NCBI GenBank assembly: GCA_039000515.1
Contig: JBCFYV010000225.1
Span: 35,301 to 99,300, forward strand
Direction: 5' to 3'
DNA from: Timema cristinae
Taxonomy: Eukaryota > Arthropoda > Insecta > Phasmatodea > Timematidae
DNA length: 64,000 nt
The notes beneath the pieces were generated by a model. The model was given only the letters and a program-made list of their open reading frames with translations. It was not told the DNA's origin and did no database searches. Position 1 is the first letter of the stretch. Each line of letters begins with the position of its first letter. The translations under genes and the position numbers were made by a program. Shown one piece after another: positions 1 through 64,000 of the stretch.

Positions 1-809
1 TAGAGGAGAAAATTCATACTAATGGTACCTTCAATAAAGTACTAGTTGATTCCAGGTTTTAAGTTCAGCTATTAAAGAAATATTCAACAGTAAAATAATT
101 AACCCGCCTTGGTGGTCACATGTTCTTACACGATACTCCCCTGATGGACTATACTACAAAGGACGGGGAGATCGGTGTTAGATCCCGGTCGGCTGCACTA
201 AGTCGGGTTTTTACTAAATGGTTTCCAAACTATAAACTTTATTATATAACAGTATTTTAATTAGTAGGATAACGATATGAATGTAAGTTTAACATTGATT
301 GTTTTCCCAAAAAGGTTACATTTTTGACCAGCCTTGGTTTGACATGTGACCAGTGAAAGAATTTGAGAAACGCAGTAAATAATCGCTTTTTGTGACAACG
401 CCGGTGACTTAACGTTGTGCACAGGCTGCTAGGGACAGATATATTCCGATAGAGTGTGGTACTATCGGTTTGTCGTGCTCGTGACGGCCCGGTTAAAGAG
501 GGAGACAGTATCATTACCTCTCACTCTCACTTAACTTCTCACTTTGAGTACAAATAAAAGTAAGGAAAGAGGGGATTAGTAGCCTAACAGGAAATGTTTA
601 CAGGGGGGTTTGGTCGAATACAATGCTATCTTTAGAAGGACAGATACTTTTAACTACGCCTAGCTCAAGGGTGGATCCAGGGCTAGTTGTAGAGGTAAAT
701 TGGTTTTTACAAGGCTCTTTCAAGGATAAATTTAATAATTTTGATTAATAAAGATTTTAATTATAATATTGCGAGTTTAACAAACTAGTTGAAATTAACA
801 ATTAATTTA

Positions 810-812
<3 letters not shown>
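1..812. other. A/T-rich non-coding DNA
   Basis: No reading frame here resembles a known protein; the frames are short and low in complexity. A stretch near 100-230 has a tRNA-promoter-like look on the minus strand and could be an old SINE fragment, but I see no tail or target duplication, so I do not call it. Confidence 0.5.
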
Positions 813-849
<37 letters not shown>

Positions 850-850
850 T
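813..850. repeat. (TAA)n microsatellite
   Basis: About a dozen near-perfect TAA units followed by a few interrupted ones. The same trinucleotide tails the SINEs and the LINE in this window, so it may be the tail of a decayed retroposon, although no SINE body is recognisable beside it. Confidence 0.85.
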
Positions 851-1619
851 AATATAATAATACTTTAAGAAAGAACACAATTTAGATTAACCAATTTGTA
901 ATTTTAATACAAAAATAACATAAAACAAAAAGTCGCCGTCAAAATAAAAATAATAAATATATACTCTACATAGGTCTAAAGTGTTTTAGTAATAAAAGAA
1001 AAAATATGTATTTTAATACTAAACTTAATATTAATACTAGAACATTTTAGTTTTACTCTACTTTCTTTGCTCTAGAGCTAAGTTGAAAGAGATGTTGCCT
1101 AATTTTGATTAGGTCGTGTAGGTGATAGGATGAGGAAGGTGTTAGTCAGTCATTCTTTACAACTTTAAAGTATTGGTTTCGATATTTATGATTATTTTCT
1201 ATGCAGGAGGGATGATCGCATCCAACCCCACCCGGATCCTCCCCTGGCCTAGCCAGGGAAACTCAAATAAATATATGACTCTTAATGCTAATTAGAACAA
1301 ATTCACTGTGCTGTTTGTAAAGATGATTACATATTCCAACAAGTTAATGTACAAAATTAAATACACTTTTTGGAATATGTGGGATAAAAATGACATTAAC
1401 TTAAGGTTTTTTTAATTTAAGATAAACTTTTTTTTTAAATATGATATTCAACAAAATACAATAAGTGTAGTGATCTTGATATTTTTTGGACACACTTATA
1501 TTTAACTAGGACTGATTGCCATTAATGATATGATTTAAATTTCTAGGCCTAAGTACTAAGTTGTATTGTGTAAACAAAATTAGTTGCAGGTTCATATTGT
1601 TTACACTGTTATTATACAA
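851..1619. other. A/T-rich non-coding DNA
   Basis: I see no coding sequence or structured repeat. A short C-rich patch at about 1,220-1,260 stands out from the surrounding A/T richness. Confidence 0.5.
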
Positions 1620-2290
1620 ACTGGTCGATAAGCTGTAAAAAATATCTCGAAGGCTAGATGAGACATGTAGCCGACACGATTTTGAACAACTGGTTGACAA
1701 GTTCATGCTTAGGTGGACAAAGTGACAGCTAACTGGCTGACCAATTGGGGCTCCAGCTAACTGATCGACAGCACACTGGTCAACATGTGTGTAAAAAGTG
1801 GTCAACAGACAAGTGACTTGTCATGCAAAAGCAGTGTTGATCACATGGTCGATGTGAGTAGGACCATGTGATAAAGAGCCAATTGGTCGACAAAAAGTAT
1901 ACAAATATTTGGAATGCTTGGTGGGTTAATTATCTGACCCTAGTATGACCTACTGGTCGACTAGTTCATGCATACGAGGACAAAGTGATATATACACGAA
2001 TAGTTGACAAATTTGGGTGCATAAAACTAATCAACAATAAACTGGTCGATACGTGTGAACAAAGTGATCAACAGACAAGTAATCTACACGAAGGAGTACT
2101 TAGACCAAGTTGTTGATAAGGGTAGGACCATGTGCTAGACGACCAACTGATCGACAAAATATTAACACACATTTGATAGACTAGGTAACTAGTGGCCGTC
2201 GACTCGTCGAAAAATATGTACATAGAACCACAAAGTGATAGACAGCCAACTGGTCGAAAAAAAACAACTGGCAGACAAACTTTGAGATGG
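1620..2290. repeat. Degenerate minisatellite with a TGGTCGAC core
   Basis: The words TGGTCGA, GTTGACAA, AGTTCATGC and GGACAAAGTGA recur many times at irregular spacing. Two clear parallel stretches lie near 1,690-1,745 and 1,955-2,020. This reads as an old tandem array eroded by substitutions and indels. The minus-strand reading frames across it (around 1,506-1,805 and 2,068-2,313) are by-products of the repeats and resemble no protein. Confidence 0.6.
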
Positions 2291-2869
2291 TTCCATATAA
2301 TAGTGGACCACAAGTTAATACATAGCGAATAAAGAACTCGCTAAGCCTAAAGCTAGGTGTTTTATTTTTGTATCCAGGTGTTCTTTTTCCACTATATATT
2401 TAGTTACATTACAGTGAACGTCTGTCATCCGTTAATAATAACAATGTCAATCGATTAAAATAGTGCGCTCTACTTAACATTAAATAAACAATGTCCCTTC
2501 TGTTTAATGTACAATAAAAACAATTAAATGTTGGTAACTACACCAATCATATACATAATATACAGCGAAAATGTAAACCAAAATATTGTAAAAATTAATA
2601 GCAGAAAGGGTATGTTCTCTAAGAAGAAAATACAAGGAATTCATACAAATATTAAAGTTATTATTTTTATTACAGTAAAATAATCAACAAAATGATACAC
2701 AATTCTCTAACCACATCACTCTCAAGTAGCCTTATTAACGTTGTTATCTCCTGATTAAATATTACTTTATTTGGAAAGATTCTCACCTGTATTATTTTTT
2801 AATTGAGTGTATTTAGAATCTATTTTGCAATGTCACCTGGGCTATTTTTGAAAATTATATGCATGCATA
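2291..2869. other. A/T-rich non-coding DNA
   Basis: Nothing recognisable on either strand. Confidence 0.5.
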
Positions 2870-3560
2870 ATCTATTTGGAGTGCTTCCCTTCCAGCAAAT
2901 TTTTAAAACTGGATGTCTCTAGAAACTATTTGCAGGGTTCGTCGTCACCTCAATCCCTTGGCGCATTTTTGAAAATTAAACGTCTTAAGAAGTTATTTGC
3001 CGTTTTATTAAAGTCATTTAGCTTCATATTCGAGAATATCAGAAGGTGGGAACTACATCTAGAAGAGGGCTAATTTATTCCAAGAAGGGCAATCACCCCT
3101 CTCTACACTCCACTTATCGTTTTCTCTGTCCCTAATTTGAAGTGGTCCTTTCCCACTTTTTTGAAATTATACTCTTTTAAAAGATATTTAGAGTAGTCCC
3201 CCCTACAAATTATTTAGAACTTTGGATGTTCCTAGAACCTATTTTGAGTAGCGTCCTTCGGAAATTTGTTAAAAGTTTGGATACCTCCAGAAGCTATTTT
3301 TAATAGTCCTCAACCAGTTTACTTTTTTAAATTTAGATCTCCTGAAAGCTTATTTGAAGGGGTTCTCCTCCAAAAATGTTTAAAATTTAGGTGCTTCTAG
3401 AAAATATTTAGACTGCTCCTAGCTTGAATTTTTTTTCGAAAATTAGATGCCTTTAGAAACTTTGAGGTGGTCTTCTCTGGAAAACTTTTGATAATTGAAT
3501 GTATATAGAAGTTATTTTGAGGTTAATGCAAGATCTTTCAACTTCATTTTCGATAGTATC
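2870..3560. repeat. Degenerate tandem repeat of about 55-60 bp
   Basis: A unit containing AGAAACTATTTGGAGTGG, a C-rich word and TTTTTGAAAATTAGATGCC recurs roughly a dozen times with many changes. Related units occur again at 3,980-4,330 and 5,440-5,660, so the array is a dispersed or interrupted minisatellite. The plus-strand frame at 2,876-3,073 is repeat translation. Confidence 0.65.
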
Positions 3561-3979
3561 AGAGGATTTAAAATATATTTAGGGGGGTGGGATTTATTCC
3601 AGCTGAGATTATTTTCAGGGGAACGAGGCCCCTCTTGCCCCCCCCCCTCGGTTCTACCACCATAGATTGCAGTACTACACACATTTATTAGATGAATCCA
3701 TGCATAAAAAAAATTCTGACCATCTCCTGTTGGAAGACTTTATCACGATCCACATAGACAGGACCTTTCTCTCCCCACTAAAAACGAGGGTACATCCATG
3801 ATATTACTCTACATTCTAAACGTATATTTTTTAAATGTCTGGATCAAAAGGCCATTATTGCACGTGTGATGTGTGCTCAACTACAAGTAGAGATTAGGCA
3901 AGATAAACAGTAGTATGCATAGGCCTATACATTTACAAAAGGTGATTCACCCAGTGGTGGTGGAACTTTATTTGTGTAG

Positions 3980-4330
3980 GGGTGTATACATTTTTTTTAA
4001 GAGGAACTTTCTTCCAATTAATAGGAGATCCATATATTTTGTGAAAATTGAATACCCTTAGAATCCATTTTGAAAGGTTCTTGTCCAGTAATATTTTGAA
4101 AATTAGACTCCTTCCGAGATATTTGGAGTGATCCTCCTCTAGAACTGTTTTGATATTTGGATACCCCTAAACGCTAATTATAGTTTTCCTTACCTATAAT
4201 ATTTTTAATTTAATTTTTTAGAATAATATTTAAAGTGGTTTTCCCCATGGCAAATGTTTAAATGTGTATGCCCAAAACTATTTATAGTGGTCCTCACCTT
4301 TAAATTCTCAAATGATGGCAAATTTTCAAG
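3980..4330. repeat. Degenerate tandem repeat, same family as 2,870-3,560
   Basis: It has the same alternation of a short C-rich word, GAAAATT-A-A-CCC and AGAA-C-ATTT as the upstream array, with about five or six decayed units. Confidence 0.5.
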
Positions 4331-4377
4331 AACATTTCCCGGGATTTTTCCCAATTTTACTGGTGAGTGGCCACCCT

Positions 4378-4578
4378 TAAAATATTACTTGTGGTATATC
4401 CCTCACAATTAACTACAAATAACACTCATATCACCTACTGACAAAATATTACTCTACTCTCTCACAATTCATTACAAGTAACACTCTTAATTCACGTCCT
4501 AACAAAATATTACTTTGGATATATACCTCGCAATTAATTACAAGTAACATTGTTAAATCACTTATTGACAAAATATTT
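4378..4578. repeat. Tandem repeat of about 63 bp, three copies
   Basis: Three successive units share ACAAAATATTACT, CTCACAATTAATTACAA and GTAACACT. The copies begin near 4,378, 4,441 and 4,502. The short frame starting at 4,550 is not supported as a gene. Confidence 0.7.
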
Positions 4579-5439
4579 CTTGATTAATCTCAAACAAGTT
4601 CAATATACCTACATCAACTCTCTTTTTAAAATATTTCAAATTTTTGAAAAATCACTCATCACACTTCAAAATTTTACTGACCAAAAACCAAATAGCCTCT
4701 ACGTTATTTGTGAGATCAATTACTCCCTAGGTTTGCATTTTAATCAGAATCTTTATATCCAGTTTTGAAAAAAATGTATTAAAAAATCTCTCATTTGTAA
4801 AATACCCTTAATTTGAAGGCTAGGGTCAAAATAAAATAAACTTGTTGAGATATTGCCCTATAATTTATAGATATCAAGTTTGAAGAAATCAATCAAACCG
4901 TATCCGTTCCGTGGCCAGGGACAGGTTAACAGATAGACATGGGGACAAACAGAATTGTGAAAACTAGTTTTTTGAGTTCGAGTTTATAAAAAAGTAAAAA
5001 TTCATCAATATCGTGAAACATTTTTGTTTTTTTCAAGATTACAATATTTTATCTTGATATGAGTAAGTAAAAGAGTGGTTACCCTGGTATTTGTTTGGAC
5101 ACTATTCAGCAACCAGAAAACTGCTCACTGAGGGCTGTCTGTCAATTCATGCATAGCTAACATTGTATCACCACTCTCTAACACCAACACTTGCTTAGTG
5201 AGGAAGTAGACTCGATACTTGCTAGTTTATAAACTAAACATTTTAATATGACAAAGTTTATACTATGCTTCGTAACCTTGAATACAAACACTTGAACTAA
5301 GACGCTTTAGCTTTTACTCTTTGAAACACATTTATTGTATGTTAGTATTTAAAAAAATATATTACTAATAATGACGCCTACTACATCATGCCTGTTCCAT
5401 TCTATCTTGTTCCATCAAATTTACCCTTTCGTTAAGCCA

Positions 5440-5660
5440 GTGGTGTGCCTAGACATTTCCATCAGGGGGCCACTAGGATTTTACCAAGTTCCCTCCCATA
5501 TCATCGTCTGATAATTTTTTAAAAATAAGATTTCTCTAAAAGCTATTTGGAGCTTCCCACCCCCAGATAAAAAAAATAGATGCCTCTCTCATTTATTTGG
5601 AGTTATACTTATATGGATTTATTTTAATTAGATGCTTCTAGAAACTATAGGTTCGCTTCA
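5440..5660. repeat. Decayed copy of the 55-60 bp repeat family
   Basis: It again contains words such as CTATTTGGAG, GATGCCTCT and GATGCTTCTAGAAACTA, and ends where a coding-like segment begins on the minus strand. Confidence 0.5.
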
Positions 5661-5679
5661 TAAATATTTTCAATTGTAT

Positions 5680-6158
5680 TTAGAGTTCAATGTGTTCTTC
5701 TCCCAACAAATAGTTAATTTTTACGAGTTGTTTTGAGGTAATGCATTGCTTACCATCACAATTGTCACAAAAATTAACCAGAGTAAATTCAAGCCCATTT
5801 CTTATTTCCTTTTCTAGTTTATAGTGACCTAACGTACATGATTTGGAGTGCTCATCTAATTTAATGATCTGTTTAGAAAAAGGCATTACATCAATAATTC
5901 GGTGACCCGTAGTGGAAGAATCCTGTGTTCTTTCAACCTTTCAATATTTTCTATGAAAAGTGCTAGTAAGGTATTTTCATTACTATATTCATATTTTGAA
6001 ATAGTGTTTTCACTAACGAGTGAAGGATGTTCCACATTCGGTAGTAAATCCTCCAATTCGTCATCTCCATCAAAAAAGTATGTGTCTGCCTGCATATCTT
6101 TGGAACTGGAGGTTCCTGCAGTTGGTGTAAAGTCTTCACTTTCTTGGGCGCAAGTCCT
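5680..6158 (-). pseudogene. Mutator-like transposase-domain gene, broken exon
   Basis: On the minus strand an open frame follows a splice-acceptor-like TTTTTAG at about 6,160 and runs through an acidic stretch to a stop at 5,886. A second frame (5,886-5,680) continues in a coding-like way. It contains GHRIID followed by a segment with CDNCDGKQC, which I recognise as the N-terminal pattern of insect proteins annotated as Mutator-like transposase domain-containing (usually G-R-I-V-D followed some 40 residues later by a C-x2-C pair). The two frames appear to be one exon split by a small indel near 5,915-5,935. The downstream catalytic half is absent. Whether this is a domesticated gene exon or a transposon relic cannot be told from the fragment. 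The family call is from memory of its conserved pattern and is moderate. Confidence 0.4.
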
Positions 6159-6159
6159 A

Positions 6160-7035
6160 AAAACTATTAAATATATATATATTTTTTACATAGTTATTTA
6201 TTTATTACAGAACGTCTTACCATTCATCTAAGCTATTCGCATTTAGTTATTATAATAAGGTAAGAGTGAGTAAAGTAGATTAGAGAGGAAAAGTACCGCG
6301 TTTGTGTGGAGGAAGCGTGGGAAGCTGTTACTAAAAGAAGCTTTAGTAGATTACACCAAGTCGGAATTCAAACCTTGACCTCCCACTCACTAACAAACCA
6401 GAAAAACATGTAATTTACTTGGCATTCATACTGATTAGGGCTTATAATCACTAACCCATAACTTACAAATTATATTATAATACAATCATCACCTTATATT
6501 TTGTGTATATCTAAGGACTATTTTAAACTTTAGTTAGCCAACACACTCGATTACAAAAACTTGCCATCATTTCCGTTTGGAACCAATTTAACGCGGCCAC
6601 ATTTCATGTACAAGACTGTAAATTTTTTTTACAATTTATTTATCAACATAAATATATTTGGCACATTTTTGGCATATTCGTAGAATTTTTTTAGAAAATA
6701 AACAAATAAAATACGCCTACATATACTTTAACAAACACAAAATACAAATATTAGTTGTAATATTTTCAAACTACAGTTACTTTTAAGTGATTCAAATTTG
6801 TTTCCGGTTAATTATGATTCTTCTTTCTGGATTCTCCATTTCTTTAAATCTCTGGATCGTTTTCTTCTTTTGAATACTTTACTTGGAAATGAACGAGGCT
6901 TAGACATTTTGTACACAGTAAAATTCATACAAAAGTTGATTAATATCAAGACCATAGTCGGGAAATTTTATGAACAATATATATTGCTTTATTTATGGTT
7001 TAAACAATACCAAAATTAATGTACAAGTACAAATT
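6160..7035. other. A/T-rich non-coding DNA
   Basis: No coding signal. A segment at about 6,290-6,400 contains a B-box-like word on the minus strand (near GGTTTGAATTCC) and could be an old SINE, but the rest of a SINE body is not clear. Confidence 0.4.
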
Positions 7036-7270
7036 AGGGGGCTGTGTTACCATAAAAAGCACTTCAGAGAGCATCTAAAGGTGTTTAATAATTATAATTT
7101 TTTCTAGCCTTCGGCAGCTATGGTGTTAGGCTGCCATGAAAATACTTTAGAGAGCTTTAGAGGTGTTTAATATTTTGATTTTTTTTTTTCCAACCTATGT
7201 CAGTTATGATGTTATGTTGCCATAAAAATGCTTCTAGAGGAGTTTAATACTTAGAATTTGTCCTAGCCTC
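7036..7270. repeat. Tandem repeat of about 95 bp, three copies
   Basis: Three units share GTTGCCATAAAAATGCTT (or close variants), AGAGG-GTTTAATA and a T-rich stretch followed by C-TAGCC. They start near 7,045, 7,130 and 7,210. Confidence 0.7.
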
Positions 7271-8533
7271 CATCAATTGGGGGATGCCCCCACCCCCTAA
7301 AATTATTTGCTGGCTAAGGCCTTGATTAGTATAATTATATTTATGCCAGTTAAATGGTAGCCTACGCTCAAACTAAAATACAAAACTAAACAATGTCAAA
7401 GATTACTGGTAACAATAGACTGTACAGATTTCACACATTAAATAGCTAACAGGCAAGAACAGTCTAAAATATCAGAATATTACTCTTCGTATGTTTTTGT
7501 ACCTCAATACTTTTCTCAGCTGGTTTTGAAAAGTTTGCTAATGATCTTCATCCCCCTCATCACTCCCCGCCGCCCACCGCTGTCAATCAAAACACAAGCG
7601 ATCTCTCCTACCTGTGTTTGGTTCTCAACGGTACGGCCCGGTTTGGCTGTATTTATTTCTGTGAAAATAACGTAATTTCTGGCTATTTCCTATCCAGTTT
7701 TTAAAATATGATAGTAACGATTGTATGAAAAATGTCAAATGAACCAGTATTTATTGCTTAATAAGGAGAGTTAAATTTAATTTCAAAATACAAAGTAGTT
7801 TTCTAATAGGAAATTTATTTGTAAACGAATGAGAAAGTCTGCCGCCGATTCAGTTTCATTATTTATTAAATACAAATTAATATCTTGGAAAATATGGTAC
7901 AGACCGTGCCTAAAATATGTTTACCATATAGTGCTATACTATCCGTACATCCACAAAAAAAATGAAGGCTTTTGCTTGTATTTCTTAATACTTGGATACG
8001 AATTAGTATTATTAAGTTAAATTAATCATTATAACTATTTAATCAAAAAATACATAACAATTTTGCTCTATTATTACTTATTTTAATATTTTTATTCTAT
8101 TAAAAAGACCCACAACAATAAAAATAAGAAAATAAAATAAAATATTATCACTCTTGCACAGCCTTAACTGACGATTGTCAATATTAATAAATTTATGAAA
8201 TTGACCACCGATTACAAATATTGTTGGTCTTACTACTCCTACGCAATGAAGCGTTGGGCTTATTGTAAAATAAGTATCCAGATTGTACAGTTAGTAACAC
8301 TGCTAGTAACTAAGTGATAAAGCTTGACCATGTGTTAATAAAGATAATTTTGGAAGATTTGTTCAATCATGCATGCCATTTGTTGTGTTTAATATTATAT
8401 GTAATTGTGTAAAGTAAACTGTAAATCGACACAAATAAATATAGATGTTTTATTATATACCCTTTGTTATACAAGTAGTATGCCGATTAAATAAATATTC
8501 CCAGCAGTTACGTGAAGCATACAAGTTTGAGAA
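7271..8533. other. A/T-rich non-coding DNA
   Basis: No recognisable gene. Short frames such as 7,829-8,020 are A/T-biased and resemble nothing I know. Confidence 0.5.
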
Positions 8534-8542
8534 TCACTTATA
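8534..8542. repeat. LINE target-site duplication, 3' side
   Basis: TCACTTATA here is repeated exactly at 14,809-14,817, on the other side of the LINE. With one mismatch the match extends two bases further out. It directly abuts the (TAA)n tail of the minus-strand element, as expected for target-primed reverse transcription. Confidence 0.75.
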
Positions 8543-8561
8543 CATTATTATTATTATTATT

Positions 8562-8914
8562 GTTTAACGGCCCATCGACACATCTAGGTCATTAGGGCCT
8601 TGAAATATATTAAAAACATAATAAAATCCCCATAGGGGAAAGAGATAAAACATTCACCAACTGAGACAATCCATAGGAGTGCGCAAATGGGCTCTTGGTA
8701 TAAATTAAGTGATACACTTGCTAAAAAAAACCACAAGTGTATCACTCCAATAAAAAGACAAAACAAACATATAAAATATAACACGTTAAAAAGACACAAC
8801 ATGTTAAAATGATAATACGTTAAAAAGACAAAACAACATGTTAAATTGTAATAAAACTGTTAAAAAGATCTCAATATGAGATAATATCCAAAAGAGCCAC
8901 TTTATAAAAGTGAC
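8562..8914 (-). other. LINE 3' UTR with short internal repeats
   Basis: Between the RNase H stop codon and the TAA tail there are several copies of GTTAAAAAGA and of ACATGTTAAA, mostly at 8,780-8,870, plus a short inverted pair around CACTTG...CAAGTGTATCAC at about 8,690-8,745. The same words occur in the second copy at 63,240-63,590, so they belong to the element. Confidence 0.7.
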
Positions 8915-11900
8915 TCAAATGGCGTTAAAAAGATCCGCCTGGCGTATAAAACGGAGTAAACAAATAACTCCATCCGCACTATCGCGTAATAAAAAACGTA
9001 ATTCAACTTTAAAATCAAGACCCAGACGGATAGGGGCTAGTTTGCGACACTCCACCAAAATGTGATGCACACTAAGGGGAGTATCACAAAACTCACACAC
9101 TGGAGGTGGATCCCCTCTTAGTAAAAAACTATGGGTCAATGAAGTATGCCCGACGCGGAGTCTCGTCACGATGACCTCCGCTTTTCTAGACTTTCGTATA
9201 GAAGCGGGCCATCGCGACACACCATCCCTGATGGACCGCAGCTTGTTCTGAGCAGGGGTCGAGACCCACTGCTCGTGCCGGGTGCGTGAGACTCCACGCC
9301 GAACATAACCCTTTAGATCTAAAAACATGACACACAGACTCGACTCCGGAGTAAGGCGTGCTACCTCCTTGGCTGCCTGGTACGCCAGATCATTTACTGG
9401 AAGACCAGAGTGACCAGGAATCCAGCAAAAGGCGAGCCGGGTGCTTAATGAATCAATTTTAAAAATTTGCTCATGTATCATCTGCACGAGGGGATTCCAG
9501 GAGTAGAGAGTGGACAATGCCAACAGAGCACTCATGGAATCCATGCAGATGAGGACAGAACGGTGACTACTTCGGTAAACAAAACACAAAGATTTAAAAA
9601 TGGCATATAATTTAGCCGTAAAAACACTGGTTTCTTTAGGAAAACCAAATTTAAAATTGGATTCTTCCACAACAAAAGCACATCTCACGGAGGCTCCAGA
9701 TTTAGAGCCGTCAGTGTAGATGCGCTCAAATCCGTTAAAGCGAGTGGAGAGGAGCTCATTAAAGGTCCTCTCATATACAAAGTTTGGGGTGGTCGCTTTA
9801 GGGAACTTGGCAAGATCAAAATGGCATTGAGGTAGGCGTTTCTTCCAGGGAGAAACACGACCTGAGGATGTGGGGATAGCCTTTGGCAAAACTATCCCAC
9901 ACGTGTCGAAAACCGATAGCATCCTGATCCCAACTGGCCTTGTACTACGCCATTTGGTTTCATACAAGACACGGTTAGGGGGATGAAACACAGGACGATA
10001 GGCAACATGCTGCGCCATGCAATGAAGTTTCGAAACGTAATATGCCAGAAGATAGGACCGCTAGTAAGAAAGAGGCGGCTCACCGGCGTCGGCACAGATG
10101 CGACGACTGGACTGGTACGAAAGGCACCAGTAGCCAGTCGAATGCCAGCATTGTGGACACTATCTACTATCTTTAACACCGAGGGTCTAGCTGAGCCATA
10201 AACAAAGCTCCCGTAATCTAGTTTAGATCTGACCAGGGCCCTATACAGCCGCATCAAGGTTTCCCTATCAGCACCCCAGGAACGGCCGCTAACCACTTTG
10301 AGCAAATTCAATGCCTTGATACACCTCGCTTTCAGGTCTTTGATGTGATGGATCCAAGTTAGTTTAAAATCAAATAAAAGTCCCAGGAACCTAACGCTCT
10401 CCGAGACTGGTAAAACAACATGGTTCATTAAAATATTGGGGACTTGCTGTATTCCGCGTAATCTGTGGAAATGGACTACCATCGTCTTGGCCTCTGAGAA
10501 GGTAAAGCCACTATGCGATGCCCATATACACAGATTGTTGACAGCTAATTGTATCTGACGTTCAGCTCTGTGGAGACTCGATGAACTGCAATAAATTGCG
10601 TAGTCATCCACAAAAGGACATGAACGGACAGGTACGCGCACGTTGTCCACGATGCTATTTATCGCGATAGTGAATAACGTACGGCTTAAAATACTACCCT
10701 GATGTACCCCATTTTCTTGAATAAAATCATCGGATAAGGTGTTGTTTAACTTTACCCGGAAGTGTCTATCAGACATAAAATTAGATATAAAAATAGGGAG
10801 GTTCCCCGGAACCCCAATTAAACAGGGTTTTTAAAATGCCGTACCGCCAGGTGGTATCGTAAGCCTTCTCCAAATCAAAGAAGACAGCAAAGAGGTGCTG
10901 TTTATGGAGGAAAGCGTCACGAGCTGCTGTCTCAAGGCGAACAAGGTGATCCACCGTGGATCGGTTACGGCGAAAGCCACATTGCATATTGGATAGTAGA
11001 TTGCAGGATTATAGATACCATATAAATCTTTTATTGATCATTTTCTCTAATATTTTGCATACACAACTAGTTAAGGCTATCGGTCTATAACTAGTTGGCT
11101 CTAATTTATCCTTGCCACTTTTATATATTGGGATAATGGTTGCTAGACTCCACAGTGTTTGGAATTGACGAGATTCCCAAACACATTTGTAGAGGTCTAA
11201 GAGGAACGCCCGTCCAGCAGGGGACAGTTGGCGCAACATTTCGTAATGGATATCATCCGGGCCAGAAGTTGTATTGCCCGCCTGGGACAGGGCATAGGTA
11301 AGTTCCTCTTTAGTAAAGGGGGAGTTATAATCCTCCCCCGACTTTGGCCAAAATCAATAGTAAGGTGCTCGATGCTGCGCTTATGCACCACTAACTCGTT
11401 AGAGTAGCTCGCAGTGCTAGAAATATTGGCGAACATCGAGCCCAATACATTGGCGACCTCCACAGGGGAGGAGACACGTGAACCGTTAGACATGAGGGCA
11501 GGTATATTGTTATTGGAATTGTTGCTATTACTTAATTTACGGATATTATCCCAAACCTTAGTTGTGGGGGTGGATATTGTAAGGGTTGAAATAAATTTTC
11601 TCCAAGACTCTCTTCTGCTTTCACGAATGATACGGCGAGCTTGAGCACGTAGAATCCGGAATGACTCCAGGTTCTCCAAGGTAGGACGTCGGTGAAAAAG
11701 ACGTAGGGCCCTTCGACGGTCAGAAATAGCCAACCGACACTCCTCGTTCCACCAGGGAACGGGACGGTGGCGCGGATTTGGCGAGGATTTAGGGATGAAG
11801 GCCCTCTCCGCCGCGATGACCGTCGAAGTAAAATACTAAGTCCTACAATCGACGTCAGGAGAAGGGGATTCGTGGAAAACCACGAGCTCGCGGAATTTAT

Positions 11901-12602
11901 CCCTGACGGGACGTTTAATCACCCATTGGGGAACTCGTGCCGTACTTGGGCAATCTTGGAGTGGGGAAAGCAGTATAGGGAAGTGATCGCTCCCGCATAG
12001 GTCCGTATGGACATCCCAAAGGAAGAGGGCAGCGATACCTGGGCTACATAAAGTTAGGTCGATGGCAGAGGATACACCATTAAAAGTGGAGAAGTGTGTA
12101 GGGGTCCCGGTTTTCATTAGCACCAGGTTTCCCGAGACAAGTATATCCTCTACCATCCTCCCGCGGGCATCTGTAAAATTAGATCCTCACACCAGGTTAT
12201 GCGCATTTAAGTCCCCCAAGATGATATAGGGGGCGGGAAGTTGCATAAAGAGGGCCTCTAAGCTCCTCTTCGAAATACGTTCACCTGGCGGGAGGTATAT
12301 GCAGCATACGGTCATCTCCAAACCAAGGGAGACTCGGACAGCGATAACTTGGAGATCAGAAACGATGTTAATATTTTTGTGATATATATTGCTTCGTGCG
12401 AATATAGCCACACCTCCGCTAGCCCGATCAAAGAAAGGCTTGTCGGTACGATACACATCGTACCCACGAAGCATCGGGTTGTCATTTGGGCGGAAGTGGG
12501 TCTCCTGCAAACACAAGATGGAAGGATGCAGGGAACAAATTTGTTGTTTAATTTCCTCTACACGAGCATAGAAACCCTACAATTCCATTGTAGTAGTGAC
12601 AT
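8915..12602 (-). pseudogene. LINE ORF2: AP endonuclease, reverse transcriptase and RNase H, frameshifted
   Basis: ORF2 encodes the enzyme that nicks target DNA, copies the element RNA and removes it. The likely start is the ATG at 12,602, followed by an LQWNCR segment typical of LINE endonucleases. Endonuclease motifs are LQETHF (about 12,510), GDLNAHN (about 12,200) and GSDHFPI (about 11,990). Reverse transcriptase shows FFDLEKAYDT (motif A, about 10,870), GVHQGSILS (motif B, about 10,700) and FVDDYAIY (motif C, about 10,610). RNase H shows IYTDGSK, MDSMSALL and a WIPGHSG-type motif at about 9,720-9,400. Reading frames break near 12,560, 12,170, 11,800, 11,300, 11,000, 10,780 and 9,950. In RNase H the usual Glu of the TAELYAI-type motif reads Lys and the usual last Asp (NELAD) reads Tyr, which would remove catalytic residues. 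Confidence 0.9.
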
Positions 12603-12956
12603 ACTTTATTAATATAAGATTTAATTATCCTCGCAATCCATGACACTATCTCTTAAAAATAAAAATTGGTTGAGTGCCTTTTTAGGTCCTCTTGCCTTTT
12701 CCAGTCTCTCCTGGATCTCCCGCTTCAGGAGAGGCTTCGGTTTATTTTGGAGAGACTGGGTAGTTGGATCCTTGTGCGAAGGCTTTGTTAAGGCCTTCGA
12801 CGTTTTTTCATATAATTCTTTTCGGCGGTCTCTCGCTGGTCCTTCTTCAAGGCACCAGTGGGACTCTCCTTGGCGGTTTCACCTGTTTCACCACTCATCC
12901 CGGCCTCTTGAGGCCCATAGGCGTGGGTGAGTGACTCAACAGTGGCCGCACGCAAT

Positions 12957-14186
12957 TTATTTACCCGTGGAGGGCTCGGGGGAGTTCCCCGAGGAGGGCT
13001 CGGGTGTGTTCCCCGAGGGGGGGTCGGGGGTGTTCCCGAGGGGGGCTCGGGGTGTTCCCAGAGTTGGTCTCCTCGGGGGTACAGGTGGTGGTGGCGACTT
13101 TTGTGACGGTGTCGCCACTTGTATTATTTTCTGCATCACCACAGCTGATGCCGGCTGTTTTTGTTTGTCTCGAATAGAGATGAGTGGCACAGGTCTTGTA
13201 GGAGTCTTTGCAATATTAACTGCGCAGTGGCAGTTAGGGCAATTTATATTTTGGGTGACAATTTGGCTGTAGGAACTTTGAAATACCGGAGCTTGCAGTG
13301 CAGTATACTCTTCGCGTGCCTTGGCATAAGGGATGTTACTATCTGTTTGGATCTCCAGGACTCTTTTCTCTACCTTCCAATTCGGAGAGGACCGGGACCA
13401 GGCAGAATAAGGACCCTTGCAATTAATGCAGAATTTAGGAGACTCGCATGGTTGTTCGTGAGCCTCCTGTCCACAATCTGCACAGGTTGGCTTACCACGG
13501 CATCGCAGCTTCGTATGCCCAAACTCCTGGCACTGAAAACAGCGCCGAGGGTTGGGGACATACGGCCGGACCCTGAGCACGTGGAAGCCAGCTCGGACCT
13601 CCTTTGGTAAGGAAGGAGTGGCAAATGTTAGAATATAACTATCAGTGTTCTTCACTACATCGTTCCTTTTGATGGTGATCCTATATACTTCGGTGACATG
13701 TTGAGGGGAAAGCTCCTCACAGATGTCCTCAATGCTTACGCAGTCGAGGTCATAGCAAATGACCACTCCCTTGCAAACATCGAGGAACCTGTGCGGCTCC
13801 ACCTTCACCTTTAAATGATTCGAGGGGCTCAACGGTATTGTAGTTATTGCCATTATTTTCTTTGTCTGGAGGTCGTTTTCAGTCTTGATCATAATCGTGC
13901 CATCGCGCAGTTTTCTAATTGAGACCCCAGACTCGGCAGCTCCACTTATCACTCTTTCGAGGACAAATGGGCTGACTCGATTGAGGTTCTCATTATAATC
14001 CATTCGAGACATTACCAGGAAGCGGGGCTGGGGCCTCACCATTTCCTGGATTTTTTCAATTAAAGGGCTGGACGGCCTTACCCGTTTCCGCCTCTTATCT
14101 ATATTACGACCCTGCGAGGGGCCGGGCAGTGAGTTGCCAGCAGTGTTTGGCAGTACGGTGCCAGCGGCGACAATGTTGTCGGCCAT
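12957..14186 (-). CDS. LINE ORF1: gag-like nucleic-acid-binding protein with CCHC zinc knuckles
   Basis: The protein has 409 codons from the ATG at 14,186 to the stop at 12,957. The N-terminal third is polar. The middle region (about residues 60-210) has the mixed fold seen before the knuckles in I-type LINEs. Near residues 214-265 lie CX2CX4HX4C, then CX2CX4HX3C, then a third decayed knuckle whose usual His and last Cys are replaced. The C-terminus is proline rich with repeats of the form TP-PSGN. It should coat the element RNA. The stop at 12,957 may be premature: the sequence between it and ORF2 (12,603-12,956) still reads as a lysine/glutamate-rich tail in pieces, ending in an MDCEDN-type word just before ORF2. 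The long plus-strand frame across this gene is its antisense shadow. Confidence 0.85.
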   Translation of the reverse strand: MADNIVAAGTVLPNTAGNSLPGPSQGRNIDKRRKRVRPSSPLIEKIQEMVRPQPRFLVMSRMDYNENLNRVSPFVLERVISGAAESGVSIRKLRDGTIMIKTENDLQTKKIMAITTIPLSPSNHLKVKVEPHRFLDVCKGVVICYDLDCVSIEDICEELSPQHVTEVYRITIKRNDVVKNTDSYILTFATPSLPKEVRAGFHVLRVRPYVPNPRRCFQCQEFGHTKLRCRGKPTCADCGQEAHEQPCESPKFCINCKGPYSAWSRSSPNWKVEKRVLEIQTDSNIPYAKAREEYTALQAPVFQSSYSQIVTQNINCPNCHCAVNIAKTPTRPVPLISIRDKQKQPASAVVMQKIIQVATPSQKSPPPPVPPRRPTLGTPRAPLGNTPDPPSGNTPEPSSGNSPEPSTGK

Positions 14187-14808
14187 GCCATGATTGGGGA
14201 CAACCTACACAATACTTGGATCGTAGACCCAGGGTGACCCAAGTTGGTACTACACATATGGCCCTGTTAACTGTCCCGACGAGAGGCCCTATACGACGCT
14301 AGACATGACAACCTTCGCATAGAGCATCGCCGAGAGAGAGGTCATCGCAGCAAGTGGGTGTAGGAAAGTGCCAATTTTACGTCCGGGCCTTCATGAACGC
14401 AACCGATCTTTTCCCAAAGTAGGGTACCCGGTTATTGTCATCCCTAAGGCCCTTCTACTAAGGTATTGCAACCGGCGCACTTTCATTCGGGAGCTCAAGG
14501 CAGTGGTATCCAATAATAAACAGAGAAGAGCCGGGTTAGTAGCCAAGGTCATCAACGGAAAGTCCAAAGGCCTCCGTGCAGGATGAACTGCAGGGGGAAG
14601 GGAAAAAAGAAGTAGAGATAAAGCGAAGGAGGAAGAGTTAAAAATGGGTGAAAGTGATGGAAGAAGAAAATGATGTGAAAGGAAAGATGAAGGATAGGGT
14701 TGGCCTGCACGAGGTACATCCTGCACAGATGCCTCCCCTTTTAGTCGCCTCTTACGACAAGCAGGGTTTACTGCGGGACTATTCTAAGCCCCGTCCCGCA
14801 GGGGGAAT
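14187..14808 (-). other. LINE 5' UTR
   Basis: This is the leader of the LINE on the minus strand. It is G/C richer than the surrounding host DNA, contains a polypyrimidine-like stretch on the sense strand (14,590-14,700) and ends in a structured segment at 14,735-14,808. No open frame is supported. Confidence 0.7.
14771..14801 (-). promoter_or_regulatory. Hairpin at the extreme 5' end of the LINE
   Basis: CTGCGGGAC (14,771-14,779) pairs perfectly with GTCCCGCAG (14,793-14,801) across a 13-base loop. Just inside it (14,738-14,760) is a word containing GTCGCC...TACGACA that forms a second small stem and that I recognise as recurring at 5' ends of several insect LINEs. An RNA or promoter role is inferred. 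Confidence 0.6.
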
Positions 14809-14817
14809 TCACTTATA
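14809..14817. repeat. LINE target-site duplication, 5' side
   Basis: TCACTTATA is identical to 8,534-8,542. The pair defines the LINE insertion. Confidence 0.75.
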
Positions 14818-14821
14818 TAGA

Positions 14822-15302
14822 ATATACAACGTGTTTCTAAAACATTGCATCAAACTTTTACAGGCTATTCCTTGAGTGAAAATAGAATAATTCACATCAG
14901 CTACCTAGGGTCCATCTTGAATATTAAGGGTGGTATACACCCCTAAACATAGAGCTAAAAACGACTATTGTGTGAAATATTATGAAAACTGATTAAGGTA
15001 TTACAACGAATCTTTGTATACTACTTATTGAAACCTTGATCATTAATAAACTAAATGTGATGTTACCGTAACCCACCCCATCATGTAAAAAAGGGGGTTT
15101 GTAACACTTTTTTCTACAATAAAATATGTCAGAGTAATTATTACTAATTTTGACTTAATATTACAAAACAAGGATTAAAAATTAACAAAAAAAGATGCCT
15201 TGGAGAAACTGTCTAGCTTTTTCCGTTTTCGAGATAATCACACAAGTTTGAGCTCAGAGACAAGTGTAAATGCCTGCCAGGTAGGCAGCCTGTATAGCTG
15301 TG
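14822..15302. repeat. Left inverted-repeat arm of the mariner-like element
   Basis: It matches the reverse complement of 15,829-16,309 along its whole length, with mostly single-base differences. The inner ends share a CCTGCCAGGTAGGCA word. Confidence 0.85.
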
Positions 15303-15579
15303 TTACTTCGCACTGCAGTCGTTAAACCATTTTTACCGGCACGTGTGACTATGTATCACGTAAATTTGGTAAACAAGGCTGGTTTGTGTGTAATGATGGA
15401 GAGACTCGGATACTTTTCCTTCTTCATAAGCTCAGATGTGTTGCTAGTTATCACATTAGTAAGTTATGCTTACACAGTTCACACTTGGGTGGGATTTTAA
15501 TCATTACATTCACTGGAGTATTGAAAGCTAAATTAAGAAATACTAACCGTAGTTCTTGTATGTTTTAATTCCTAGCTTC

Positions 15580-15832
15580 AAGAGCAGATTCATAGCAAGT
15601 GTTCAAAATAGTGGCTCCTAACGTCATCGCAATAATTGAGGTGGCGTATCAATGACTGGCGTTATCTTTCGAAAACACGTGGTGTTTCTTGAACTTTATC
15701 ACATTCAGCACCTATCCTGGATAACAGGTCTTCCTCGGATTCAATGGCTGTCTCTTACACCAAAGCTTTGAAAAAGACCCACAGAAAGAAGTCTAACGGA
15801 TTAAGGTAAGGAGAGCGTGGTGGCTACGCAAC
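15580..15832 (-). pseudogene. C-terminal fragment of a Tc1/mariner-like transposase
   Basis: The minus strand reads PPRSPYLNPLDFFLW, then ESEEDLLSRI and, after an in-frame stop, a FEHLL ending. This is the classic end of arthropod mariner-like transposases (PPRSPDLNPLDFFLWG..., SEEDLLARI, RHFEHLL). Stops interrupt it at several points. Only the part around and after the third catalytic acidic residue is present; the N-terminal DNA-binding and first catalytic parts are missing, so it cannot make transposase. Confidence 0.75.
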
Positions 15833-16309
15833 AGCTATACTGGTTGCCTACCTGGCAGGAATTAACACTTGTCTTTGAAATCAAACATGCATGATTATCT
15901 CGGAAACTGGGAAAAATAGACAGTTTCTCCAAGATACCTTTTTTGTTAATTTTAATCCTTGTTTTGTAATATTAAGTCAAAATTAGTAATAATTACTCTG
16001 ACACATTTTATTGCAGAAAAAAGTGTTACAACCCCCCCTTTTTTACATCATGGGGGTGGGTTACGGTAACAGCACATTTAGTTTATTAATGATCAAGGTT
16101 TCAATAAGTAGTATACAAAGATTCGTTGTAATACCTTAATCAGTTTTCATAATATTTCACACAATAGTCGTTTTTAGCTCTATGTTTGGGGTGTATACCA
16201 CCCTTAATATTCAAGATGGACCCTAGGTTGCTGATGTGAATTATTCTATTTTCACCCAAGGAATAGCCTGTCAAAGTTTGATGCAATGTTTTAGAAACAC
16301 GTTGTATAT
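15829..16309. repeat. Right inverted-repeat arm of the mariner-like element
   Basis: Reverse complement of 14,822-15,302. It contains the same TTTCACCCAAGGAATAGCC-type words in mirror order. Confidence 0.85.
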
Positions 16310-16591
16310 ATGTTGACAACAGAATGTTCTGAATCTGATTATTAAATGGTTACCATTTAATAATTTATTCATATCATTACCGGATAACATAAGGAGAGAA
16401 CATCTCAACCCCAATTTAGATTTAAGAGGTAAGCTTGATCGTTTAATTCTGATTATAATTCAACTATTTTTCGAACTTCCTATCAAATAATAATACTATC
16501 TCCTTCTTACATATTAACCTTTATATAATTTTCCTTATATTCTCACTCAATTTATTTTCACATTATTTACATTCTAACAATATCTGTTTGC

Positions 16592-16654
16592 ATTGGTTTG
16601 TCTCAGACCTGATGATGGCTGAATAGCCGAAACATGTCGTCAATAAACTTCAAT
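16592..16654 (+). ncRNA. Hammerhead ribozyme, minimal type I (Penelope/retrozyme type)
   Basis: The core CTGATGA (16,609-16,615) is followed by a stem II formed by GGCT/AGCC with loop GAAT (16,617-16,628). Next come GAAA (16,629-16,632) and a two-base-pair stem III with a two-base loop, ending in the cleavage triplet GTC (16,636-16,638). Stem I is GAC/GTC next to the core, an internal loop, then ATTGGTTT (16,592-16,599) pairing with AAAC-tt-CAAT (16,645-16,654). One extra T (16,616) sits between the core and stem II. Such very short stem III hammerheads are known from Penelope-like elements and retrozymes. No Penelope coding sequence is visible, so this is probably a solo terminal-repeat remnant. 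Self-cleavage is predicted, not shown. Confidence 0.75.
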
Positions 16655-19600
16655 CCAAAGAAGAAATATTAAGGAGAGGAATTAACGAACATAGCTAAGG
16701 AATGGTTTATGATGAGCACTTATTAACCTAATTTCATTTTATCAAAAAATATCTATCTATCTTATATTTAATACATTCTGATGTTTAATTGTATTTTAGG
16801 ACTACTGTTTTTTGATTAGAAACTAAATGATCCTAAATAGGCTTAAATTTAACTTATCAATTTACTTTCTTATTTTTACTCAGAACTGTAATTTCACATA
16901 GCTTATGTGCAATAATTTTAACATTTTACAGATTAACTAAATGTTCATCTAATCATTATATTACAAATTCTAATTTAATATTTGAATAAGGCCTATTTTG
17001 TTTTAATAGGATTACTGTAATTATCTCTTTCTCAATTATTATATGTAGTGAGCTAATATTCTCACAAGCTCGTTCCTTACATAATATTCTCAATCAATTT
17101 CTCCTTACTAAAGTTAATATGAATATAAATACAAATATAGAATATAATTGAAGACTTTGTATCAAATACATAATATGTAATATTTAAACTCATTAACGCT
17201 ATTAAATTATATATATGATTAGCATTAATCTCTAAACTAGTATCTGTCTGATACCGTTTAATGTCAACTCTTTCCTACACTATTGCATTACCATAGTACC
17301 ATAATATAAATATAAATTAAAAAGTAATGAGGATAAGGAATAGGCTGGTTTCAACTTATCATGTGTTCCAAAATTATTTTATAAGTAACGTCTTGCCCAT
17401 ACCTTGCCACGCGTTTCAATCAAAAAGTCCCACTTATCTTGTGAAAAATAATATTCTCGAATCCTGCACTTATAATATCGGTGCCACGCCTAATCATTCA
17501 ACTTATGTAAAAAAAACCACTTTCCCTCATCTAACTCCAAATATAAAACATAGATTTTAATCTCAACTTTAAATTAATTGTCAATCAAATTAAATGAAGG
17601 CCTTATGCTGCATCGCGTCTTTATTGTTTGATATCTTTGATGTCAAACCTCAACAGAGAATCACTGAACCCTCGTGAGGATATAACTTTCTTACAGAATT
17701 ACTGATTGGGTAAGATGTATGGGATCGGAAGGGGAGGGGCCTAGAAATGGTTTTCACTCCTTTTAAAACACTGTCTTTAACTCTCTGATAATTTTTATGA
17801 GTTTAATTAATAACCAAAGAGCATAAAACTTTAGGCCTGCCCTTTTGAGTCTAAAATATATTTTGTAGGATGGTGTGTGCAAGAGTGTTAAACGCGGAAT
17901 GTCTCCACAACCAACCAAAGTAGCTTTCCGTAACAACAAAGACAGATGGATCACGGAAACAGTTTATGATGCTAGCTACCGGACAGGTCTTGCGGAAATA
18001 AAACACATTTGAAAATATCAGTTTTCTCAAGAAGAAGTGACATTTTATGGTAATATTTTCAACATCTATTCTAAAATACTGTATCGATGTTTTTAAGGTG
18101 TTATATTTTTTGTAATAAAGACGTAAGTTTTCTTTCGAATAATATAAATTTTATTGATATTTGATCACTGTTACGATTATAGAGGGAGTGTATATATAAA
18201 AAGTACAACATCAATATAAATTAAAACATCCTTCTTATCATGATCAAAACGTCTCCGAAAAAAAATTTGCGAACATGTAAACAGTCTTGAAGAGATCCGT
18301 TTATTCACATGGCTCTGCAATGACATGCCAATTGAAAAGGGTTAATCACCTTAACTTTCTTTTTTATTTATAAAAAGCTATTGCTTAACAAGGTCACTCA
18401 AACCTCATTTCTAAATTCAGTACAGTTAAAACCATAAATGAAATATATTTTTACTGGTCACTCGTAACACAAATTTAGAGATAAATCTAAACATAAATTA
18501 ATTTAGTATAGAGACGTTATCTATTACAATAGTAGATTAAATAAAACAATGATGGCATACAAAGAACAGAAGACCTACTTAACAAATATATTATTCAAAA
18601 TAATGTAATTTGGTAACTTTTGAACTTCTCATAAATTTCAAACTTTTGTCTTTCACCGATTACAAACATTTAATTGTGATCAACTTGTATTAACATGTTG
18701 ATGAACGAAAGTTCTTCACCTAACACTCCTTGCATTATCTTAGTAATGTATGACCAATGGAATAAGCGGGAGAAAATATGTTAACCCACACACAACTCTT
18801 GAACTATAGTGGTTTAAGAGCAAATAATCACCAATTCTTCTTTTTTTTCTAATTATGCACTTGTTTAAATAATACAATACATTTACTAGTGTGACCCAAG
18901 GGGTTTGGTAGGAAAGATACCCAGCTAATTCACGCACATCATTCAGTCGCTAACGCTTCCTCATTGGTTTGTAAGTCACAATCGCTAATAGCACTCAATT
19001 TCACAGAAAAAAATAGCATAAGATTATTTTTGAAATGGTCAGAAGTTATAAGTTATAGTAGCAAATAATGAAGTTTAAGGTTCAAGCAAATCACTAAGTT
19101 TTAGGTTAAAATTAATATTTTCTGTCAATTTAGTGCCCAAATAAGAATGTCTCCCTCTTTTAGCTAAAAATGTGAAAATTTACTGAAAGCTCGTTAGACC
19201 ATAGAAACGAAATAATATACATTGTTGCAGAAACATAATAGTTAAATAGCATCACATTCTAACAAAGAAACTATCTCTTCATTTCCCATACCTATGTTTA
19301 AAACTATATATTTTACTATCAATTTGAAAATTATTGCTTTATAAAATATATTTCATTTAAAATTATTTTATATTAATAGTTCGACATTTATTCAATGATA
19401 AATAATATCATAACGCAAATAGTTTCTTAGTTATTAACAACATTGTTGATATCCTTTTATGTTAACATCCCTTAAAGTCATTTTATCGAGAAAATAAGTC
19501 ACGTCATTTGTTTTGTAATATTAAAAAGTATCTGGATACAGATTTTAATCAAAATCTATATAGATGAACTAAAAAACCTCTTCTAAACTACCCTTAACTT

Positions 19601-21878
19601 TAGGGTTGAATTGTTCATTCCAAACACTCCTATGGATAACCTGTAAACTACCCTACATACCAGGTCTCAACTCTCGGTAAAATGGTATCAGCTCTAGGCC
19701 AAGATACATACAAGACACAGTCGAAAAATCCCCTATTTATGTTTCTAAAGCATATAAAATGAAAAGATTCATCTTAATCTCGAGGTCAAAATGTACTAAT
19801 ACAATGTTATATATTTGTGTATATAAGAATAATTTTAAAGGTTACACAGATCTTGCAGTTTCTGAAATATTCCTGATATCGAAGAGAGAAAATAATGACC
19901 GCGCCTCCCCTCAGTGACCTAGGGGTTAAATGTGCTCAATACCAACTAATAATATTAGTCAAATTTATTAGCAAATACAAATACTAATTTTACGTTGATT
20001 AAAATATTAGCTATTCTATATCACTGCATAGCTGTTGTTGTACAATAACACATTTTGTTTGTAAATGAATTATATCAACCAATACATACAAATAATACTT
20101 AAAGGACCTTGAAGAACCCATCCTCCGGTCTAAATCATATTGTCTTCTTTCTGTCTTTAAATTGTCCATTGCTTTAAAAAAAGAACGGTTCGAGTCAGAA
20201 AAACAATTTATTTGGATTTTGTTTTCAAAGGACAAATTTGATATGTACAATTTTTACATTTTTAAAAGAAAAAATTCTCTTATTTTATAAATTTTTGAGT
20301 CTGCTTTACTGGCTGGTGAATGGACACACAACATGAAGTTATAAATACCGATGCATATAATATAAAAATATTCTTTTACTTACAAACATAGTTTGATTTA
20401 ATTTATTTACTATACGTATGAAAAATAAATATTTGCACTAAATAAAATAAAAAACAATAATAATATGTATCTAGGAAACCACTATTATAATATATATAAA
20501 TCCATCATGTTTCCTGGCAACAAATACTCATCATTACTTGATTTAAAAAAAGAAAGTGTGTGATTAATGAATCTAAGATTTATAAAGAATATAAACACAA
20601 ATATTAAACAAGGTACTGTAATATAATATTATCCACGTAATTTGAGAGCCTCACATACGAGAATAAAAAGACAATAAGGTATATAATCACCCAAGATACT
20701 CTGCCATCTATTCAAGGTATTCCATGTTAAATACACGTACTTTCTGTAGGAATATATCACATAGGTACATATTTATTATATTGATACTTTATAATGAGTC
20801 GATAAAGGTTAACCTAAACAGTACTTTCCTGGAAGTCTAAATTGCTGATACACAGTCATCATTACAACTACAAGAATTACAGGTTTAGAGTGTTTGTTTT
20901 ATATGAATAGTGATAGATTTATGTGTAATCTACCAGTCATTATTAGCTTTAACTTAATAATCAACCAAATAATTGATACCACTTTATTTTAAGTTACCTA
21001 GTAGAGACTTATTTTTTCAAATCAATGTACTCGTGTTTTAATCCCTGTCAGTTCATGTGGTATTTATTAAAGCGAGATGGATTCAAAGATAAGCTATGAT
21101 GTTGTGTGATACATGGAGAAAATGGGCGTGAAAGGCAATCCGCTGGAAGAGTTGATAGTTCAGGCACTTCAAATCAAGAGAAAATAAATAATAGAAATTT
21201 ACAAGAAGATCCAGATATTATAATGAGGTTCGAGGACATTTTGGAATTCGATCTAATATAAATCTAAAGTTTTTGAAACCTCACATTTCAGAAAAGATCA
21301 AAATTTAAATTACGAAAATTCTACCAAACAATCAAATAAGAGCAAGAAAAGAAAATGACCCCTCCGAAATTACCATAAACAATAATCCAATTTCCAAAAA
21401 CAAACATTAAGGCAGTGTCTCGTCGGGTTGAGTGATTTACCCTCTTCCTAAAAAAAAATTAACAATTCAGACAACTATTCTAAATTCAAAACTATATCTT
21501 TGGAAACAAATTTAAAATTGTCAGTTAAATATACAAATCACCTAGAAATTTCTATAACTTTTGAACAATTTTCGGAAACCAGTCCTAAATTAATAACAAA
21601 TTTTGTTAACCCTTACCATTTTTGTAGCTATAATAAATTTCTTGGCGATGTTTCTGACATTTGCAAGATTACAAGTTATGTAAAATTAATACCAAAAGAA
21701 AAATATTTAGAATTGTGGCTTCGACTACAATAGCTGTTTTCATATTGCTAAAAAAAAATAGCACCACGTCTTATTACCCGTTGAGTTCATACAACGATAT
21801 CCCTATTAATTATTTTGTGTGTATGTTAAAACACTTTTCTTTGTATCTTAGCGAGATTCTATAATGTAAACGAAGCCT
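16655..21878. other. Long A/T-rich region without recognisable genes
   Basis: I read both strands and found no frame resembling a known protein. The longest frames (for example 17,327-17,560, 20,011-20,250 and 21,500-21,733) are A/T-biased and isolated. Introns or intergenic host DNA are both possible. Confidence 0.5.
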
Positions 21879-22425
21879 CTTAGTCATGCAGGATAAGAGA
21901 GATGTAGCAGCAATGACGTCAGCTGAGAGAGGAGATACAATATCCATCATTGCAGCGATGAATGCCAGTGGATACCTCGTTCCTCTAATAATAATCTTAC
22001 ACTGAACCAACACTTACGATCTACTGATGGGATGCTGTTCTCCAAGCTCGATTCGATCCATCTGGATGGGTAATAATTAATCGTTTCAATAAGTGGTTTG
22101 CCCATTTTGTTGAACATGCCAAACACACTCAGGGATCACCAGTTTTATTATATTGTATGGAAACTACAATCACACTTGTAATTTAGATGGACTCGATATG
22201 CCCTGAGCCAATTACGTTACCATTTTCGTGCTACCTCCTCACTCAACCCATCAGTTTCAGCCCCGTGACTAGACATTCATAGGCCCTCTATAGGCTTTTC
22301 ACAGCGAGGAAGTAAGTATGTAGCTTCTCACAATAGTAAAGTAATCACTCCTTACGACGTAATGGACCTATTACTAAAAGTTTTTTAATGTCCAACTGGC
22401 GAACTTGGAGTCAATTATTTTAAGG
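21879..22425 (+). pseudogene. pogo/Tigger-like DDE transposase remnant
   Basis: In pieces across frames the plus strand shows AAMTSAERGDTISII, then a FAHFVEHAK segment, GSPVLLY, then LPPHSTHQFQPRD and finally SKVITPYDVMDLL. These correspond in order to the conserved blocks of the DDE_1 (pogo/Tigger/jerky) catalytic domain: the block around the first Asp, the PVLLLLDNH block and the PPHCSHKLQPLD block. The second catalytic Asp block is destroyed, and frameshifts and stops occur throughout. The N-terminal HTH DNA-binding part and the inverted repeats are not recognisable. It is an old dead copy. Confidence 0.7.
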
Positions 22426-25400
22426 CAAAAGAGTTATTTCCATTTAACACAAACATTTAACTAATGCAGACTTCATGAAATGTAAAGTTGAAGCAGAGAA
22501 GACAATTAGTTATACAAATATGTAGTAACAAAATACGTAGTAAAATATTTGAGAGTCTATTTACTCTAGCATCTTGTTTATAATATCTCAAATTAGTTAG
22601 AGCTTCTTATTTAAAATTTTATCTGGATCTATTTTTTAAAACGTGTAAAATATAGCCTTGTATTATCTCCTGTTTATGACTCAATGAATCAAACTTTTTA
22701 ATTCAAACACATCCTTAATTCTAAAAAAATTGGATTTTACGGCTTTTATTAAAAACCTAATAATTGAAACATTATTTATTTTAAATAATTTGTTTACTGA
22801 CTTAAATTAAGCATGTTTACCTACCTACGCACAGAAACAATGTCGTAGCTTAATAGTGGAAATAGTTTATATTTCCATTTTTAATCAAATCAGTGGCCCT
22901 TATTTCCAACTTCTCCTCTTGATAAAACTACGGGATATGAATGATTTGGGGAAACTGCAGAAACTGGTTAGTTAAAAGTCTCATGTAATTTTCTTTTGAT
23001 ATAGGCACCGTGTAAAGAAAAGGACAGATGATATTTGAATTCACGACATGGGTTCGCAAGTTAGTCACAGCTTTAAGTTATTTCAGGGTAAATCCTGGCA
23101 GCATCATGTTTATCGCAATCAAATACTCGCAAATATAAACATAGCTTACAATTTCTGATAAACTACTAGGACAATCACAGTAGTTTTATCCAGAACTCGT
23201 TATAAAAACTTAAAAGACATGAAGATATTATTAAGATTCCCATATTTCATGTAGTTTGCTTTAAAAAAACAGTTTTTTAATTAGAGAACTATGACGAGGT
23301 TTATAGTGCAGACATATTTTCACTTTCTATAAAGGTTTTTTTCCTAATTGAAATAAATAGGTGGTATCAGTGTACGAAATGATCATCATAAAATGATTTT
23401 TATTTTGATGTTATATTAATTTCTCTAACACACGCGTTAACTTAAAGACTAGCTAGCTCTAATCGAACATTGTAAAATCCAAAGTAGTGGTCCTATCACT
23501 TAACATTATGTTAATATTAAACGAATATAATATCCTGAAATTGTAATTTTTGGCCTAAAAACAACAATTTTGGTTTCAGATTGTCAAGATACGGTGACAT
23601 TTATCAAAATCTCTGGTTAGAATTTTGACAATCACATTAACTTCTCTCTGAGGTGTTTGAAAATGTTAAAATGACAAAGAAATTTTTTTTAATATGCTAT
23701 TGATTTGACATCGCACTTAAGGCCATTTCACATCATTATATTATGCGTCTCATATCTTACGGTGCGTTCACGAGATCATTAATTTGATCAATCACACCAA
23801 AATATTATTATTATTACTATGCGTAGAGAACGCCTCGCCCCCCGCTTCCACCCCCCAACCTTTTCCCATCAGCCAAGTACTAAGTTTTTAGTCAGTATTG
23901 TCAGTTTTATATTCGCGTTTGTTAATTCAAGATGTTGCTCGAAGTACTTTGTTGTTAACCGGATTCCTCCATCCAAATTCCGTGGATTGGTGACGACGAT
24001 TCCGATACTGATGACCAACTCTCTATTTTATATTCCTTGCCGAATAAAATAAAATAGAATCATTCAATAAACAAGAACACGCTAGATCATGGTGAATAAC
24101 TTCATATAATATATACTCACACACCAGACAAACTCTTGATTGAACCACGAAAGGTTTGTGCAGGTCTCTATAAGAACAGATAGCATTAAATCTGATCAAA
24201 GATGTTTCACAAGAATCTCCGAGCCATCTATCCTAAAATATAGCGAGACATCCTGGACTATGTAGCCTGTAGAGCTCACAAGTGATGTGAATATATTTAT
24301 TCATATCAAGTAGAGTGACTTTCTTTAAGTTTAGTGCATGTCTAGTGCGCTGCACATATTTTGATTTTAAAGTTAATTATTAGGTGGTAGAGGGTGGGTT
24401 AATTATTTATTGTTTATATTGTAAAAAACATATTGGGGGAAGGTGGAAGTGTTGATTGTTTGTATGGGAAAGCCATCTTGGTAGAGGGGCCAGTGTTGTT
24501 ACATACTTTGAGTCTATACAGAAATCGAATGGTATTTAACAATTATTTACAATTTAATTGAAATGATTCTCACCATCCATACACAACTAGATATATTATA
24601 TCCACACTTATTCTTGAACAGGTGAACATTTGAATTTTGCTTTTGATTCAAAACGCTGCAAGCAGTCACAATCTTAAGTTAAAATATTGTCAACCATATT
24701 TCAAATTCGAAAAAAGGTTTGACTAGAATATCCCATATTTTTAATATGAAGAGGAACTCCAACAACGCCCTTCACCACAAAAGATGATGTCGTTTTATGT
24801 TATTTAAATGTATTTTAATAATCGCTTTCAAGTTTGAAGGTAAACAATAGAAAAGCTAAAGTAACATAAAAACAACTGTTCTCGTGGAGTACAACCAAAA
24901 TCTTTTTTTTTTTTCAGATAATTTAATTATCCTTTACCTAATGAACGGAAATAATTCTTGCTATACAATAAATATTTTAATCATAGTTTTTGGTATACAG
25001 CAAAATCTTTTAAATAATTGTGAATGTAACGTTTTTAGTTATTTTATTGTAAATATTATATATTTTTCCTGAGTATGAAAAGTGACTCTCTAACTCTATC
25101 GCGATCTCTAGAACTCTACACATACAAATTAGCCTCTTGCTATTTACCCGAGAGGTTTTATGTTGGTTTGTGGCTCTAGTTCCCAAAGCTACCACCATAG
25201 CTCTATATACACATAATTTAAATACGGGTGGGAATAAAGTCAGCATCTAACTTGAAAAGTATTTCTCTCTGTCGAACATTAAAAAAATAAATGGTACGGA
25301 ACTACGCACTGACTTTCTAGCTATATTATTTAAAAATGAAAATATTCACTAAAATTTGTAATAAATGTTAAACTAAATAATGTTAATTAGCAAACCCGAG

Positions 25401-26632
25401 CACAAAATACGCTATAGGTACGTACGTAAAACGTTTTATGACTCCCGGTTTTAAATATCATAATTTTCCTTTTTTAATTATTAAAGTTTGAATTTGTATA
25501 TTTGCACTAATAAAAATTATTGATATTGGGTCCACGCTTTGTATTAAAATTTGACTTCTAGCTAATACATTCGATATTTGATTAGTGGTTGCACAGCATA
25601 GGACTAACGCATTATTAATAAATTCCTAATTTATACATTTTGAACAGTAAATAGATAAGTATTGTTTATTGAGTCTAAATTAATAATGATATATCATTGT
25701 TGTACAAATATTTCCGATACAAGAATAAAGGGGGAAAAAAACACTAAATTTTGAGAGACTTACTTATTTAGTTACTCTGTGGCATTAGATAAGTATTACG
25801 TTAAAACTTTGGTATCGTCTCTGTACAATTAAACCTGATAAAAGTATATAAATATGTTTGGCAATATCTTAAAAACTATTGGTTTTATAAAAATATATCT
25901 CAACCAAACGTTTTAATTTATTTTTAAGAGTGCTACAATTTAGCAAGAATAAATGATTTATTACCTCACATATGTGTGAAGATATGTAAATTTCCGATTC
26001 TGTAACGTATGCTAAAACTCTTTTTCATGGTTAAATGCAAATAGTCAAATTTCTTTAAAATATTAATCAACTCATAAATATGAATTTTAATCAAAATCTC
26101 TAAAGCTGATTTTGAGAAAATTGAACATTTCTCTTTTTATCTCTTAGTAAACTATCTACTCTTAATTTTATGGTTATATAGACAGACAGACGGATTTACA
26201 AATTTAATTTTTATGGTTTAGGGGATAATGAAACTTCAACATCCATCAAAAGCTTCATTTATATTTTGTTGAATGTTATAATACTTTACTTAAATGTTAG
26301 AAAAGTTAAAAATATATTAAAATTTTAATTTAAAATAATTGATTTTATAAAAATATATTTCAATTAAATTATTTGTTAATATAAATAGTTCTAGATTGAA
26401 AACTTGCCTTAATAAATAACTTCATGACAGAAAGATTTACGGAGATATAATTGAAAATTAGAATTTACGCCTCAGTACGAAACACTTAAGTCATTTTGAC
26501 AACACAATAAGAGTAGTCATTTTATTTGAGATTTTGATCAAATCTTAGAAATGAAATTGAATCAAAATATTTAGTGCCGATTTTGATAAAATTGATTAAT
26601 TATATTTCTTCCTTTAAAGAAACTACATTATG
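22426..26632. other. A/T-rich region without recognisable genes
   Basis: No supported coding sequence. The stretch at about 26,020-26,290 contains an ACAGACAGACGG word and surroundings that recur at 26,990-27,190 and, more weakly, 4,800-4,960, indicating an old dispersed repeat. Confidence 0.5.
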
Positions 26633-26643
26633 TTTAGGGTAAA

Positions 26644-26922
26644 GTTGACCTGGTGGTTTAGGGGTAAGGTATCATACTTCTGTGTTGACGGTCCGGGATT
26701 CAATCCTCGTTCCCGGCACATATTTTACTGAATACCAAACCATTCATTCACCTCTGGCAAGACGTATATTAATCACAGTATCTGAATGTTTAGAATGTCA
26801 GTTCTCCACCGTGGTTCGGATCCCATGTTAAATTTTAGATACTCCATTTCATCTCACAATCCCCCTACCATTACACATTAGCGTAAAAGCGTATAACCCG
26901 AACGGTTAGTAAGGCGCGGTTC

Positions 26923-26957
<35 letters not shown>

Positions 26958-26984
26958 TATAAAAATAAATAATAATATAATAAT
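26644..26984 (+). mobile_element. tRNA-derived SINE with (TAA)n tail and 11-bp TSD
   Basis: The head carries an A-box-like TGGTTTAGGGGT and a B-box GGGATTCAATCC, as in a tRNA. The body contains CACCTCTGGCAAGAC, CACCGTGGTTCGGAT and ATAACCCGAACGGTTAG, and the 3' end is an impure (TAA)n tail. The insertion is bracketed by TTTAGGGTAAA at 26,633-26,643 and 26,985-26,995. A close relative lies at 45,640-45,917. It is non-coding and moves with LINE machinery; the shared TAA tail suggests, but does not prove, the I-like LINE as partner. Confidence 0.9.
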
Positions 26985-26995
26985 TTTAGGGTAAA

Positions 26996-28181
26996 ATATC
27001 CAATTCCAAAAACATCTCGGCACAACACTATTAAAACCTTTGATTTCAAGTTTTAACCCAATAGGTTAAATAATTTATGCTTTTGCCCAAGGTACAGACA
27101 TACACACAGACATACGAAATACCGAAATATAATTTTTCTGTCTCGGTGGTCCAGAAACATCACCATTCATCAAAATCTCGTGTTTGATTCTTTGTACGAT
27201 CACAATAATTTCTCTACCTGTAAGGTAGCGAGAAGGTAAAAGTTTAACTGCTTCGTAGTAGGAGTTTTATGTATTCAAAAGGTCTGATACCTTGGATTAG
27301 TTTCCTTGTATCTAAATATAACTATTTTTCTCTCTCATTTCTTCTTACTACAATTCCCAACTTTATTGATTTAAATATAAATAATGTACACACATTCGTG
27401 TGGAGGTAGAGTGGAAACTTATTAAGAAAAAATAAGCTCAATATATCCAGGGCTGGATTTTAACCCTGCTCTTCTCATCATTGCCAAAACAGAATAGATT
27501 TACCTCACATTACCCGATTTGGAGGCCGCGTGTTCTAATTCGCTACCGTGAAGGAGACCAGACTTCCGGAGAAGGGCAGGGGGATAAGGGATCGAATTTC
27601 CATCGGGCGTACTGAGTTTGTTTTTTTAAAGAGGTTCCATCCTCCATTTTTCCACTTTATGGAGGTACATATCTTATAAATATAACCACATCCCTATAAC
27701 TAATATCGTAATCCCTATACATGCATAAAACCCAAATGAGAAGTGAGATGCGGTGCTAAAAACAATCTCATATTTAGTACAATTAACAATTGATGAGGGT
27801 GGTTATATTTAGTGAAGGTACTTAGTGTTATGTAGAGGGAGAGAGGAAAACACTTATTGGAAAAACCACCCTCAGTAAACCTAGCCTGCATTAGAAGCTC
27901 AATCTCACCGTCATCGGCAGTATAGTCTATAGCGAGAGTGTGTGATATGCTATTTGAGCGGGCTCCAAAAAAGCTCTTACTAAATATGTATATAAACTAT
28001 AATTATTAATCAGAAATCGTAAATAGAATTATTTATTAAGAAATTAATATAATTGTAAAAATTTCTTATAATATCTCATAAAACTAAAGCTACACATTTT
28101 GCACTTTATAAATTTTATTCGATTCATATGACTGATTGAACTCTATTAACAAGTGTGCTTGACAAGTGTAGAGTATATACA
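26996..28181. other. Non-coding flank of the Polinton
   Basis: No gene. It contains the second copy of the dispersed repeat with the ACAGACATAC word (26,990-27,190) and, at about 27,395-27,545, a segment that may be another decayed tRNA-like retroposon. Confidence 0.45.
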
Positions 28182-28187
28182 TACAAT
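28182..28187. repeat. Polinton target-site duplication, left
   Basis: TACAAT, identical to 45,021-45,026. Six base pairs is the standard duplication length for Maverick/Polinton integration. Confidence 0.9.
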
Positions 28188-29060
28188 AGTAGGTCAGTTT
28201 ATGGTATAGAGGGGTATCCCCATTAATCACGATTTTAATGGTTCCTGAGATGACATGTTGATGGGTAGGTAGGGAGGTGGGGGGGAAGGGTTGGAGCACG
28301 CGATGTTGGTAGAGGGAGGGGGTGTAGAGCATCTGGGGTGCTGAGGGTTTGTGTCTCCTGGGATGGGGTTGAAGCACCTGGCTGTCTGAGAGATGTGAGG
28401 GGGGAGGGGGGAGGACACAACTTGGTTCTCCTCTCTCTCTCTCATCAGAGGTGATGGTTCAGGGTTGAGTGTTCTCTCTTACGACGAGCCGGCGAGTTTT
28501 TTTCTCGGGTCTCGAAGTATGCACTCTCCCTCCACGCAAATGCGGCTTCACTTCCCAATTCCTACGCGGGTGAGATATGACAAGTATATTCTCTCTCTCA
28601 AACCCTGACGGTCAAGATTGGGAATTAAGGATATGACAAGTATTATTCCCTTCTAAGTCAATAATCATTTAATGAGTTTAAAAGAATTATTTACATCAGG
28701 GTCGTGTGCGTGTGTTAGGATAACTGAACTTAATCTAAGACAATAATCGTTGAATGAGTTTTTAACTAACAATACAAGGTTTGTGTGTGTGCGTGTGAGT
28801 GTATGTGTAATTATCTTTAAATGAAGCTGGATTATGAAGAGTTGATTTCCTCGAAAAAACGAATGATATTTCTTCGCATACATATATTCAGTACAAAATT
28901 CTCCCTCTCTCTCTCTCTCTCTCAAAGTCTTAGTCTTTTCGGTATGGAGGAGGGGTTGATGGAGCACCCGGGCGAGGGGTGGAGGGGGAGACTATTTTTT
29001 AAAGGGTTATCCCTCTCTCTCTCTCTCTTCCATCATCGTGATGTAGTAGGGTTTGGGAGG
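28188..29060. repeat. Left terminal inverted repeat of the Polinton
   Basis: It matches the reverse complement of 44,150-45,020, starting AGTAGGTCAGTTTATGG. It contains several (CT)n and (GT)n tracts, which differ in length between the arms. Frames across it are microsatellite translation and not genes. Confidence 0.9.
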
Positions 29061-29286
29061 GCGGCTCGGGATATGACAAGTATATTCTCTCTCAAACCCT
29101 GACGAGCAGTCCTAGCAAAGATTGGGAATTAAGGATATGACAAGTATTATTCCCCTCCCTAAATAAATAGTACAGTTTTTTTTAAACCTAGTATATTCTT
29201 AATATTACATTGATACATATATATTCAGTACAAGATTCTTTCATGTATAGTCTTAGTCTTTTCAACATACACATACGTATAGTCTT
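29061..29286. repeat. Partial internal duplication of the left terminal repeat
   Basis: The stretch at about 29,070-29,150 repeats 28,570-28,652 (GATATGACAAGTAT, CAAACCCTGACG, AAGATTGGGAATTAAGG). The stretch at about 29,214-29,270 repeats 28,880-28,940 (ATATTCAGTACAA, GTCTTAGTCTTTTC). This copy lies inside the inverted-repeat arm, next to the first gene. Confidence 0.75.
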
Positions 29287-29835
29287 TCACCACTTGAAAA
29301 GTTCGTATTTGTCGTCGCCTAGATAGATCAGTCCGCGCTGCGACGCGTTAAACCGACTTCTGTATCTCGCACCAAAGTTTTTACCTGGAAGACGCACTTT
29401 ACCCACATAGTCCAGCGTCACGATGTTTGACTCGTCCTCCGGCTCGCTGATCTCTTCGTCTCCTTCCAGGCGACGAACGTTGTAGGCCCGATACTTTTCG
29501 AGTTCAGAGATGCTTATGACGCGGTCGAGTTCCTCCCGCTCGATCCGATCCAGCTCGATGCACAAAGCGTCTTCGTCGAGCAGGGGAGTGTCTTCGCTGA
29601 GAATTTGTGGCTCGTCCCCTTCCTTCAGCTTGTACACGGCACATGATGTTGAACAGTTCTCGACGGACTGACTCGCCTCGTACATTCCCGGATTATGGCA
29701 TCCGAGCCAGTGCACCGAAGAGTCGCAACACTCGCTGTAACCCTTCTCGGCTCTCGCGATGTAGTATTCCAAGCTGTTGTCTGAGATCTTAATTTCACTC
29801 ATGTCCTCCAGACGATAACCCAACCGTCTAAACAT
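29287..29835 (-). CDS. Uncharacterised Polinton protein next to the integrase, 182 aa
   Basis: I do not recognise the family. The start at 29,835 follows a TATA-like CATATAAAG about 40 bp upstream (about 29,870). The N-terminal half has a Cys/His-rich segment (CCDSSVHWLGCH, then two more Cys about 20 residues on) that could bind zinc. The middle is strongly acidic, with two clusters of Glu/Asp. The C-terminus is a compact segment from VGKVRLPGKNFGARYRS to an ELFKW end, which looks like a folded beta-rich tail. It is read in the same direction as the integrase, 20 bp downstream of it. A counterpart in the second Polinton (60,364-60,950) keeps the LPGKNFGA word, so it belongs to the element and is conserved. 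Confidence 0.75.
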   Translation of the reverse strand: MFRRLGYRLEDMSEIKISDNSLEYYIARAEKGYSECCDSSVHWLGCHNPGMYEASQSVENCSTSCAVYKLKEGDEPQILSEDTPLLDEDALCIELDRIEREELDRVISISELEKYRAYNVRRLEGDEEISEPEDESNIVTLDYVGKVRLPGKNFGARYRSRFNASQRGLIYLGDDKYELFKW

Positions 29836-29855
29836 TTCGAATGAGATGCGTCTCC

Positions 29856-30835
29856 CTACCTCCCGGTCGCTTTATATGCTCGGGATGGAGGGGTGAACAT
29901 ACCCTCACCCCCCTCTATATCCTTCGCATCGATCCACGAATTGTGTGTCGAGTCGAACCCTAACCATTTGATGTACGCTCTATTTCCGGAACGTCTGACT
30001 ATCTTCTCCACGAGGTAGACGTCGGGAAACGAAGTCTTTCTAAGTTCCTTAGCGTAGAAACCGCCCGTGATAGGGTTACCTTTCATATCTTCGAGTAGGA
30101 AGGTCCTGGGATTAGTCTCGACCACCTTGCGTATTTTAAACAGTTCCGTCGACCAGTTTGCGGTATAACCCTTTTCTAAAACGTCCTTATACTTGCTGAT
30201 ACGGACTATATCGCCCACTTTAAATACGTTCTGCGTGGAATCTGAGCTCTTGAAACGTTTATAGACTGTATGTAAAAGTCTATCGTCCTTGACGTCTATA
30301 GGTCTCATCTTTATGGTCGAGTGCACCGTACGGTTGTATTCGTCCAGTAAGGAGTCGATCATATCGATCCATCGATACGATCCTTTAGCAGTGAACCTCC
30401 TCCACATCATGTTCTTGAGAGTGCAATTAAATCGTTCAACGACGCTAGCCTTGACGTTGCTGTATGTAGAATAATGATTGATCCTCTTTCTCTCATGAGT
30501 GTTTTGAATTCTGCGTTGTAAAACTCCGACCCGTTATCCGTTTGAAGGTGACGTACACGAGGTAAACCTACCTTGTCGAGGAGGAGAGCCATTGCAACGC
30601 TGACGTTCTTACCCGTCTTAGTCTTGACGGGTGCGGCCCAAGCCCTCTTGGAATACACGTCGATGACGGTGAAAAGGTACTTGAATCCCTTATTCGAACC
30701 AGAGTAGGGTATCATCTCTACCAGATCGGCCTGAAGGAGCTCGTTCAAGCCTCGTACGCTAACATGTCTTCGAGGGAATCGTCGTCTTGCCAGACGATGA
30801 AGTTCGCGCGCAATCTCCCACTTGACACCGGACAT
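29856..30835 (-). pseudogene. Polinton integrase (rve superfamily) with C-terminal chromodomain, one frameshift
   Basis: It inserts the element DNA into the genome. The start is the ATG at 30,835. The catalytic core shows the first Asp in QADLVEM, the second in LQTDNGSEF about 65 residues later, and the Glu in VVERFN, giving a D,D,E triad. After the core comes an SH3-like segment (VGDIVRISKYK) and a chromodomain with VEKIVRRSGNRAYIKWLGF (about 30,010-29,930), expected to guide insertion to modified chromatin. One frameshift near 30,485, between the second Asp and the Glu, splits it into overlapping frames of 142 and 184 codons. As given it cannot be translated in one piece. Confidence 0.9.
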
Positions 30836-30837
30836 GA

Positions 30838-31603
30838 TTATGATAAAATATCGAAGAGTTGAATGTCTTTATCGATGATTCCCGCCTCGCGTAATTCCTC
30901 GATGATAGAAACGATCTCGTTATGGTGAGCGGAATGTCCGGCCTCGGTAGATGCGTGCAAGAGTCGTAATCGATCAACCAATTCGTTAGGATCGTCCCAA
31001 TAGGTATAATCGACGCCTCTTCCCGTCGCCATCTTGTATAAACCTTCACCCTCGAGCTCCTCTTCAAACATAGGTTTGATGATTAGCGAATACTTTGAAC
31101 CCGCCCGCATCTTGATACGAGCGTAAGGGTCGTTTCTCAAACGATGCGCGTTCGTTTCTTCGAGCATAGACTTGTATACTTTCAGATCATCCTTAGTATA
31201 ATGCGCAGGTGCACTTCTGAAGAGTAATTCTAATAGTCCTCGAGTATACGGTACCGTCTTATTGTTGAGAAGTATTGTTCCGTCTTTCCCGTAGAATACG
31301 ATAGGCGTATCTCCGAGCTTGGTAGAGTCGCCTTCATGACGTACCCCATATGTCTTATCAGAATACGTATGAGACGAATAAAGATAAGTATCCAATAGAT
31401 GGTTACTCTGCGATCTCTCGGGCGGGGCTTCGGGTTCGGGTTCGGCGAGCGCCTTCACAATCTTGTTTAGAGGTTCCGTGATAGGTTTGAACGTTTCATT
31501 TGCTACGTGCTCCGACTCGTGCCGAGCATCACGTAGTTGCTTATACTTTCGTTTAATAATCTTACTCGCTTTTATGATATCCTTCCGTGACCTTCGTCGA
31601 CAT
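30838..31603 (-). pseudogene. DUF8207-like Polinton protein, frameshifted near the start
   Basis: The main frame (206 codons from 31,458) contains a beta-rich block with LGDTPIVFYGKDGTILL, a YTRGLLELLF word, VYKSMLEETNAHR and a C-terminal HHNEIVSIIEELREAGII. I recognise this as the DUF8207-type protein commonly found beside Polinton integrases; its function is unknown. The ATG at 31,603, conserved in the second copy at 58,701, is out of frame with it because of one extra base in a run of four A (plus-strand TTTT at 31,570-31,573). Without that base a basic N-terminal helix rich in Lys/Arg would be included. It ends 3 bp before the integrase start. Confidence 0.75.
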
Positions 31604-31674
31604 GATGTAAGGTGAGAATGTCTCTTACGACGGAGAAACGGTTCATTATATACTAAACGTAAGTAAAACCTAAT

Positions 31675-32538
31675 TCAACGTGTAAAATCTGAGGCGTCGT
31701 CGTCGAGCGCGTTTACTATCATGAAAGATATAGAGTCATCTTTGAACACCTCGAAAGGAGGGGCGTCGATAATTTTAAGATTCAACAAGCAAATAATATC
31801 TTTCAAGTTCATGACCATCGTTGAAACGATGACCGCCCTCTTGAACTTATAACCGCGTTCACCTGTTAGAGTCAATTCGAAATGTCTCCCATCTTTCTTC
31901 AGAGATTTCGAATCCAAGTAGATGTAGATGAAACTGCGATTAACCGTAGAGTCTACATAAGCTTTAGACGCTGCGTCTGAAGGTAATGAGGGCATACCTA
32001 TGTTTCGCAAAACTATACCGTCTGCATCGTAAAGCTTGTTGTCATCCGGTCCCCTTAAGCGTAGTACACCTCCGGCTATAAAATCGTTGTAAATGGATCG
32101 ATGCATCTCGAAAGCTTCCTCTAGGCTTAACAGCTTAGAACGTAAAACGTCAAGCGTTGTTTTATTTTAGTTGAGACGATCCTCATGATGATGAGACAGT
32201 TTTCGCACCTCCTCTACCCCTTGACGAGCACTCTTCTCAAAGTTGATGTATTTCACTCGATTGTTCTCCAAATCCTCAATCAGCGATTCCATCTGTCCTT
32301 TGATGAGGTCCTTGGCAGTGTTGAGAGCCACTATCTGCTCGTTACTATGTCTCGCATCCATCCTATCGACGTAAGACTTGTTACAGACATCCTTAGATGT
32401 GACGGGCGACTCGACGTTGACGATCCTTTTCGATCTAGCGTCGTAATACCCTTGAGAATTTAGAGTTAGATTTCCCTCTGACTCGAAGAGAGATCTATAT
32501 TTGTAGAGACTATGACCGAATTTAGATATGGACGACAT
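31675..32538 (-). pseudogene. Fibre-like/coiled-coil structural protein, interrupted by an in-frame stop
   Basis: Two parts in one reading frame, 32,538-32,167 and 32,166-31,675, are separated by a single TAA at 32,167-32,169. Both halves carry the same short word ending in (K)-x-YVD (NKSYVDRM and SKAYVDST), a pattern typical of tail-fibre-like and virion-surface proteins in Polintons and phages. Between them is a predicted coiled coil rich in Glu, Lys and Leu. The C-terminal domain is beta rich. Alternatives are two separate genes or a read-through stop; the second copy (57,815-58,628) is too noisy to decide. It lies downstream of the packaging ATPase on the same strand. Confidence 0.6.
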
Positions 32539-32571
32539 GATGTCTTATCACGTACTGAACGCGTGTTCACC

Positions 32572-33264
32572 TCAATCATGCAAGATAAAGGTATCTAACC
32601 CGTAGTGATATCGTCCATTATCGATCTCATGATCTTTGATCAACACGAGAAAATCATACTTGTTTTCTTTCCAACACAGCGAGCACACCTCCTTGAATTT
32701 TTGGAAAGTCATATCCGTGTTTACATGATCATCGTAGACATGTCTCAGGTTCGTATCGTCCATCCTGAATAGGATGAGAAGATTAGCGTTATCTCTCAAC
32801 ATCTGTTTCGGGATGCGCGAGTACGTCTGACAGAGATAGAAACAGTCTATGGCCTTATGTCTACCCATACTGAAATAAGCCTGTATATTAAACTGTTTAT
32901 CGCAAGCAACGTCGTCAAATATAAATACAGAGTCGGGTTCAGCCTCGGACGGCGGGATAATTTCCGCGTTGTCGGAATAAGGGAAATAGCCCATGCCTTC
33001 AACGAGTGAGAGGACCTTCGATAAACGTTGATACTTAGGATGGTATAACGATTTTGAGTAAACGTACACGTTCTTGAAGCGTAGCCCGTTAGGTTCCTCC
33101 AACAGATTGATCATGGCGTTGGTTTTACCACAATTCGATGGTCCACAGATGATGCAGCGGATAGTATCAGGTAACAACGTACCATGTCTCTGAGGTAAAG
33201 CTCCTCCCTCATCATGTTTGTTGTTGTGTACAGTTAAAGAGTCTGTCTGTTTCTCGAACCGCAT
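32572..33264 (-). CDS. DNA-packaging ATPase (FtsK/HerA, A32-like)
   Basis: 230 codons, intact. Walker A is CGPSNCGKTNAM at residues about 40-51 and Walker B is SVFIFDDVACD at about 112-122. An RIPKQMLRDNANLLILF segment follows at about 150, where the sensor region of A32-like ATPases lies. This is the motor that would pump the element's DNA into a capsid, and the family is a hallmark of Polintons and adenovirus-like lineages. Its ATG (33,264) faces that of the phospholipase gene across 42 bp. The counterpart at 57,201 has synonymous changes in the Walker A region, showing past selection on the protein. Confidence 0.92.
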   Translation of the reverse strand: MRFEKQTDSLTVHNNKHDEGGALPQRHGTLLPDTIRCIICGPSNCGKTNAMINLLEEPNGLRFKNVYVYSKSLYHPKYQRLSKVLSLVEGMGYFPYSDNAEIIPPSEAEPDSVFIFDDVACDKQFNIQAYFSMGRHKAIDCFYLCQTYSRIPKQMLRDNANLLILFRMDDTNLRHVYDDHVNTDMTFQKFKEVCSLCWKENKYDFLVLIKDHEIDNGRYHYGLDTFILHD

Positions 33265-33306
33265 GTTGACGACTACTTCATCTATATAATGGACGCACCT
33301 ATATAA
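33265..33306. promoter_or_regulatory. Compact divergent promoter region with two TATA-like boxes
   Basis: The 42 bp between the ATPase and phospholipase start codons contain TATATAA at 33,283-33,289 and again at 33,300-33,306. The second touches the phospholipase ATG, so that ATG would lie upstream of the transcription start if this box is used, and a later or spliced start is possible. Confidence 0.45.
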
Positions 33307-33930
33307 ATGCTAATCAGTACGTGTCATGAGGCGAAGAAGAGGGGAGGTTTGTTGGATAAGATAATCAATAATCTACCGTTTGAAGCGCATATACCCGGAT
33401 ACCAGTACTGCGGACCGGGAACAAAGTTGAAAAAACGATTGAAACGGGGCGATCCTGGAATAAACGAGTTAGATCGACACTGTAAAGAACACGATATCGC
33501 CTACTCCAAGGTGAAAGATCTTGCAGGACGTCATACTGCAGATCGTGAACTTATAGAGAAATCGTGGAAAAGATTACTCGCGCCAGACTCGAAGTTGGGT
33601 GAGAAAGCCGCCGCATGGGCAATCACCAACGCTATGAAAGCTAAAGCCAAGATGGGTTCAGGTCTAAAGAAGAAGAAGACTCAACGTCGTCAGCGACGTC
33701 CTACTACTACTACTAGACGTCGTAAGAAGAAGGGAGGAATTCTACCTATACTACCTTTGATCGCAGCGCTTGGAGCCGTCGCCGGAGGAGCCGCAGGAAT
33801 CACCAAGGCCGTACAAAGTGCTAAGGCGAATACGAAACAATTGAACGAGGCTCAGAGACATAATCGTACGCTCGAAGCTATCGCCATGGGGAAAGTTATG
33901 TATCTACGACCTTACCCGAAATTAAAATGA
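33307..33930 (+). CDS. Minor virion protein with parvovirus-type phospholipase A2 domain and membrane-active tail
   Basis: 207 codons. The phospholipase part (about residues 30-90) has the calcium-loop motif YCGPGTK and the catalytic pair in KEHDIAYS, as in the VP1-unique region of parvoviruses, where it breaches endosomal membranes during entry. After it come a strongly basic stretch (about 118-142, KKKTQRRQRR) and a Gly/Ala/Leu-rich hydrophobic segment (about 143-165). These resemble the basic core and membrane-lytic peptides of adenovirus-type minor proteins. The start at 33,307 is the only in-frame ATG, but a conserved CGTGTCATGAGG-like word just downstream in both copies hints at another organisation. 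The stop at 33,930 directly abuts the protease frame. Confidence 0.88.
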   Translation: MLISTCHEAKKRGGLLDKIINNLPFEAHIPGYQYCGPGTKLKKRLKRGDPGINELDRHCKEHDIAYSKVKDLAGRHTADRELIEKSWKRLLAPDSKLGEKAAAWAITNAMKAKAKMGSGLKKKKTQRRQRRPTTTTRRRKKKGGILPILPLIAALGAVAGGAAGITKAVQSAKANTKQLNEAQRHNRTLEAIAMGKVMYLRPYPKLK

Positions 33931-34287
33931 CTACCTAAACGTGCCCTTAGTGAAACGGATCTGCGCAAGTATGCCGTCGAGTTAAAAATCCCCTTCTTTA
34001 GAGGAGTATTTGCGAGAGATGCATTACCTAATGGTCCTCCTTGGAAGATAGAGAACGCCATCATCAATCTTGACGATGATAGTGGTAAGGGTACGCATTG
34101 AGTGGCGTATAAGAAAAACGGTGAACGGGCGGTTTACTTCGATAGTTTCGGTGATCTAAGGCCACCGCTCGAACTTGCCCAATATCTCAGAGGAATACCC
34201 ATCACATATAATCATACTCGGTATCAAGAGTACGGCACCGTTTTATGCGGACATCTTTGTTTAGCTTTCCTTAAATACTCACGTTGA
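33931..34287 (+). pseudogene. Adenain-like cysteine protease with a nonsense codon beside the catalytic His
   Basis: This is a C5-type maturation protease that would process capsid precursors. The reading frame is recognisable from 33,931 (LPKRALSETDLRKYA) to the stop at 34,287. The catalytic His is in GTH (34,096-34,098), the acidic residue in VYFDSFGD, and the Cys in LCGHLCLAF (TGC at 34,246-34,248). The codon right after the catalytic His is TGA (34,099-34,101), where the family has Trp. The second copy appears to have TGG there. No ATG is visible at the beginning because the frame follows the phospholipase stop without one. It is therefore doubly broken as given. Confidence 0.85.
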
Positions 34288-34305
34288 CGTTCGAACTTAG
34301 TAAAT

Positions 34306-35016
34306 ATGTCTATGACACTTACACTGAGAGGTCAGAGTTTGAATCTGACAGAGAACTACTTCCCGCATATCCTGCTCGGAGAAGAGAATCGTGAAGAAGA
34401 ATGGTTCATCGGACTGATCAATCTGGCCACGTTCAATTCCATACCGAACATTGACGAACGTAATAATAAATTTTTTTGCGACGGTAAAGAGTATACAGTC
34501 CCTCCAGGCACCTATGAACTTGAGGCGTTGGATCGATTCTTGCGAAGGGAAGTCCCGAGTAACGTAAAGCTCTCGATTATCGGTGACCCTAGCACTTTAA
34601 AGAGCTATATCACTTGCAATAAACCTATCGACTTTACCCGACCTGGTACGTTTGCATCCTCGCTAGGGTTCGACCCAGTCATACTTCCTGCAGGGAAGAC
34701 GCACATATCTACCAATACTGTGAATATTCTTCACGTGAATGTGATCCGTGTAGAATGTAGTCTCGTTAGCGGGACTTACGTCAACGGAGAACCGAGTCAT
34801 ACCTTGCACGAGTTCAGCATGACCGTCCCGCCAGGCTATAAGATAGTGGAAGCGCCTAACAATATCATTTACCTTCCGGTAACGAAGCGAGTAATAGAGT
34901 CTATCTCGGTACGACTTGTTGACGAGCGAGGAGATATCGTCAACTTTAGAGACGAGACTATATCACTACGTCTACATCTGAAACGACTCGCTGGAGATGG
35001 TACTCGTACTAGATAA
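34306..35016 (+). CDS. Penton-like minor capsid protein (single jelly roll)
   Basis: 236 codons, intact. It follows the protease by 18 bp and precedes the major capsid gene, the usual place of the Polinton minor capsid (penton) gene. The protein is rich in beta strands and polar loops: an N-terminal TLRGQSLNL, an internal FTRPGTFASSLGFDP and a C-terminal block ending ETISLRLHLKRL. These are the repeated pattern seen in Polinton penton proteins. It should form the fivefold vertices. There is no transmembrane segment or signal peptide. The counterpart is at 55,545-56,214. Confidence 0.82.
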   Translation: MSMTLTLRGQSLNLTENYFPHILLGEENREEEWFIGLINLATFNSIPNIDERNNKFFCDGKEYTVPPGTYELEALDRFLRREVPSNVKLSIIGDPSTLKSYITCNKPIDFTRPGTFASSLGFDPVILPAGKTHISTNTVNILHVNVIRVECSLVSGTYVNGEPSHTLHEFSMTVPPGYKIVEAPNNIIYLPVTKRVIESISVRLVDERGDIVNFRDETISLRLHLKRLAGDGTRTR

Positions 35017-35126
35017 AACAAGACGGCGAAGTCTTCCTCGAAACATTGAGAGAAGGACAGTGAAAGCGTTAAAACACCTGCCAATAAACTCTATTTAAGA
35101 CGTCTAGGTTACTCGTTACGAAAATA

Positions 35127-36361
35127 ATGGATGACGTCGTGGATATTCTGAACATTGGGGAGTGTCGCTTTTGATACAGCCTTGGCCAGTTTTCCAGTAT
35201 CATTCCTACGCCTCGTATATTCCCGGTCCGTTAGCTAACGGGAACGAGCTTAGGATATCTATCCAGCAAGAAGGGTTATGCACCCTACCTCACCGCTCTC
35301 TGCTACATATCAAAGGGCGACTACTTTTGAATACGGGAGAACCTGGAAGCACTTCGAGAATTGTTAATAACGGAATACTGCATCTATTCTCAAGAATCGC
35401 CTATGAGATCAACGGGGTAGAGATTGATCAATCGAGAGATGTGGGTATTTCGACCCAACTTAAAAACTATCTATCTATAAGGAATGGTTGGCAGACTCAT
35501 CTTTCAAACGCGGGTTGGAGGTTTGAAGGAGTTCACGTACATGCTGAAACGGGCATCTTTGACGTATGCATCCCTTTACGTCTCATACTAGGATTCGTTG
35601 AAGACTATTCCCGAATACTGATCAACGCGAAACAAGAGCTGGTGCTAGTTCGTTCCACCAGCGACAACAAACGCTTTACAAAGAGCCCCACCTCCTGCTG
35701 CAGAGACACCCTCTAGGATTGAGTTAAGTAAAATATCTTGGCTTGTACCACATATAAAGACTGATGATATCAATCGTCTCAACCTGCTTAATTTCATCAA
35801 GTGCGGGAGGATCATCGAGCTACCTTTCCGTACTTGGGAATTGTACGAGTACCTAACGTACCCACCTCTAATCAGCATGATTGGACTGTGAAAACGTCAA
35901 CTTTGCTGGAGAAACCTCGTTACGTTGTTTTCGCGCTTCAGACCGGACGGAACAATACGACGGTAGCAGATAGAAGTATTTTTGACCATTGTAATTTACG
36001 TAATGCTAAACTCTATCTAAATTCTAACATGTACCCTTATGAGGATATGAACTTGAACTTTAGACAAGATTCCTTCTCGAAATTATACGAAGACTACGCC
36101 AATTTCCAGACTTCGTACTACGGAACGAGCGCCTCTTTACCTTTACTTGATTCTTCCCATTTCAAGTCTCACGCACCCATCGTTGTGTTCGATGCCAGCC
36201 GACAGGAAGATACTCTCAAGGACGGTATGGTGACGTGTCGTATAACGTTCGAGACGGAGGAAAATATCCCTGTAAATACCAAGGCGTTTTGTCTCATCAT
36301 TCACGATAGAGTGGTCCGCTATAACCCTTCAAGCAGTGATGTAAGCAAGATGACATCATAA
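35127..36361 (+). pseudogene. Major capsid protein, double jelly roll, with about three frameshifts
   Basis: The start is ATG 35,127, a position conserved in the second copy (55,439). The sequence begins with a short acidic helix, shifts frame near 35,158, and continues with QPWPVFQYHSYASYIPG and an ARRIAYEINGVEID-like jelly-roll strand. It shifts again near 35,680 and near 35,860, then finishes with NLRNAKLYLNSNMYP and NTKAFCLIIHDR. The length, about 410 codons, fits Polinton double-jelly-roll capsids, which build the icosahedral shell as hexon-like trimers. As given no complete capsid protein can be made. The frameshifts could be real decay or assembly errors; surrounding genes in this copy are mostly clean, which favours real. 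Confidence 0.85.
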
Positions 36362-36473
36362 AGAGGGAAGACCTAATTGTTCTCAACTATTAAAGGAACT
36401 GAGAGGATGTCTCGGCTACAGAGTGTTATCGGTGACGATAGTGTCAAGTACAGACTAGACAAACCCTGCTAAA

Positions 36474-36779
36474 ATGTCTGAGTACTCTGCGAATGGTTTA
36501 AGAATTTTAAGTCTGATTGGTCAAAACTTTTGCGATCTAACCAAGAGTGCGATGCGGAACGATACGAGTTCGGTTATTCCAGCATTGCTTCATATGATAG
36601 CCCTGATAAACGAGTATAAAGAGTACATAGATTTCAATAAGTTATCATGCGTCTGCGGTCAAGATGAGGTTGACATGACCACACGGAAGAAGAAAACTAC
36701 AGACGCTTCTAAACGTAAGCTCGGAAAGAAGATGGAGCCTGCAAAGAAGAAGCCTCGAGAGGAGTCGGAGGAAGCGTAA
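36474..36779 (+). CDS. Small basic-tailed Polinton protein, 101 aa, unknown
   Basis: I do not recognise the family. The N-terminal part is helical and hydrophobic (LRILSLIGQNF, then IPALLHMIALINEYKEYI). It is followed by a CVCGQ pair of cysteines and a very basic C-terminus with several Lys-Lys-Lys runs ending in acidic residues. The tail looks like a nuclear-localisation or DNA-condensing segment, so a core or assembly role is possible but inferred. It is the last gene of the plus-strand virion cluster. A recognisable counterpart sits at the same place in the second copy (53,830-54,126), arguing it is real. Confidence 0.7.
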   Translation: MSEYSANGLRILSLIGQNFCDLTKSAMRNDTSSVIPALLHMIALINEYKEYIDFNKLSCVCGQDEVDMTTRKKKTTDASKRKLGKKMEPAKKKPREESEEA

Positions 36780-36789
36780 GTCCTCGATT

Positions 36790-37930
36790 ATCACAAGAAT
36801 TAATGATGATTGGATTAAACGTACGAATCTTGTAATAGGGCTCTAATGATTGGAAAAAAATAAATGTTTAATATATGAATCTTGTAATTAACATTTAATG
36901 ATTGAAAAAAATGTTTAATGTATGAATCTTGTAATAGGGTTCTAATGATTTTAACTTTTAATGTTGTTTAACGTAATTAACTTTTAATGAAAAATTTGGA
37001 ATAAATGTTTAATAAAGAATTATTGATTATAACTTTCATTGTATCATTTAATCAGTGAGGAGGGAGAGGAGACGGATGAAGGTAAGGAAAGAAATAATGA
37101 AAAAATACCATCCATAATTATGAATCTTGTAAAAGAATTAATGAAAGAGGAAAAAAATGTTTAATGTAATTAACTTTAAATGTATGAATCTTGTAAAGAA
37201 TTAACGAGGATTAGAAAAAAATAAATGTTTAATGTAATTAACTTTTAAACGTATGAATCTTGTAATAGGGTTCTAATGATTGAAAAAAAAAATGTTTAAG
37301 TTCTAATGATTTTAACTTTTAATGATTGAAAATAAATGATTAATGTAATTAACTTTTTTAAAAGTAAATCTTTAACGTAATTAACTTTTAATGAAAAATT
37401 AGAAAAAAATGTTTAATATAATTAGCTTTAAACGCATGAATCTTGTAATAGATTTTTAAAAAAATAAAGAATTATTGATTATAACTTTCATTGTATTATT
37501 TAATCAATGAGGGGAAGAGGAGGGAGGATGAAGGGAAGGAAAGAAATATAGAAAAAACACCATCCATAATTAATTCTATTTAATGAATATAAAGATTTAA
37601 AACACATAGATACATACTAAATTAGTCGTTTTTTTCACAAGTTATAGTTCTTGAAATTGTTGTTTTTTTTATTTAAAACACATAGATACAAGTTATAGTT
37701 CTTGAAATTGTTTTTTTATTTAATGAATATAAAGATTTAAAACACATAGATACATACTAAATTAGTTGGGTTTTTTTTCCACAATTATAGTTCTTGAAAT
37801 TATACATTAACACTAATCACTTACACATATAGTACAGGACGTGAATATTTTTTTAATCACTTACAGTATAGAACATGAATATTTTTTGTTTCAATCACTT
37901 ACAGTACTGAACATGAATTTTTTTAGGTTT
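36790..37930. repeat. A/T-rich tandem repeats between the virion cluster and polymerase
   Basis: Units built from GTATGAATCTTGTAATAGGG, TTCTAATGATTG, AATGTTTAATG and TAATTAACTTTTAATG recur throughout, with a larger duplicated block containing ATTGATTATAACTTTCATT and a GAGGGAGGA word (near 37,020 and 37,470). Copies of AGTTATAGTTCTTGAAATTG and of CACTTACA-TA-A follow toward the polymerase end. No gene. Confidence 0.85.
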
Positions 37931-37965
37931 AGTTATGATTTTTTTTTTCATAGACGCACTGTTCA

Positions 37966-40900
37966 CTATAGATTTGACGGTCTGATTGAGTAATGGGACC
38001 ATGGAAGAGTATTGACAGTTCCTGGTACTTTATATCTTTTGTCGTCGATAGAGCATAGAGCGACCCTATTGAATTTTTGTGTGTAAAGTTTGAATCCTAC
38101 AGCTCTTATTGAACGAGCTTCTCTCATGACTATCGTCTCATCTGTCAAACAATTACGATAATCCTCTAATGAAAGCGTTCTTAACGCGCTACTCTTCACC
38201 CCTTTAGCCTTGAGAGTCTCCCCAACTCCTTGTACTGAGAATGAATAGAGTTTAGGACGTAAACCAATGAACTCAGTGATGATCTGACCTCGAGTCTCGT
38301 CTTTTAGTTAACCGAGCACCCCTTTATTTTACTACGGGCATCCTGTAAACATTGTCTTGTCCGTAGGTGGAGGTGTCCAGATACTCATTAGCTAACAGGG
38401 CGAGTCTCTGGTATGCATCTTCAACAGTCATGTAGTAGAGAAGTGAGTCAGTATCATTGTATTGAAGTTTTAACGTACCTTGGGGGAAGGCAGGGATCAT
38501 AACCTGGTAATGCAGACCGTACATGACTACCTTCGAGATTTCCAAAATGGCGAATCCCGCATAGATAGGCATATAAAAGTAAATCTCTTGCGGCTCCATC
38601 TCGATGATGACTGGGTTTTCTGACACTATCGAGGGGTTTTTAAAGTTAGGACTGGCTATGAGGTTACCCGCTCCAAATTTCCCATCCCACTGGTAGCTAT
38701 CTTTATCGTACGGTAAGCTCTCTTGTTAGATATGAGGCGGCCAAATGCGGCATTGTTCATCAGTTTGAAAAACATGTTTTCAAATTGATTACTCGCTTTA
38801 CTCCTCATTTCCGCGTTCAACCTGATATACGGAGCCATCCACGGTGCTTGCTTGAAACTGAGAGAATACGGTGAACTCTCCTCAGTTTCAACCCGTTCGC
38901 TAAACATAGCTTTAGATGACGGTAGTGAATGACGTACCGGTCTTATCAGCTAAAGTTGTTAACAGTTTCTCATGTTTCCCTACGGGTGGAATCCCTTTCT
39001 CAGGGACAGAACGGCAAGTCAGAATGAGCGTCGTGCACAAGTTGCGGGTATTCAAGATCTACCTGCAAGATATAGCCCGTATCCGATTCATCCTCTACTT
39101 TTAGCATGTCCAATCGAGCAATTTCGTCATCTTCGAGCCACCTGAACTCTCCATAGGGAAGTGAGGACAGCATACTAAATGAATAGAGTCCATTTACGTC
39201 TAGATAGAAAATGTAGGACTCTGGCTTGGAAGGATCAAACGCGTCCATATAGCGATTATTCGCTACAGCGTGACGATTAGCCACAAAACATATCCCTCCG
39301 CGGATAGCTCCCTCAATGAATTGATGAGTGTTCACATCATCGATTAATTCGAGCCGTACCGTGTTATTCTCAATAGAGCCTGGTACGCTAGACTGGGAGC
39401 TGTAAGGGACCATCTGGGATCGAGCCTATACGTCTTCATGCAGAGATCACGAAAGTTCTCAAAGACGTCGCCCAGTAAAGTTACATCCGTGTACAGTAGA
39501 GGTTCGAATAGTCCCAAAAAATTCTTACATTCGAATACTCGCCAACCTCACAGGCGTGATCATAGTCTTCCAGAGAGATATGACTATCCGTGAGCGCGTT
39601 GAAAATTTATCTTTGCTCGGTAACTGAGTCTCGTCTAGCCGCTCGAATGAATCAATATAATCATAGGGGAACACTCCTTTTTTGTGTGACTAATTTGAAG
39701 CGTTCATCCTCGGGATGACACTTACGCGTGATTTTAAGTTGCCCGGGTTCGAGGTAAGATACGCATTTCTCTAAGGAAGTACATAGAAAACTGAAACTAT
39801 CTATAATTTTAATTGTGATCCCTCGAAACCCGCACCAAATATATTTCATGATTACTTTGAATCTTCCCATAGTCTCTCCAATAACTCTGACTTTTAGCGG
39901 ATTGATGAGAACGCTCTCTCCCGTGAACGGATCAGTTTCTCTACGTTCAACGAGTGATTCTAGAAGGAAAAAATTATCGTAGCAACGTGCGTTATGGATT
40001 ACTACGCTCAGGTGACTCGGGTTCTTGTAATTATATTACACCCTGCGTGACAACTCCCGATAAAGCCCAGTAGAGTGACAATGATCCATAACCCGAATAT
40101 CATCATTCTTGTAGGGCTTCTCGCATATATGCAATGAGAGGCTGTATTATGAGCGTCTCTTTGAGCAGGAGTTAACGGTTTCATCGGTACAACTGTACTA
40201 TAGTACTCTAGTACACTCCTCGCAGTATCTATGAGCGCCTCAACAAATTGTTCAATACAATCTTTTCCCGTGAAATGACGGTACTCGAGAGACTATCGTC
40301 AAAATTACATTTAACGTACATTCCTACAGAATAAGCTACATGACGCTGAACATTCTCAGTATATGAAAATTTTGGGTCGGGATCACTCGTCTCTATAGGC
40401 ATAAGTAGGCTCTCCAGGTCAGCATATACGATAAATCCTGTTTTCTCCCTGCTGCTTATACTGAGTGAACGTGAGGAATTTATCCTGCCCTTGAGGGAAT
40501 GTACTCCTTACCGCGTCGAATTTTATACATGCCTCTTTATGTTTTGTGAGTTTGTTTTCAGTCAAAAAAGCGGACAGGCATCTATCACAAAAGTATCTAC
40601 GTCCCCGCTAGACACTCGCGGTAGTTTAGGGTTTATTAACCGTGACAGATTTTTAATTCCGCTGAAATGATAATGTTCTGTCCCGTGTACTCTTATCATG
40701 AATAAACGTACATGTCTAGCGCGCTCTTTAGCATGACGTGTACGGGATCATTACTAGTTTTTTTAGAGGTGTCAGCAGTATCAATATAAGAGTCACTCCC
40801 ATCATGCTTTGCAGTGTACACATTTACAGATATATCGTTAAGCTTTTCAAAACGCTCGATTATCTCATTTGGAAAGGGAGAGGGATCCCCATCTAGATTC

Positions 40901-41590
40901 AACACGTCTCGAAAATTAGGGTAAGAGGATAAACGTTGAGCTTTTCCCGTCGGTTCAAAAAGACAGGATAAAACAGAATACAGGGAAACAATGACCTTCT
41001 TCACATTGCACATTTATTCAGTGCTTTCCGGTTGGCTATAGTTTCCGGATTTGAACCCGAGCCCCGATCGTGAAAACCGTGTTTTTAGATAGATTTATTC
41101 TCATCTCCCAATGTACCGTCATAACATCCAACCTGAGTCTCTAGAAACAAAACCTTCAATTTGAGCAAATAGGGGGAAAACTACATTATTCTCATATAAC
41201 TCTTCCAAGTTTGTAGTGCTAAATATACCGCATAGACTAGAGTTGAAATACCCTTTCTCAATTCACCTTCGGTTAGGATGTCTAAACTCGCAAATGAGGC
41301 TGCAATTTACCTTTATCGAGTCATTTGCAATTGTTTCTTCTACCGTCTTTACGTATATACCTCCGCACGCGACAAGAAACTGGACGGGATCCTTGTAAGG
41401 CAATTCGTTAGTGATAGAATAGGTTTTTATACGGTGGGTGTACGCCTGCTCATAAGTTTCAATGAGAGGCCTAACGGTTCCAGGTAAAGTCTAAACTGGA
41501 TAAATCCCGTACCTAAGTCATGTGACTGAGTCAAAAGTGTCCGGATCTGTCTATCTATATCCTCATGTCCGAGTATCAAAACGCTCGAGG
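37966..41590 (-). pseudogene. Protein-primed family B DNA polymerase, multiply frameshifted
   Basis: This replicates the element. The N-terminal region (about 41,590-41,030) has the pre-exonuclease sequence of Polinton polymerases in broken frames. An open stretch at 41,013-40,696 follows, then a C2H2-like zinc-finger segment near 40,590-40,550, an exonuclease-I-like ADLESLL near 40,420, and a DHCHSTGLYR word near 40,080. Polymerase motif A is LDVNGLYSFSM (about 39,215), motif B KLMNNAAFGR (about 38,755) and motif C YNDTDSLLY (about 38,460). The C-terminus is at 38,199-37,966. About ten frame changes or stops interrupt it. Motif A has Gly where Ser is usual (DxNSLYP). The total of about 1,200 codons fits the family. 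Confidence 0.88.
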
Positions 41591-41880
41591 TCTTAAATCA
41601 ACCCTGGTGTATGCTCAATGTATGCCTTATATACTTGTTGTGATATCACGTTTTAGATAATTAATTAAAAGTTGCTCATTCGAGGTTTAATTCACGGAGA
41701 GTATACGCTTTATTTCCATTTATTTGTCGAGATATAATAATGGAGGGAGAAGAAAAGCGCGCTCTTTTAGCTGGAGGTTCTGCCATTTAGCCTCCTCTCA
41801 TTCAGGTACGGTCCCCAGTGGGCTCTAGACGACTGTAAACAAACAAAAAGGAACGACTATAAGAGTAATCACAAAAAAAG
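41591..41880. other. Intergenic segment of the Polinton
   Basis: No gene seen. It contains the region upstream of the polymerase gene and a short purine-rich stretch. Confidence 0.4.
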
Positions 41881-42130
41881 TCTGACACCTTACCCCCCTA
41901 GACCATCAGGCTACCTAGCTGCTTCAGTCACTGCCTTACTCTCGTATTGGGAGGGTCAAGATTCGACTCTCGCCCAGGATGGTTTTTAACCTAATGGTTT
42001 TTCTAGTCTCTCTAACCATGCAAATTTGTACACATTCCCTCTAAAAATATAACCTTATTAATCCCTAAACAGTATTACTATGTAAGTGTATAACCAGAAC
42101 GGCTAGTATGGAAGATTTCTACGAAAGCTG
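41880..42130 (+). mobile_element. SINE inserted in the Polinton, tRNA-like head of a second type
   Basis: The head has a tRNA-like promoter with B-box GATTCGACTC (about 41,954) and is different from the head of the two other SINEs. The 3' part contains GTATAACCAGAACGGCTAG, which matches GTATAACCCGAACGGTTAG in the other SINEs. I could not fix a target duplication, so the ends are approximate. Non-coding. Confidence 0.65.
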
Positions 42131-42799
42131 TTTGTGATATTTTTTAGTTTACTGTAAATACAGAAAGGTTTAAATGTTTCTTTTTTTTTGTCGCTGAATG
42201 TTGCTGTCCCTCGCTCCCTTCCGTTAAAGAAGAAAAGAGAAGAGAAGAAGGTAACAAAAAAAGTGTGTTTAAACTCCCTGGATCCCTTCTGTTAAAAGAG
42301 AGTGGAAAATGTCTGTTTAAACTCATTTCAAAAACGACTCAAGTAGGTGTTTTTTTTTAAAACTATTCACTCGTGTTAAATTCTCGATATTCCTTTTAAA
42401 GAATTATTAACCATGACGAAAATGTACTTAAACTATTTACATTTTCACCTGAAAACAATTCAATGATTATTGACTTAGGTCTTACGAGGAATAGATTAAA
42501 CACAATTATCCTTGGAAGTGAGGTTTGAACCTTGTATTGTTAGTTAATGATGTAAACAATTCCTTTTTTTAAACTATTCATTCGTTGATTATTGGCCAGG
42601 ACCGAGGATTGAACCCTGGACCTCTATGTTTACCAGGTTTATTATTGAGTGTCAATTGAAGGAGCTGTTGTCCCGGTTTACCGTAAATGTAACCATCAGG
42701 CCTAAATTTTGATGACATGTCATCTTTTTTTGTTACATATAATTTCTCATAATTACATAATAAACTGTTCATGAAAATTCTGTATTTTTTTTTTGAATT
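42131..42799. other. Polinton intergenic DNA with terminal-repeat-like words
   Basis: It carries words also found in the terminal repeats, such as CCTTGTATTGTTAGTTAA and GATTATTGACTTAG, but no gene. A short run of AGAGAAG and poly-T tracts is present. Confidence 0.5.
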
Positions 42800-43370
42800 T
42801 AAGGTCATATTCCTTGATTTGTTTAATTTTTTAGGTCTGATTAGGCCTATTGCGTAATTAATGTTGAATAATAACTTATCTTTAGTGTCACTTTTATAAA
42901 TAATCTTGAGCAATTGAGTAATTGATATAAATTTCTCCAATTTAGTTAATTAACCCAAGAACATCGCAAGTTAATTGTTTAATTTTTTTTTGGTCTGATT
43001 AGGTCTATTCGCATAATTCATGTTGAAAAAAGTAACTTATATTTAGTTCACTTTTAATAAATAATCTTGAACAATCGAGTAATTGATATATTACTCCAAT
43101 TTAGTTTAAATTAACCCCTAAGAATCATCGCAAGTTAATTGTTTATTTTTTTAGGGCTGATTAGGCCTATTGCATAATTCATGTTGAATAAGTAACTTAT
43201 ATTTAGTGTCACTTTTAAAAAAATAATCTTGAGCAATCGAGTAATTGATATATTACTCCAATTTAGTTAATTAACCCTAAGAAAAATCGCAAGTTAATTG
43301 TTTAATTTTTTGGGTCTGATTAGGCCTATTTGCATAATTCATGTTGAAATAAACAATTCTTTTAAACTCA
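42800..43370. repeat. Tandem repeat of about 170 bp, more than three copies
   Basis: Each unit has GGTCTGATTAGGCCTATTG, CATAATTCATGTTGAATAA, CACTTTTA-AAATAATCTTGAGCAAT and GCAAGTTAATTGTTTAA in that order. Units start near 42,835, 42,998, 43,155 and 43,315. Variation is mostly small indels in poly-T and poly-A runs. Confidence 0.88.
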
Positions 43371-43582
43371 TTCAAAGTTTATTGACTTAGATTAAGTTCA
43401 GTTACCCAACAACACACACACACACACATTGTTAGTTAATGATGTAAAAATTCTTTTTAAACAATTCAAAGATTATTTTTTATTTAAATGATGTAACAAT
43501 TCTTTTTAAACTCATTCAATGATTATTGACTTTAGTTAAGTTCGCTTATCCTAACACAACACCCCACACACTTACCTTCAAA
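43371..43582. repeat. Internal copies of terminal-repeat words
   Basis: Two imperfect copies of TTTAAACTCATTCAATGATTATTGACTTAG with CA-rich tracts, like those inside the right terminal repeat at 44,440-44,560, lie between the tandem array and the small gene. Confidence 0.6.
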
Positions 43583-43840
43583 GTTCAGGTGGCTGTTTTG
43601 GTGGCGGAGAGAAACCTTTTGTAAACAAGTAGTAGATCCTCTTTCGAGATATCCTCTATCTGAACGTCGCTGAGCGTCGAAAAATTTCGGGGCAGCCAAA
43701 CTTGATACTTGGCATCGACCCACAGTAAGTATACGATGACCGAACGCGTATTTACCGTTTTTTATTGAAAAATACGGTACGCGTGACCTATCTCCAATCA
43801 GTCAATTTTACGTGGAAGTATCTCATTACTTCCCACCTCC
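43583..43840 (-). pseudogene. Small conserved Polinton protein with KYxVWLPxxF motif, frameshifted
   Basis: On the minus strand the sequence reads, in two frames, an NGKYAFGHR segment and then AKYQVWLPRNFSTLSD followed by a DISKEDLLLVYKRF segment to a stop at about 43,583. I recognise this arrangement (a beta strand with FG-RR, then a KYQVFLP-RF word and a LSK-DL-LVY word) from small proteins of about 90-120 residues common in insect Polinton-like elements. The function is unknown to me; the compact beta-rich pattern could suit a nucleic-acid-binding fold, which is inference. A paralogue with clearly different residues is at 47,015-47,238. A frame change near 43,725 breaks this copy. Confidence 0.6.
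43744..43784. repeat. Imperfect hairpin around ACGCGT
   Basis: ACGCGTA...CCGTTTTT and AAAAATACGGTACGCGT form an imperfect inverted repeat with a short TATTG loop. It lies inside the 5' part of the small gene, so it may be coincidental. Confidence 0.4.
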
Positions 43841-44149
43841 GTCAAAAATGCAGCCAAAAATTTCCCTGACGCCCATGGTTATATAGCTACCAGTTAATGT
43901 TTTGGGCTGACCACCCCTATTTATAAGCTCCAAGCCACGCCTCTCTCCCTCCCCCTCCCCCAAAGTACACGGATCTAGACCCTCAACACAAAGTATTATG
44001 ATTCTAAGCAGTCACTTGGAAAGAAATTTATGTTCTAAAATACCTTGACTGTTATGGGAATATAGGCCTTTCAAGAGCAGCTGCCCAGCTGTGCACTGCA
44101 GTCACTAGGTCAAGCCCCCCACAACACACTTCACCGTGTGGGCACCTTA
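43841..44149. other. Spacer between the small gene and the right terminal repeat
   Basis: It contains a possible promoter for the leftward small gene (CTATTTATAAGC at about 43,917-43,928) and no supported gene. A minus-strand frame at 44,052-44,348 runs into the terminal repeat and resembles nothing. Confidence 0.4.
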
Positions 44150-45020
44150 TAACCCTGCCCATAGGGTCTACACCTACGTCACGATGATAGGGATAAAAAA
44201 CATCTGGGTCCGTTGAAGGATAACCCCTCCCCCCTCGCCCGGGTGCTCCATAAAACCCCCTCCTCCCCGAAAAGACTAAGACTTTGAGAGAGAGAGAGAG
44301 AGAGGGAGAATTTTTTGTACTGAATATATGTATGCGAAGAAATATCATTCGTTTTTCGAGGAAATCAACTCTTCATAATCCAGCTTCTTTTAAAGATAAT
44401 TACACATACACTCACACGCACACACACAACCTTGTATTGTTAGTTAAAAACTCATTCAACGATTATTGTCTTAGATTAAGTTCAGTTATCCTAACACACG
44501 CACACGACCCTGATGTAAACAATTCTTTTAAACTCATTAAATGATTATTGACTTAAGGGAATAATACTTTTCATATCCTTAATTCCCAATCTTGACCGTC
44601 AGGGTTGAGAGAGAGAAATACTTGTCATATCTCACCCGCGTAGGAATTGGGAAGTGAAGCCGCATTTGCGTGGAGGTAGAGTGCATACTTCGAGACCCGA
44701 GAAAAAAAACTCGCCGGCTCGTCGGAAGAGAGAACACTCAACCCTGAACCATCACCTCTGATGAAGAGAGAGAGGGAGAACCAAGTTGTGTCCTCCCCCC
44801 CTCCCCCCTCACATCTCTCAGACAGCCAGGTGCTTCAACCCCCATCCCAGGAGCACAAAACCCTCAGCACCCCAGATGCTCTACACCCCCTCCCTCTACC
44901 AAAATCGCGTGCTCCAACCCTTCCCCCCCACCTCCCTACCTACCCATCAACATGTCATCTCAGGAACCATTAAAATCGTGATTAATGGGGGTGCCCCTGT
45001 ATACCATAAACTGACCTACT
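44150..45020. repeat. Right terminal inverted repeat of the Polinton
   Basis: Reverse complement of 28,188-29,060, ending CCATAAACTGACCTACT. Differences are mainly in (GA)n and (CA)n tract lengths and in C-rich runs. Confidence 0.9.
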
Positions 45021-45026
45021 TACAAT
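45021..45026. repeat. Polinton target-site duplication, right
   Basis: TACAAT, identical to 28,182-28,187. Confidence 0.9.
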
Positions 45027-45629
45027 GTTTTCTGTATTTACATTACCATCAAGTTGTTACTACAGGTACAATGCTCTCTGTAATTTGAGTAACATTAAAT
45101 CTAAGCGAAATATAAATTCTCTCTTATGAAAATACTTTATATAATTTTGGGAAGGAATATTTCAATAACTATGACAATTATGTGATATTTAAAATCACGT
45201 ATCTTTTTACCATTAATCCAAATAATATGATTTTCCTCACTAATCTTTTAAATTGTCGTAGCTAGCCATTTTACTACACATATGCCTACTCCACCTATTT
45301 ACATCCAGGGCAACACTATCACAAGCTTCTCCCGTCCAAGATGGTCAGTGATAGGTTTATTAACACATTATTTTAACTTTCCTTTAGAAAACAAATAAAA
45401 AATATCCTTGAGAATGTCAGTGGTATGATTAGAAACAAGGGGATATGTGTTTAATTAAAAGTTCGCCATTCAACAACCACACAAGAATTGAATTAATGAA
45501 AATCCAGCATTTAAGGAGCTCAGCTCTTTCCGCTACAATTATTAATATAAATTATTTTATGAAAGTTGTATTTAAATACATTTTACAGATCTTAGAATAT
45601 AATTTAATGGTTTTTAGCTCTCAGGAAGG
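45027..45629. other. Host DNA between the Polinton and the next SINE
   Basis: A/T rich, no gene seen. Confidence 0.5.
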
Positions 45630-45639
45630 ATTATCTGAG

Positions 45640-45917
45640 GGTGACCTGGCGGTCTAGGGTAAGGTGTCAGACTTCTATGCTGGCGGCCGGGGTTCGATCC
45701 TCGGTACCGGCAAAGATTTATCTGATTGCCAAACCCTTCCTTCACCTCTGGCAAGACATCTTGTGAATGTGGGGAATGCCAGGCCACCACCGTGGTTCGG
45801 ATTCCACGTTAAACTGTAGTCCTTCATTTCATCTCACAATCACCCTACCATCACACATTAGCGTAAGTGCGTATAACCCGAACGGGTTTGTAAGACGCGG
45901 TGCTAATAATAATAATA
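45640..45917 (+). mobile_element. tRNA-derived SINE with (TAA)n tail and 10-bp TSD
   Basis: Same family as 26,644-26,984: tRNA-like head with A-box GGTCTAGGGT and B-box GGTTCGATCC, body with CACCTCTGGCAAGAC and CCACCGTGGTTCGGAT, then ATAACCCGAACGGG and a short TAA tail. ATTATCTGAG flanks it at 45,630-45,639 and 45,918-45,927. It is cleaner than the first copy, suggesting a younger insertion. Confidence 0.92.
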
Positions 45918-45927
45918 ATTATCTGAG

Positions 45928-46880
45928 TGCAAGTAAACGCAAATGACTTGTTCAGATTCAGGCAGGATTGTCTCAGTGGTAGGAAACTCTACGGACGTGC
46001 TCGGATCTCAAACGTAATTTACTAACACGATAATTTCGTATTGACTTATACCGCCAAGGACGTGGTAATTTAAAGGGTTCGAATATCGGTTGGGTGGACT
46101 GGGGTGGATTTCCCTAAATAGTTTTCCATTTAAATCTCCCTCCACATATATGTAGAATTTCAAGGACAGTGTGTTTAATTTTATAAACAATCTATATAAA
46201 CTAAAATAAGTTTATGGAAAAAATAAAAGCATGGTATATCTCATTCTCCATATTAATAAAGTTCACAATAGTAAGACAGAAAGTCAACTTTCAGATCACA
46301 GAGGGGGTGAGGGATGGAGGAGGGTGAGGTAATTGATCGTGCCTCACTCCTCTCCCCTTCCTCTCCCCTCCCTCGCCGTAGTCTCGCGTGTTCCCCCCCC
46401 CTCCCGCCGCGTGGATTCGCGGTTGTGTATAGAGGGGGAGAAGGAGGTGTGACATTAGAGAAAAGGCTTACACGATTGGTCGAGATAAAGAATCTTGTTA
46501 TAAGGATGTTAAGATTTCCCATGAACTAAAAAGGGTTAACCCTTAATCCAGCTTCTCAAAACCCCGAGTTGAAAAAAGGTCCTTCTTTCCGGGGGTGACA
46601 AATGAAGAATGTTTTCCTGTCAGCTTAGCCCTCTCTTGCTTTTCCCTACTCGGCGGCTGACACGTGAAAAATGTTTTCCTGAAAAATTAGTCGTTCGGCT
46701 CGGCTCCCAAAACCGAGAGAGTGCTTTAACTCGGAAGTTAACATCTGTTTCGTAACATCTGCGTCTCAGAGGTCTGTGAGAATTTTACAAGAGGGGGACT
46801 TTCTCACGCAGTAAAGAGGGAGGAATCAAGTGAGTTAAACCTTTTTTTCGCGCCGCCTCCTGAAGAGGGGGAGTAGTTTT
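45928..46880. other. Intergenic DNA; A-box-like word, G/C-rich hairpin and short direct repeat
   Basis: GTCTCAGTGGTAGG at about 45,970 resembles a tRNA A-box, but no B-box follows at the right distance. At about 46,312-46,352 GAGGAGGGTGAGG and CCTCACTCCTC form an imperfect hairpin in a G/C-rich patch. At 46,595-46,682 a TGACA-GTGAA-AATGTTTTCCTG word is repeated twice. The second Polinton must begin somewhere here, but I see no match to the first element's terminal repeat. Base quality appears to worsen from about 46.5 kb. Confidence 0.4.
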
Positions 46881-47014
46881 CTTCTATATATTGAGTTACC
46901 CCTTTAAGTAGAATCCATTATCTTTTAAATCTTTATATTCTAAACAACATATCAAGAATGTTAGTGAATATTCAGCACGCTTTTGTCAGCAATCGGTTCG
47001 AGTGAGATGTGTCA

Positions 47015-47238
47015 ATGAAGCTGACAGATTTAGAGATAGGTCATGGTTATTATATCACTAATATAAAAGGCGTGAGACGACGAATATGGGCGCAGAGTTC
47101 TCCGCCTTGTTGGAGGACAAATATAACGTGTGGTTACCGGCTCGTTTTTCCCCTGCTTACCGGCCTCAGCTGAAGGAGCTCTCCAAAGCCGACCTACCCT
47201 GGTCACCGGGGTTTTTTCAAAACAGCAAGACGGCATGA
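47015..47238 (+). pseudogene. Second-copy small protein with KYNVWLP motif
   Basis: The ATG at 47,015 opens a frame starting MKLTDLEIGHGYYITNI. After a frame change the sequence gives ALLEDKYNVWLPARFSP and a LSKADL word. The order of motifs is that of the small protein at 43,583-43,840, but the residues between them differ clearly, so the two are diverged relatives and not error-laden duplicates. Its better preserved N-terminus shows what the first copy has lost. Function unknown. Confidence 0.6.
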
Positions 47239-47510
47239 TAACTTCGAAGGGGTATTTTATTACAACCATTTTAGGATTAATCAAATCAATCGAAATATTT
47301 TTTGTACAGAGTATGGGTTTTTTTTAACTCTCCCTCACGCAAATTCGGGCTCACTCCTTTTAATTCATAATTTTCTAATCTCAGTTAGGATGTACAGAGT
47401 ATAGGTTTTTTCAACTCTCCCTGCAGGCTCACTCCTTTTAATTCGTAAATTTTTTAAAACTCGGATTTAAAAGTATAGGTTTTTCAACTTCCCCGTGGGT
47501 CCCCCCCCTT

Positions 47511-47511
47511 T

Positions 47512-47578
<67 letters not shown>
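47511..47578. repeat. Poly-T run followed directly by poly-A run
   Basis: About 38 T and then about 28 A with no spacer. Frames of poly-Phe/poly-Lys across it are meaningless. Length is unreliable in this part of the assembly. Confidence 0.8.
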
Positions 47579-47579
<1 letters not shown>

Positions 47580-47599
47580 AAAAATTTTTAAAGATCAAA

Positions 47600-48950
47600 A
47601 AAACTTGTCTATTTAATTGTTGGTTTTCACGGTTTTTTTTTAAAATCAAAAAAGTTTCATTATTTAAAAATATATTTTTAAAATCAAAAACTTTGGAATG
47701 TAGGGAAACTGAAAAATTTTTTTTGAAAATCAAAAAGTTTGTATTAATTTTGGGGTTTTAACAAAAATTTTTTGAAAGACAACAAGTTCCTTTTGTCAAT
47801 TTTTTAAAAAATTTTTTGAAAGATCAAAAAGTTTCCACGTGTCAATTGGGTTATCAAAAAATATTTTTTGAAAGATAAAAAGTTTTCATAAATTTTGGTT
47901 GTCAACTTAATTTTTTTTAAAAATCAACAAAGTTCTCGTGTAAAATTTTAGGTTATAACATGAATATATTTTTGAAAAATCAAAATGCCCCTTTTCATGC
48001 AATGAATGATTTTGAAAGACAAAAAGATTGTGATCAGTCAAAAAATAATTTTTGAAAGACAGCAAAGCTTGTTCATGTCAATTGGGTTTTCAAATAATGT
48101 TTTTTGAAAGATCAAAAAAATTGGCACATGTCAATTGTAGGTTTAACATAAAAATATTTTAAAAAATCAAAAAAAATTCCATCTGGGAATTGTAGGTTTT
48201 AACTTAAATATTTTTTTAAAGATCGACAACGTTTGTATTTGTCAATGAAAATATTTTTTAAAGATAAAAAGTTCCATCTGTCTTGGGTTTTAAATGAATT
48301 TTTTTGAAAGATCGAAAGCTTCACTAATTGAGGTTTAAAGAAATTTTTGAAAGTCAACAAAACTTTCCACGGTAAATTGTGGTTATAACATGAAAAATTT
48401 TTAAAAAATCAACAAAGTTGTGACATGAATTTTAGGGTTGTAACATGAATATATTTTGAAAGAAAAAAAGCTTTTAACGTTCAATTGTAGGTTTCAACAG
48501 AATTTTTTTTAAAGATCCAAATCTTTCCATCGTGCAATTTTAGGGTTTTCAACATGAAAAATTTTTTTAAAGTCGAAAAGCTTGCGATCGTGCAATTGTA
48601 GGTTAAAACATAAATATTTTTGAAAAATCAACAAAACTTCCATGGTAATTGTAGGGTTTCAAGTGTTATTTTTGAAAGTCAAAAAGCTTGGATCATTCAA
48701 TTGTGGGGTTTTCAGCTGAAAATATTTGAAAGTAACAAAGCTTGAATCGTGCAATTGAGGGTTTAACGAAAATTTTTTAAAAACAAAAAGTTTGTATGTA
48801 AGAATTTTTTTAAAGATCAACAAAGTTGCCATCGTGTCAATTTGGTTGTCAACGCAAATTTTTTTGAAAGCGGCAACGTTGTATCCGCAATTGTGGTTTT
48901 TTCCATGAATCAACAAAGCCATAATGCTAACAGTTTCCTGTTTTTTTTAT
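47600..48950. repeat. Tandem repeat of about 60-65 bp, about 20 copies
   Basis: Units contain TTTTTGAAAGATCAAAAAG, then C-T-GTGTCAATTGTAGG and TTTTAACATGAA-AT. Spacing varies between about 55 and 70 bp, much of it from poly-A and poly-T length changes. It fills the slot between the small protein and polymerase of the second Polinton. Confidence 0.85.
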
Positions 48951-49179
48951 AGCTGTTCAGACCCTCGAAGAGACATAGAGCAAGTTGCCCGAAAAAAGAA
49001 GAAATACTGGGGGAGAGTGGGGGCCCTTTTTAGAGATAGTGCCCCCGAAAGTAAACCCCGACAAAATTTGGTTTTTTCACCCCTTTTTTGTTTCGGAGAA
49101 ATGGGGGAAAAGGGTGTTACCTCGCGGGTCTAGACGTAATGAAAAATTTTTTAAATTTAAAATTTTAAACTGATTGTAC
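48951..49179. other. Unassigned segment before the second polymerase
   Basis: A short coding-like patch (about 48,950-49,130) with a basic segment is present, but I cannot assign it. Confidence 0.3.
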
Positions 49180-50960
49180 TTCGGGGGGAAGCGTATAAGT
49201 TAATTGAAATATACCGGTCAATTTTAAAACCCCGAGTCTACGAAACAACCAAAAAATATAACGTAAGATCCAAAGTTTTGCCTTACCAAATTGGGCAGGA
49301 TTTACCAGTTTGGGTTTACCGGACCCACAGGCTATCTTTAAACTTTTGAAAAATACCTCGACGTAAAAAGACATCCCCAACGTAACGAGAAACCAACAAG
49401 GAGTGTCTTTCCTTTTGCTGGGAGATTTTATGAAATTGTAAAAAAAATCAAACGCAAAGGGGCCCGAAAAGGGGTAAATTTAGCCTATTTGCATTTAAGC
49501 ACCCTACTGATAAAATTAAAGGGGTTTTTTCAATTTTTCCCCTATACGATAATTTAACACACAACGGAGGAGAAAAAAAAAAACGGGTTTCCCATCCTTT
49601 GGAAATTTGGGGCTTTGTTTCTGAGACAGGGTGGGCCCGGGTACTTGGGGAAATAAGTAAATTTCCCCAAAAAATCGGTTTCTCGCGGTGCCCCGTTCAA
49701 AAACCCCGAATATTCCAAGGGGGTTTGTTCAAGTAAAAATTCTTCCCTTTTTGGGTCCCCGGGGGGGACAGGGAGGCTCAGCGTTTTCGTCTTACCAAAT
49801 TTTTCGGACGGTTGAATCAAGGGGTTTCCCCTTCCGTTAAAAAGGATAAAACCTTCGAAAGGCTTAAAACGATAAACGTTAAGTGTCAGAAAAAACAAAA
49901 GGTGTGTTCTTAGGGCACTCCAACCTAAAATTGTGATCTTCCCGTGCATTAGCGCGAAAGAGTGTGCAACTTTCTTTTTTCTGATAAAATACGGGCGGAA
50001 ATTTCAGAAGTATACCGCCTGTGATTTGGCGGCTATTCGAATGTAAAATTTGGGATTACTCGAACCCCCCTTTTATCCGACGTAACACTCTACCAGTCTT
50101 GAAACTTCTGATTTTGATGAAGACGTATAGGCTCGATCCCGGTGGGGCTCTTAGGCCCCCATTAGCGTCCAACCTTTGAGAAAAACCCAGTACGGCTAAT
50201 TAAAGATGACGTAGAAAAGCAAATTCTTGGGGAGCTATTTGGGGGGGATTTTTGTAGCAATCGCTTCGTAGAATAAATTTTTATTTTCATTTGACCGTTA
50301 AACCGGGTCTTACCTCGTTTATCTAGACCCAAAAGGATCTATTCTTTTTCATGTTGGCTTTCCCTTTTGGGGGGTTTAGAGGGGTTGAAGAGATGAAATT
50401 AACTTTTTTACGGGAAACGTGGGGCATTTCGGTTTCGGGGTATATTTTTCAGGAGATCTTTAATACCCCCAAGTGTACATGACCCATTTGTTGCCGTTTG
50501 CCTGAGAAAGGGATTCCCCCTGGGAAACCGAAAATTGTTAACGATTAATGAAAGACGGTCTCATTCACTATCGTATCTAAAGTTATTTTGGAATGGGGTT
50601 TTAAACGCGGAGTCCACCGTGTTTACCCCCTAAAGTCATTATTTGCTGTACAGGGGGTGGTGGATGCTCAAGCAAAAGGGTGTAAAGATAGGCCTTAAGA
50701 ACGCTCTCTTAGAGGATATCGTAATTGTTTAACTAATGAAACGGTAGTCATGAGAAAAGCTCGTTCAATAAGAGCGTAGGATTCAAATTTTACACCCCAA
50801 AAATTTAATCGGTTGACATGCTCTATCGATGAAAAAACGATACGTGTTCCCTGGACGTCAAACTCTACCTTGGGTCATTCCCAATGGGGAGACCAATTTT
50901 CCCCTCCAAAGACGTATTGAAGCTGGACCGTCATGTACGGGTGTCAGGAGTGATCTACAA
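49180..50960 (+). pseudogene. Second-copy family B DNA polymerase, partial
   Basis: The strand matches the complement of the first polymerase. GAAGACGTATAGGCTCGATCCC-type sequence at about 50,118-50,141 corresponds to 39,405-39,435, and ATGAGAAAAGCTCGTTCAAT at about 50,750 corresponds to 38,110-38,130. The region available is about half the length of the first gene, so the N-terminal part is missing or unrecognisable. Upstream of 49,980 the similarity to the first copy is weak, suggesting real divergence in addition to base errors. No open frame longer than a few dozen codons survives. Confidence 0.6.
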
Positions 50961-51610
50961 GCAAACAGGCATCTAAACCCCACGTAAATGTTAGTGCTTT
51001 AAAAAAGACTTGAGAAATTAAACTTTTTTAGCCATATCTTTTAAAAAGGTTTTCAGTATTTAGTCACAGAAAAAAAAAATTTTTAGTGTTTAAAAAAAAG
51101 ACTTGAAAATAAATATGTAATTTGTATGTCACTAAAAAAAAATGTTTTTTTTAAAAAAAAGACTTGAAAAAAAAAATATGCTAATTTGTTGTATCTGTTT
51201 AAATAGAGTTTTCATGTGCATATGGTTTGATTAATGCCACTAGAAAAAGATTTGAGAAAAAACAGGGTATTTTTTGATTTTTGTCACAAAAAAAACAAAT
51301 GTTAGTGTTTTAAAAAGACTTGAAAAATATTTTTTTTTCTGTAACTTGACTAAAGAAAAAAAAATACTAATTTGCGTGTGTATCTTTTTTAAAAAAATTT
51401 TATCATTATATTCTTTAAAATAGAGTTTTTGTGAATATGTTTCGATTAATACAAAAGGGGAAAATTAATGCACTAATTTTAAATTTTAAAAAAAAATTAG
51501 TCTTTAAAAAGATTTGACTGAAAAAAAAATATACAATTTTAGTGTGTATCGTTTAAAAAAATGTTTATATTATATTCATTAAATGGTTTTTTCGTGTGTT
51601 TTTGTTTTTT
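50961..51610. repeat. A/T-rich tandem repeats with AAAGACTTGA
   Basis: The word TTAGTGTTTTAAAAAAGACTTG recurs about seven times with words like ATACTAATTTG-GTGTATC between. It occupies the same place as the 36.8-37.9 kb repeats of the first element but is a different sequence. Confidence 0.75.
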
Positions 51611-51835
51611 TACTGCCCTTTCCCCAGGTTACAAACAACCCTCTCAGAGACATAAGGTACGTGGGGTTGAACAGGTCTCTCAAGACAGACGGGTACAAAA
51701 ACCCGGGCTTCAGTGGGGTTACAACCTACCCCCCAGGATTACAACTGGGACCTCCAGAAAAATGAAAGGTACTTTGGGTTAAAACCCTGGGCCCAGGGTT
51801 AAAAACTGGCCCTCTTAGAGTCAGTTTGTTACAAA
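51611..51835. repeat. Degenerate repeat with GG-TACAAAA-CC words
   Basis: Related to the array at 53,225-53,600: words such as CTCTCAGAGACA, GGTACAAAAACCCGGG and ACAACTGGGACCTC recur at about 35-45 bp spacing. Confidence 0.55.
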
Positions 51836-52285
51836 ATACGGGTAGCTATCAAAAATTGATATGTTAAAATGCGCTTTTTTTTTGATAGGTTGGAAAGGTG
51901 ATAAAGTTTCCAGCGTTTTAAGAGGTGGGGGGTTTTTAGAAAAAAAAGATCAATTAAATTAAGTCGTTTAGGGAGTATAATCCATTCTTCGGTCCACTCA
52001 CGAGTTACCCCCGAGTCCCGTCCTCTCATTCCGACCCTTCCCTGGGCCAATGTTCGATCGAGGGAAAGCTATCCGAACCTCTCCCCCTTCCTCGAGAGAA
52101 AAAAAAAAGTGAAAGTGTTTAAACCATTTGTGATGCGTGCCTGCTTTGCTGACCACATGGTTTAAGGACCAACAACGATCCCAGGGTTCAAAATCGATTT
52201 GGAGTAATGAAAGAAAAATACTTTCGAAGTAACGGGTTGAATCTGACTAAAACGATTTACATGATGGAGAAAAAAACAACTAACG
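51836..52285. other. Spacer between repeat arrays
   Basis: No gene seen. The minus-strand frame at 51,829-52,050 is unsupported. Confidence 0.35.
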
Positions 52286-52289
52286 ATAC

Positions 52290-53225
52290 CGGGGTTTCGA
52301 ATCCAGATTCACGGGCCCCGGGGTTAGTCCTCAGTGTATCTGCGATCTAGCAAATAAGATTCCTGGCTACAGATCCCAGGCCCGGTTTTAGATCCCAGTG
52401 AATCTACGGTCTGTAAAATATTCGGCTACAGTTTCACAGGCCCGGGTTAGTCCCGTGATATCTGGATCTATGGTAAGAGTTCCTGGCTAAGATTCACAGG
52501 TCCGGGTTTTGACCCTCGTAAATTCTGGGGTCTATGGTAAGGTTCCTGGCTACAGACCACAGGTCCTGGGTTAATCCTCAGGATATCTGGGGTTGTGATA
52601 ATTTTCCCTGGTCAGATCACGGGCCCTGGGTTAGTCCTCATGTATCTGTGCTTGGATAAGAGCCCCTGGCTAAGATCCGCGGTTGGGTTAGATTCAGTGT
52701 ATCTCGGCTAGTATAATAGTTTGGGCTACAGATTCACGGTCCGGGGTTTGATCCTCAGTGATATCTGCGATCTAGGTAAGAGTTCCTAGCTACAGACCAA
52801 GGTTCTGGGTTAGATCCTCAGCGTATCTGGGGTCTAGTGAAAAAAGTTCCGGCTACAGTTACAGGTTCTGGGTTAGATCCTCAGTGATATCTAGGGTTTC
52901 TTGATAATATTCCCGGGCCACAGTTTCCACGGTCCGGGGTTAACCACATGAATCTGCGGCTAGTGTAAAATTTCCTACTACAGATTCAAGGCCCTGGGTT
53001 TTGATCCTCAGTGAATCTGCGATCTAGTGATAATGTTCCGGGGCTACAGATCGCAGGCCCGGGGTTAACCCTCAGTGTTATCTCGGTTAGTGAAAATGTT
53101 CCTGGCTACAGATTCACGGGTCCGGGTTAATCCTCATGATATCTGGATCTGGTAAGAGTTCCTGGCTACGACCACAGGTCCGGGGTTAATCCCCAGTGAT
53201 ATCTTGGTCTAGTGAAAGATTCCTA
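52290..53225 (+). repeat. Tandem array of about 15 tRNA-like units, about 62-66 bp each
   Basis: Each unit reads roughly CTAGTG-TAAGAGTTCCTGG, CTACAGATTCACAGG and TCCTGGGTTAGATCCTCAG, then TGATATCTG-G. The first word resembles a tRNA D-arm/A-box and GGGTT-GATCC is a B-box consensus, with spacing as in a tRNA gene. The units follow each other directly, at about 52,367, 52,428, 52,484, 52,545 and so on to 53,163. I see no clear acceptor stem, so these are tRNA-like and not functional tRNAs. The array is in the capsid-polymerase gap of the second Polinton. Confidence 0.75.
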
Positions 53226-53600
53226 CACAGACCAGCCCTCTCGGATCAGCTGTACAATAATCGGACCTTCGGAGTACGTCTGATACAAAAAACCGGGATC
53301 TCTCGGTACGTCGGGTACAATAACCCAACCTCCAGATCAGTCTGGTAAAATAACCTGGATCCCAGAGTACGTCTGTACAAAAATCTGGACCTCAATACAT
53401 TGGTACAAAAACCGGGGCCTTCAGAGTACAGTCTGGTACAAAATCGGCCTCTCAGGTACTCTGGTCAAAAAACCTGGACCCCCAAAGGAATGTCAGGATT
53501 AAAATGACCCCTCAAGTACAGTTTGCTGCAAAAAACCTGGCCTTTCAGAGGGGGTTGATACACTAACAGTCGGGGTTAGAACCCGGGCCCTTTGGGAAAA
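53225..53600. repeat. Tandem repeat of about 38-42 bp with TCTGGTACAAAA
   Basis: About nine units with CTCTCAGAGTACAGTCTGG and TACAAAATAACCTGGACC order. Directly follows the tRNA-like array. Confidence 0.75.
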
Positions 53601-53829
53601 GGGAGAGCCCCAATATGGTAAAACCTTTTAGTTATTTAAAGGGAATCACCTTAAAAAATAAAGTAGGGGTCACTTGCCCCTTACCCTGTAAAGAAAACAA
53701 AAATGTTATCTTTAAATTTCTTTTTTTTTTAAAAAAAGATCGTTACATTCTAAGATAATCTTTTAAAAAGCCTTTAAAAAATTTTAAATACATTGCAAGT
53801 AACTGTGAAAAATTTTTTTTTTAAAAGTT

Positions 53830-54126
53830 TTTCCTAAACCCCCGTCTTGCGGCTCCTCGTTCTTTTTCCTCAGTGTTTTTCTTTTTTCCCATGAACGTTT
53901 AGAAGCGTCAGTAGTTTTCTTCCTCCGTTGACCGTGTAACCTCGTCTTGACCGCAGAAGCATGATAATTATTGAAATCAAGCCTCTTTATACTCTTTTAT
54001 CAGACTATCAATAAAGCAAACTGGAAAAAACCGAACTCGTACTTTCCCCGCACGCATTTGGGTCAATGCAAAGTTTTGTCCGATCAAATTTAAATATTCT
54101 TAAAAAATTCGCTGAGCACTCGACAT
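53830..54126 (-). pseudogene. Second-copy small basic-tailed protein
   Basis: From the ATG at 54,126 the minus strand gives a LIGQNF word, KEYKEA, a CFCGQDEV segment and a Lys-rich tail in shifting frames, matching the 101-residue protein at 36,474-36,779. Conservation of both the hydrophobic start and the cysteine pair supports this as a real element gene. Confidence 0.6.
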
Positions 54127-54258
54127 TTTTTAAAGCTTTGTTTTGTCGCTTCGGCGTTGTTTATACTCTTAGCTGACTCAATTCTCCACCCCCTTTAATA
54201 TAGATTGATGTTACTGAATTTTCCCATCCCTCCTCCATTTGCGCAATGTTCCCTCTTT

Positions 54259-55439
54259 TTATGATTTCATTTTGCTAACGCACTGCTTGAAGGGGTTATC
54301 GGACCACTCTACGTGTATGTTTTAAGACAAACGCCTTCGTATTTCGGGAATTTTCCCCCCGTCTCGAACGTTATACGACACGCCCAAACCGCCCGAGGAT
54401 CTTCCTTCGGCGGGGCATCAAACCGACAATGGGTGCATGGACTTGAAAGGGGAAAGGGATCAAGTAAAGGAAAAAGGCGCTCGTTCCGTATCCCAAGTCG
54501 GAAAATTGCATAGTTTCGATAATTTCGAGAAGGAAACTTCTAAAGTTCAAGTTTTTTAACCTTAAAAGGGGACTGTTAGAATTTAGATAGAGTTTAGCTT
54601 TTCGTAAAATTACAATGATCAAAAATATTCTATCGCAAAGTCGTATTTTTCCGTCCGGGCTGAAGCGCGAAAAACAACGTCGAGGTTTTTTCCCGCAAAG
54701 TTGACGTTTTCACGGTCCAATCATGTTGATTTGAGGGGGACGTTAGGGGACCGTACAATTCCCCAAATACGGAAAGGTAGCTCGTGATCTTCCCCCTTTG
54801 ATGAAATTAAGCAGGTTGAACGATTGATACGTCAGTCTTTATATGCGGTACAAGCCCAAAAAATTTTTTTCTTAACTCGATCCCATAGGGCGTCTCTGCA
54901 GCAGGAGGGGGGGTCTTTGTAAAGCGTTGTTGTCACCGGTCGAAGAATAGCAACAGCTCTTGTTTCGCATTGATCGTATTCGAGAATAATATTCGACGAA
55001 TCCTAGTATGAACAAATTTTGGGGTGCATACGCAAAGGCCCGTTTCGCGTTACGTGAACTCCTTTAAACCCCCAACCAGCGTTTAAAAATAGTCTGCCCA
55101 AACCTTCCTTATAGAAAATATTTTTAAGCGAGTGAAATGCCTACATCTCTCGATTTATCAATCTCTACGCCGTTGTTATAGGCGATTCTTGAGAATGATG
55201 CAGTTTTTTTTAAAAAATCCTCGAAGTACTTCCCGGTTCTCCCTTTAAAAGTAGTCGTCCTTTGATATCCAGAGAGCGGTGCGGTTTGTGTGCATAACCC
55301 TTTTGTTGGATAGATATCCAAGCTCGTTCCCTTAGCTAAAGGACCGGGGTATCGGGCGTAGGAAAGATACGGAAACTGTCAAGGGGGTATCGAAAGCGGC
55401 AGGGCTCCCCCAAAGTTCAAAATATCCGCGGTGTCCCAT
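54259..55439 (-). pseudogene. Second-copy major capsid protein
   Basis: The ATG (55,439) and stop (about 54,259) correspond to those of the first copy. KAKLYLNSN and HAPIV segments near 54,600-54,440 match its second jelly roll, and NNGVEIDKSRDVGIS near 55,140-55,185 matches its first. Frames change every few dozen bases, mostly at homopolymers, so the state of the true gene cannot be judged from this sequence. Confidence 0.75.
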
Positions 55440-55544
55440 TATTTTCGTAAGGTAACCTAGAGCCTAAATAAGTTTATTGGCGGTGTTAAAAATTTTATGT
55501 CCCTTTTCCCAATGTTTCGAGGGAAAATTCGCCTCTTGTTTTTT

Positions 55545-56214
55545 AGTACGGGGCCCCTCCCCCCCGACTGTTTCAGAGCGACGTGTGATATCGTTCGTCC
55601 CTAAAGTTGATGATAACCTCGTTCGTAAACAAGTCGTACTGCGATGACTTATTTTCCGCTTCGTTCCGGAAAGGAAATGATATTGTTAGGGGGCTTCACT
55701 TTTATAGCCTGGCGGGGGCTTCATGCTGAACTCGTGCAAGGTAGACTCGGGTTTTCCCTTGACGTAACTCCCCTAGCGAGACTGCATTTTTATCGGATCA
55801 CACCACATGAAAAATATTTACAGTATTGGAGATATTGCGTCCCTTCCCCCAGGAAGATGACCGAGTCGAACCCTAGAAGGATTTCAAACGTGCAGGCGGG
55901 TAAAGTCATTTTGGTTTTTTGAAGTGATATAGTCTTTTAAAGTGCTGGGGCACCGATAATCGAGAGCTTTTCGTTACCCCGGGCTTCCCTTCGCAAGAAT
56001 CGATCCAACGCCTCAAAGTTCATAGGGGCCCGGGGGCACTGTTCTCTTTTCCGGCAATAAAATTTATTATTCGTCGTCAATTTGTTATGGGAATTGAAAG
56101 TGCCAGATTGATCGTCCCAGAACCCTTCTTCTTCACATTCTCTTTTCCAAACAGGATATGAGGGAAGTAGTTCTTTTTCAATTCGAACCTGACCGTCGTG
56201 AAGCGTATAGACAT
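55545..56214 (-). pseudogene. Second-copy penton-like protein
   Basis: The start at 56,214 has the same context (TTAGTAAAATGTCTATACGCTT) as 34,306. Nucleotide matches continue in pieces to about 55,545. It sits between the protease and capsid genes as in the first copy. Frames are broken by many small indels. Confidence 0.65.
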
Positions 56215-56231
56215 TTTACTAAGTTCGAACG

Positions 56232-56556
56232 TCAGCCGAGTATTTAAGGAAGGCTAAACAAAGATGACTGCATAAAACGGTCCCACTTTGATACCGGTTG
56301 ATTATAGGGAGGGGTTTCTCCGAGATAAAGAACAATTCGACGGTGGCCCTTTTTATCAGAAAAATATGAAAAAAACGGCCCGTTCACTGTTTTTTTTTAT
56401 ACGCCACCCAAACGTACCCTTACCCCTATCTCATCAAGATTTATGTGGCGTTCTTATTTCCAAGGAGTACCGCTAGGAAACTCTTCGCAAATTCCTCTAA
56501 AAAAGGGGATTTTTAACTCCTTCGTCTTGCGAGATGTTTCGTAAGGGACGTTTTGG
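56232..56556 (-). pseudogene. Second-copy adenain-like protease
   Basis: The sequence follows the first protease with the word GTTAAAAATCCCCTT and a block corresponding to the catalytic His. Where the first copy has TGA after that His, this one reads TTTGGGTGGCG, consistent with TGG (Trp) at the position. It contains a 'TGC GG' word for the Cys region near 56,268-56,280. Noise prevents an open frame. Confidence 0.65.
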
Positions 56557-56559
56557 GTT

Positions 56560-57145
56560 TTATTTTATTTTCGGGTAAGGCCGTAGATACATGCCCCCCC
56601 TGGCAATAGCATCGAGCGTGCGATTTGTCCTGACCCGTTAAATTTTTTCGTATTTGCCTTTGACTTTGTACCGCCTTTGTGATTCTGCGGCTCCCCCACG
56701 ACGGCCCAAGCGCTGCGATCAAAAGGGATTATAGGTAAATTCCGCCCCTTTTTCTTACGACGTCTATATAGTATAGTTGGACGCCCTTGACGACGTTTAG
56801 TCTTTCTTCTTTTTAACCCGAAACCCCCTTGACTTTTGCTTTCATCGCGTTTGGGGACGCCCACGGGCGGTTTCCACCCCCAAATTTTAGTCGGCGCGAG
56901 TAAAACTTTTCCACGATTTCTCGATAAGTTTACGTCAGCGTATGCTCCTGCAAGATTTTCACCTTTGGGGTATGCGTATCGTGTTCTTTAAGTGGGCGAT
57001 TAAATCTTTTTCCAGGATCACCCCGTTTCAAACGTTTTTCCCAAAATTTGTCCCGGCCCCCAGTACTGGGATCCAGGTATATGCGCTTCAAACGGTAGAT
57101 TATTTATTAACTTATCTAGCAATCCTCCCCCCTTTCTTCGTCCAT
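56560..57145 (-). pseudogene. Second-copy phospholipase A2 virion protein
   Basis: TACCGTTTGAAGCGCATATA and CCAGTACTG match the calcium-loop region of the first gene (33,370-33,420). The basic tail (RRKTKRRQGRP) and the hydrophobic segment are visible near 56,850-56,680. A CGTGTATGGACGAAGAA word near 57,145 aligns with CGTGTCATGAGGCGAAGAA of the first copy. Confidence 0.7.
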
Positions 57146-57200
57146 ACACGACTGTTTTTATTTAATAGGGCGCGCATTTTTAGTGAAAAAGGGAGTCAAC

Positions 57201-57800
57201 ATGCTGCTCGAGAAACAGAAGTTCTTTAAAATGTTTACAAAACTACGATGGGGTGGAGCTTTACCCCAAGATCGGTACGTTTTTACCGAACTTTTCCCCT
57301 GCATATCTCGGACCTTCGAATTGCGGAAAAAAAAACACCCCTGATCAGTCTGTTGGAGGAACCCAAGGGCCCACGCTTCAAAACGTTTTACGTTTACTCT
57401 AAATGTTTTTTACCACCCAAGTAAAAAATTTACGAAGGTCCTCTCACTCGTTGAAGGGATGGGCTATTTCCTTACCCCAACGCGGGGAAATATTCCCCCG
57501 TCCGAGTAACCCGGGCTCTGTATTCATTTTCGACGCGTCGTTGCGTTAAGCAGTTTAAAATACAGGTTATTTTAGGGCAGACATAATCAATTTGAGAGAT
57601 AACGTAATTTTCATCCTATTCAGGTGGGGCGATACGAAACTGGACACGTCTACGGACATCACGTGAAACCGATAGTTTCCAAAAATTTAAGGAGGTGTGT
57701 CCCTGTGTTGGGGAAAAAAAAATACTTTTTTGGTGGAGCAAATCGAGTTTGAATAAAGGACGATATCGCTAGGGTTCGATACTTTATCTTGCACGATTGA
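57201..57800 (+). pseudogene. Second-copy packaging ATPase
   Basis: The ATG at 57,201 follows GGGAGTCAAC (GTCAAC also precedes the first-copy start) and TGA at 57,798 follows CTTTATCTTGCACGAT, mirroring 33,264 to 32,572. The Walker A region reads TCGAATTGCGGAAA against TCGAATTGTGGTAAA in the first copy, that is, synonymous third-position changes. Several indels break the frame. Confidence 0.75.
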
Positions 57801-57814
57801 GGCGAACGGGGGTT

Positions 57815-58628
57815 TTAGTCGCGATTTTAAAAATCGTGTCCCTTCAAATTCGGTCTAGTCTCTACAAAAAAGATTTTCATCGAGTCAGAGGGAAATTAAC
57901 CAAACTCAAGGGTATTACGACCAGATCGAAAGGATCGTCAAGTCGAGTCCCCGTCAATTAAAAAGGGTGCCTTTAAAAGTTTAGTCGATAGGGTGGGTGC
58001 GAGGCATATAACGAGCGTAATCGCTTAACACCGCCAAGGACCCCCCAAAAAACGATGGAAACGCGATCGGGGATTTGGGGAAGGATCGAATAAAAACGTC
58101 AAATTTTAGAAGAGGCTCACAAGGGGGTGGGGGAGGTGCGGGGAAAATGGCTCAAAAGGGGTCTCGACGAAAAAAAACGAGCTTCGCTTTAAGTTCAAAG
58201 TGCTAAGCCCAAGGAGGCTTTCGAATGCATCGAACCATTTTAAAACGATTTTTTTTAGCCCGGGGGTTACTACCTTAAGGGACGGTGACAACAAGCTTTC
58301 TGCAACGGTGTTGTTTTGCGAAACATAGGATGCCTATTTCCTTCAGACGCCGCACCCAAAGTTATGTAACTCTTTTGGAAAATCGAGTTTCATTTACTCT
58401 ACTTGGATTCGAAACCTATGCGGAAGGATGCGAGAATTTCGAATTGACCTTTCGGGTGAACGGGTTATAAGTTCAAGAGGGGGCATCGTTTCAACGATGG
58501 TCAGAACTTGAAAGTATTATTTGCTTGTTTAATTTTAAAATTACGACGATCCACCTTTCGAGGTGTTCAAAGATGACCTATATCTTTAGATAGAAAAACC
58601 CCGACAACGTCTCAGATTTTACACGTAG
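57815..58628 (+). pseudogene. Second-copy fibre-like protein
   Basis: TCAAATTCGGTC near 57,845 and CTCAGATTTTACACGT near 58,610 match the start and end of 32,538-31,675. The middle is recognisable only in pieces. I could not establish whether the stop at 32,167 of the first copy exists here. Confidence 0.55.
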
Positions 58629-58700
58629 AAATTTGGGTTTTTTTCTTTTCGTTTAGAATAATGAACGTTTCTTAGGTAAGAGACATTACACCCTTTCATC

Positions 58701-59424
58701 ATGACGACGAAGGGCGGAGGATATCAAAAAGTATAAAATTTTAAAAAGAAAGTATAAACAACTACGGATGCCCGGCAGAGTCTGGCAGTCGCGAATGAAA
58801 CGTTCAAAACTTCACGGTCCCTAAACGGATGGTGAAGGCGCTCGCGGGCCCGAGGAGACGGAAAAACCTTATTGAACATTCGAAAACAACCCTCTATTGG
58901 ACACTTATCTTTATTCATTCACGCAAATTCCCATAAGACCTACGGAGTCCCTCAAAGGTGACTTACCAAGCTGGAGATAGCCAATGTATTTAACGGGAGA
59001 GACAGTACAAAACTCCCAACAATAAGAAGGTACCGATATCGAGGACATTGAATTATTTTCAGAAGAGCACCTACCCCTTATACTAAAGGGGGATCTGAAA
59101 GTATAAAGTCTATCTTGAAGAAAACGAACGCGCATCGGGTTTAGAAACGAAACCCTACGCTGTATCAAGATCGGCCGGGTCAAATATTCGTTAATCATCA
59201 AACCTATGTTTTAGAGGACTTGAGGGTTAGGGTTTATACAAGATGGGACAGGTAAGAGGATCGTTTTTACCCTATTGGGACGATCTAACGAATTGGTCGA
59301 TCGATTACACCTTACGCATCTACGGGCTGGTCTTCCCTACCTAACAGATTTTTTATCATTAGGAAAAAAAGCGAGGGGGGGAATCACGTATAAAAACGTA
59401 CATTCTTCTGACTTTATCACAATC
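58701..59424 (+). pseudogene. Second-copy DUF8207-like protein
   Basis: ATG 58,701 is followed by ACGACGAAGG, as in the first copy, which supports that start. AAAAGAAAGTATAAACAACTACG follows in step with the first copy. Near 59,270 CTATTGGGACGATCTAACGA corresponds to the WDDPNELVDRL part. Frames are broken. Confidence 0.65.
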
Positions 59425-60344
59425 ATGTCTGGGGTCAAGTGGGAGATTAGCGTGAACTCTCGTCCCGGGAAACGACGATTTCCTCGAAGACATTAGCGTA
59501 CGAGGCTTAACGAGTCCTTCAGGCCGATCGGTGGAATGATCCCTCTCGGACGAAAAAGGGCTTCAAATACCTTTCCCCCGTCTCGGTGTTTTCCAAGAGG
59601 CTTGGGGCCCCACCCTCAAGATAAGAGGGGAAAACTCACCCCGCATGGCTCTCCTCCTCACAAGGGGGTTTACCTCCGTACGTCATCTCCAAAAGGTAAA
59701 GGTACAGAGTTTTTCAACCCCGGGAAATTTAAAACCTCATGAAAGAAAGGAATCAATTTATTCCCCCATCAGAACGTCAAGGCTTGCGTCGTGGAACGAT
59801 TCAATCGTACTCTCAAAATATGTGGAGGGGGTTCACGGCTAAAGGGTTATTTTGATGGATCGATATGACGATTCCTTATGGGGGAAAAAAAAAACCGACA
59901 GTACACTCGCCCCTAAAGATGAACCTATAACGTCAAGGGCGTAGCTTTTTACTACCCTCTATAAACGTTTCAAGTTTAGATTTCCCCCGCCAACATTTTT
60001 AAAGTAGGGGATTAGTTTGTACAGAAAATATAAAGGGCGTTTTTGAAAGGGGTTTACTGGAACTGGTCGACCGAAATGTTTAAAATACGTAACGTCGTCG
60101 AGCAATCCCGGGCCTCCTATCGAAGATATGAAAGGTAATCCTACACGGGGGGTTTCTACGGTAAGGAGCTTAGAGCTTCGTATTCCGGATGTTTAATGTA
60201 GAGAAGTAATCAGACTTTTGGAAATAGAGTATATCAAAAGGTTAGGGGTTTGACTCGTCTACAATTCGTGGATCGATGCGAAGGATTTGTAGAAGGGGGG
60301 GAGGGGGCGTTCCCTCCCCCATCCCGAGCTATAAAACGGGCGTG
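59425..60344 (+). pseudogene. Second-copy chromodomain integrase
   Basis: ATG 59,425 opens MSGVKWEIS. RRFPRRH follows, then the first catalytic block (GGCCGATCGGTGGAATGAT), a GTACAGAGTTTTTCAAC word for the second Asp region and TCGTGGAACGATTCAATCG for the Glu region. The chromodomain end is at about 60,250-60,344. The frame changes often. Confidence 0.75.
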
Positions 60345-60363
60345 AGGGGGGAGAAAACTATTC

Positions 60364-60950
60364 AACATTTTTTTACAGTTGGGTTACGTTGGAGGGGAAA
60401 GAGCGATATTAAGATTTTGAAAGGCGGTTTTAGAATACCATATCGCGCGGACGGACAAAGGTTCAGCGAGTGCTTGATTTTTCCGTCACGGCTCGGATGC
60501 CCTAACCCCGGGAAAGTGGGAATCGAGTCATCTGTGGGAAAGCTGTTCTACCCTTGTGGGCTACAATTTAAGGTAGGAGACGACCCCTAATTCCCGGGGA
60601 AACGAGTCGGTCCACGAAAAAGCGGTTTTACGCTTCCCTCGAGGATGCCCGGGAAGGTCAGCCCCCCCTACTACGCTTGGGGCCCGGGGGGAAAGGGGAA
60701 AAAAACTTTGTGCATCGAGTTGGGCCGAATCGAGCGTGAGGAAATCGATCGGGGGCAAGCAAGTCTCTGAACTTGAAAAGTTTTGTATAAACGTTGCCCT
60801 CCCAGAAAGGCAAGAGATCAGTGAGGATAGGACAACCGAACTCATAACGTGACTAGTAGGCAAAATACTCTGCCTGGTAAAAACTTTGGGGCGCCACAGG
60901 GCCCCTTTAAGCTTCAAGGGGGGACTGTTAAATTTTTGGGGAAGGCGGAA
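60364..60950 (+). pseudogene. Second-copy unknown protein (counterpart of 29,287-29,835)
   Basis: AGTTGGGTTACGTTGGA and GATATTAAGATTTTGAAA correspond to the N-terminus of the first copy, and LPGKNFGA (about 60,863-60,890) to its C-terminal block. Position after the integrase is the same. Frames are broken. Confidence 0.6.
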
Positions 60951-61345
60951 AATGTTTTAAGGGTGAAATTTCTAAAATGTTTTGAGAAAAAATTTTTTTG
61001 TACGCATCAAGTGAAAAACTTGAGGGATTTTGGGGCGTGTCAGGACCCTTTTTTAAAGCTTCACAAGAGGATGTAAATTTGGTAAAGGCGAGTACGAAAA
61101 TGTTCAAGTGATAAATTTCTAACATGTTTTTTTAGAAAAAATTTTTTTGTATGATCATAAAAATCTGGGTGAAGGCGAGCGACTGTTCAAGTGGGGGAAG
61201 TGTTCTTAACTGTTTAGACCAAACTTTAGGGGGAAAAATATTTTTTTTATGATATAAAAACTGGGTGAAAAACAGTACGAACTGTTAATGGTGAAGTTTC
61301 TAACATGTTTAGAGAAAAATATTTTTTTTATTACTAATAATCTGG
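60950..61345. repeat. Tandem repeat of about 105-115 bp, three to four copies
   Basis: Units share GTGAA-TTTCTAA-ATGTTTTGAG, AAAAATTTTTTTGTA and ATCTGGGTGAA. They start near 60,960, 61,098, 61,195 and 61,290. They lie where the first element has its terminal repeat. Confidence 0.75.
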
Positions 61346-62415
61346 TGAAAAGGGGAGTTGGTGTAGCTTTCCTGATATCGGGGCAATCTGATTTAAATTA
61401 TGGTTTTCAAAAAATTGGGAAGCTAATAAACTTTTTATTTTTCCACGGGGAATTGTTTGGGTTCAAAATCAAGCCATATTATACGATCTTATTTGAATTT
61501 TGGGTTTAAAAGTCAAGTGTTTAATACCCAAAAACTATTAAAAAAGTGTATTTTCATCAATATTAATTTAAAAAAATATATTTGATTTATTTTAAAACTA
61601 TACTATTAGAAAGACCCCGACTTCTGAATATTTTTTAATTGTAATGAATGCAAACTCTTTCCTTTAAAACAAAATTCTTTTCGAGTACAGCTTTTGCGTT
61701 TGATATTATTCAAACTGGGTTTTTTTGTTTTTTTTCTCGTTATACGGTTTCAAAGATGTTTTCGGAATGCAACTGATTGATTCACTCGGGACTCTGATTT
61801 TGTATTTCCTTTACCTGAAGACTGTAAATCTTCGTTATTTAGGGCCCTGCAGCTAGATTTTTGAGTGCGCTTATAAAAAAAGTTTCATTCTTTGATGCTT
61901 TAAATTTGTGTAAATTCCATATATGGCTGAAATCTCCCAAAAATAATCGAAAAACGCAAAACCCCCCAAATATGTTGGGTTGGTTTGACACGGTTGTCAT
62001 CAAGGGGGGGTGTTGAGTAACCCAAACTATTACCCCCAACACCTCCCAAAAAATCCTTTTTTCCCCCTAAATTTCTTCAGGGTGCATCTACCCCGCTAAG
62101 CATCCCGTGCCCCACTATTGTCTTCTCTTGATCAAAAAATTTAAGATTTATTAACTTTCTTAAGTGCTGGCTGTCACTCGACAGGTCTGGCATCTGCCCT
62201 CCAAATTTATTTACGGAAGGGCAAAAGCCGGTTTGGGAGTGATCCCTTTTATATAAAAAGCTATACGTCTCCCCTTTTGTACGTACCCTTTTCTTTAAGG
62301 TATGGGGAAAGGGGGAAAAGAAAATAAAATCCAGTGAAATATAATAAACCCAAAAAATAAAAGAGCCTTATAATTATAATTATTGACCATCACGGATTCC
62401 CCGACATAACTCTTA
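61346..62415. other. A/T-rich DNA, no gene seen
   Basis: Short low-complexity frames only. Possible boundary zone between the second Polinton and host DNA; I could not find a target duplication. Confidence 0.4.
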
Positions 62416-62590
62416 AAATATAAATGAAAAAATTCCCCAAAAACAACCCTCACATATAAGAATTAAGATAAAAAAACACAAAAATTAATAGCATAAAAAA
62501 AAAATTCCCAAAAACAACAGTTCACATAAAAAAATTAAGATATAGAAAACACAAAAATTAATATCATAAATAAAGATATTCAACAAAAAT
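62416..62590. repeat. Tandem repeat of about 75 bp, two copies
   Basis: AAATTCCC-AAAAACAAC, CACATA-AA-AATTAAGATA and AAACACAAAAATTAAT-CATAAA occur twice in the same order. Confidence 0.7.
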
Positions 62591-63189
62591 TCATGACAAT
62601 GGTGATTTTAAAGAAAAGTGCAAATTTTTATGCTCCCCCACTCCCCCCCCAAAATAAAAACAACTCGTGGGGGCCGTATCCCCAGGAATTTGGGAAAGTT
62701 ACCGTTTTTTGCCGCACATTTAAAACAAAACCCTTTCCCTTTTATTAAAATTTTTTTTTTAAAAGGTGCACGCACAGCAGCTTTGCCTGATGGGGGACAC
62801 AAAAAAATTTTTAATGGAATCTTTTTCACCACCAGGACAATTATAAAGAAACTAGTCAACAAAATGATAGAGGGGCATTTATCACTGTGATTTCCCTCCC
62901 CTGCACATTCATTAAAATATTCTAAGGGGGCTTTCACTGGATTTATACAATGAAAAAAATTTGCATCACTACTTCCCTTTTGACCAGAATTTAATTTTTT
63001 GAAAGACTTGATTCAGTTTTTTATAACTATTTTTTTTGGCTAGAAAATCTTTATTAAAAGCATCCCTCATCTTTTCTCCCCCCCTTTTTTCCCAATAAGT
63101 CAAATCTTTTCTCTGGAAAAAGTTGATGGTTTTTAAAATTTTTTCCATTTCATTTACATAAAAATCCCGCTGTTATTTTATTTTTAAAT
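62591..63189. other. Unassigned sequence before the second LINE
   Basis: A minus-strand frame at 62,608-62,937 looks loosely coding-like, with a Cys pair near its centre, but I cannot place it in a family and homopolymer noise is heavy. Confidence 0.3.
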
Positions 63190-64000
63190 TATTTTTTTAA
63201 AGGCCCATGGGACAATCGGACCCTTGGGGCCCTTTTTGAAATAATTTTTAAACTTAAAAAAACCCCATAGGGGAAAGAGAAAAAACATTCCCCATCTGAG
63301 ACACTCCATAGGATTTGCGCAAATAGGCTTTGGTATAAATTAAGTGATACATTGCAAAAAAAAAAACCCCAAGTGTATCACCCAATAAAAAGAAAAACAA
63401 ACAATTAAAAAAATAAAAAGTTTAAAAATGACCAAACATGTTTTAAAAAGATTTAAAACGTTTAAAAAAGACCCCAAAAAAACATGTTTAAATTTTAATA
63501 AAACTGTTTTTAAAAAAGGGTCTCCTTTTGAGTAAAATCCCCCAAAAGAGCCATTTAAAAGGGGTGACTCAAAAAAAGGCTTAAAAAGATCTGCCCGGGT
63601 AATTTAAGGAGTAAAAAAAAAAGCTCCATCCGCACAATTGCGTTAATAAAGGTTTAAATCACCTTTAAAAAAAAGTGCCAGACGGATAGGGGCTAGTTTG
63701 CGACATCCACCCAAAAAGTGTTTCAAACTAAGGGGGGTATCAAAAACTCCCACTAGAGGTGGACCCCCCTCAGTAAAAAAATATGGGTGAATGAAGTATG
63801 TCCGAGGGATTCTCGTTTTCCCATGACCTCCTTCTTTTAGCTTTGTTTTTGAAAAGGGCCATCGCGACCACCGTCCCCCGATGGACCCCAGCCTTTTTTG
63901 AGCGGGGTCGAGACCCCCTGTCGTGGCCCGGGTGCGTAAGACCCATGCCCAAAAATAACCCCTTTTGGTCAAAAAAAGGGGCACCCCGACTCGTCCGGAG
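63190..64000 (-). mobile_element. Second copy of the I-like LINE (3' part), running off the window
   Basis: It aligns with 8,565-9,370 in the same orientation: CCCCATAGGGGAAAGAGA, CACAAGTGTATCAC-type and GACGGATAGGGGCTAGTTTG words match. It covers the 3' UTR and the C-terminal part of ORF2 after the RNase H domain. It has many extra bases in A, T, C and G runs relative to the first copy, so frames are unusable. The 5' part continues beyond the window. Confidence 0.85.

What the first reader, a model, noticed from the sequence alone, without database searches (positions are those of the whole stretch)
28182..45026. Polinton delimited to the base pair by AG...CT ends and TACAAT duplications
The sequence shows matching terminal repeats ending exactly at 28,188 and 45,020 and an identical hexamer on each side. 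That is the textbook signature of integrase-mediated Polinton insertion (6-bp TSD, AG termini). It gives a complete 16.8-kb element with a full adintovirus-like gene set, which is rarely recoverable so cleanly.
Basis: partly seen in the sequence, partly recalled or inferred. Interest (0 to 1): 0.75.

Follow-up and report, generated by a model that had tools for sequence, protein, structure and literature searches.

The report
Polinton insertion with matching empty sites

Summary
Confirmed to the base. The element spans 28188-45020, with about 800-bp inverted repeats, AG...CT ends and a TACAAT duplication. The same insertion is on four contigs (C20, C225 = window, C628, C2409). The host is probably a Timema stick insect (COX1 97%). 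The genes are those of a Polinton/adintovirus: RVE integrase with chromodomain, A32-type ATPase, PLA2-like protein, double jelly-roll capsid, PolB. "Complete" needs qualifying: PolB is open in none of the four contigs, the capsid changes frame in all four, and the protease-like frame has one stop shared by all four; many other breaks differ between contigs and look like assembly errors. Two by-products may interest specialists more: a second Polinton with unrelated ends 1.25 kb away, and a 15.4-kb element sharing this element's ends, with its own 6-bp duplication but none of the Polinton proteins tested. New member of a known kind.

The parts
28182..28187 (.). left copy of the target-site duplication TACAAT
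   Evidence: single copy in empty contigs C4, C316, C317
28188..45020 (.). Polinton (16,833 bp)
   Evidence: same insertion on C20, C628, C2409
28188..28987 (+). left terminal inverted repeat
   Evidence: (96.2% to 45020-44224)
29287..29835 (-). ORF of unknown function (182 aa)
   Evidence: no Pfam or PHROG match and no PDB sequence match; homologue in the neighbouring element
29859..30868 (-). RVE integrase with C-terminal chromodomain; two frames in the window, one open frame of 337 aa on C2409
30838..31674 (-). ORF without a family match over cut-off, conserved in the neighbouring element; function unknown
31675..32166 (-). ORF with weak similarity to phage tail-fibre profiles
   Evidence: best E 1.5e-4
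32167..32544 (-). ORF with weak similarity to phage tail-fibre profiles
   Evidence: (best E 9.7e-8)
32572..33264 (-). A32-type genome-packaging ATPase
   Evidence: Pox_A32, over cut-off; open in 3 of 4 contigs; 1656 homologues
33307..33930 (+). phospholipase A2-like protein with a weak Adeno_PX match (below cut-off)
33931..34287 (+). presumed adenovirus-type cysteine protease (motif recalled; no Pfam match for the C-terminal piece, N-terminal piece not searched); in-frame stop 34099-34101 shared by 4 of 4 contigs
   Evidence: homologous frame open (118 aa) in the neighbouring element
34306..35016 (+). presumed minor capsid (penton) protein, by position only
   Evidence: no Pfam match; fold prediction inconclusive, mean pLDDT 39
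35135..36358 (+). double jelly-roll major capsid protein; two frames in the window, one frame of 373 codons on C20 and 384 on C2409, both changing frame near the 3' end
36474..36779 (+). small ORF (101 aa), unknown
37969..41868 (-). family B DNA polymerase (PolB) in fragments
   Evidence: PF03175 in pieces, one over cut-off; 575-aa frame on C2409, E 1.8e-25
44224..45020 (-). right terminal inverted repeat
45021..45026 (.). right copy of the target-site duplication TACAAT
46270..62616 (.). second, inverted Polinton directly after CACAAT; right end not found, 62616 is only the limit of the alignment to L037

Best explanation
The stretch is an endogenous Polinton (Maverick; adintovirus-like) in the nuclear genome of an insect, probably a Timema stick insect. 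Shown: the end-to-end structure, the duplicated hexamer and the undivided target site in three other contigs. Inferred from the known biology of the family: a linear DNA copy made by the protein-primed PolB was joined to the chromosome by its RVE integrase, which attacked the two strands of TACAAT six bases apart; repair of the gaps made the duplication. The insertion looks recent on the scale of this assembly's haplotypes: the two inverted repeats differ by about 1% and the filled and empty flanks by about 0.7-2.9%. The copy has been inactivated at least in its protease-like gene and probably in PolB.
For: Ends, repeats and duplication. Empty sites: exact 35-base match over the joined flanks with a single TACAAT on 3 contigs, collinear over about 1.48 kb left and 1.24 kb right, and on C4 also over window 19560-26700 at 98.3%. 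Same insertion on four contigs. Integrase (rve, E 1.3e-12), chromodomain (E 7.7e-5, just under its cut-off), A32 ATPase, PLA2-like protein, double jelly-roll capsid and PolB. Capsid relatives at 34-50% identity (120 listed of 136); those listed with an organism are all insects. Repeat-to-repeat substitutions: 8 of 796 sites (C2409), 8 of 795 (C20), 9 of 797 (C628), 23 of 791 (window, whose right part carries differences from all three other contigs). COX1 97% to Timema.
Against: None of the seven contigs that carry this locus is chromosome-sized, and seven are more than a diploid needs, so allele and paralogue cannot be told apart. In the left flank the filled contigs differ among themselves at 6-14 of about 1470 sites, not far below the 18 that separate two of them from empty C4. 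The target lies in a dispersed repeat (nine further imperfect matches). The chromodomain score is just below Pfam's cut-off, and the protease and penton are assigned by motif or position only. The genome-wide count of this repeat by DNA search did not complete.
Confidence: 0.96

Rival explanations
1. The frame breaks in the window are real decay and the element is an old fossil.
For: PolB is open in 0 of 4 contigs and the capsid reaches its end in one frame in 0 of 4; a stop in the protease-like frame is shared by 4 of 4; PolB breaks near 38.5 and 40.18 kb appear shared by C20 and C2409.
Against: Many breaks differ between contigs, and C20 and C2409 differ from the window mainly by indels over 28-42 kb; integrase is open on C2409, ATPase and the presumed penton on three contigs each; the repeats differ by only about 1%.
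Confidence: 0.25
2. The empty contigs are not a pre-insertion state but precise excision products or assembly deletions.
For: Precise loss cannot be excluded from sequence alone.
Against: Three contigs share the join without a footprint; they also lack the second Polinton at its own target; and they differ from the filled contigs by substitutions in both flanks.
Confidence: 0.03
3. Filled and empty contigs are paralogous segmental copies rather than alleles.
For: Seven contigs carry the locus (4 filled, 3 empty), more than two haplotypes allow, and none is chromosome-sized.
Against: In the right flank the four filled contigs differ at only 1-7 of about 1240 sites, and C4 and C317 at 0 of 1241, so the seven may be about three haplotypes assembled redundantly.
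Confidence: 0.4

Closest known systems
Polinton/Maverick elements (class Polintoviricetes)
   Same: RVE integrase, PolB, packaging ATPase, double jelly-roll capsid, long inverted repeats, AG-type ends, 6-bp duplication, size close to the 16,862-bp mean of intact vertebrate elements (PMC8097293, passages)
   Different: PolB, capsid and the protease-like gene are broken in the copies seen; nothing in the architecture departs from the family
Adintoviruses (animal Polinton lineage; definition in PMC11071296, passages)
   Same: hexon-type (double jelly-roll) capsid; rve integrase with a C-terminal chromodomain
   Different: the N-terminal OTU-like domain of PolB was not found in the fragments searched, and no comparison with the reference adintoviruses was made
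Polintons of Hymenoptera such as the wasp elements in PMC6035795 (passages)
   Same: insect hosts; the named capsid relatives include wasps and ants
   Different: host is probably a stick insect; capsid identity to its listed relatives is only 34-50%

Membership tests
Polinton/Maverick | 6-bp target-site duplication | tested here: met
Polinton/Maverick | long terminal inverted repeats with AG/AGT...CT/ACT ends | tested here: met
   vertebrate end motifs in PMC8097293 are repeated AG or AGT, here AGTAGG
Polinton/Maverick | retrovirus-like (RVE) integrase | tested here: met
Polinton/Maverick | family B DNA polymerase, protein-primed | tested here: met
   PF03175 in pieces and in a 575-aa frame of the same insertion on C2409; protein priming itself not testable here
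Polinton/Maverick | packaging ATPase | tested here: met
Polinton/Maverick | adenovirus/Ulp1-type cysteine protease | tested here: inconclusive
   frame at 33931-34287 next to the capsid genes, motif recalled; the one piece searched (C-terminal) has no Pfam match
Polinton/Maverick | double jelly-roll major capsid protein | tested here: met
Polinton/Maverick | single jelly-roll minor capsid (penton) protein | tested here: inconclusive
   by position only; no Pfam match, fold model mean pLDDT 39
Adintovirus | integrase with C-terminal chromodomain | tested here: met
   PF00385, E 7.7e-5, but 23 bits against a cut-off of 25.1
Adintovirus | PolB with N-terminal OTU-like domain | tested here: inconclusive
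   no OTU match in the PolB pieces searched, which are fragments
Adintovirus | hexon reciprocally recognisable by BLASTp with reference adintoviruses | not tested
   no reference sequences were fetched

The most novel reading that the evidence does not exclude
The ends act as a movable module separate from the genes. A 15.4-kb element (C1458, same insertion on C12 and C236) has nearly the same first 97 bp and its own 6-bp duplication (ATCTTA), yet none of 16 Polinton protein pieces matches it and its core is largely minisatellite: a large non-autonomous Polinton moved in trans. Conversely, the neighbouring Polinton is 77-92% alike in its genes but has unrelated ends. Polintons would then have parasites of their own, and swap ends.
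Probability: 0.4. Interest if true: 0.5.

Novelty: new member of a known kind. Interest (0 to 1): 0.28.

Why it matters
It gives a base-exact Polinton insertion with matching empty sites in one insect assembly. The 6-base integration footprint is therefore read directly rather than inferred, and the insertion can be genotyped in host populations. It also warns that frame breaks in such elements can be assembly errors: integrase, ATPase and the presumed penton are each open in some contigs with this insertion and broken in others. The gene-less element with Polinton ends, if confirmed, would be the more instructive find.

Tried and rejected
Searches for close relatives in viral contigs (ATPase: none; capsid: 11 pattern matches, none confirmed) and in phage records (ATPase; integrase: none). 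The PDB search of the 29287-29871 frame gave nothing up to E 1. The fold of the presumed penton, predicted without an alignment, was too poor to search, so no fold search was run. The idea that the copy at 50-61 kb in the window is a decayed fossil was rejected: at 48-52 kb the window differs from each of three other contigs at 8-13% of bases plus 6-11% indel positions, while the same neighbour on C628 aligns to the first element at 92% with only 8 gap openings over 31.7-35.8 kb. The right end and duplication of the second element were sought on C628:59000-68000 and 69000-74000 and not found; LINE-like sequence (named by eye) lies there. The capsid family count, the copy count by repeat DNA and both junction patterns of the second element did not complete by the genome search. 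Papers not held: the ids 10.1093/ve/veaa055 (Starrett 2021) and 10.1073/pnas.0600833103 (Kapitonov and Jurka 2006); both are recalled only. No phrase for a non-autonomous or defective Polinton/Maverick was found in the paper library (0 papers; a looser search gave 53 papers, 10 listed, none opened). Timema with 'endogenous viral elements' gave 0 papers; Timema/Maverick/Polinton/transposable element, any two, gave 522, 12 listed, of which two name Timema once or twice and neither was opened. No paper was read whole: passages of PMC8097293, PMC6035795, PMC11071308, PMC11071296 and PMC4028283 were seen; all others only in listings.
Full report
TACAAT stands at 28182-28187 and 45021-45026. Between them lies a 16,833-bp element that begins AGTAGGTCAG and ends CTGACCTACT. 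The arms 28188-28987 and 44224-45020 are inverted copies at 96.2% over 809 columns. Identity falls to background at about 28988 inside and is near background just outside (17 of 60). Random flank hexamers agree in 95 of 200,000 draws.

The window is positions 35301-99300 of a 99.3-kb contig (C225) in a 1.29-Gb assembly of 7605 contigs. The best COX1 match in that assembly, read with the invertebrate mitochondrial code, is 97% identical to that of Timema; the next of the 120 listed relatives, mostly cockroaches, are at 89%. The host is therefore taken to be a Timema species.

A 35-base pattern made of the left flank, one TACAAT and the right flank matched 12 places: three exactly (C4, C316, C317) and nine with two or three mismatches. 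For the three exact places the flanks are collinear over about 1.48 kb left and 1.24 kb right. For C4 a further 7.1 kb matches (window 19560-26700, 98.3%, 78 mismatches in 7172 columns). Of the other nine, five were held as loci; they share only short or 71-91% similar stretches around the site, so the target sits in a dispersed repeat. The empty contigs also lack the neighbouring Polinton: CACAAT is followed there by other sequence, alike in all three.

The same insertion, with the same flanks, is on C20, C628 and C2409. In the right flank, substitutions among the four filled contigs are 1-7 per about 1240 sites, against 9-15 to C4 and C317 and 19-23 to C316; C4 and C317 differ at 0 of 1241. 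In the left flank the filled contigs differ among themselves at 6-14, and from the empty ones at 18-43, of about 1470 sites; C4 and C317 differ at 7 of 1502. Three haplotype classes would explain this, but seven contigs also allow segmental copies, and none of the seven is chromosome-sized. The two inverted repeats differ at 8 of 796 sites on C2409, 8 of 795 on C20, 9 of 797 on C628 and 23 of 791 in the window. At an assumed 2.9e-9 substitutions per site and year (recalled), 1% would be about 1.7 million years; this is a rough inference that ignores gene conversion.

Gene content. On the minus strand, from 33.3 kb down: an A32-type ATPase, two small ORFs with weak tail-fibre profile matches, an ORF of unknown function, an RVE integrase with a C-terminal chromodomain, and another unknown ORF. 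On the plus strand from 33.3 kb: a PLA2-like protein, a presumed protease, a presumed penton, a double jelly-roll capsid and a small ORF. On the minus strand at 38-42 kb: PolB. The 120 capsid homologues listed of 136 found are 34-50% identical, and those listed with an organism come from insects. The ATPase has 1656 homologues at E <= 0.001, 120 listed, without organism names.

Intactness, described only. In four contigs with the same insertion: the integrase is open on 1 of 4 (C2409, 337 aa); the ATPase on 3 of 4; the presumed penton on 3 of 4; PolB on 0 of 4. The capsid runs in one frame for 373 codons on C20 (350 to the end of one locus and 23 in the next) and 384 on C2409, but in both its last part lies in another frame, so it is open to its end on 0 of 4. 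The protease-like frame is interrupted by a stop at 34099-34101 in 4 of 4, while the homologous frame of the neighbouring element on C628 is open. Many breaks differ between contigs. Over 28-42 kb C20 and C2409 differ from the window mainly by indels; C628 does so less clearly, and in window 38-39 and 39-40 kb it carries about 15% and 9% substitutions with no matching rise in indels, as if from a paralogue. From about 42 kb rightwards the window acquires differences from all three other contigs, reaching 8-13% substitutions and 6-11% indel positions at 48-52 kb. The right part of the window therefore looks like raw-read quality, and C20 shows something similar towards its own left end.

Neighbour. 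A second Polinton begins at 46270 (AGTAAGACAG, after CACAAT), 1.25 kb from the first and inverted to it. It is 92.3% identical to the first over 31.7-35.8 kb, about 89% over 29.6-31.7 kb and 77-86% in PolB, yet its first kilobase in the window has no significant match to the first element's ends. Its right end and second duplication were not found on C628:59000-68000 or 69000-74000; LINE-like sequence lies there.

Sibling. The 21-base end of the first element occurs at 12 places. Four belong to a different element: 15,445 bp on C1458, with the same insertion on C12 (a 130-Mb contig) and C236, where one end each was found. It is flanked by ATCTTA on both sides on C1458. Its first 97 bp are 96-98% identical to the right end of the window's element, and its own inverted repeat is 94.7% over 433 columns. 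Sixteen protein pieces of the window's element or its C2409 copy gave no tblastn match (E <= 1e-4) in the four loci searched (L018 and L019, the whole C1458 copy; L025 and L028, parts of the others), while each of five loci with neighbouring Polinton sequence gave 6-10 matches. Of ten ORFs of 140 aa or more in L018 and L019, nine are minisatellite by eye; the tenth has no Pfam or PHROG match. This looks like a large non-autonomous Polinton.

Mechanism. Shown: ends, duplication and empty target. Inferred from the family: protein-primed copying of a linear DNA, integrase strand transfer with a 6-base stagger, gap repair. Polinton features follow PMC8097293, PMC11071308 and PMC4028283 (passages seen); the adintovirus definition follows PMC11071296 (passages).

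Noticed in passing
window 46270-62616: Second, inverted Polinton 1.25 kb from the first, 77-92% alike in its genes but with unrelated ends; also absent from the three empty contigs.
   Followed up: partly
L018-L019 (C1458:19651-35095); same insertion at L025 (C12) and L028 (C236): 15.4-kb element with nearly the same first 97 bp, its own 6-bp duplication ATCTTA, a largely minisatellite core and no match to 16 Polinton protein pieces; one 194-aa ORF of unknown family at L018:6318-6899, minus.
   Followed up: partly
window 42000-64000: Differences from three other contigs rise towards the right, to 8-13% substitutions plus 6-11% indel positions at 48-52 kb: probably raw-read quality, so frames there should not be read as biology.
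   Followed up: yes
L015 (C628), matching window 38000-40000: About 15% and 9% substitutions in two 1-kb bins of the C628 copy without a matching rise in indels, as if this piece came from a paralogous Polinton: gene conversion or assembly chimera.
   Followed up: no
window 8544-14204 and 63178-64000: LINE-like sequence (Jockey-like by eye, no family search made); a relative lies beyond or within the second Polinton on C628.
   Followed up: no
window 26646-26941 and 45642-45922: Two direct copies (80%) of a short repeat with a tRNA-like promoter motif by eye, a likely SINE, one on each side of the element.
   Followed up: no
genome G000: 55 COX1 matches, many partial, on large contigs and with stops other than TGA: probable nuclear copies of mitochondrial DNA.
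   Followed up: no
L020 (C1458:35096-45095): Another Polinton relative close to the 15.4-kb element, with matches to window 29.3-30.2 kb and 38.0-40.2 kb, as if internally deleted; Polintons may cluster here.
   Followed up: no
L022:1136-1501, plus (C2409; about window 43520-43885, minus): 122-aa ORF near the right repeat with no Pfam match over cut-off; possibly a further gene of the element.
   Followed up: no
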